Positions 1 through 30,534 of a stretch of DNA of 30,534 bases are shown here, in pieces; within the stretch, counting starts at the first letter, position 1, and each line of letters opens with the position of its first letter. The stretch comes from a virus, in IMG/VR virus record IMGVR_UViG_3300030333_002870, positions 1 through 30,534 of that record, one strand, 5' to 3'. The translations under genes were made by a program, and so were the position numbers. Under the pieces are notes generated by a model. That model was not told where the DNA came from and made no database searches. It saw nothing but the letters and a program-made list of their open reading frames with translations.

Positions 1-2
1 CA

Positions 3-467
3 TTTGGAGCGGATAATAAAGTTGTTGGTGATATGTATGTTAGAAAAACATCTACTGCTACAAGGGGTAATATGTTTGTTCAAGGAAGTATGGCGGTTGG
101 TGGATTAGCAATTGATTCTTCTAACGAATTGTTCGTTGATGGAAACATAGCAGCCACAGGAAACATCACGGCATTTTTTACATCAGATGAAAGACTTAAA
201 AATAATATAATTAGAATTGAAAATGGGTTATCGATTGTAAATCAATTACGACCAATAGAATTTGAATGGGATGAAAAATCACCATTCTATCACGATAAAT
301 TTAGAGACTACGGATTACTCGCACAAGAAGTAGAAAAAGTTTTACCTAATATTGTTGGTGAAATGAAAGACGGATACAAAGGTATCAAGTATGAAAAAAT
401 AATACCATTCTTGATTGACTCAATACAACAATTAACAAAACGAGTCGAAGAATTAGAGGGTAAATAA
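3..467 (+). CDS. Tail fibre/spike C-terminus with S74 intramolecular chaperone (5' partial)
   Basis: The reading frame is open to the window's left edge, so only the C-terminus is present. Counting from the Met at base 33, residues 51-58 read SDERLKNN, the hallmark of the peptidase S74 intramolecular chaperone. In that family a Ser/Lys pair spaced by five (here S51 and K56) cleaves the chain just before the Ser after the trimer has folded. The rest fits the family: a YGLLAQEVEKVLP segment, a GYKGIKYEKIIPFLI segment and a C-terminal helix (IQQLTKRVEELEG) expected to form a trimeric coiled coil. The few residues before the motif look like beta-repeat fibre shaft (GNIAATGNITAFF). The chaperone is normally released from the mature fibre. 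The stop overlaps the next start by one base (TAATG), so the two are probably co-translated. The domain assignment is firm; which fibre it belongs to cannot be seen. Confidence 0.88.
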   Translation, partial: FGADNKVVGDMYVRKTSTATRGNMFVQGSMAVGGLAIDSSNELFVDGNIAATGNITAFFTSDERLKNNIIRIENGLSIVNQLRPIEFEWDEKSPFYHDKFRDYGLLAQEVEKVLPNIVGEMKDGYKGIKYEKIIPFLIDSIQQLTKRVEELEGK

Positions 468-1753
468 TGGCTTTAGCATCCTTTGCAGCAAATGTTACGA
501 TGTCAGCAAAAGACATCAACGAAGAACTTGGTATTTCAATAACATCTATGTTAGACTTTCAAGGAGCAGCAGCTTCATTTTCAGGTATTATTGATACCGA
601 AACCACAGAGGGTTTTGGTGCAGAAGCTATCGAAATGAAAGAATTTTATGGTAAAACTTTCTCAGCAGGTAGTGGTACATATGGTTCAAGAAATACTCAC
701 ACAATTAAATATCTAACTGATGCTGGCGCAGCACAAGCTTGGAGTTCAAATCAATTGATTCAATGTGCAGAAAATTCAAATACGAATATGTCAGCTGACA
801 CAAGTTTTAGTGCAAGAACAGAAACATATCACGTTGACGACTATATTGATAATGATTTAACCAATGGTGATGTTTTCTTTTTAAATGCGACAGGTACAGG
901 TAAGTTTGATGGAACTTCTGCAGCCGTGGATAGTGGTGGTGACGGAAGTAGATTTTACTTTGATGATACAGCAGATGATATAGTTCAAGTCAGTTCAACA
1001 GGTGTAGCAAGTAATGTTCGTTCAATAACACCAAGTGTTTTGACATTATCATTAGTTTCAAAAGACGACGATGAAATTACAGTAAGAGCAACAGGAAATA
1101 CACAAGTAACAAGAACTATAAGATTTTATAAAGATGGTAGTTCAGTAGCAACAAAAACTGCAGATGGTGGTGGTGGTAGTGATTTCAATGGTGGTGGTGT
1201 TGACGACACAAGTAGAACACAAGACTTTACTTTTTCAAGTTTAGCTTCCAATACAGCTTTTGCATTAAAAGCTAGAGCTGAAAATGCAGTTGCAAATAGT
1301 GCTGATTCCAATACACTTAATATAACAACCGACGCACCACCAGTAAGTTTCAGCGTTCCTGCAGATTTCAATTTATTTGTAGATGATGGAGAGAGTGATA
1401 ACGATGATAGCAATACATCAGGTGAAATACAAGTAACACTTACAAATGGTAGTGGTAATACAACAATTCAATGTCAACAACCAGACCACGCTGGTAGTGG
1501 TGGAACTGTTCCTAAATTACAAGTAAGAGCTGGAACAAGTTCAGGTGTTTATTCATCTGGTCTTTTCCAAAATTCAGTAACTCTTAGTAACGCATCAACT
1601 TACTTTATGATATTCAAATTACAAGAAAATGGAAATGATAATAATTACCCGAACGATGGTAGTGGACTAACTCAAGATAGAACAATTACATTTACAAATA
1701 GTGGTGTATCAAATACAGATTTACAAATTGCAATTAAGGTAGTAAATAGATAA
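467..1753 (+). CDS. Virion structural protein with fibronectin type III domain
   Basis: A 428-residue secreted-looking beta protein without signal peptide or membrane segment. Residues 12-64 (INEELGIS then IEMKEFYGKTF) match the MSDFYG-like module common at the N-terminus of phage virion proteins. Residues about 186-290 look like an FN3 domain: alternating strands, a Gly-rich loop (GGGG at 234-237 and GGG at 242-244), then LASNTAFALKARAENAVANS. Residues about 292-428 form a separate beta domain rich in Ser, Thr and Asn. Its NGSGNT and TFTNSGVSNTDLQIAI segments recur in the C-terminus of the gene at 2769-4181. FN3 modules in phages usually sit on tails or capsid surfaces and are thought to touch carbohydrate. 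No enzymatic motif is seen. It lies between the S74 fibre end and a glycosyltransferase with one-base overlaps on both sides. A fibre or fibre-associated protein is the best reading; the exact position in the virion is unknown. Confidence 0.75.
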   Translation: MALASFAANVTMSAKDINEELGISITSMLDFQGAAASFSGIIDTETTEGFGAEAIEMKEFYGKTFSAGSGTYGSRNTHTIKYLTDAGAAQAWSSNQLIQCAENSNTNMSADTSFSARTETYHVDDYIDNDLTNGDVFFLNATGTGKFDGTSAAVDSGGDGSRFYFDDTADDIVQVSSTGVASNVRSITPSVLTLSLVSKDDDEITVRATGNTQVTRTIRFYKDGSSVATKTADGGGGSDFNGGGVDDTSRTQDFTFSSLASNTAFALKARAENAVANSADSNTLNITTDAPPVSFSVPADFNLFVDDGESDNDDSNTSGEIQVTLTNGSGNTTIQCQQPDHAGSGGTVPKLQVRAGTSSGVYSSGLFQNSVTLSNASTYFMIFKLQENGNDNNYPNDGSGLTQDRTITFTNSGVSNTDLQIAIKVVNR

Positions 1754-2757
1754 TGGAATACGATGTTTATTATTCAACAGGTGGTTTAAATATGATTGGT
1801 GGTGGAGCTGATGTATGGGTGAACAAATGGTTAGAATTAATACCACAACACTTAAAAACTGAATCCAAGTTATTGATACATAGAACTCGTCCACCAGGTC
1901 ATCAACCAGATTGTCCTATGGAAGTTCATTGGCAAGGACACGATAGAAAAAAATTTAAAGAATTATTAGACAATGCCAGACGAATACATATTCTACACGG
2001 ATATTATTCACCGCATGTTTTCATAGAAGAAAATAAAGATAAAATACATAGTGTGGGAATACATTGTTCAGTAAAAGATATTATGAAAGCACAACACGTT
2101 TTAGGATTAGATAAAGGTTTTCATTTTTATATGGAACCAAGATGGGAAAACCAAATAAAATCTTATGCAAAATATCCATTTTGGATAGGTATTAATGACC
2201 CAAAGTGGAATGTTGAACACGACCATTTACTAACAATACCAAACTTTTATGAATTTAAACACAATAAAGATGTTGTGGACAGTAATAGAGTAGGTTTCGC
2301 CGCCAGAATGGAAACACGAAAATGTCCACACTTCTTAGAAGGTATTGATAGTTTAGTATTTACAAATGGTGCAGATGTTAGATGGTGGGAAAAAAACTTG
2401 AACACCGATACTTCTAAATGGAAGGTATATAATTATCGACACGAACAACACGATATGTTTATGAGACAAGATTGGGGTATAAGTCATTCAGCACATATCT
2501 ATGAACCATTTGGATACTCAATATTCCAAGCGGTTGATTGGGGTAAGATTCCTATATTGGCACACGATTGGTTGATAGATTATGATTATCCATTTAGAGC
2601 TTCAACACAAAAACAATTTAAAGAACAATATGAAAAGATTTGTAAATTATCATTACAAGAAAAAAGGGATATATTATTCCCATTACGAGAACATTTAAAA
2701 CAATGGGACAATAAAGAACAATGGAGAGATAGATTACTTGAAATATACAACGAGTAA
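1753..2757 (+). CDS. GT-B (GT4-like) glycosyltransferase
   Basis: 334 residues with the build of a retaining GT-B glycosyltransferase, which transfers a sugar from a nucleotide sugar in the cytoplasm. The N-terminal half has the Gly-rich start expected for an acceptor domain (YSTGGLNMIGGGADVWV, 7-23). The C-terminal Rossmann half opens with VGFAARMETRK (180-190), equivalent to the usual VGRL.xxKG donor-side motif. The segment at 251-268 (EPFGYSIFQAVDWGKIPI) corresponds to the E-x7-E nucleotide-sugar motif. Here E251 is kept but the second Glu is replaced by Gln259. The chain is somewhat short for GT4 (commonly 350-400). It starts in a one-base overlap with the preceding structural gene and is followed by another structural gene, an unusual place for a GT. 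That position suggests it glycosylates the neighbouring fibre proteins, which is inference. Confidence 0.72.
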   Translation: MEYDVYYSTGGLNMIGGGADVWVNKWLELIPQHLKTESKLLIHRTRPPGHQPDCPMEVHWQGHDRKKFKELLDNARRIHILHGYYSPHVFIEENKDKIHSVGIHCSVKDIMKAQHVLGLDKGFHFYMEPRWENQIKSYAKYPFWIGINDPKWNVEHDHLLTIPNFYEFKHNKDVVDSNRVGFAARMETRKCPHFLEGIDSLVFTNGADVRWWEKNLNTDTSKWKVYNYRHEQHDMFMRQDWGISHSAHIYEPFGYSIFQAVDWGKIPILAHDWLIDYDYPFRASTQKQFKEQYEKICKLSLQEKRDILFPLREHLKQWDNKEQWRDRLLEIYNE

Positions 2758-2769
2758 TATTTATTAATA
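2757..2769 (+). promoter_or_regulatory. 13-bp AT-rich element shared with 6411-6423
   Basis: The 13 bases ATATTTATTAATA bridge the stop of the glycosyltransferase gene and the ATG at 2769, and recur exactly at 6411-6423. These are two of the very few spots in the first 27 kb where genes do not overlap. The repeat could be a phage promoter or an mRNA processing/translation signal, but in DNA this AT-rich coincidence is possible. No good Shine-Dalgarno precedes the ATG at 2769. Confidence 0.25.
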
Positions 2770-4181
2770 TGGCAACATCTACAAAACAAAACTTATCATT
2801 AGGAAAACTTCGTAGAGCAGTAGACGGAAATGATTCATATACTGCAGCTATGAGTATGTCCCAAGCAAGTGGTAGTTCAGCTACTTCACCGGCACCAGTC
2901 AAGATGTCTGACTTTTCAATAAGTGCAGTTGACGAGGGTGTGAGTGGATTCACTTATTTGTTTGAACAAACAGCAGAAAACTATGAAATGGAATTTAGTA
3001 ATGAAGGTAGTTTATTTAATAAAAGAATTGCAAACAGAACTGAAAATCTTTCTTGGTCTTTTGATGGAAATCTTGATGTAACTTTTGGTGGAGCAGATTA
3101 CATAGCACAAGTTACGGCAGGTTCAATAACAAATACGGATGGAGCAATCGCTGGAACATTCAATCAAAGTGGTAGTATCAAAGCAAAATTTGCAGAAGAC
3201 GGACAATCAGACGGATTCAATGACCACGCAACACGATACAACACAAGTGTTTCCAAATCAATAGAAATCGTAGATACTTATGGTGGTGTTCCGAGTTGTT
3301 TATTGTTTGGAAGTCAAGTTAGTAAATCAGATGGAAGTGTTGTTAATGTAGAGGACTTAAATATTGGTGATGAAATACTTTCTTTATCTTTACAAGGTTC
3401 TACCGACGAGAGTGAGGGTGATTGGGAAAGTGACACATTCAATAGAACAGGAAGTTTTACTGAACACTCAGCCAGTGTAAAAAGAGTTATGTATGAGTTT
3501 GCTAATAGTTATTACGATATAAATAACGGACAAGAAAAAATTACAGGTGAACACCATATGTTATATAGAAAAGCAGGTAACGAAAATTGGGTGTGGAAAA
3601 CTGCACCTACATTTGATGTTGGTGATTATCTTATGGATAAAAATGGAAACGAGGTACTTATAGATTCAATAGTGCCTAATGTTAATATTGATGGATACGA
3701 GGTAGTTCAATTAGATGTTGAACCAAATGACTTTTATATAGGACAAAAGTTTTTAGTACACAATAAAGGTAGTAATGACGAACCAACTTATCCTTCAACT
3801 AAGTTCACAACTGCACCAGGTGATTTTACTATGGCAGGTAGTTTAGGAGATACCGTAATAACTGACTTTGTTGCAACAATACAATTAGCAAATGGTAGTG
3901 GTAACACAGCAATCACTAAAACACAAACAAGTGCAGGAGCAGTAACATTAACAGTTGCGTTCTCAACAAGTGGAGACCCTGGTACAAGTGGAACTGACAA
4001 TAGTGGTACAGGTTTTGTATCATTTCCTAAAAATGACTTATCATTTACGAGTGGAACACTTCGTATGAGATTCAAAGCAGTTGCAGCTGGAAGTGGAGAT
4101 GGAACAGGTTCAGCAACAATATCATTCACAAATAATGGAGTAACAAATTCAGATTTAGATATCACATTGAATTTTACATAA
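2769..4181 (+). CDS. Virion structural protein containing a Hint (intein-like) domain
   Basis: 470 residues. Residues about 5-52 carry the phage structural N-terminal module (LSLGKLRRAV, then SMSQASG and VKMSDFSI). Residues 177-332 are a Hint domain: Cys177 at the first splice-type junction, VEDLNIGDEIL (194-204), a block-B TxxH (T259, H262), DVGDYLMDKNGNEVLI (283-298), and the C-terminal FYIGQKFLVHN ending His331-Asn332. The residue after Asn332 is Lys, not the Cys/Ser/Thr needed for canonical protein splicing. Cleavage or ligation like bacterial intein-like (BIL-B) domains is therefore more likely than clean splicing. Length (156 residues) fits a Hint domain with no homing endonuclease. Residues about 340-470 repeat the C-terminal beta domain of the 467-1753 protein (NGSGNT; SFTNNGVTNSDLDITL). 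The architecture is directly readable; the processing outcome is inferred. Confidence 0.8.
   Translation: MATSTKQNLSLGKLRRAVDGNDSYTAAMSMSQASGSSATSPAPVKMSDFSISAVDEGVSGFTYLFEQTAENYEMEFSNEGSLFNKRIANRTENLSWSFDGNLDVTFGGADYIAQVTAGSITNTDGAIAGTFNQSGSIKAKFAEDGQSDGFNDHATRYNTSVSKSIEIVDTYGGVPSCLLFGSQVSKSDGSVVNVEDLNIGDEILSLSLQGSTDESEGDWESDTFNRTGSFTEHSASVKRVMYEFANSYYDINNGQEKITGEHHMLYRKAGNENWVWKTAPTFDVGDYLMDKNGNEVLIDSIVPNVNIDGYEVVQLDVEPNDFYIGQKFLVHNKGSNDEPTYPSTKFTTAPGDFTMAGSLGDTVITDFVATIQLANGSGNTAITKTQTSAGAVTLTVAFSTSGDPGTSGTDNSGTGFVSFPKNDLSFTSGTLRMRFKAVAAGSGDGTGSATISFTNNGVTNSDLDITLNFT
3297..3764 (+). other. Hint domain coding segment (Cys177 to Asn332)
   Basis: Marks the codons from the junction Cys (TGT at 3297) to the terminal Asn of the His-Asn pair (codon 3762-3764). 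Visible landmarks are Cys at position 1, the T-G-E-H block-B tetrad, the hydrophobic FYIGQKFLVHN block and no endonuclease insertion. The flanking sequence reads smoothly as beta-rich virion protein on either side. Confidence 0.75.
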
Positions 4182-4182
4182 T

Positions 4183-4878
4183 ATGAAAAAATTTAAGTAT
4201 TTGGTTGTAAACGGATGTAGTTATAGTGCAGGAGGTTGTATGTATGTTGCAGGTGATGCGCATGATGATAAAGAACAAGTAGCAAAATCAAGATTAAACA
4301 GATTCTCAAAAAAACTATCAGAAAAACTTAATTGTGAAGAAATAAATTTATCAGCATCTGGTGGTTCAAATCAAAGAATATTCAGAACCACTTTTGATTG
4401 GATACAAAAAAATAAAGAAAAGGTAAAAGATACTTTATTTGTTATTGGACTAAGTGGGCCAGCAAGGGTAGATTTATATTCCAAACACGAAAATAGATAC
4501 ATATGTGGTCAACCATTTTATAGTGGGCCAAGTGTAAAGTTAATAGCAGAAAAGATGGGTTGTTCAGTTGATGAGGTTTGGGGTTGGGTTAACTTTAAAA
4601 TAAACTATACTTATGAAGAAAAAGAAGTTATCAAAGAAATAAAACGAGAATGTATAATCTTAAATAAGTATGTAGATGGTAATGCCATATTTTTTAACGC
4701 TTTGAGAAATATTAACATATTTATAGATGAAGTGGATTATATGAGTTTTGGTGAACATAATACTTGGCAAGACTTTGTAGGTATAGAAGTTGGACATCCA
4801 AAAGAAAATCATCATCACGAAATGGCTGATAGGTTATACAAACATATACAAAAAAGTTATGAAGAAAACAATACTTAA
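4183..4878 (+). CDS. SGNH-hydrolase-like protein 1
   Basis: 231 residues resembling the SGNH/GDSL hydrolase superfamily, whose members are esterases, lipases or O-acyltransferases/deacetylases acting on sugars and lipids. Block I is NGCSYSAGG (10-18) with candidate nucleophile Ser13. The ASGGSNQRIFR segment supplies a Gly/Asn oxyanion block. LFVIGLSGPARVD is the central strand with a small-residue turn. GHPKENHHHEMADRL near the C-terminus supplies candidate catalytic His205 followed by an amphipathic helix. It is the first of five paralogues in this window that share this GCS/GDS-IGxS-HP layout. It begins one base after the preceding stop and overlaps the following methyltransferase by 20 bases. 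Cytoplasmic: no signal peptide. Substrate unknown; acyl modification of a glycan made by the neighbouring transferases is the likeliest role. Confidence 0.65.
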   Translation: MKKFKYLVVNGCSYSAGGCMYVAGDAHDDKEQVAKSRLNRFSKKLSEKLNCEEINLSASGGSNQRIFRTTFDWIQKNKEKVKDTLFVIGLSGPARVDLYSKHENRYICGQPFYSGPSVKLIAEKMGCSVDEVWGWVNFKINYTYEEKEVIKEIKRECIILNKYVDGNAIFFNALRNINIFIDEVDYMSFGEHNTWQDFVGIEVGHPKENHHHEMADRLYKHIQKSYEENNT

Positions 4879-5563
4879 TCACGAATATATAGAACAAGAA
4901 ATAACCACTAACGATAAACAATCGGACACCAAATATCGTTGGTCGCATGGCGCTACCGATAATCATATGGGAGACGGAATCATAGTTTACTCTATGATGT
5001 ATTTCTTTAAACCAACAATATCAGTATGTTTAGGAAGTGGTGGTGGATTTATTCCAAGAATAATGTGGAAGTGTGTATCGGATTTAAACGAAGAGGGATT
5101 CAATACTGATGAATCAAGAGTTATATTAGTGGATGCGGTTAACGGAGTAAACGGACATCCAGATTGGACTGATAAAGATAGTTTTTATCGTAACAACTTT
5201 TTATCCGAATGGTTACACACTACAACAGAAAAAGCATACTATGAATTTTTTGTGAAAAGAGATATGAAGATTGATTTATTATGGATTGACGCAGACCACA
5301 CTATCGAAGGTATCAAAAAAGATTTTGATATGTATTCACAAATAATGAATGACAACGGAATAATAATGATACACGATACAGATAAAAATTATGTGGACAA
5401 TTTTATTGAAACAGAGGAACACGAGGACTACGATTTATCAGGCCCAAGTGAATTTATTAAAACTTTGGATAGTGATAAATTTGAAATACTAAATCTATTT
5501 AATTACGGAATAGAAAAAGACTTTCCAAGTTCAACAGGCATAACAATAGTGAGGAAGAAATGA
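4859..5563 (+). CDS. Class I SAM-dependent methyltransferase-like protein 1
   Basis: With the ATG at 4859 the protein has 234 residues. A TTG 69 bases further upstream would also be in frame, but the added residues come from a stretch fully coding in the other frame, so the ATG is preferred. Motif I is ISVCLGSGGGFIPR (54-67), the glycine-rich SAM loop. An acidic strand end follows at VILVDAVNG (88-96). LLWIDADHTIEGIKKDF (140-156) and GIIMIHDTD (167-175) match the WIDGDH and GG-I-HD pair of the Methyltransf_24 group, which often methylate sugars or act in capsule clusters. A second protein of the same group is encoded at 22524-23231. It sits between an SGNH protein and a glycosyltransferase, so sugar O-methylation is a reasonable guess. 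The acceptor is unknown. Confidence 0.65.
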   Translation: MKKTILNHEYIEQEITTNDKQSDTKYRWSHGATDNHMGDGIIVYSMMYFFKPTISVCLGSGGGFIPRIMWKCVSDLNEEGFNTDESRVILVDAVNGVNGHPDWTDKDSFYRNNFLSEWLHTTTEKAYYEFFVKRDMKIDLLWIDADHTIEGIKKDFDMYSQIMNDNGIIMIHDTDKNYVDNFIETEEHEDYDLSGPSEFIKTLDSDKFEILNLFNYGIEKDFPSSTGITIVRKK

Positions 5564-6399
5564 ATTTAGTTACGGTTTGTGGACACAACACAACAATGTT
5601 ATATCATATGTTAAATCATTATCATTTACATATGGACGAGATATTTGTAGTTTTGTATGCACATCATAAAAAAGACCCGGTTATAGAACAAGGATTACAT
5701 ATCTTAGAAAAGTTTAATTTAAAACCACACAAGATAGTTTATGAAAGACCATTTGATTGGGCACGAGTTACAGAACATTACAATGAAACCAAACTACTAA
5801 AACCAAACGATTGGTGGATAGTAGCAGATGACGATGAATTACAATTATATTCTAAACCAACATATCAGATTATTGAGGAGTGTGAAGAGTACGGATATGA
5901 CTTTGTTACAGGTGGTTTTGTAGATAGAATAGGAGATGACGGAGATTTTCCTAAGATTACTTTAGAATCAAATGTATGGGAAGAAATGCCAGAAGCAGGT
6001 TTTTTCAGATATCCAATGAGTAAAGCATGTCCAAATAAAGTTACATTGATGAAAGGTAATGTCAAAGTATCTAATGGACAGCATTATGTAGAGTTTGAAG
6101 ACGGAACAACATCTTGGGGTAAAGAACATCCAAAAAGATATCCAATAGAAAAGAACTTTACACAAGTTCATCATTTTAAATGGGACTACTCGGTGTTTGA
6201 TAGATTACAAGAAGTAGGAAAGTCATCAATTGGTGAATCGTGGGCACACGAATATCGATTGATGTATAATGAAATAAAAGATAATGATTTTAAAATAGAC
6301 TTAACAGCAAGAGAATTTATGTTTCAAAGATTAGATAAACCAAACTATCATCAATTAAGACATTGGGATAGGTTGACAAAAAAAATTGTATCGATTTAA
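5560..6399 (+). CDS. Glycosyltransferase, GT2-like (Glyco_tranf_2_4 type)
   Basis: 279 residues of a GT-A type transferase. The N-terminal Rossmann part (MNLVTVCGHN, then HMDEIFVVLYAH) leads into WWIVADDDELQLY (85-97), where D90-D91-D92-E93 is the metal/nucleotide-sugar DxD motif. The C-terminal half has VHHFKWDYSVFDRL (203-216), a His/Lys/Trp signature seen in the Glyco_tranf_2_4 and GT92-like families close to the active site. No membrane helices are present, so it is soluble. It starts in an ATGA overlap with the methyltransferase stop. It is followed by one of the few spacers in this block. Donor and acceptor sugars cannot be read from sequence. Confidence 0.72.
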   Translation: MNLVTVCGHNTTMLYHMLNHYHLHMDEIFVVLYAHHKKDPVIEQGLHILEKFNLKPHKIVYERPFDWARVTEHYNETKLLKPNDWWIVADDDELQLYSKPTYQIIEECEEYGYDFVTGGFVDRIGDDGDFPKITLESNVWEEMPEAGFFRYPMSKACPNKVTLMKGNVKVSNGQHYVEFEDGTTSWGKEHPKRYPIEKNFTQVHHFKWDYSVFDRLQEVGKSSIGESWAHEYRLMYNEIKDNDFKIDLTAREFMFQRLDKPNYHQLRHWDRLTKKIVSI

Positions 6400-6410
6400 T
6401 GATTAAGTTG

Positions 6411-6423
6411 ATATTTATTAATA
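6411..6423 (+). promoter_or_regulatory. Second copy of the 13-bp AT-rich element
   Basis: An exact copy of the 13 bases at 2757-2769, here in the 51-base spacer between the genes ending at 6399 and starting at 6451. The rest of the spacer holds an AAGGG Shine-Dalgarno (6438-6442), eight bases before the ATG at 6451. Possible promoter or mRNA-processing site, unproven. Confidence 0.25.
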
Positions 6424-6450
6424 GAGTTACAAATAAAAAGGGTTTTTAAT

Positions 6451-6645
6451 ATGCCACAAGAAAACAAAAAAGAGTTAATGTTAGAAGAAAGAAAAGTAAA
6501 AGCACTTGAGAAAATTGCTAATGTTCTTGATGCTTTGACACTTTGGTTCGAAGACATTGATAAAGAGGAATGGTCAAATAGGTCACAATGGTATTTGGCT
6601 GAGTTCCACAAAAAGTATATAGAAGAAGAAACAGAAGATAAGTAA
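6451..6645 (+). CDS. Small acidic helical protein, unknown function
   Basis: 64 residues, very rich in Glu and Lys, with a predicted continuous amphipathic helix (ERKVKALEKIANVLDALTLW, 12-31) that could dimerise. The second half is aromatic (WSNRSQWYLAEFHKKYI) and the tail is acidic. No catalytic motif is present. It has its own good Shine-Dalgarno (AAGGG, eight bases upstream) after a spacer with the repeated 13-bp element. It ends in a TAATG overlap with the GT7-LamG gene, so it is translated as a coupled leader to that gene. It may be an adaptor or regulator for the glycosyltransferases that follow. I do not recognise the family. Confidence 0.7.
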   Translation: MPQENKKELMLEERKVKALEKIANVLDALTLWFEDIDKEEWSNRSQWYLAEFHKKYIEEETEDK

Positions 6646-8102
6646 TGAAACTTGGAATAATTGTCCCATATCGTAAACGACCGGGACATCTTCGTAAGTT
6701 TCGTCAATCTATTGAATCTTATTTGAAAGGCCAAGATTATCAATTAATCGTGGTTGAACAATCAGACGATTTACCATTTAATCGTGGTAAATTGTTGAAC
6801 ATAGGATTTCAGTATGCGGTAAGACAACAATGTGATTATGTTGTATTTCACGATGTTGATATGTTGCCAGTAGATGTAGATTATTCTTATTCAGATGTTC
6901 CAACTCATCTTGCCACAGGATTTACCAATAGGCATGGTGAAACTTCAAACAGAGAAGTATTTGATACATACTTCGGTGGTGTAACTTTATTTCCAATTGA
7001 TTTATTCAAAAAGGTAAATGGTTATTCCAATGAATATTGGGGATGGGGATTTGAAGATGATGACTTGTTAATGAGATTAACAGAGCAACACATTTTTACC
7101 GATACCACTTACTACGAAGTTCCCAAATTAAATACATCAGCTTTGTATCTACACGGAGATAAAAGTTATATACAATGTCCTAACAATATAAATCTAAACA
7201 AAGACTTTACACTACACATATCTTTTAAACCAGATGAAATTGTACCTGACTACAATAAAATGTTTGACGAATATTGTGTGTTTAGTATTGAGGGTTGGGA
7301 TACAACAATTGCATACAATTCTTTCAATAGATATAAATTTGAATATTGGGATGCTGAAAAAAATTGTCATCAAATTACATCAAAATATTCTTATCCTAAA
7401 TTTACCAACATTACAATTACTTACGACAGACACGAAAAATATTTGTCAATGTATCAAGACGGAGTAAAAATTGGTGAACATATATTAAAAAGTAAATTTT
7501 TAGATACAAAAAAAGCTTGGTTCAATATTGGTATTGGAGCGACAGATAGAGATGATGACATAAAAAGTTTTCGTGGTTATGTAAATGAGTTTGCTTATTG
7601 GGACAAACAATTACAACCAAACGAAATAAAAGAGTTACACGAATCACAAGGATTTAGTCTACTAAACAACTATGAACAATATAGTAGTTCATACAATCTA
7701 AAAACTTATTATGATTTCAAACACATCAAGTTAAAGTCAGATTATTTTTATGATGAAGGTAAAATGTTAAACTTAAAAACTAATGAATATGACGCATTAA
7801 CCTTTCATTGTATTCCAAAAACATTTCATTCGATTGAGAGAAAAGAAATATCTATTCCCGCCAGACGACAATCGAAGTTTGAAATGTTAAAGCATGAATC
7901 AGAAGGTTACCAAGAGGGTGGATATGGTAGAGTTTCTGGTGGTTGGAAAACTGAATCAACACGACTAAATCAGATTAGATTTTACAATCAAGTTCGTAAT
8001 AATCAAACTGAGTTAGCAACAGATGGATTAACATCATTAAAGTTTAAAGGTGTTTCTAAAACTGAACAAGACAACTATACATTTATATCGGTGGAGTTAT
8101 GA
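6645..8102 (+). CDS. GT7 (beta-1,4-galactosyltransferase-like) enzyme with inserted LamG domain, copy 1
   Basis: 485 residues with every landmark of family GT7: IVPYRKR (6-12), FNRGKLLNIGF (45-55), the metal-binding DVDML (70-74), and the signature WGWGFEDDDLLMR (132-144). The family C-terminal part appears only at about 405-485: RRQSKFEMLKH with candidate metal ligand His416, then TDGLTSLKFKGV and a closing YTFISVEL. These match the RR..HxxD and SDGLNSLxYxV ends of vertebrate beta4GalT. Between the halves lies a LamG/concanavalin-like module, about 164-335. It starts ALYLHGDKSYIQCP, continues FTLHISFKPDE and closes with GYVNEFAYWDKQLQPNEIKEL, the classic LamG last strand and helix. The lectin-like domain is therefore nested inside the transferase. 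It should transfer Gal or GalNAc-type sugars from UDP-sugar; the insert may hold the acceptor glycan. Its stop overlaps the next start (ATGA). Confidence 0.82.
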   Translation: MKLGIIVPYRKRPGHLRKFRQSIESYLKGQDYQLIVVEQSDDLPFNRGKLLNIGFQYAVRQQCDYVVFHDVDMLPVDVDYSYSDVPTHLATGFTNRHGETSNREVFDTYFGGVTLFPIDLFKKVNGYSNEYWGWGFEDDDLLMRLTEQHIFTDTTYYEVPKLNTSALYLHGDKSYIQCPNNINLNKDFTLHISFKPDEIVPDYNKMFDEYCVFSIEGWDTTIAYNSFNRYKFEYWDAEKNCHQITSKYSYPKFTNITITYDRHEKYLSMYQDGVKIGEHILKSKFLDTKKAWFNIGIGATDRDDDIKSFRGYVNEFAYWDKQLQPNEIKELHESQGFSLLNNYEQYSSSYNLKTYYDFKHIKLKSDYFYDEGKMLNLKTNEYDALTFHCIPKTFHSIERKEISIPARRQSKFEMLKHESEGYQEGGYGRVSGGWKTESTRLNQIRFYNQVRNNQTELATDGLTSLKFKGVSKTEQDNYTFISVEL

Positions 8103-9544
8103 AGTTAGGAGTTTGCATACCATATCGTGATAGTGGAGATGGAGTTCGTCAAGGACACTTGGATAGGTTAATACCACACTTAGAAGAATTTTTAGGTAAA
8201 CAAGGTATTGACTTTACTTGTTATGTAGGACATCAGATTGATTATGAAAAGTTTCATAGAAGTGGGACTAAAAATGTTGCATATTTACAAGCAAAAAAAG
8301 ATGGGTGTGACTATTTTGCATTTCACGATGTTGATATGTTACCTTATGATGATTGTTATTATGGACATCCTGGCGATACACCAAAACATATAGCAACTTG
8401 GTTATCACAATGGGGTTATACTTTACGAGATACAGAATACTTTGGTGGAGTAGTGATATTCACAGCAGAACAATTTGAAAAAATCAACGGATACAATACT
8501 GAATATGTTGGTTGGGGTATGGAAGATGATGATTTGTATTGGAGATGTGTGAAAAAGGGTTATTTTGTTCAACCAACTTTTGATACAATTAAACAAAAAA
8601 TGGTTTTATCATTAGATGGAAAATCTACTTGTATCAAAGTTAATCCTTCAAGACAACTAAAAAGAATACCTACTGATAGTTTTAAAATAGAAGTTATTTG
8701 TAAACCTGAAATACCCGAACACGAGCCAGAACATTTAATTGGTAAAGGAAACAATAGATATCTTAAGTATCCAATTTTATCAAAAATAGGATATGATTTT
8801 GGTATAGATTATAATAATAGTAATGCTTTCGCATCATCAATGTGGGATTGGAAAAACCAACACATTTATCGTTGGAGACGAAGATATCAAAACAATTGGA
8901 CAAAAGTTAGTTTGATACACGACAAAGACAACAAAAAAATCAGTTTTCAAATCAACGACCAAGACTTAGGAGAAAAGTTTGGTATTCAACAATCAACAAT
9001 TGAGTATGAAGAAAAATTAAAACGATATGGAAACAATCCTTTTTGGATTGGTTGTAATGACCCACTTGCTTGGGAAGGACAAAGATTTTTCAAAGGAGAA
9101 ATAGCAGAAGTAAAGATGTGGGATGCTTATGATGAATTAGTTTTACATTACGATATGACAAAGTCAATATGTTGCGACCAAGGTTGTCGTAGATGTAAAG
9201 AAAATATTGTAAAAGACTTAAGTGGTTATGAAAACCACGGAGAAATACAAAATCGTGGGATTAGATTTTTACAAAATACAGAAGTAATTAAATTAAATCC
9301 AGAACCACATAGAAGATATGGAACTATGGAGTGTATGTATCACGATGATGAAGGAATAATTAATAATCAATTTCAAGGAGATGTAGAACAAACATCTAAG
9401 AATGAAATACTATATAGAAAGAAAATGCAAAAGGGTGAAGTTGATATCGATAAATCAGGATTGAACTCTATGAAATATAAAATAGATAGTATTGATACTA
9501 TTTATAATAGACACAAGTTAATTAATGTAAGGTTTAATGGCTAA
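8099..9544 (+). CDS. GT7 (beta-1,4-galactosyltransferase-like) enzyme with inserted LamG domain, copy 2
   Basis: 481 residues, tandem paralogue of the preceding gene. IPYRDSGDG (7-15), HDVDML (76-81) and YVGWGMEDDDLYWR (136-149) give the GT7 donor and acceptor sites. The FNR motif is degenerate (FHRSGTKNVAYLQA, 52-65). The nested LamG runs about 167-392: MVLSLDGKSTCIKVN, FKIEVICKPE, FFKGEIAEVKMW and the diagnostic DLSGYENHGEI (373-383). The GT7 fold resumes with PHRRYGTMECMYHDDEG (403-419), including candidate metal ligand His415, and SGLNSMKYKIDSI (453-465). A Cys cluster (ICCDQGCRRC, 357-366) in the late LamG part may bind metal or form a structural site. The Shine-Dalgarno GGTGGAG lies inside the previous gene. 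The sequence differs enough from copy 1 to suggest a different donor or linkage. Confidence 0.82.
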   Translation: MKLGVCIPYRDSGDGVRQGHLDRLIPHLEEFLGKQGIDFTCYVGHQIDYEKFHRSGTKNVAYLQAKKDGCDYFAFHDVDMLPYDDCYYGHPGDTPKHIATWLSQWGYTLRDTEYFGGVVIFTAEQFEKINGYNTEYVGWGMEDDDLYWRCVKKGYFVQPTFDTIKQKMVLSLDGKSTCIKVNPSRQLKRIPTDSFKIEVICKPEIPEHEPEHLIGKGNNRYLKYPILSKIGYDFGIDYNNSNAFASSMWDWKNQHIYRWRRRYQNNWTKVSLIHDKDNKKISFQINDQDLGEKFGIQQSTIEYEEKLKRYGNNPFWIGCNDPLAWEGQRFFKGEIAEVKMWDAYDELVLHYDMTKSICCDQGCRRCKENIVKDLSGYENHGEIQNRGIRFLQNTEVIKLNPEPHRRYGTMECMYHDDEGIINNQFQGDVEQTSKNEILYRKKMQKGEVDIDKSGLNSMKYKIDSIDTIYNRHKLINVRFNG

Positions 9545-10958
9545 AAAAAGACACAGATTAGAAAATCCACACTATTCTGAGATGGAAAGAAAACTTAATG
9601 AAGTTGGACCCGGTATGTGTTTGGCTAAGTGGACACAAGTCACACTACAATTGCAAACAGGACACAATCATAGTTGTCACCATCCAAGAACACACAAAAT
9701 CAATCTAAAAGAGATTGCACGAAATCCAAGTGCCCTACACAATACACAATACAAAAAACTTCGTAGAAAAGAAATGTTAACAGGTAAAAGGCCAGTTGAA
9801 TGTGATTATTGTTGGAATGTAGAGGATAATTCAGATAGATTTTCAGACAGAACATTTAAGTCAAACGAAAGTTGGTCAAGACCACATTTTGATGAAATCG
9901 TAAATCAAGATTGGAGAGAAGATTTTAATCCAAGATATGTAGAGGTGGCATTCTCAAATGCTTGTAATTTTAAATGTAGTTATTGCGCACCTGCTTTCTC
10001 AACAACTTGGATGGAAGAAATAAAAAACTATGGAGCTTATCCAACAACTGATGAATTTAATTCACTTAAATACAATAAACTTGAAGATAAATTACCAATA
10101 CCACAAAGAGAAAGTAATCCTTACGCAGACGCATTTTGGAAATGGTGGCCAGACCTTTATCAAGATTTACACACATTTAGAATCACAGGTGGTGAACCAC
10201 TATTAGCACAAGATACTTGGAAAGTATTAGATTATGTTCTTGAACAAAAAGAACCAAACAAAAAATTAAATCTTTCAATTAATTCTAACCTTGGTGTGCC
10301 AGATAATTTGATTGATAAGTTGATTGAAAAACTAAAAAGAATTGAAGACGAGGAAAGAGTTAATGAATTAGTAATTTTTACATCAGTTGATACTTGGGGT
10401 GAACAAGCTGAATATATTCGACACGGATTAGAGTTCAATCGTTTTTGGTATAACTTAGAAAAAATACTATCATCATTGGATAGAGTAGTTGTGACAATTA
10501 TGTCTACTTACAATGCACTATCAGTTCCAAACTATTCTAAATTAATTGACGGAGTTTATGATTTAAAAAGAAGATATGGTTCATCAGATAGATATTGGAA
10601 CTCAGCAGTGTTTTTAGATTCAAGCTATTTAAGATATCCAACACATCAAACTGTTCAAGTCCTAAGTGACTATTGGAATCCAAAAATATTTGAACACGCA
10701 CAATTAGCAGACTTTTATTCTATTCCAAACTTTGAAAAACAACATTATGGATTTTCAGATACAGAAATACAAAAACTAAAAAGAATATGGGATTGGAAAA
10801 TTGCAGAATGGGACGGAAAAGAAGAACAAGTTAGAGAACATAGATATAACTTTGGTAAGTTTTTTAAAGAACACGATGTAAGAAGAGGAACAGATTTTAG
10901 AAAGGCATTTCCTGAGTTAGAATCATTTTATGTTGAGTGTTTGAGGATGAAATTGTGA
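9537..10958 (+). CDS. Twitch-domain radical SAM protein
   Basis: 473 residues. The radical SAM CxxxCxxC motif is CNFKCSYC with Cys143, Cys147 and Cys150, which bind the 4Fe-4S cluster that cleaves S-adenosylmethionine. TGGEPLL (217-223) is the SAM amino-group motif. The N-terminal stretch has GHNHSCHHP (42-50) and VECDYCWNVE (87-96), extra Cys that fit the twitch-type auxiliary cluster region. A Cys at about 470 near the C-terminus may complete it. The family is recurrent in marine T4-like phages, where its product is unknown. It sits between the GT7-LamG enzymes and a free LamG protein, so it may modify a peptide, a fibre protein or a sugar precursor. It overlaps the upstream gene by eight bases with an AAGG Shine-Dalgarno. 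Assignment to radical SAM is firm; the substrate is not visible. Confidence 0.85.
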   Translation: MAKKRHRLENPHYSEMERKLNEVGPGMCLAKWTQVTLQLQTGHNHSCHHPRTHKINLKEIARNPSALHNTQYKKLRRKEMLTGKRPVECDYCWNVEDNSDRFSDRTFKSNESWSRPHFDEIVNQDWREDFNPRYVEVAFSNACNFKCSYCAPAFSTTWMEEIKNYGAYPTTDEFNSLKYNKLEDKLPIPQRESNPYADAFWKWWPDLYQDLHTFRITGGEPLLAQDTWKVLDYVLEQKEPNKKLNLSINSNLGVPDNLIDKLIEKLKRIEDEERVNELVIFTSVDTWGEQAEYIRHGLEFNRFWYNLEKILSSLDRVVVTIMSTYNALSVPNYSKLIDGVYDLKRRYGSSDRYWNSAVFLDSSYLRYPTHQTVQVLSDYWNPKIFEHAQLADFYSIPNFEKQHYGFSDTEIQKLKRIWDWKIAEWDGKEEQVREHRYNFGKFFKEHDVRRGTDFRKAFPELESFYVECLRMKL

Positions 10959-11611
10959 TAAAACTTAATGGAAAAGGTTGTTGGCTATTAGCAAATTATA
11001 GTCGTAATATGGTTTCAACTTACACAACAAAACAATTAGTAAATGATGATTTTGAAATAAAGGTTGATTGTAGAGTACATTGGCAAAAAATAATAAAGTC
11101 TGGAGTACACTACACAGGAGTAGTTTGTTTTAATGGAGCACACTTTGGTATTTTGTGTAAATATTATAACGGATATGCTATGATATCAGCTGAAGTTTGG
11201 TCTGAACACGAAGGTAAGAATATTGTTAACGAAGCTCAAGTTTTGATAAGAGATGATAAATTAAAAGAAGATGATTGGAGAGAGATAAGATTAATTTATA
11301 AGAAGAATGAATCAATCACTATTGTAACTACTGAAGGTAGAGAAACAACAGAAATACAAGGTGAAATATTAGATTACGCAGGTTCATATATGTGGGTTGG
11401 TTGTTGTGATAATCACAAACACACACCTAAAGAATATCAAGGAGATTGGTATGGTGAAATAAGAACTATATCGGTACACGGAAAAGATAGATATTTTGCT
11501 GATTATGACTTCAATAAAAAGACTCGATACAAAGTTTATGATAATAGTGGTAATGGAAATCACTTAATTGCTAAACATTTAAATGAGGAAGGATTTATAA
11601 TAATTTACTAA
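10955..11611 (+). CDS. Free-standing LamG (concanavalin-like) domain protein
   Basis: 218 residues when started at GTG 10955. That start gives a GTGA overlap with the radical SAM stop and a GAGGA Shine-Dalgarno seven bases upstream; another GTG at 10937 has no such signal. The protein is essentially one LamG domain: a first strand (IKLNGKGCWLLANY), FEIKVDCRVHWQ, paired strands with WREIRLIYKKNESITIV, YMWVGCCDNH and YGEIRTISVHG. It ends with VYDNSGNGNHLIAKHL, the Asp-x-SGNGNH motif that closes many LamG modules. No catalytic motif or signal peptide is present. It corresponds to the insert of the two GT7 genes just upstream but without the transferase halves. Probably a carbohydrate-binding accessory protein for glycan synthesis, or a virion lectin. 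Confidence 0.7.
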   Translation: MIKLNGKGCWLLANYSRNMVSTYTTKQLVNDDFEIKVDCRVHWQKIIKSGVHYTGVVCFNGAHFGILCKYYNGYAMISAEVWSEHEGKNIVNEAQVLIRDDKLKEDDWREIRLIYKKNESITIVTTEGRETTEIQGEILDYAGSYMWVGCCDNHKHTPKEYQGDWYGEIRTISVHGKDRYFADYDFNKKTRYKVYDNSGNGNHLIAKHLNEEGFIIIY

Positions 11612-12039
11612 TGATACTAATATCACATAGAGGAAATATAAATGGTTCAAAGCCAGAGATGGAAAACAAACCAGAGTATGTACAACAAGCATTAGATTTA
11701 GGATATGATGTAGAAATAGATGTTTGGCTAATAGATGGTAATTTTTTCTTAGGACACGACGAACCACAATATCAAGTTCACGGAACTTTTTTGATGAAAA
11801 AAGGTTTGTGGTGTCACGCTAAAAATATCGACGCATTTTATCTTATGAGTCTTGATAGTAGAGTACATTGTTTTTCACACGATAGAGATGAAGTAGCATT
11901 AACATCAAGAGGATATTTTTGGTCATCGTCAGAAAATGAAATGACAAGTAAATCCATTTGTGTTATGCCATCAGACTATATAGATTTACCAAAAAATATA
12001 GCAGGGGTTTGTTCAGATAATATAGGAAGTTATAAATGA
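11611..12039 (+). CDS. Mini glycerophosphodiester phosphodiesterase-like protein
   Basis: 142 residues with the active-site landmarks of the GDPD/PI-PLC-like TIM barrel: SHRGN (5-9, catalytic His6), EIDVWLIDG (35-43, metal ligands E35 and D37), and FLGHD (46-50, second catalytic His49). GLWCHAKN then supplies a Lys/His strand. The late part, VHCFSHDRDEVALTSRGYFW followed by SICVMPSD, matches a short phosphodiesterase group found in phages and environmental bacteria. Usual GDPDs are about 250 residues, so this is roughly half a barrel, perhaps dimeric or a minimal form. GDPDs hydrolyse glycerophosphodiesters; here the target could be a glycerol-phosphate or sugar-phosphate substituent of a surface glycan. 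One-base overlap upstream, ATGA overlap downstream. Confidence 0.62.
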   Translation: MILISHRGNINGSKPEMENKPEYVQQALDLGYDVEIDVWLIDGNFFLGHDEPQYQVHGTFLMKKGLWCHAKNIDAFYLMSLDSRVHCFSHDRDEVALTSRGYFWSSSENEMTSKSICVMPSDYIDLPKNIAGVCSDNIGSYK

Positions 12040-12869
12040 AAAAATTAATATTATGTGACGGAGATAGTTGGACTGCAGGAGATATAATAAATCCTGAACT
12101 TAAATTATCAGGTGAAGAACATCCGTATGTTAATCATCCAAAAAATGATGATTACAGATTACCAAAAGTCTGGCCACATAAATTAGGTAAATCACTAAAT
12201 ATTGATGTTTTAAATATAGCTCACGCTGGTAGTTCAAATGATGGTGTTGTTCGTAGGACAACGAGAAAAGTAAAAGAATTGTTATTAGAATACAAAGCAG
12301 AAGACTTGTTCGTAATAATAGGTTGGTCGTCGCCAGAGAGAAAAGATTTTTATTATAGGGGAGAGCATGAGTCTTGGGAAACTATTTATCCTGCTCAGGG
12401 ATTTTCTTATGATGAAGATTTAAAAAATTTCTATAATACATATGTAGAAAAATTTTGGAATGATGTTGAGTATGTTGAAAGATATATACAACAAAACTTA
12501 TTACTACATTACTATTTAAAGGAACACAATATAGACCATATATTTTTTGACGCATTTTATGAAACTAAAGGTGAAAGAAGTCTCTTCAATTCTACTGACA
12601 TTGACGACATAATTATAAAAGTAGGATACGATACAAAAGGTCACTATGAATTAATAGAATACTTTTTAGAACTCAAAAAAGAATTTACATTAGACACTAC
12701 TTTTAGAAATTATTTGCTTGACAAAGATAAACCATTTACCTACGAGGGTGAAGAGCTTCATTCATTTAAAGAAGACACATTTGATGATGAGTTTCACCAC
12801 CCATCAGAATTAGGACACAAACAATGGGCTAACTACTTAAAGGATAAGTTATATGAAAAAATTGTATGA
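12036..12869 (+). CDS. SGNH-hydrolase-like protein 2
   Basis: 277 residues. Block I is LCDGDSWTAGD (6-16) with candidate nucleophile Ser11, a nearly canonical GDSxTxG. NIAHAGSSNDGVVRRT carries the Gly and Asn oxyanion block, LFVIIGWSSPERKDFYY the central strand, and FHHPSELGHKQWANYL the C-terminal candidate His255 and helix. A middle insertion (about 115-190) is mostly helical and aromatic. No signal peptide is present, so it acts in the cytoplasm. ATGA overlap with the GDPD-like gene; overlaps the next gene by 17 bases. It is more GDSL-like than copies 1 and 4 and closest in pattern to the copy at 26810-27574. Likely esterase or acyltransferase/deacetylase on a glycan; the substrate is unknown. 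Confidence 0.66.
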   Translation: MKKLILCDGDSWTAGDIINPELKLSGEEHPYVNHPKNDDYRLPKVWPHKLGKSLNIDVLNIAHAGSSNDGVVRRTTRKVKELLLEYKAEDLFVIIGWSSPERKDFYYRGEHESWETIYPAQGFSYDEDLKNFYNTYVEKFWNDVEYVERYIQQNLLLHYYLKEHNIDHIFFDAFYETKGERSLFNSTDIDDIIIKVGYDTKGHYELIEYFLELKKEFTLDTTFRNYLLDKDKPFTYEGEELHSFKEDTFDDEFHHPSELGHKQWANYLKDKLYEKIV

Positions 12870-13617
12870 TAAAAGTAAAAAAGGAACAATAATACTTTCA
12901 CACTATCGTTCAGGTGGAACACAACTAAAACTAATTATATCAAATGTTTTACGAGCAAATGATATGGGTGAGTTGGATTTTGATTTAGAAACAACGGATT
13001 TAAAAAAAGACTTTTATTCAAAATTGTCAGAAGATAGTTATAGTGTTACACTTGTTAATAATCCAATCGTTATTTCTTGGATAAATAATAATAAAGATGT
13101 GTTTGAATATTTAGAAAAAAACTTTCATATTGTTGGATTAAAAAGAAAAGATAATGTGAAGTGTTTATTATCATTGGGTTTATGGGAAAGATTAATAGCA
13201 TCTGGCTTGTTTGAGTCTTATGACTTATGGACAAAAGAGAATATGGAACAATTTCATAAAAGTGTTACAGAAAACTTATTACCACCAAAAGAAGTTGGTA
13301 TAGGATACAGAAGTATAGTGGAAAGTAATCATCATTCACACCATAATCATTTACATCAAATTGTCAAAATATACTTAGATGAGTTAAGTGTATTAGAAAC
13401 ACTTTGTAGTAGGTTTGAAGTTGATATGATACATTACGAAGACTATGAGTTTAACAAAAAGTTTTTAGTAGACTACTTTCCAAATATTTGTGATGCTAAG
13501 AAAACTATTGAAGATACCTATCTTGGAAAAATACCATATGTATCGTCTGACTATTTAGTCTACTACGAAGATAGTGTTAGAAAAATTTTAAAAAGTTGGG
13601 GAGTTACAAGTGACTAA
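12853..13617 (+). CDS. Sulfotransferase-like protein
   Basis: 254 residues. TIILSHYRSGGTQLKLIISN (12-31) resembles the 5'-phosphosulfate loop of PAPS-dependent sulfotransferases (PRSGTT-L form). FHIVGLKRKDNVKCLLSL resembles the 3'-phosphate motif (RxxxxxxxS). The spacing between them is in the family range and the length (usual 250-300) fits. A His-rich run (NHHSHHNHLHQ) occurs in the middle. The start at 12853 has an AGGA Shine-Dalgarno eight bases upstream. If active it would move sulfate from PAPS to a sugar hydroxyl, consistent with the surrounding glycan genes. No PAPS-making enzyme is in the window, so the host would have to supply it. The alternative is another P-loop-like protein with degenerate sites. 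Moderate confidence. Confidence 0.5.
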   Translation: MKKLYDKSKKGTIILSHYRSGGTQLKLIISNVLRANDMGELDFDLETTDLKKDFYSKLSEDSYSVTLVNNPIVISWINNNKDVFEYLEKNFHIVGLKRKDNVKCLLSLGLWERLIASGLFESYDLWTKENMEQFHKSVTENLLPPKEVGIGYRSIVESNHHSHHNHLHQIVKIYLDELSVLETLCSRFEVDMIHYEDYEFNKKFLVDYFPNICDAKKTIEDTYLGKIPYVSSDYLVYYEDSVRKILKSWGVTSD

Positions 13618-14230
13618 GTTAATTATATTTGATTTGGATGGAGTGTTAGTTGATGCGAAAGAAATACATTACAACGCACTAAATAAAGCACTTAAAAACA
13701 TAGACAAAAAATATGTTATCAATCGTGATGAGCATTTATCTATGTATGATGGAAATCCTACAAGAACAAAATTAAAAATGTTATCACAACAAAAAGGGTT
13801 ACCATACGAACTACACGATACCATTTGGGAGGACAAACAAAATTTAACGATACAAATGATTAATGATTTAGAAGAGGATGAACGACTAATTAATGTATTG
13901 GAACGATTAGAACAAGATGGATATATATTGTGTTGTGCAACTAATTCAGTTAGACATAGTGCAACAATACAACTAACAAGAAGAGGTTTTATTGACCACT
14001 TAGAATTTGTATTTACTAATCAAGATGTGGTAAATCCAAAACCAAATACAGAAATTTATTTAAGATGTATGATTAAAGCTGGAGTTAGTCCAAAAGAAAC
14101 AATTATATTAGAGGATTCAGAATTAGGGAGAAAAGGTGCAAGAGCAACAGGTTCGCCAGTGTTGGAAATAGAAAACTCTGCTGATGTCACCTATCGTAAG
14201 ATACGAAAGTTTATTGATAATGTCAAGTAA
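13610..14230 (+). CDS. HAD-superfamily phosphatase, beta-phosphoglucomutase-like
   Basis: 206 residues starting at GTG 13610, with a strong GGGGAG Shine-Dalgarno six bases upstream, and overlapping the previous stop. All HAD motifs are visible: FDLDGVLVD (7-15; nucleophile Asp8, acid/base Asp10), CATNS (109-113), NPKP with Lys144, and LEDSELGRKGARATG (167-181; E168 and D169 metal site). The helical cap between motif I and II is the C1 type of beta-phosphoglucomutase and sugar phosphatases. It hydrolyses or isomerises a sugar phosphate in the cytoplasm. Within this cluster a role in preparing a phosphorylated sugar precursor, for example after the NeuB-like step, is plausible. Confidence 0.82.
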   Translation: MTKLIIFDLDGVLVDAKEIHYNALNKALKNIDKKYVINRDEHLSMYDGNPTRTKLKMLSQQKGLPYELHDTIWEDKQNLTIQMINDLEEDERLINVLERLEQDGYILCCATNSVRHSATIQLTRRGFIDHLEFVFTNQDVVNPKPNTEIYLRCMIKAGVSPKETIILEDSELGRKGARATGSPVLEIENSADVTYRKIRKFIDNVK

Positions 14231-14999
14231 AAAATACAAAAATATTTACATAAATGGTTGTAGTTTTACAGCAGGACACCATCTTTTATATGAATCATCT
14301 TGGCCATATCTATTGGGTAAAAAGTTAGGATTAAACACCATAAGTAGAGCGGTCAACGGACAATCTTTTGATTCTATTTTTGTTAATACTATCAATCATT
14401 TAAGTATGTTAAATTCTGATGATACACTTGTGGTCGTTGGTACAACTTGGTCTACAAGATACTCAGTAGCTTTTGACGAGATTACAGGAAATGTAACACC
14501 AGTTGATGTGGTGGGTGAAAACACACACAAAAAATTAAAAGAAAACTTTGATGATAAAATACATCGTGATAGAAGACTATCATCACCATATACTTTTGAC
14601 AAATCAGAAATAAACGAATTGTATTATAAATTTTATGGGCGAGGTGATATTGGTAGACCAACTGAAAAAAAACAAAGATTCGATAAATTAATGATGTCTT
14701 TTGTAGAGTATTACGAATCAAGGTTAAAATATGATAACAATCTAATAAATAATCAACAATTAAATTTGTTGACAAAAATTGTAGCATTAGAGGGATTTTT
14801 AAAAAGTAATAATTTTAATTACAGGTTTATAGATTTTGCTGGTGAGACAAAAGTACAACACAATATTATTGACTTATTGGATAAGGAAAAAATTATAACT
14901 TTTGATGATGTATGGAAAGACAAATATGTTGAAGGGCATCCAACACAAGAGGGTGCAATAAATGTAAGTGAGGTTTTATATGATAGCTTTAATAGATAG
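14220..14999 (+). CDS. SGNH-hydrolase-like protein 3
   Basis: 259 residues from the ATG at 14220, which overlaps the HAD stop by 11 bases. An ATG at 14184 is in frame, but its extra 12 residues fall in sequence coding for the HAD C-terminus. Block I is INGCSFTAGH (11-20) with Ser15. SRAVNGQSFDSIFVN carries the Gly block, LVVVGTTWSTRYS the central strand, and VEGHPTQEGAINVSEVL the candidate catalytic His240. A long helical middle follows the RRLSSPYTF region. No signal peptide is present. It is one of five paralogues here; identity between copies looks low outside the blocks, so they probably act on different positions or sugars. Confidence 0.62.
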   Translation: MSSKKYKNIYINGCSFTAGHHLLYESSWPYLLGKKLGLNTISRAVNGQSFDSIFVNTINHLSMLNSDDTLVVVGTTWSTRYSVAFDEITGNVTPVDVVGENTHKKLKENFDDKIHRDRRLSSPYTFDKSEINELYYKFYGRGDIGRPTEKKQRFDKLMMSFVEYYESRLKYDNNLINNQQLNLLTKIVALEGFLKSNNFNYRFIDFAGETKVQHNIIDLLDKEKIITFDDVWKDKYVEGHPTQEGAINVSEVLYDSFNR

Positions 15000-16251
15000 A
15001 TTTAATCAAGTTAGTATGCACGACCCAAGTCAAGATATTGTGGATTTATATAAACACATACCCGAAATAAATGAATTAGACAATCGCGCACAACCAATAT
15101 GTAGACCTTTGTTTAGTCACTCAAGTTTACCAGATGTTATGGAGTTGGAAATAGTTGAGGTGAAAGATTTTGATTTCAAATCTAAGTTTAGTTACTTTGT
15201 TCACGTTCATCACAATCAACCATTGTGGGCAAAAAACTTAGATGTGATACCAAGAAAAATATTAGATGAAGTTAGAAGTGGAAATGGTAAACTTATATTT
15301 GACAATACATTAGAAGGAAAGTCAATAGAGGGTGATGAATTTTTAAACCCATTTTATGAAAGTATTGATAAGTTGAAGTTACCAACTGAAAATATTTACT
15401 TTATTACTAACAACTTAATTGCAGAAAAAACACATCAAGATTACGATAGAGAAAATAAAATAAATATTGTATCAGTTATGTGGAATGTATTTGACATACA
15501 AAGACTTAAAGGTGAGAAAAATTTACCTATGAAAGTCAGAGCAGATATGGAATACAAATACAAATCAGTAAACATATTTAAGATAAAACACTTCTTAAAA
15601 ATTAATAGAACTAATCGTGATGAAAGAGATATATTTATGTTATTTTTAAATTTTGAAAAGCTACTTGATAAATGTTTAGTTAGTTTTCCAGAATTACATA
15701 AGTGGCCAGATTATCCTGATATGTTTTACAAATATACACAAAATGAAAATATCGAAGATTTGAAATCACAACTACCATTTGATATTGATGAAACGGATGA
15801 AACTAATCACGGCCCGGCAGGACTTGGAAAAGGTATGTTCAATGCAGATTTACCATTTGACCCAATTCACTATCGTGATACTTTTATTAGTATTGTTATG
15901 GGAGCATTTCCATTTGATACAAGTGGTTATCACTTACATAGTTCTACATTCAATCCTATGTATTGTGGACATCCAATAATACAATTCGCTCCTTACAAAA
16001 CATTAGATGTGATGAAACAATATGGATTTAAAACTTTTGACAAATGGTGGGACGAAAGTTATGATAATGAAAAGGATGATTGGAAAAGATTACAAATGAT
16101 TATGGATTTGGTTTTAAAATTATCTGACTACGATGAGAAAGATTTATTAAATATGTATGAGGATATGAGAGAAACCTTACAACATAATATTAATATTATA
16201 GAGGATTATGATATAAAAACAAATTTATACGATAGGATATATGATGAATAA
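14980..16251 (+). CDS. Glycosyltransferase-like protein of unknown type
   Basis: 423 residues from ATG 14980, chosen over GTG 14968 because a GTGAGG Shine-Dalgarno lies six bases before the ATG. The N-terminal half has strand/helix alternation (FSYFVHVHHNQPLWAKNL; NGKLIFDNTLEG; NIYFITNNLIAE). The C-terminal half contains HLHSSTFNPMYCGHPIIQF followed by GFKTFDKWWDESYD. This follows the pattern (T-K-x-F-x-P-x-x-x-G-x-P then a LGF-x-TF stretch) shared by GT-B-like transferases such as GT10-type and many uncharacterised phage and capsule proteins. In such enzymes this region lies by the nucleotide-sugar site. No DxD-type GT-A motif is convincing. Unknown donor; it could be the transferase for the CMP-activated sugar made by the NeuB/NeuA-like pair, but nothing in the sequence proves this. 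Confidence 0.5.
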   Translation: MIALIDRFNQVSMHDPSQDIVDLYKHIPEINELDNRAQPICRPLFSHSSLPDVMELEIVEVKDFDFKSKFSYFVHVHHNQPLWAKNLDVIPRKILDEVRSGNGKLIFDNTLEGKSIEGDEFLNPFYESIDKLKLPTENIYFITNNLIAEKTHQDYDRENKINIVSVMWNVFDIQRLKGEKNLPMKVRADMEYKYKSVNIFKIKHFLKINRTNRDERDIFMLFLNFEKLLDKCLVSFPELHKWPDYPDMFYKYTQNENIEDLKSQLPFDIDETDETNHGPAGLGKGMFNADLPFDPIHYRDTFISIVMGAFPFDTSGYHLHSSTFNPMYCGHPIIQFAPYKTLDVMKQYGFKTFDKWWDESYDNEKDDWKRLQMIMDLVLKLSDYDEKDLLNMYEDMRETLQHNINIIEDYDIKTNLYDRIYDE

Positions 16252-16627
16252 AAATTACTACAATGGTAAACATAATATAATCAAACCAAATATGTCATTG
16301 AAAGACGAGGCATTTAAGATTAGAAAACAAGAGTTAGATAATGATGAAGTTTTTTCTGGCAATCTGATACTAAGAAAAGAATTTGATAATTTAGATTATG
16401 ACAAAATATTTTCATTACCATTGGATGATAACTTGATTTATGTTAATGATGTTAACTATTCACACAATCATCTTGAGTGTAGTATTGATGATAGTATTAT
16501 TTATTGTGGTTCTTTTGTATTGTGGTTTTTAGGAAATCATCATAGAAACAATCAATCTTTATTTGCAGATATTCGTTCACATAGAATTTTTCCTAAAAAC
16601 ATATGGGAGGCGTTAGATGAATTATGA
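16241..16627 (+). CDS. Hypothetical protein, 128 residues
   Basis: Unrecognised. Starts at ATGATG 16241 (either Met possible) with an AGGA a few bases upstream, inside the end of the preceding gene. It encodes a soluble acidic protein with an N-terminal helical part (SLKDEAFKIRKQELDNDEVF) and a compact mixed half with LIYVNDVNYSHNHLECSIDD. A hydrophobic CGSFVLWFLGNHHRNNQS segment follows and is too short and polar to be a membrane helix. Pairs of His (NHHR; SHNH) could bind metal, but no family motif is seen. Overlaps both neighbours, so it is co-translated with the glycosyltransferase-like gene upstream and the SGNH gene downstream; it may be a partner of either. Confidence 0.6.
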   Translation: MMNKNYYNGKHNIIKPNMSLKDEAFKIRKQELDNDEVFSGNLILRKEFDNLDYDKIFSLPLDDNLIYVNDVNYSHNHLECSIDDSIIYCGSFVLWFLGNHHRNNQSLFADIRSHRIFPKNIWEALDEL

Positions 16628-17423
16628 TGTAGTTATTGGTGTTGGATGTAGTTTTATGAATGGTGACAGAATTGTTAATGAAAAAGGACAAAATATTGGT
16701 AAACAATTTGTATCTGGTTTAGTATTGTCAGAAAAACTAAAATGTGATTATGTTCATTTGGGTAGAACAGGTTCTTCAAACGAAAGAATGTTTAAAAATA
16801 TATATGAGTGGATTGAAAACAACAACAAAACAGGACACTACGAAAAACCATTATTCATTATTGGATTATCAGGCACAGCAAGATGGATGTTTCGTAGTCA
16901 ACATAAGAAAAAATACTTTGACTTACAACCTGCTCACGTTCAAAGCTATGACGACGAAGCATTAGAAAAAGTAAATGAAAAAGTTACACATTGGAGAGAT
17001 GATGTCAACGAGTTAAGAAAATTTATGGAATACTATATGACTTGGATTTACGATATTGAAGAACACGACTTAAAACTTCAAAGAAGTGTTACGATGTTAC
17101 ATCATTATTTAAAAGGAAACAATTGTGATTATAGGATACATAATTCATTAGAGGATAGTTTAGGTGATATTAAAGATAAGATAAACTTTTTATCATTCAA
17201 AGATGAAAATTATAAAGGTGAGGACACTTGGAAAGGTTATCTAATGTGGCAAATGAAAAACATAGATAATGAACCTTATGATGACCCAATAGAAAAGGGT
17301 TCACCAAAACCAAAGAAATATAGAAGTCCTTTCCCGCCGTATGGCAAAAGGTTTTGTGAGGGACATCCTTCACCAAACGCAAACAAAGAGTTAGCAGAAA
17401 GAATATATGAGGACTTAAAATGA
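16617..17423 (+). CDS. SGNH-hydrolase-like protein 4
   Basis: 268 residues with a very strong GGGAGG Shine-Dalgarno six bases before ATG 16617. Block I is GVGCSFMNGD (8-17) with Ser12. GRTGSSNERMFKNIYEWI is strikingly like the same region of copy 1 (SGGSNQRIFRTTFDWI). The central strand LFIIGLSGTARWMF also matches copy 1 (LFVIGLSGPARVD). CEGHPSPNANKELAERIYEDL supplies His250. Copies 1 and 4 therefore look like the closest pair in the set. A Pro-rich stretch (KPKKYRSPFPPYGKRF) before the His block is specific to this copy. It is soluble and ends in an ATGA overlap with the SGQLR-type transferase gene. Confidence 0.65.
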   Translation: MNYDVVIGVGCSFMNGDRIVNEKGQNIGKQFVSGLVLSEKLKCDYVHLGRTGSSNERMFKNIYEWIENNNKTGHYEKPLFIIGLSGTARWMFRSQHKKKYFDLQPAHVQSYDDEALEKVNEKVTHWRDDVNELRKFMEYYMTWIYDIEEHDLKLQRSVTMLHHYLKGNNCDYRIHNSLEDSLGDIKDKINFLSFKDENYKGEDTWKGYLMWQMKNIDNEPYDDPIEKGSPKPKKYRSPFPPYGKRFCEGHPSPNANKELAERIYEDLK

Positions 17424-18208
17424 AGATAGCAGTTTGTATGAGTGGACAACTTCGTCAATGGGAAATAGCTAAAGAAAACCAAAAGTGGTTTTGGGAAACA
17501 TCAGGAGTTGAGATGGATTACTTTATTCACACTTGGGATTATAGTGGAGACAGAGAGGGAGTCTCACAGCCATATGTTACGAGAGATGTCTCACAAGACG
17601 AGTTTGATAAAGTAGTCGAATGGTATAAACCAAAGAAGTATATCTTTGATAAAAGAAAACAAGATTTCTTTTATGCTAATGACCATTGGAGTAGTTTGTT
17701 TTATAGTTTAGCACAATCAATTATGTTAAAACGAGAGTATGAAATAGAGAATGACTTCGAATACGATTTAGTGATAAAGACAAGACCAGATGTAGTGTTT
17801 GACCCTATTTACTTTTTTAGTTGGGAACCATTAGAAGATAATGTGTTGTTTGCAACACAAGGTGGAATTATGGAACACGAGTTTCATATGTATAATACTA
17901 ACGATATGGTTTTCTACGGAACATCATACACAATGGACTTAGTATCACAAATGTATTTTTACAGACAAAAAATGTTAGATGAAAGAAAACTATTTGATAG
18001 GAAACTATATACAGGCCCAATAGGACCAGGCGTATTAATGCAAGAATATTATAGAGATTATGGAATAACAACTCAAACGATTCAACCAAACAGACATACA
18101 TTCATTGAGACTTTGGTAAAACTTGGTTGTCCACAAGACTTAGATTTATTTCAACATAATGAGTTTCACAAAATGGAAAAATACTTTAGGGATTGGTACT
18201 TAAAATGA
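17420..18208 (+). CDS. SGQLR-motif putative glycosyltransferase
   Basis: 262 residues. It begins MKIAVCMSGQLRQW, the N-terminal SGQxR signature of a family of uncharacterised GT-A-like proteins common in capsule and phage glycan clusters. The following DYFIHTWD (33-40) and DLVIKTRPDVVF (116-127) are the other two conserved blocks. The RPD lies at the end of a strand where GT-A enzymes place the DxD. QGGIMEHEF and a late IGPGVLMQEY segment complete the core. It lacks membrane helices and is soluble. ATGA overlaps occur at both ends, with an SGNH gene upstream and the NeuA-like cytidylyltransferase downstream. Glycosyl transfer is likely by family and context, but no member of the motif group is known to me with a defined reaction. 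Confidence 0.55.
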   Translation: MKIAVCMSGQLRQWEIAKENQKWFWETSGVEMDYFIHTWDYSGDREGVSQPYVTRDVSQDEFDKVVEWYKPKKYIFDKRKQDFFYANDHWSSLFYSLAQSIMLKREYEIENDFEYDLVIKTRPDVVFDPIYFFSWEPLEDNVLFATQGGIMEHEFHMYNTNDMVFYGTSYTMDLVSQMYFYRQKMLDERKLFDRKLYTGPIGPGVLMQEYYRDYGITTQTIQPNRHTFIETLVKLGCPQDLDLFQHNEFHKMEKYFRDWYLK

Positions 18209-18864
18209 AAACGATAGCTGGAATTATACACGCAAGAAAAGATAGCACAAGGTGTCCTAATAAACATTTACGACCATTAGGAGATACTACTTTGATTGAT
18301 GTTGCTTTGGATAAACTAAGTAAATTAGAGTTAGATGAAAAGTATTTAGCAGTCTATGACCAAGAACTAAAAGACAAGGTAATTGACGGAGTAAAAATTC
18401 TACATAGAGAATACGAATCAGTAGCGCCAGGTAATGCACCACATAATGTAATGTATAAACATTTAGAAAATGTTGAATCAGATTACATAGTAAACTTAAA
18501 TCCTTGTCAACCATTTTTAAAAGTTGAGGAATTACAACAAGTGATTACATTGTTTAAATATTCAAAGTACGATAGTATGATTACCGCTAAAGTAGAAAGA
18601 AACTTTTATTGGGATGATGATAAGAATCCAATAAACTTTGAACCTAATGATAGATTGTCAACAACAACAGGCCCTTGGATTAATGCAGCTACACACTCTT
18701 TGGTGATTTACAAAAAACAATATATGTTGGATAATTGGGAATTGTTTTCAAATACAAAGTATGACCCATATCCATTTGTTGTAAATTGGAGTGATAAAGA
18801 ATTGTTAGATGTTGATACAGAAATAGATTTTAAAATAGTAGAAAGTTATTATGGTAAATTATAG
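18205..18864 (+). CDS. NeuA-like cytidylyltransferase (CMP-nonulosonate/acylneuraminate type)
   Basis: 219 residues from ATG 18205 in an ATGA overlap; a TTG 12 bases earlier is rejected. GIIHARKDSTRCPNKHLRPLG (6-26) is the nucleotide-binding loop of the CTP_transf_3 family (ARxxSxRxPxKN form; Arg11, Arg16, Lys20). NLNPCQPFLKVEEL (97-110) is the N-x-T/C-x-P block, and LLDVDTEIDF (200-209) supplies the C-terminal metal-binding Asp pair D202/D204. The enzyme activates a keto-sugar acid with CTP to give CMP-sugar and pyrophosphate. With the NeuB-like synthase at 25184-25996 it makes up the core of nonulosonic (sialic-like) acid synthesis. The exact sugar (Neu5Ac, legionaminic, pseudaminic or KDO-like) cannot be told from sequence. 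Confidence 0.75.
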   Translation: MKTIAGIIHARKDSTRCPNKHLRPLGDTTLIDVALDKLSKLELDEKYLAVYDQELKDKVIDGVKILHREYESVAPGNAPHNVMYKHLENVESDYIVNLNPCQPFLKVEELQQVITLFKYSKYDSMITAKVERNFYWDDDKNPINFEPNDRLSTTTGPWINAATHSLVIYKKQYMLDNWELFSNTKYDPYPFVVNWSDKELLDVDTEIDFKIVESYYGKL

Positions 18865-19582
18865 ATTTAACACCTTCAATAACTTCAAACAATTTGATGT
18901 TGTTTCTATGATTGAGATGGAAAAACTTTATCAAGAATTGATTAGAAATTTGTTTGAGGATGGATGGAAAAGTAGTGCAACAAAACTTACAAGAGAAAAG
19001 GTAAATGATGATAAATACATTTATGATAAATTACCATTTAGTAAAATAGAAAATGGATTCAAAGTAAACATAGGTTTAAATTTAAATAAAAAAACTATTC
19101 AGAAAGACTTCTTAGAAAATGGTGGTTTTGTCTACATAGAGGTTCCAAACGAGATAATGAAAAATCAGACAAAGTTTTTGCACAATAATGATTTAACAAT
19201 ATTAGAGAAGTATCTTGAAGAAGTAGATTGGGATGGAGATTGGGAATATCTAATGTATGAGTATGATGAAAGATATCCACAAAAACACAAAACAAATAAA
19301 CCATTAGAGTTTTCTTGGAGAGCAAACTTTAGTGTTGAATGGTTTTTAAGTATTAGAAATCAAGGATTTATTAATCCATTGGTATTTCTTCCAAACGAAG
19401 AAATGTTTGCAAGAGGGACACATAGAATGTATATGATGACAAAGTTAGGATATGACTTTCCGATGTTTGTCCCTATAACAGACGAGATTAATATTTTGTC
19501 TAATGATATATTTTTAGACAATAAAAGATTAGAATTAAAGATAGATATAGATAATAAAAAAGTGGAGTATAATTTTAAATGA
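18851..19582 (+). CDS. Hypothetical protein with ParB/sulfiredoxin-like motif
   Basis: 243 residues, not confidently recognised. The N-terminal two thirds are charged, with a DWDGDWEYLMYEYDERY acidic-aromatic stretch. Residues about 159-210 read FSVEWFLSIRNQGFINPLVF and then FARGTHRMYMMTKLGYDF-PMFVPI. That resembles the ParB/Srx-like fold, in which a partner strand precedes a GxHR motif (here GTHR, 189-192) and a LGxxxxP-V turn. Members include nucleases, CTPases and phosphotransferases such as serine kinases. The overlap with the NeuA-like stop and the ATGA overlap with the small HAD gene place it in the sugar block. A phosphotransfer role would suit the context but is speculative. Confidence 0.4.
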   Translation: MVNYRFNTFNNFKQFDVVSMIEMEKLYQELIRNLFEDGWKSSATKLTREKVNDDKYIYDKLPFSKIENGFKVNIGLNLNKKTIQKDFLENGGFVYIEVPNEIMKNQTKFLHNNDLTILEKYLEEVDWDGDWEYLMYEYDERYPQKHKTNKPLEFSWRANFSVEWFLSIRNQGFINPLVFLPNEEMFARGTHRMYMMTKLGYDFPMFVPITDEINILSNDIFLDNKRLELKIDIDNKKVEYNFK

Positions 19583-19890
19583 AATATGTAATCGATATAG
19601 ACGGAACAATTTGTAAAGAAGTCGGTGAGGTAATCGGTAGAGAACCTTATCTTGATAGAATTGCAAAAATAAATAAATTGTATGATGAAGGACACACAAT
19701 AGTTTTTTACACTGCTCGTGGATTAAAGAGTGGTAGAGGTGAAAAACATTATCGTCCAATCACAGAACAACAACTAAAAGAGTGGGGATGTAAGTATCAC
19801 GAGTTGTGTTTTAAGGGACACAACGGAGATTACTTCATCGATGATAGAGGAATAAACGCAGGAGATTTTTTCAATGAAACAAAAGTGTAA
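19579..19890 (+). CDS. Small HAD phosphatase, capsule-biosynthesis type
   Basis: 103 residues, a cap-less HAD protein. VIDIDGTIC (4-12) gives nucleophile Asp6 and Asp8, FYTARG (43-48) gives motif II Thr45, Lys79 (CFKG) is candidate motif III, and YFIDDRGINAGDF (85-97) gives the metal-binding Asp88-Asp89. This size and the DIDGTIC/YTARG/DDR pattern match short phosphatases annotated in polysaccharide clusters. It dephosphorylates a small sugar or glycerol phosphate. It lies directly upstream of a sugar nucleotidyltransferase. The pair could clean up or generate sugar phosphate intermediates; it may also serve the NeuB product (9-phosphate removal). Confidence 0.78.
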   Translation: MKYVIDIDGTICKEVGEVIGREPYLDRIAKINKLYDEGHTIVFYTARGLKSGRGEKHYRPITEQQLKEWGCKYHELCFKGHNGDYFIDDRGINAGDFFNETKV

Positions 19891-20599
19891 TATATTAATA
19901 CCGATGGCGGGTAGAGGTTCACGATTCGAGGAACAAGGATATACGGATAAAAAACCATTTATAGATGTGAATGGAAAACCTATGATTCACAGAGTGATTG
20001 AGAATTTAGGTATGGAGTTTGACAAAGAATATATGTTTATATTGATTTGTTTACAAGAAGACTTTGACAAATACGATTTTACAGAATTTGAAAAAGTTAT
20101 CGGACACAATTCTTATGATGTCGTAATATTAGATGATGTAACTGAGGGAGCAGCACAAACCGTATTGACAGCAAAAGATTTAATCAATGATGACACACCA
20201 TTAATGACTATGAACTCAGACCAATTAGTTGAATGGGATGTGGTTGATTTGTTTGAGGATTGTAAACGATTCGACGCATTAATTCCTTGTTTTTACGGAG
20301 AGGGTAATGCTTGGAGTTATGCCAGATGTGGACAAGATGGTTATGTAGAGGAAGTAGCAGAAAAGAAACAAATATCAGAATACGCTACAGCAGGATATTA
20401 CTATTGGAGTAAAGGTAGTGACTTCGTAAAGTATGCAGAACAAATGATTGAAGACAATAGTAGAACCAACGGAGAGTTTTATGTAGCGCCGGTTTACAAT
20501 TGGGCAATCAAAGACGGAAAAAAGATTGGTGTGTTTATGGTAGATAAACTACATTCATTAGGAACACCAGAAGATTTAAAAGAATACTTAAATGGATAA
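19874..20599 (+). CDS. Sugar-phosphate nucleotidyltransferase
   Basis: 241 residues of the NTP_transferase family. ILIPMAGRGSRF (7-18) is the nucleotide-binding GxGxRF loop, followed by KKPFIDVNGKPMIHRV (26-41), in which the Lys-Pro pair is typical. NSDQLVEW (114-121) is the sugar-side metal-binding block, NAWSYARC a middle strand, and FYVAPVYNWAI the C-terminal block. It activates a sugar 1-phosphate to NDP-sugar with release of pyrophosphate in the cytoplasm. The AGGAG Shine-Dalgarno lies nine bases upstream within the HAD gene. Length fits the short type (240-260) without an acyltransferase domain. Given the HisC-like aminotransferase two genes downstream, a phosphonate- or aminoalkyl-activating enzyme (LicC/PntC-like) is the main alternative. 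Confidence 0.78.
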   Translation: MKQKCNILIPMAGRGSRFEEQGYTDKKPFIDVNGKPMIHRVIENLGMEFDKEYMFILICLQEDFDKYDFTEFEKVIGHNSYDVVILDDVTEGAAQTVLTAKDLINDDTPLMTMNSDQLVEWDVVDLFEDCKRFDALIPCFYGEGNAWSYARCGQDGYVEEVAEKKQISEYATAGYYYWSKGSDFVKYAEQMIEDNSRTNGEFYVAPVYNWAIKDGKKIGVFMVDKLHSLGTPEDLKEYLNG

Positions 20600-21506
20600 A
20601 ATAACATATGCATATTTAGAAACTACAAACTATTGTAATTTGGATTGTAGTTTTTGTAATCGGACAGATGTGATTGGCCCACTAAAACATATGAGTTTAG
20701 AGGATTGGGGTAAGTTGTTAGATGGAATCAAACACCACCCAATCGAAGAAGCAAAACTTATGGGTATGGGTGAACCAATGTTACATCCACAATTCGATGA
20801 AGTTTGTCGTATGTTCAAAGAAACATTTCCAAAGTGTAAAGTTATTGTGGCTACCAATTGTCAGTATAATATTAATGACAAGTTTCGTGAAAGTCTAAAA
20901 TATATTGATATGTTGTATTTGTCTATTGATGGTTACGAAGAAAATTATGAACGAGATAGAGCACCTGCTAAGTGGAAAAAACTGATTAGATTTCTTGACC
21001 AATTTGAATCAGTAGATAGACACGATTGTGATGTCGTGGTAAATTATGTGGTAAATGCATACAATGTTTATGATATACCAAAAATAGATGAACTAAGAGT
21101 TAATTATGATTTAGGGGAATTGAGACTAAACATAGCACAGATTTGGGACGCTGATACAAAAATGAGTGATGATGTAGCAACATCAGGTTATACTAAACAC
21201 CAATTAGACTATCTAAAGAAAAATTATGGTGGAAAAATTATGGGTAAATCCAAATGGGATTTTAAAGATTGTTTTTGGGTTAACAATGCAATTTATACCA
21301 CGGTAGAGGGTAATGTAAAAATGTGTTGTATGAATACTGGCGCAGAGCCATTTGGTAATTTGTTTGAAAACTCAATAGATGAGATAAGAGAGATGGTAGA
21401 TTATCAAAATGTAAAAAGAGGTTGTGAAACAAACAACCCTACTTCACATTGTAAAAATTGTTCATACAAAGAATTAACACCAATCTTGGAGTATGTAGGA
21501 GTATGA
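20592..21506 (+). CDS. Radical SAM protein with SPASM-like C-terminus
   Basis: 304 residues. CNLDCSFC (15-22; Cys15, Cys19, Cys22) binds the SAM 4Fe-4S cluster. LMGMGEPMLHP (56-66) is the GGEP equivalent. The last 80 residues carry further Cys: DCFWVNNAIYTTVEGNVKMCC, then GNLFENSIDEI and a final HCKNCSY. This is the pattern of a SPASM/twitch domain that binds auxiliary clusters in peptide-maturing and carbohydrate-modifying enzymes. It is shorter than the radical SAM protein at 9537-10958 and clearly of another subgroup. It overlaps the nucleotidyltransferase upstream and gives an ATGA overlap to the aminotransferase downstream. That suggests one pathway acting on an activated sugar or on an amino-acid-like precursor. 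Confidence 0.83.
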   Translation: MDKITYAYLETTNYCNLDCSFCNRTDVIGPLKHMSLEDWGKLLDGIKHHPIEEAKLMGMGEPMLHPQFDEVCRMFKETFPKCKVIVATNCQYNINDKFRESLKYIDMLYLSIDGYEENYERDRAPAKWKKLIRFLDQFESVDRHDCDVVVNYVVNAYNVYDIPKIDELRVNYDLGELRLNIAQIWDADTKMSDDVATSGYTKHQLDYLKKNYGGKIMGKSKWDFKDCFWVNNAIYTTVEGNVKMCCMNTGAEPFGNLFENSIDEIREMVDYQNVKRGCETNNPTSHCKNCSYKELTPILEYVGV

Positions 21507-22534
21507 AAAGTCATTTGAAAAAAATAGAAAGAAAATTTGATTATACGGATAAGTCTCAGTATGATTATGTATTGAATCAATCTGAAAGAAGTGAAAACTT
21601 CTCAACAATATTGTTTGAACTTTTTAAAAAAGATTTAAAACAAGAAGACTTTGCATATTATCCTAATACAAAAAACTTCAAAGAAAAAATATGTAAATTT
21701 TATAATGTAGAAACAGAAAACTTATTTTTAAGCGATGGTTCTGATGTTGGTATAAAGTCTATCTTTGAAACCTTCACAACTTGTGGCAAAGTTATCACAT
21801 CAGAACCGTCCTTTCCAATGTATAAAGTATATTGTGAATTATATAGATGTCAATACTATGGTATACATTATGAAAAAGATTATACATTATCTATTGACAG
21901 ATTACTAAGTTTTAGTGACAAAGAAACTGATTTGTTTATATTAGCAAATCCAAATAGTCCAATAGGAGATTCTAAGACATTTGAAGAAATTAAACCAATA
22001 TTAGATACAGGCAAAATGGTTTTGATAGATGAGGCATATATAGAATTTTCTGATGCTAAAAGTATGATAAAATATATAGATGACTATCCTAACTTATTGG
22101 TCACAAGAACATTTTCAAAGGGATTTGGTGCGGCAGGTTGTAGGGTTGGTATGACATTTGGACACAAAGATACAATTGAATTACTAAGTAAGTTTAGACA
22201 AATGTATGAGATATCAGGAGTGTCTATGAAGTATTGTGAATTTTTATTAGACAACTATAATTTAGTTGAAAAATATGTAAAAAAAGTTATAGAAGAAAAG
22301 CAAAAAGTCTTGACATTGATGAAAAATTTTAGTATATTAGATAGTGAGGCAAACTGGATACACTTCAATACTCACGATGATAATTCAAAAACACAACAAA
22401 TTTTTGATAAACATAAAGTATTAGTTAAGTATTGTTCACTTCCACACGATACGAGAAGTTCTTGGTGTCGTATGACAATTCAACCTGATATGACAAGTAA
22501 ACCATTTTTTAGGGAATTAGTTAATGAACAATGA
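21503..22534 (+). CDS. HisC-like PLP aminotransferase
   Basis: 343 residues from ATG 21503, which has GTAGGAG just upstream and an ATGA overlap; a TTG at 21458 extends into the radical SAM gene and is rejected. Fold-type I class I/II aminotransferase landmarks: YYPNTKNFKEKI (52-63), LSDGSDVGI (76-84), ANPNSPIGD (148-156), IDEAYIEF (175-182), and the Schiff-base segment TRTFSKGFGAAGCRVGM (201-217) with Lys206 and Arg214. WCRMTIQ near the end gives the carboxylate-binding Arg. It is most like histidinol-phosphate aminotransferase and CobD-type enzymes. In this context it probably aminates a phosphorylated keto acid or sugar, or makes an aminoalkyl side group. True histidine synthesis is unlikely, as no other his gene is present. 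Confidence 0.8.
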   Translation: MKSHLKKIERKFDYTDKSQYDYVLNQSERSENFSTILFELFKKDLKQEDFAYYPNTKNFKEKICKFYNVETENLFLSDGSDVGIKSIFETFTTCGKVITSEPSFPMYKVYCELYRCQYYGIHYEKDYTLSIDRLLSFSDKETDLFILANPNSPIGDSKTFEEIKPILDTGKMVLIDEAYIEFSDAKSMIKYIDDYPNLLVTRTFSKGFGAAGCRVGMTFGHKDTIELLSKFRQMYEISGVSMKYCEFLLDNYNLVEKYVKKVIEEKQKVLTLMKNFSILDSEANWIHFNTHDDNSKTQQIFDKHKVLVKYCSLPHDTRSSWCRMTIQPDMTSKPFFRELVNEQ

Positions 22535-23231
22535 CCATCTACTAAATAATGACCATTTAAATTGTGAACACAAAGTTGAATGTCGTTGCTTTCCAAAATA
22601 TTATAAAGAGGAAGGATATCCATTAAATCCAGAATCATACAAAGATGTTCCAGGTTGGATAAACGATGCTGATTTTATTTATAAAGAAATGGTTGATATG
22701 GCAGAAGACGGAGACCACTTTGTAGAAATAGGAACTCTCTTAGGTCAGTCAGCAACAAGGATGGCTCAACTAATTAGAAAGTCTCGTAAAAAAATTAAGT
22801 TTGATACTATCGATTTGTTTTGGTCAGTACAACACATCATAAAGCATTATTGGGAATGTGGTCATCCATATCAGTTTCGTGTTTATATGGAAGAACTTGA
22901 AAAGTTAAATGCAGATTGTTTAGATGTCAGTAGACATCCACTAAGACATATGAATTTATTGGAATATGTAAACTTTATAACTTGTGACGAAAAATATGCT
23001 TACAGATTATATGACAATAATAGTCTAAAGTTTGTATGGATTGACGGAGACCACGGCCCAAATGTTGTTTATAATCATTTAGTAAACTTCTGGCCAAAAT
23101 TAAAAAAAGGTGGTGTTATCGGTGGAGATGATATTGAGTATGGTGATGTTTTGCACGATGTAAAAAAGTTTACAAAAGAAAAAAATATGAGAATAACATA
23201 TAGTTACAATGGATTTAAATTAATAAAATGA
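22524..23231 (+). CDS. Class I SAM-dependent methyltransferase-like protein 2
   Basis: 235 residues. DHFVEIGTLLGQSATRMAQL (64-83) is motif I with the Glu that starts the SAM pocket. FDTIDLFW (93-100) is the second strand. FVWIDGDHGPNVVYNHL (170-186) and KKGGVIGGDDI (194-204) form the IDGDH/GG-I-G-D pair of Methyltransf_24 proteins. The N-terminus has a tandem repeat NNDHL-LNNDHL and a Cys/His-rich stretch (NCEHKVECRCF), possibly metal-binding. The AGGGA Shine-Dalgarno lies in the aminotransferase end. It is the same family as 4859-5563 but divergent. Probably O-methylates a sugar; a role in the same pathway as the aminotransferase next to it is likely from the overlap. Confidence 0.7.
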   Translation: MNNDHLLNNDHLNCEHKVECRCFPKYYKEEGYPLNPESYKDVPGWINDADFIYKEMVDMAEDGDHFVEIGTLLGQSATRMAQLIRKSRKKIKFDTIDLFWSVQHIIKHYWECGHPYQFRVYMEELEKLNADCLDVSRHPLRHMNLLEYVNFITCDEKYAYRLYDNNSLKFVWIDGDHGPNVVYNHLVNFWPKLKKGGVIGGDDIEYGDVLHDVKKFTKEKNMRITYSYNGFKLIK

Positions 23232-24400
23232 AACTACTAAATAAAAAAAATGAAACTTTTGTAGACCTATTTTTTAAAAATCATAGAGTATTTTTTTGTG
23301 ATGATTTACCTTGGAAATTGTTTAATTTTGAAAATGCAAAATCACAAAGAGATGTTAATCTAATGACAAGAATAGAATATTTGTTTTCTGAGTATGGATT
23401 TTTCAATGAAACATATAAAGAAAGAGATTCTAAATACATTGAGCAAGAAAGAAAAAAGAGAGTGGACTTTGTATTTTATCATAGACAAAGAAGATACATA
23501 GTTCAAGAATTGATATCAGATAATTTTCACAATCCAACACACCATTCTTTTATCATCAAGAATAACCATCAAATTGACTTTGAAGATATAGAAGACGATG
23601 AAGGATTTAGAATGGTAACACATCCAGGCCACACAAGGTTTCAGTCATCTTGTTATTTGAAAAAAAATCTAAACAAATGTTTATTATATGTTAACAAAGA
23701 TGAATATTATGACGGATATTTCAAGGATAGTTTTACAGAAATAAAAAGTATTGAAGAAGCTTACAAGTATTGGAGACCAGCTAAAGAGGTTAATAGAGAT
23801 AATTTAGTATTTGATTTTTTAAGTCCATCATTTTTTAATGATGAAGTAAGAGGTTTTAAGAATGGAACAAAATATCATAAAGAAACTAAATGTAATATTT
23901 TAAAATTATGGGAACTACAAGAATCACCAAGTAAAAAGAATATTCTACATACACAAACTTATATAGAAAATTTTTTCGAATCATCTGAGCAGATAGCTGA
24001 AATTATGTTTGAAAAAAAATTAACAATCTATACTAATTCAAAAGATGATGTTAGTTCACATTTTAATCTGATAAGAAAAAAACTAATTAGGTCGGCAGAA
24101 CTTCTTTCAAAACGAAGAAAATATGATTTTTACTTTGACAATGTAGACAAGTTTGAATTTGATGTAGTTGTTGTTGATAGTAAACCCAATGATATATCAG
24201 CACTAAATGATAACAAAGGATTTGCTATATGGATTGACAAGAGTGTTCTTAATGATATAGATAGAGATATTTACGAATTTACTTTTTTTACAAGAAAAGA
24301 TGTAAAGTTAGCAGAGACAGAAGACGGAAAGATTTCAATAACGAATTGTAGAAATACAGGAGACAAAAGATGGAAGATACACAAAGAATTTTATTCATAA
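23228..24400 (+). CDS. Hypothetical protein, 390 residues, possible ParB-like motif
   Basis: Not recognised. ATGA overlap upstream and a 31-base overlap downstream mark it as part of the operon. The N-terminal third is charged and aromatic. FRMVTHPGHTRFQSSCYL (127-144) resembles the GxxR core of ParB/Srx-like folds and the HPGxTR motif of several phage proteins. A CLLYVNKDEYYDGYF stretch follows. The C-terminal part (RKYDFYFDNVDKFEFDVVVVDSKPND and FAIWIDKSVLND) looks like alternating strands and helices. No membrane segment or catalytic Cys is seen. It may be distantly related to the 18851-19582 protein through the motif, but length and surroundings differ. Function unknown. Confidence 0.55.
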   Translation: MKLLNKKNETFVDLFFKNHRVFFCDDLPWKLFNFENAKSQRDVNLMTRIEYLFSEYGFFNETYKERDSKYIEQERKKRVDFVFYHRQRRYIVQELISDNFHNPTHHSFIIKNNHQIDFEDIEDDEGFRMVTHPGHTRFQSSCYLKKNLNKCLLYVNKDEYYDGYFKDSFTEIKSIEEAYKYWRPAKEVNRDNLVFDFLSPSFFNDEVRGFKNGTKYHKETKCNILKLWELQESPSKKNILHTQTYIENFFESSEQIAEIMFEKKLTIYTNSKDDVSSHFNLIRKKLIRSAELLSKRRKYDFYFDNVDKFEFDVVVVDSKPNDISALNDNKGFAIWIDKSVLNDIDRDIYEFTFFTRKDVKLAETEDGKISITNCRNTGDKRWKIHKEFYS

Positions 24401-25200
24401 CGCCAGTAAAACATTTAAGTGAGTTTTATAATTATGCTTTACAAAACTACAAAGTTACGGAATTAATAGAACCAACCTATGAAGATGTAAAGATACAATT
24501 ACCAAACTTTGATATATTGTTTTGTGCACCCAATCACCAAACATTTGTTATTGATGAAGAACTAATTAAGGACTCAAACATAAAATCTATATTGTCACCA
24601 TCAACAGGACTTAATCACATTGATGTTGAGTCGGTTCCGATTGTATCGGTAAAGAATGACAAAGTTTTAAATAATGTTTGGTCAACAGCAGAACATACTC
24701 TATATCTAATGTTGTCAATAGTTAGAGGAAAACACGAACTACACGATAAAACATTAGGTATTATTGGATACGGAAGACTTGGTAAAATGGTTGAAACACT
24801 ATGCAAACCTTTATTTAAAAAAATCATATCGGTGGATAAAGGTGATAGTCTTGATGAACTATACAAAGAAAGTGATGTAGTTTCACTTCATATGGATTAT
24901 AATCCAACAACGGAGTATATGATTGACAATGAATTTTTGAGTCATTTCAAAAAGAGTATTTATCTTATCAATACAGCAAGGGGTGAGATTGTAAATGAAC
25001 AAGATATAAAACATCTACTATCAGTCGGTAGAATTAAAGGATATGCTACTGATGTATTGCAAACAGAATATAACGAACAAAAGTCAGTATTCTATGGAGT
25101 GGATTATGTAATCACTACACCACACATAGCAGGAACATCAATAGAAGCACAAGAGAAAACATACAAACGAGTATTGGAGAAATATGAAAATAATAGCTGA
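24370..25200 (+). CDS. D-isomer-specific 2-hydroxyacid dehydrogenase-like protein
   Basis: 276 residues with AGGAG upstream of ATG 24370. The NAD-binding loop is LGIIGYGRLGKMVE (129-142), with Asp156 after the second strand favouring NAD. LINTARGEIVNEQDI (199-213) carries the catalytic Arg204, TDVLQTE the adjacent acidic site, and TTPHIAGTS (249-257) the catalytic His252. The family is usually 310-330 residues, and the chain is shortened mainly in the N-terminal catalytic half. These enzymes oxidise or reduce a 2-hydroxy/2-keto acid. Beside the HisC-like aminotransferase and NeuB it could make a 2-keto acid building block, such as a phosphohydroxypyruvate-like step. Confidence 0.8.
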   Translation: MEDTQRILFITPVKHLSEFYNYALQNYKVTELIEPTYEDVKIQLPNFDILFCAPNHQTFVIDEELIKDSNIKSILSPSTGLNHIDVESVPIVSVKNDKVLNNVWSTAEHTLYLMLSIVRGKHELHDKTLGIIGYGRLGKMVETLCKPLFKKIISVDKGDSLDELYKESDVVSLHMDYNPTTEYMIDNEFLSHFKKSIYLINTARGEIVNEQDIKHLLSVGRIKGYATDVLQTEYNEQKSVFYGVDYVITTPHIAGTSIEAQEKTYKRVLEKYENNS

Positions 25201-25996
25201 ATTATGCCAAAATCACAACGGCGATATTAACACATTAAAAGATATGGTAGTCAAGTCTGCTGAGAGTGGAGCAGACATAGTAAAGATACAATCTATCAAA
25301 GCTAATTCACTCACTAAACGAGATGAGTTTGAGTCATTTAGAAAGTATTCGGATGAATATAAAAGATTAGCATCATTAGAACTAAGTATGGATGATGAAT
25401 TAGAATTCATACATACAGCAAAAGCTAATAATGTTATACCAATGACAACAATATTTAGTCCTAATCACTATGAATATTATAATAGTTTAGGGTATGATTA
25501 TTTGAAGTTAAGTGGATATTCAATGAGAGCATTTGATTGGGGTAAAAAATTAGATAAATTTAATTTCAAACATTTAGTATTTTCTACATCAAGTTTACAC
25601 ATACACGATATTCAGAAATGTATTGATAATTTAAAAGGAGTTGACTTTACGATACTACATTGTGTTTGTTTATATCCAACACCATTTGAAAAATTAAACT
25701 TACAATCGATAGAACATCTGAAAACATTACACGATAAGGTAGGGTTTAGTGACCATTCAGATAATTTATTATCAAGTAAGTTGGCTATATTTCAAGGCAT
25801 TGATATGTTAGAAAGACACTTTACTATATTGGATAAAAAAGAAACGAGAGATGGAAAGGTTTCGGTTACGCCAGAAGAATTACAAGAGTTAAAAACATTT
25901 AGTGATTATACAAAGGATGGTCAGTATTTGGCTTTGAATGGGTTTAACAAAGAACAAAGATTTAACCACGAATACTATCAAGGACGCTTTGAGTAA
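25184..25996 (+). CDS. neuB: NeuB-like nonulosonate (sialic acid-type) synthase
   Basis: 270 residues with a GGAGA Shine-Dalgarno before ATG 25184. NeuB landmarks in order: AELCQNHNGD (5-14), ADIVKIQ (30-36), PMTTIFSP (86-93), LVFSTSS (131-137), ILHCVCLYPTPFEKLNL (157-173), GFSDHS (187-192) and MLERHFTILDK (208-218), followed by TPEEL. The TIM-barrel condenses phosphoenolpyruvate with an N-acyl hexosamine to give a nine-carbon keto acid. Usual NeuB proteins have about 350 residues because of a C-terminal antifreeze-like (SAF) lid that contributes to substrate binding. Here the chain stops after the barrel, so the lid is missing. It could be provided by another protein, or the enzyme could use a different acceptor. 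The NeuA-like partner is about 7 kb upstream. Confidence 0.82.
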   Translation: MKIIAELCQNHNGDINTLKDMVVKSAESGADIVKIQSIKANSLTKRDEFESFRKYSDEYKRLASLELSMDDELEFIHTAKANNVIPMTTIFSPNHYEYYNSLGYDYLKLSGYSMRAFDWGKKLDKFNFKHLVFSTSSLHIHDIQKCIDNLKGVDFTILHCVCLYPTPFEKLNLQSIEHLKTLHDKVGFSDHSDNLLSSKLAIFQGIDMLERHFTILDKKETRDGKVSVTPEELQELKTFSDYTKDGQYLALNGFNKEQRFNHEYYQGRFE

Positions 25997-26813
25997 AGTA
26001 AGTTACATATTAGTTTGGTCGGATACAAATACGATGAATCGAAATGATTCTAAGAATTATAATGTTGATGAAAAAGTTAATCAAGAGTTACTAAGACATA
26101 CACTACATTTGATTGACCAAATATTAGAAATGAATCCACACGAAATATTAGTGATGGATAATGAGGGTAATTTTCCCAAGCATAAAAATAAATTAGTCAA
26201 AATAATACCTTCATACCAATCAGTTGGTTATGTAAAAAAAGATAGTCCTTATAATCCACTTTGGTTAGAACAAATTACCATAGATGATTATACCGAGGAT
26301 ACAGATTTTAATGCTGCTAAATCAACTGCTATGGCATATAACCACGGAATAATAGAAGCAAGTGGTGATTACTTGGTATTACAACACAACGATACACTAT
26401 ATCTTGATAATTTTATAGAGGAACAAATAGAACTATTAGAAAAAGAAAACTACGAATATATTACAATTGATAAAAAACAAGTTAAGTTTGAAGAGTTGAA
26501 AAAGTATGAATACTTTGCTGATTGTTATTGGTTTTTATGTAGAAAAGATTTTTATTCTAAACACAATATTTGGGTGGATTGGATTAGAGGAGATAACAAC
26601 CATTTAGCAACAATTACTTGTAAAGATAAAGGACTAAAGTATTTACATTTACCTGGCTTTTATGGAACAAATGAGACAAATAAAGTAGATTTTTTTAAAA
26701 AGTATAACTACAATACAAATGAAGGAAGACTACATACATTCAATAGTAAACCATTCTTAATTCATAGAAAAGGTGGAACAGGACTTTACAGAATATTAGA
26801 GGAGAAGCGATGA
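25989..26813 (+). CDS. Glycosyltransferase-like protein, GT2-type fold
   Basis: 274 residues if TTG 25989 is used, with AGGA a few bases upstream and an eight-base overlap with the NeuB stop. An ATG at 25938 is in frame but would add 17 residues lying wholly in the NeuB coding end. The first strand SKVSYILVWSDTN suggests the start should not be later. MAYNHGIIEASGDYLVLQHND (115-135) is the GT2 pattern N-x-G-A-x-G-D-Y before the DxD. Here the DxD is HND (133-135), lacking the first Asp. NFIEEQIELL and CYWFLCRKDFY follow as in GT2 acceptor regions, and WIRGDNNHL may replace the catalytic acid site. Soluble. Probable glycosyltransferase with an altered metal site; donor unknown. Confidence 0.58.
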   Translation: MSKVSYILVWSDTNTMNRNDSKNYNVDEKVNQELLRHTLHLIDQILEMNPHEILVMDNEGNFPKHKNKLVKIIPSYQSVGYVKKDSPYNPLWLEQITIDDYTEDTDFNAAKSTAMAYNHGIIEASGDYLVLQHNDTLYLDNFIEEQIELLEKENYEYITIDKKQVKFEELKKYEYFADCYWFLCRKDFYSKHNIWVDWIRGDNNHLATITCKDKGLKYLHLPGFYGTNETNKVDFFKKYNYNTNEGRLHTFNSKPFLIHRKGGTGLYRILEEKR

Positions 26814-27574
26814 TATTATTGACAACAGGAGATAGTTGGACACAAGGTGATTCTCCAGCACAAAATATAAATTGGGAAGCAACAAAAAATATAGATTGGT
26901 ACAACATAGTACCTGATTTTGGTGAACCCACTATATCTTGCGATGATAGAATTCTTTATAAATTTTATGATAGTGATGTATGGCCAAAAGCATTGGGTAA
27001 AGAACTCGGTGTAGAAACTTGGAATTGTGGTAGAAATGGTGCAAGTATAGATAGAATTGTAAGAAGTACAATAAATTCAGTAGAGTATTTAGAATCACTT
27101 GGTAAAAAAGACTTATTTGTTGTTGTGGGTTTGACAGCTATAACAAGATTTAGTAATCTTAATAGAAAAGAAACTAAGACATCTAATAGGTTAGTGTATG
27201 AAGATGTACATTTATACAACGCTTTGATGAAAAATATAACTAATCTTGAAGTATTATCTCAACGACATATTATCAATATAATCAATTTGCAAAATTATTT
27301 AAAAATGAAAAACATACCTTACTTAATTTTTAACACATTTGATAAAGGTATGGAAAAAGATTTGAAAAAAATAAAATTATATGATTCCATAGATTTAGAT
27401 AATATTTATAATAAAGACTTTAAGCCACACTTTTTGAATTACATTGAAAAAAACTTCAATACTGATTGGGGTAATAATGATGATTATTTTATAATAAATC
27501 ATCCAACAGATAAATCACACATAGAGTGGGCAAAACAATTACACAAATACATTAAGGAGAACTATGATGTTTAG
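26810..27574 (+). CDS. SGNH-hydrolase-like protein 5
   Basis: 254 residues with an AGGAGA Shine-Dalgarno and ATGA overlap. Block I is TTGDSWTQGDS (5-15; Ser9), closest to copy 2 (CDGDSWTAGD). CGRNGASIDRIVRSTI provides the Gly/Asn block, LFVVVGLTAITRFSNLNRK the central strand, and INHPTDKSHIEWAKQLHKYI the candidate catalytic His231. Residues 20-55 contain an acidic/aromatic insert also found in copy 2 (the region before VWPHKLG and VWPKALG), which supports a copy 2/copy 5 pair. It ends the long glycan block, followed only by a tiny gene and the intergenic gap at 27672-27724. Confidence 0.66.
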   Translation: MILLTTGDSWTQGDSPAQNINWEATKNIDWYNIVPDFGEPTISCDDRILYKFYDSDVWPKALGKELGVETWNCGRNGASIDRIVRSTINSVEYLESLGKKDLFVVVGLTAITRFSNLNRKETKTSNRLVYEDVHLYNALMKNITNLEVLSQRHIINIINLQNYLKMKNIPYLIFNTFDKGMEKDLKKIKLYDSIDLDNIYNKDFKPHFLNYIEKNFNTDWGNNDDYFIINHPTDKSHIEWAKQLHKYIKENYDV

Positions 27575-27671
27575 TAAAATAAAACAATGGATTAATAGTT
27601 GGAAAAAGAAAAGACAACTAAATAAAAAACTCGCAGCATTAAAGAAACGAGACCCGTTCATATATAAATAA
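27567..27671 (+). CDS. Small basic 34-residue protein
   Basis: A short reading frame from ATG 27567 (or 27564, which gives one extra Met) to TAA 27669-27671. A perfect AAGGAGA Shine-Dalgarno lies at 27554-27560, six bases before the second ATG. The protein (MFSKIKQWINSWKKKRQL at the N-terminus, RDPFIYK at the C-terminus) is an amphipathic, strongly basic helix with a short hydrophobic end. The ending KKRDPFIY recurs, as far as I recall, in tiny proteins of marine T4-like phages. No function is known. Overlaps the SGNH gene by eight bases. Its stop codon overlaps the late-promoter-like TATAAATA. Confidence 0.6.
   Translation: MFSKIKQWINSWKKKRQLNKKLAALKKRDPFIYK
27663..27670 (+). promoter_or_regulatory. 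T4-type late promoter-like TATAAATA
   Basis: An exact match to the T4 late promoter consensus TATAAATA, placed 55 bases before the kinase ATG at 27725 in the only notable intergenic gap. It would start transcription roughly at 27680, feeding the kinase-endolysin genes. In DNA this AT-rich the octamer also occurs by chance (for example 3518-3525 inside a gene), so position is the main support. Confidence 0.45.
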
Positions 27672-27682
27672 AACTTCCAAAC

Positions 27683-27712
27683 TTTATATTTATAGTTGTA
27701 TACAAATATAAA
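27683..27712 (+). repeat. Inverted repeat, 9-bp AT stem
   Basis: TTTATATTT at 27683-27691 is the exact reverse complement of AAATATAAA at 27704-27712, with a 12-base loop. It is followed by TTTT and the AGGA Shine-Dalgarno of the kinase gene (27717-27720). It could be a 5' leader hairpin just downstream of the late-promoter-like site, or a weak terminator for the upstream operon. Confidence 0.4.
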
Positions 27713-27724
27713 TTTTAGGAAAAA

Positions 27725-28594
27725 ATGATTAAGTTAAAGAACATACTATTTGAAGCTAGTCTTACAGGTCAAAACCAAGGTTCTGAAGAAATCGGTGGTT
27801 ACAAAGGTTTCTTTAAGTTATCTGAGATGGAAGCTTACAAGAAATGGTTAAAGAAAACCCTAAGAGTAGAATTAGTTGAGGGTGTAAATGACCCTGGCAT
27901 TTTAAAAGCAGTGTTCTTAGCAGGTGGACCTGGTTCAGGTAAAACTTATGTAGCAAAAGGACTATTTGGAATACCAGAAAGAGTAAATGTATCTCAGTCA
28001 GGTATGAAAATGGTTAATTCAGACAAAGAACTAAAGTATTTGTTGAATAAATTTGGATTCGGAACCGATTTAGACGCATTGCCAGACGAAGTGTTTGCAA
28101 ATCTTACCAATCCAAAAGACCCAAAGTATAGTGGATTGAGAACTTTTGCAAAAAACTTAACAGCAGAAAGAAGAAGATTATATCAAAACGGAAGACTTGG
28201 TATGATTATTGACGGAACAGGTGACGATTTCAAAAAAATCGCAGCAGAAAAGAAAGAATTAGAAGCAGTCGGATACGACACTTATATGATTTTTGTCAAC
28301 ACCACATTAGAAGTGGCATTACAAAGAAACGAAAATCGTGATAGAGTATTGCCAGAAAAAATAGTTAGAGATTCACACAGAGCAGTAAATCAAAATATTG
28401 GTGGATTTCAAGGATTATTTGGTAGTGGTAATTTTATGATTGTCGATAATAATGATTATCAAGATGAAAAAGCAGCACAAAAAAGATTTAATATGTTGGT
28501 TAAACAAGGATTAGGTAAATTTATCAAAAGACCAATCAAAAATAAAAGAGGTTTGTCTTGGGTAAGAAAAAATAAAATGTTAGGAAAAAAATAA
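27725..28594 (+). CDS. P-loop kinase/zeta-toxin-like protein
   Basis: 289 residues. Walker A is FLAGGPGSGKTYVAKGL (64-80; Lys73, Thr74), and MIIDGTGDDF supplies a Walker-B-like acidic strand. The Arg-rich NRDRVLPEKIVRDSHRAVNQN segment resembles the lid of zeta-toxin/polynucleotide-kinase-type enzymes. It transfers phosphate from ATP to a small molecule or nucleic acid. This family sits near endolysin and structural genes in many T4-like marine phages, with unknown substrate. The N-terminus (MIKLKNILFEASLTG) resembles the short LKxLL starts of neighbouring phage proteins. AGGA precedes the ATG, after the promoter-like site and hairpin. Its stop overlaps the endolysin start by one base. Confidence 0.75.
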   Translation: MIKLKNILFEASLTGQNQGSEEIGGYKGFFKLSEMEAYKKWLKKTLRVELVEGVNDPGILKAVFLAGGPGSGKTYVAKGLFGIPERVNVSQSGMKMVNSDKELKYLLNKFGFGTDLDALPDEVFANLTNPKDPKYSGLRTFAKNLTAERRRLYQNGRLGMIIDGTGDDFKKIAAEKKELEAVGYDTYMIFVNTTLEVALQRNENRDRVLPEKIVRDSHRAVNQNIGGFQGLFGSGNFMIVDNNDYQDEKAAQKRFNMLVKQGLGKFIKRPIKNKRGLSWVRKNKMLGKK

Positions 28595-29076
28595 TGTTAA
28601 CAACTTTTGATGAAATAATAGAAGTAACTTTACACCACGAAGGTGGATATGTTCACGACCCAAAAGATTTAGGTGGTGAAACAAATTATGGAATAGCAAA
28701 ACGATTTTATCCAGATGTAGATATCAAAAATCTTACAAAAGAAGAAGCAAAGGAAATCTATAAAAAAGATTATTGGGATAGATATAAAGCTGAGAAATTA
28801 CCAGAACATTTAAGACATATACATTTTGATATGTGTGTTAATCAAGGGTATGGAACAGCGGTAAAGATTTTACAAAGAGCATGTAATGCGAAAGGAGCAG
28901 ACATCGCAGTAGATGGTGGATTTGGTCCTGGAACACAAGCAGCAATCGACACATACAAACCTTCAATAGAAAGAGTTCGTTGTTACAGATTGAAACATTA
29001 TTATGATTTAGTAAATAAAAAACCCGAACAGGAAAGATTTTTGTTCGGTTGGTTTAAACGAGCATTATCAATTTAG
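28594..29076 (+). CDS. GH108-family endolysin with peptidoglycan-binding C-terminus
   Basis: 160 residues, a typical size. LHHEGGYVHDPKDLGGETNYGI (13-34) is the GH108 N-acetylmuramidase signature with catalytic Glu16. KNLTKEEAKEIYKKDYWDRY is the adjacent helix pair, and HFDMCVNQGYGTAVKILQRA links to a PG_binding_3 type end with DGGFGPGTQAAID. It cleaves the peptidoglycan glycan backbone at lysis. No signal peptide or signal-anchor is seen, so it needs a holin to cross the membrane; no holin is recognised in the window. One-base overlap with the kinase gene. Confidence 0.88.
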   Translation: MLTTFDEIIEVTLHHEGGYVHDPKDLGGETNYGIAKRFYPDVDIKNLTKEEAKEIYKKDYWDRYKAEKLPEHLRHIHFDMCVNQGYGTAVKILQRACNAKGADIAVDGGFGPGTQAAIDTYKPSIERVRCYRLKHYYDLVNKKPEQERFLFGWFKRALSI

Positions 29077-29086
29077 GAGAAAATAA

Positions 29087-29368
29087 ATGGCAACAGCACA
29101 ACAAGGTAGTTTTGTTAGTAGAACAAAATCAAACCCAAGACCAAGTTCTTTTCATATAATAAAAGAAGTACCAGCGTCAACAACATACGAACCAACAGGT
29201 TCATTCCAAAATACAGGATTTATAGTTGAGCAGGGAAGTAACTATACACTAACACCAGCAGGTGGTGGAGACACTCTGACAACAGGTTTAGTTGTAGGTC
29301 AAGTATATAATATAGCTTTGAAAAAAGTCGTTAATGGTTCAAGTACAGTAGTTCAACTATTACAATAA
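29087..29368 (+). CDS. Small beta-rich virion-type protein
   Basis: 93 residues with a clear TTAGGAGA Shine-Dalgarno. Rich in Ser, Thr and Gly with alternating strand patterns (SSFHIIKEVPASTTYEP, FIVEQGSNYTLTPAGGGDTL, VVGQVYNIALKKVV, SSTVVQLLQ). It has no catalytic motif, signal or membrane segment. The look is of a small capsid, neck or tail accessory protein, but I do not recognise the family. The gene has the only non-overlapping start between 28594 and 30059 and ends in a TAATG overlap with the DUF5872-like gene. Confidence 0.6.
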   Translation: MATAQQGSFVSRTKSNPRPSSFHIIKEVPASTTYEPTGSFQNTGFIVEQGSNYTLTPAGGGDTLTTGLVVGQVYNIALKKVVNGSSTVVQLLQ

Positions 29369-29742
29369 TGAGTCAAGTAAGACAGATAATAAGAGAAGCA
29401 ATCACAGAATTGATTGACGATAGTCGTTGTATCAATTGTGGTTCAATCACCAACGAAGACCTAAGAAAGTGGTTCGGTAAAGGTGGAGCCGGTGGAACAA
29501 CCAAAGGTGGTTGGGACAGATATGGTTCAGACGGACAGAAGTTAGGTAAATGTGGTGGTGGAAAAGAAGGTGGTGCATACGCCGCATGTTTGAGTGCCGA
29601 GAAAGCTCGTAAACTTGGCCCAAAAGGTAGAGCTGCTTTTGTTCGTAGAAAAAGAGCAGACCAAAAGAAAGCAGGTGATTCCAAGAAAGGTAGACAAAGG
29701 TCTAAAGGTAAAAAGCCAGTAATGAGTAAGACAGGTGCATAA
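29368..29742 (+). CDS. DUF5872-like basic protein
   Basis: 124 residues. After a short helical start with CINCGS (21-26) the core runs RKWFGKGGAGG, WDRYGSDGQKLGKCGGGK, GGAYAACLSAEKARKLGPKG and AAFVRRKRADQKK. This matches the DUF5872 pattern seen in phages and large algal viruses. The remainder is very Lys-rich (SKKGRQRSKGKKPV), suggesting nucleic-acid or polyanion contact. Function is unknown in the family; packaging or virion DNA-associated roles have not been shown. Overlaps both neighbours by one base. Confidence 0.68.
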   Translation: MSQVRQIIREAITELIDDSRCINCGSITNEDLRKWFGKGGAGGTTKGGWDRYGSDGQKLGKCGGGKEGGAYAACLSAEKARKLGPKGRAAFVRRKRADQKKAGDSKKGRQRSKGKKPVMSKTGA

Positions 29743-30059
29743 TGGCTGGAGATTGTTATCAAGCAAATGGTAATTTTATCATTACCAAAATGGGAGACAA
29801 CGATTTTAAGTTATGTCACGGAGTTGCTTTGTTAGCAAGTGATAAAAAACCTTTTGGACATTGTTGGGTAGAAAAAGGTGGTGCAATATTAGATTTTTCT
29901 AATGGTAAAAAAATTGCAACCACTAAAAAGAAATATTATGAATTAGGTGGAATACCAGTTTCAGGATATAAAAACTATTTTTACACACCTGCGGAAGCAG
30001 CAAAGAAAATGGTTGAAACAGGACATTGGGGGCCTTGGGATTCCAAACCACCGAGATAG
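29742..30059 (+). CDS. Conserved phage-type protein with possible Cys-His-Asp triad
   Basis: 105 residues. GDCYQANG at the N-terminus (Cys5), GHCWVEKGGAILDFSNGK (39-56; His40, Asp51) and a C-terminal YTPAEAAKKMVETGHWGPW helix. The order Cys, His-x-W-V, then Asp at the end of a strand is the layout of papain/transglutaminase-like folds in which Cys, His and Asp form the active site. LCHGVALLASDKKPF provides the strand before the His. If real it may be a small protease, amidase or transglutaminase; it may equally be a non-enzymatic relative. It lies between two basic proteins near the endolysin. Confidence 0.5.
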   Translation: MAGDCYQANGNFIITKMGDNDFKLCHGVALLASDKKPFGHCWVEKGGAILDFSNGKKIATTKKKYYELGGIPVSGYKNYFYTPAEAAKKMVETGHWGPWDSKPPR

Positions 30060-30061
30060 AT

Positions 30062-30505
30062 ATGAAGATACAAGAATTTGCAAAACACTTAGACGAACCA
30101 AGAGAGATTGGTAAAAAGAAAAAAAGATTATCGTCAAGTGAAATGAGAAAAGTAAAGGACAAAGCATTTGAAGTTTATAAAGAAGATTGGAGTCAGAAGT
30201 ATAAACGAAGTATTGATTGTAACAACCCAAAAGGGTTTTCACAAAAGGCACATTGTGCAGGACGAAAAAAACAGGAGAGTATGATGAACTTAAAATCATT
30301 AGTAAAAGAAACAGTGAAAGAAGTTGTAGTTGAAAGACAATTAGAGATGTTCTTAGAAAAGAATGTTCCTACAAATCCTTCCAAATGGTCTTATTACAAA
30401 TCACAAGCAAAGAAAAAGTTTGATGTTTATCCATCAGCTTATGCAAATGCTTGGGCAGCAAAACAATATAAAGCCGCTGGTGGTAGTTGGAAAAAAGGTA
30501 AGTAG
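30062..30505 (+). CDS. Two-part basic phage protein (CNNPKGFSQKAHC and YPSAYANAWAAKQY motifs)
   Basis: 147 residues from ATG 30062; an in-frame TTG at 30026 would intrude on the previous gene. The first part ends in IDCNNPKGFSQKAHCAGRKK, a Cys-x12-Cys-type motif found in many T4-like marine phage proteins. A middle helix (LKSLVKETVKEVVVERQLEM) could form a coil. The last part, NPSKWSYYKSQAKKKF then YPSAYANAWAAKQYKAAGG, is another widespread phage and algal-virus module related in style to DUF5872. It is strongly basic. Role unknown; both modules recur in virion or DNA-associated contexts. Confidence 0.65.
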   Translation: MKIQEFAKHLDEPREIGKKKKRLSSSEMRKVKDKAFEVYKEDWSQKYKRSIDCNNPKGFSQKAHCAGRKKQESMMNLKSLVKETVKEVVVERQLEMFLEKNVPTNPSKWSYYKSQAKKKFDVYPSAYANAWAAKQYKAAGGSWKKGK

Positions 30506-30534
30506 TGAAAAGTTTAAAACAATTACTATCTAAA
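30505..30534 (+). CDS. Start of next gene (3' partial)
   Basis: The GTG at 30505-30507 overlaps the preceding TAG by one base, the same arrangement as other junctions here. It follows an AAAAAGG purine run and reads MKSLKQLLSK to the window's edge. This resembles the short N-terminal helices of the 27725 and 30062 proteins. Only ten codons are visible, so identity is unknown. Confidence 0.4.
   Translation, partial: MKSLKQLLSK

Follow-up and report, generated by a model that had tools for sequence, protein, structure and literature searches.

A LamG domain nested inside the GT7 catalytic domain of tandem glycosyltransferases from uncultured T4-like phages

Two adjacent genes of an uncultured virus encode GT7 glycosyltransferases, A and B, in which a LamG domain of ~240 residues splits the catalytic core, separating the xED (EDDD) helix from the metal-binding His segment. 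The split is well supported, and the design, common to hundreds of uncultured aquatic phages, appears to be undescribed. It is an even prospect, in our judgement, that A and B are active metal-dependent GT7 enzymes whose LamG domain selects or holds the acceptor, and that they act in the cytoplasm, most likely on virion tail proteins. We place somewhat less than even confidence in a broader proposal: that they belong to a large glycosyltransferase family whose GT7 domain is split by a circularly permuted LamG that presents the acceptor to the active site, and which forms the core of cytoplasmic tail-fibre glycosylation in T4-like aquatic phages.

Domain composition of the tandem proteins

The window, by which we mean the whole stretch of DNA analysed, comprises 30,534 nucleotides (positions 1 to 30,534 of IMG/VR virus record IMGVR_UViG_3300030333_002870). 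The ORFs of A and B overlap, with coordinates exactly as first noted in a sequence-only reading of the region (6645-8102 and 8099-9544). The relevant features are the following.

3..467, + strand: C-terminus of a tail-fibre gene with S74 intramolecular chaperone (PF13884, E 5e-15; PHROG tail-fibre families)
1753..2757, + strand: conserved glycosyltransferase-like protein upstream of the block (weak PHROG glycosyltransferase match; homologue in 121/271 loci)
4790..5563, + strand: methyltransferase (Methyltransf_24) of the conserved block (PF13578, 38.9 bits; TTG start uncertain)
5560..6399, + strand: GT2-like glycosyltransferase of the conserved block (weak PF13704; E 3e-5 in homologue L085)
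6645..8102, + strand: protein A (485 aa), GT7 enzyme with LamG inserted in its catalytic domain (Pfam GT7N/GT7C/LamG_3, AF2, Foldseek)
6645..7094, + strand: A, GT7 N-terminal part, residues 1-150, with DVD (D70, D72) and WGWG-EDDD (phmmer to beta4GalT7/1, E 7e-25; conservation)
7098..7841, + strand: A, LamG insert, ~residues 152-399, including the trailing YYDF..NL segment (full-length Laminin_G_3; missing from LamG-less bacterial GT7)
7842..8099, + strand: A, GT7 C-terminal part, residues 400-485, with C-His (H417), N442 and DGLTSL (C-segment profile; conservation)
8099..9544, + strand: protein B (481 aa), second GT7 of this kind, divergent and likewise interrupted by LamG (Pfam, AF2, Foldseek)
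8570..9289, + strand: B, LamG insert, ~residues 158-397 (Laminin_G_3 slightly under cut-off; LamG-fold Foldseek matches)
9290..9541, + strand: B, GT7 C-terminal part (PHRRYGTMECMYH..SGLNSM; matched by the bacterial GT7 tail profile)
9537..10958, + strand: radical SAM protein with a twitch domain, following B in the conserved block (NCBIfam NF033640, 340 bits, cut-off 170)
10937..11611, + strand: stand-alone LamG-like protein, 224 aa (LamG-insert core HMM, E 5e-7; tail motif YDF..DNSGNGNH in the sequence; no match in a Pfam profile search)

Pfam domains follow the same order in both proteins: GT7N, the first part of GT7C, then Laminin_G_3. Protein A matches GT7N over residues 2-82 (E 5e-19, 68.7 bits), GT7C over residues 106-150, equivalent to positions 16-60 of the 78-position profile (E 2e-16, 59.6 bits), and Laminin_G_3 over residues 171-329, equivalent to positions 2-151 of 151 (E 1e-13, 52.2 bits). 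Protein B matches GT7C at E 3e-20 (71.9 bits) and GT7N at E 8e-15 (55.1 bits), and the GT7N and GT7C matches of A and B all lie above the curated cut-offs. The Laminin_G_3 match of B (E 9e-6) scores 26.3 bits, just under the curated cut-off of 27.6, so the LamG of B is borderline by sequence; the lectin fold of its insert is supported by Foldseek matches to 4dqa, pentraxins and neurexin LNS. Matching to GT7C ends at about profile position 60-63 of 78 in A and B, where the insert starts. In phmmer searches, the N-terminal ~150 residues of A and ~155-170 of B find beta4GalT1 and beta4GalT7 (E ~1e-19 to 1e-25). At E <= 0.01, the GT7 profiles match all 63 aligned relatives and Laminin_G_3 matches 57 of them.

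Probable completion of the GT7 fold behind the insert

A profile built exclusively from the C-terminal segments of the family (residues 400-485 of A) matches every LamG-less bacterial GT7 in the test set, with E-values from 2e-7 to 0.007, and no reversed or unrelated decoy scores above threshold. The ORFs above threshold that carried the decoy label OTHER are GT7 relatives missed by the regular expression; one of them, L105, appears to be a marine family member. Reciprocally, a profile of the bacterial tails matches A at residues 408-484 and B at 413-479; hhalign pairs the family C-segment with bacterial GT7 tails at E 2e-12. Searched against the PDB, the C-segment profile finds beta4GalT1 at the right place but weakly (E 0.06), among chance matches to arenavirus GP2. 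Judged by the comparisons with bacterial GT7, the post-LamG segment of A and B is a real GT7 C-terminus.

The spacing of the conserved elements is consistent with this assignment. In LamG-less bacterial GT7, ~28 residues that include a short turn separate the EDD motif from the next His; A has these ~28 residues too, divided between the two flanks of LamG and ending in ISIPARRQSKFEMLKH. The insertion is clean, because, discounting the insert, the distance from EDD to His is ~28 residues whether or not a protein has LamG.

AlphaFold2 produced confident single-chain models of A (pLDDT 91.7, pTM 0.87) and B (pLDDT 88.3, pTM 0.85). Behind the insert, the model of A runs through a strand, the His, a low-confidence loop (427-429), a helix (437-450) and two strands, which is the GT7 order after the xED helix; we take the loop to sit where beta4GalT1 has its mobile lid. 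LamG is joined to the enzyme at the distal end of the xED helix, a place taken up by no more than a short turn in LamG-less enzymes. With Foldseek, the glycosyltransferase part aligns to beta4GalT1/7 over ~155 columns with rmsd 1.2-3.1 A for most matches (155 columns and 1.3 A for B), and the inserts of A and B match LamG-type folds. These local alignments span either the glycosyltransferase half or LamG and not a bridged fold, as a local alignment cannot cross the insert. Among the best 50 matches in BFVD, each apparently covers the glycosyltransferase part or the LamG part and none the whole chain, the best query TM being 0.41.

Conservation was assessed in 326 distinct full-length proteins, 325 of them with the insert and one a LamG-less bacterial outlier. 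The metal-binding and catalytic residues are kept in nearly all (D70 99%, D72 98%, E137 91%, D138 96%, H417 94%), as are P405, N442 and G461 (99% each), and the enzymes A and B are likely active by this measure. The site of Met344, the other metal ligand of beta4GalT1, is M in A but mostly C or S among the relatives, which may mean a different preference for metal or donor. The insert measures 206-302 residues in the 325 relatives (median 243), against 31 residues in the outlier. Chance fusion or assembly error is excluded, because all 325 distinct relatives have the insert.

That an ordinary tandem fusion or annotation artefact has placed a LamG domain behind a truncated and inactive GT7 is suggested by the Pfam GT7C match and the local Foldseek alignments, which both stop at the insert. 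We regard it as highly improbable in view of the recovered C-terminal segment, which is conserved together with its His and homologous to GT7 C-termini, of the catalytic residues retained in hundreds of relatives, and of the confident single models. The sequence-only reading had described a GT7 catalytic domain with LamG nested in it, in two tandem proteins, and both indeed show GT7N and partial GT7C, then LamG, then the GT7 C-terminus. Its further claim that the architecture is functional and not a chance fusion agrees with the constancy of the insert and the catalytic residues. The outcome it had set against itself, GT7 models ending before LamG with no C-terminus behind, is absent: Pfam GT7C stops at the insert and the GT7 C-terminus recurs after it. 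The acceptor-binding surface that it would place directly at the active site is a more speculative part of the reading, which is supported in part.

Evolution and possible role of the LamG domain

A YDF..DxSGN segment precedes the core in 12 of the 12 ordinary bacterial LamG_3 proteins in which it is detectable, the individual matches being weak (E 0.001 to 0.84). In the GT7 inserts and in the stand-alone phage LamGs the segment follows the core, and from this motif order the LamG of the GT7 inserts looks circularly permuted. The insert is the most variable part of the protein, with a median pairwise identity of 21%, against 48% for the N-terminal and 27% for the C-terminal part. Groups A, B and C of the glycosyltransferase tree recur in the LamG tree, which argues that insert and enzyme were inherited together. 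Two LamG-less planctomycete proteins fall near the A group of the tree, on a long branch and with modest support, so a single origin of the LamG insertion is unproved.

Not all LamG_3 domains bind carbohydrate. It is conceivable, if fairly improbable, that the domain is not a lectin but serves protein-protein docking or oligomerization, assembling the stand-alone LamG with A, B and C into a single complex. A, B and the stand-alone LamG are co-encoded, pentraxin-like folds, which oligomerize, are among the Foldseek matches, the LamGs have diverged strongly in sequence, and a ligand site has not been identified. Nothing direct stands against docking; LamG-type domains in phages have been reported as tail-associated lectin domains (PMC7824862). 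We favour LamG as an acceptor selector on three grounds: how the domain folds, how variable it is, and the example set by the lectin domains of other glycosyltransferases.

Under this preferred reading, the ConA-like domain of ~240 residues was inserted where a short turn connects the xED helix to the strand leading to the C-His; in this well-supported split, the chain would make most of the GT-A fold, exit into LamG and return to complete the active site. LamG might then dock a glycan or protein acceptor on the outside of the enzyme, as an acceptor-selecting module.

Occurrence and genomic context

The search for this domain architecture in viral metagenomes, as the sequence-only reading had suggested, shows that ~500 IMG/VR loci encode relatives: two pattern scans returned 497 and 460 confirmed loci in overlapping sets. 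Among 50,697 phage records of INPHARED, tblastn with A, B, two divergent relatives, the radical SAM protein, the GT2-like protein and the methyltransferase gave no match; the search itself works, since a control endolysin gave 777 records. Few full-length LamG-containing matches were found in 84,980 bacterial and archaeal genomes. Some of these, NAT55 (L083, L084) and L086, are probably viral contigs in MAGs, and L086 is nearly identical to the viral locus L059 in the tree. The same block of A, B and radical SAM genes is present in L085, which comes from a Pelagibacterales MAG. L087 and L088 form their own branch, L088 being located on a 66 kb contig with bacterial-looking neighbours. A literature search for LamG with GT7 or galactosyltransferase in phages, most subscription papers lying outside its scope, found no paper.

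The gene neighbourhood was counted in 147 distinct viral loci, which were chosen for holding A or B, labelled A or B by best BLAST match, and have flanks cut by contig ends. The conserved block consists, in order, of a methyltransferase, the GT2-like gene, two to three GT7-LamG genes, the twitch radical SAM gene and often a stand-alone LamG gene. A and B are adjacent in 131 of the 147 loci; the GT2-like gene is found upstream of the GT7-LamG genes in 130, the methyltransferase upstream of the GT2-like gene in 121, the radical SAM gene downstream in 128, and the full block in 108. Many loci contain a third paralogue, C, and a stand-alone LamG gene follows radical SAM in 48 of 79 cases.

The carriers of the block are uncultured T4-like phages. 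The T4 capsid protein gp23 is encoded in 16 of 19 large related contigs, and it was not found in the 42 kb record to which the window belongs. In the window, the end of the S74 fibre gene is followed by the block, a 27 kb island with NeuB, cytidylyltransferase, nucleotidyltransferase and aminotransferase genes, and then an endolysin. Where related contigs have an S74 tail-fibre gene, it lies 3.8-17 kb upstream of GT7-LamG on the same strand in 14 of 16. Tail-fibre genes together with a glycosyltransferase island, as in the T4-like host recognition cluster, are thus present in the window and in related contigs. By a simple hydropathy rule, none of 2549 plus-strand viral ORFs of at least 200 aa encodes a polytopic membrane protein with at least four TM segments; a bacterial control for the rule gave 17 of 328 ORFs with at least six hydrophobic segments.

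In the pathway we have in mind, A, B and, in some phages, C would act in sequence with the GT2-like, methyltransferase and radical SAM proteins to make a decorated glycan in the host cytoplasm, from sugars that may be supplied by the same gene island. The weakest step concerns the target, which would be a protein on the virion surface; the foremost candidate is the large tail fibre, whose gene lies just upstream. A tail protein is suggested by the gene position and by the lack of flippase or polymerase genes.

The block might alternatively modify the O-antigen or another surface polysaccharide of the host, thereby blocking superinfection or competitors, with GT7-LamG extending lipid-linked precursors that a host flippase exports. 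This is the published view for glycosyltransferases in the pelagimyophage host-recognition cluster (PMC7029224), and the island contains sugar-biosynthesis genes for a NeuB family protein, a cytidylyltransferase and a nucleotidyltransferase. Proximity to the fibre fits as well, as fibre and surface-modifying genes share pelagimyophage hypervariable regions (PMC7029224). We consider host surface modification a serious rival but the less likely reading, since genes for a flippase, a polymerase or any other polytopic membrane protein are missing from the surroundings of every copy and the block adjoins tail-fibre genes in most contigs.

Discussion

A and B share with beta4GalT1, beta4GalT7 and LamG-less bacterial GT7 the GT7N and GT7C domains, the DVD, WGWG-EDDD, C-His and DGLxSL motifs and the order of elements, with ~31-36% identity in most structure alignments. 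They differ from them by the ~240-residue LamG between the xED helix and the C-His, and by the mostly C or S equivalent of Met344. In GT27 polypeptide GalNAc-transferases and GnT-IVa, the lectin domain is appended behind the catalytic domain and not nested within it. It offers a parallel to the proposed role of LamG in that a lectin-type domain tunes acceptor choice or activity, as far as the available text of the two sources goes (PMC4432651, PMC9296478), and differs in that it is not LamG_3. A GT-A domain interrupted by an insert and completed afterwards is known from PGAP4, the GPI-GalNAc transferase, where a pair of transmembrane helices is proposed to bring enzyme and acceptor together (PMC5785973). 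That insert is, however, a membrane hairpin with no lectin fold, in a different, eukaryotic enzyme (PMC5785973).

Three hypervariable acceptor loops are the sites at which insertions have been catalogued in GT-A enzymes (PMC7185993). The insertion point of LamG is outside these three regions, as mapped by the order of elements and not by superposed structures. The pelagimyophage and cyanomyophage host recognition cluster is similarly a T4-like hypervariable island with tail fibres, glycosyltransferases and radical SAM genes; GT8 is reported as the most represented family, and galactosyltransferase has no mention and the GT7-LamG block no description in the available text of PMC7029224.

The catalogued GT-A insertion sites do not include the one used here, where an entire lectin-fold domain separates the xED helix from the C-His and has been kept in hundreds of phage enzymes. 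If LamG selects the acceptor, these enzymes would be a natural case of specificity set by a nested domain. The GT7-LamG family offers a handle on the role of the glycosyltransferase islands near T4-like tail-fibre genes, which has so far been a matter of conjecture only.

Gene content of the island and a possible cellular counterpart

The window carries, besides the tandem GT7-LamG genes, the following features:

2769-4181 (+), virion-type protein, Ig-like in appearance, that contains an intein-like or Hint segment (CLLFGSQV...FLVHNKGSN)
4183-4878, 12036-12869, 14184-14999, 16617-17423 and 26810-27574 (all +), DUF6071-like proteins
10937-11611 (+), stand-alone LamG protein, immediately 3' of the radical SAM gene
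within 18193-25996 (all +), NeuB-family synthase, KdsB-like cytidylyltransferase, nucleotidyltransferase, HisC-like aminotransferase and 2-hydroxyacid dehydrogenase
27725-28594 (+), Zeta-toxin/AAA-type kinase, just 5' of the endolysin

The five genes within 18193-25996 suggest a phage-encoded pathway that would yield an activated acidic sugar (nonulosonate- or Kdo-like). The stand-alone LamG protein was not recognized in a Pfam search; genes like it follow the radical SAM gene in 48 of the 79 cases detected. The five DUF6071-like proteins, part of whose matches fall below the curated cut-off, are scattered across the island, and one is also weakly GDSL-like. The kinase matches a function-unknown PHROG (E 2e-31). 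The protein with the intein-like or Hint segment draws only a weak Intein_splicing match from Pfam (E 0.03); it may be a surface protein that processes itself.

On the bacterial contig L088 (5941-13410), a GT7-LamG gene of the B type is followed by one glycosyltransferase-like gene, then by an ABC transporter and HlyD/TolC-like genes (named by eye), an arrangement that suggests a cellular version linked to type I secretion.
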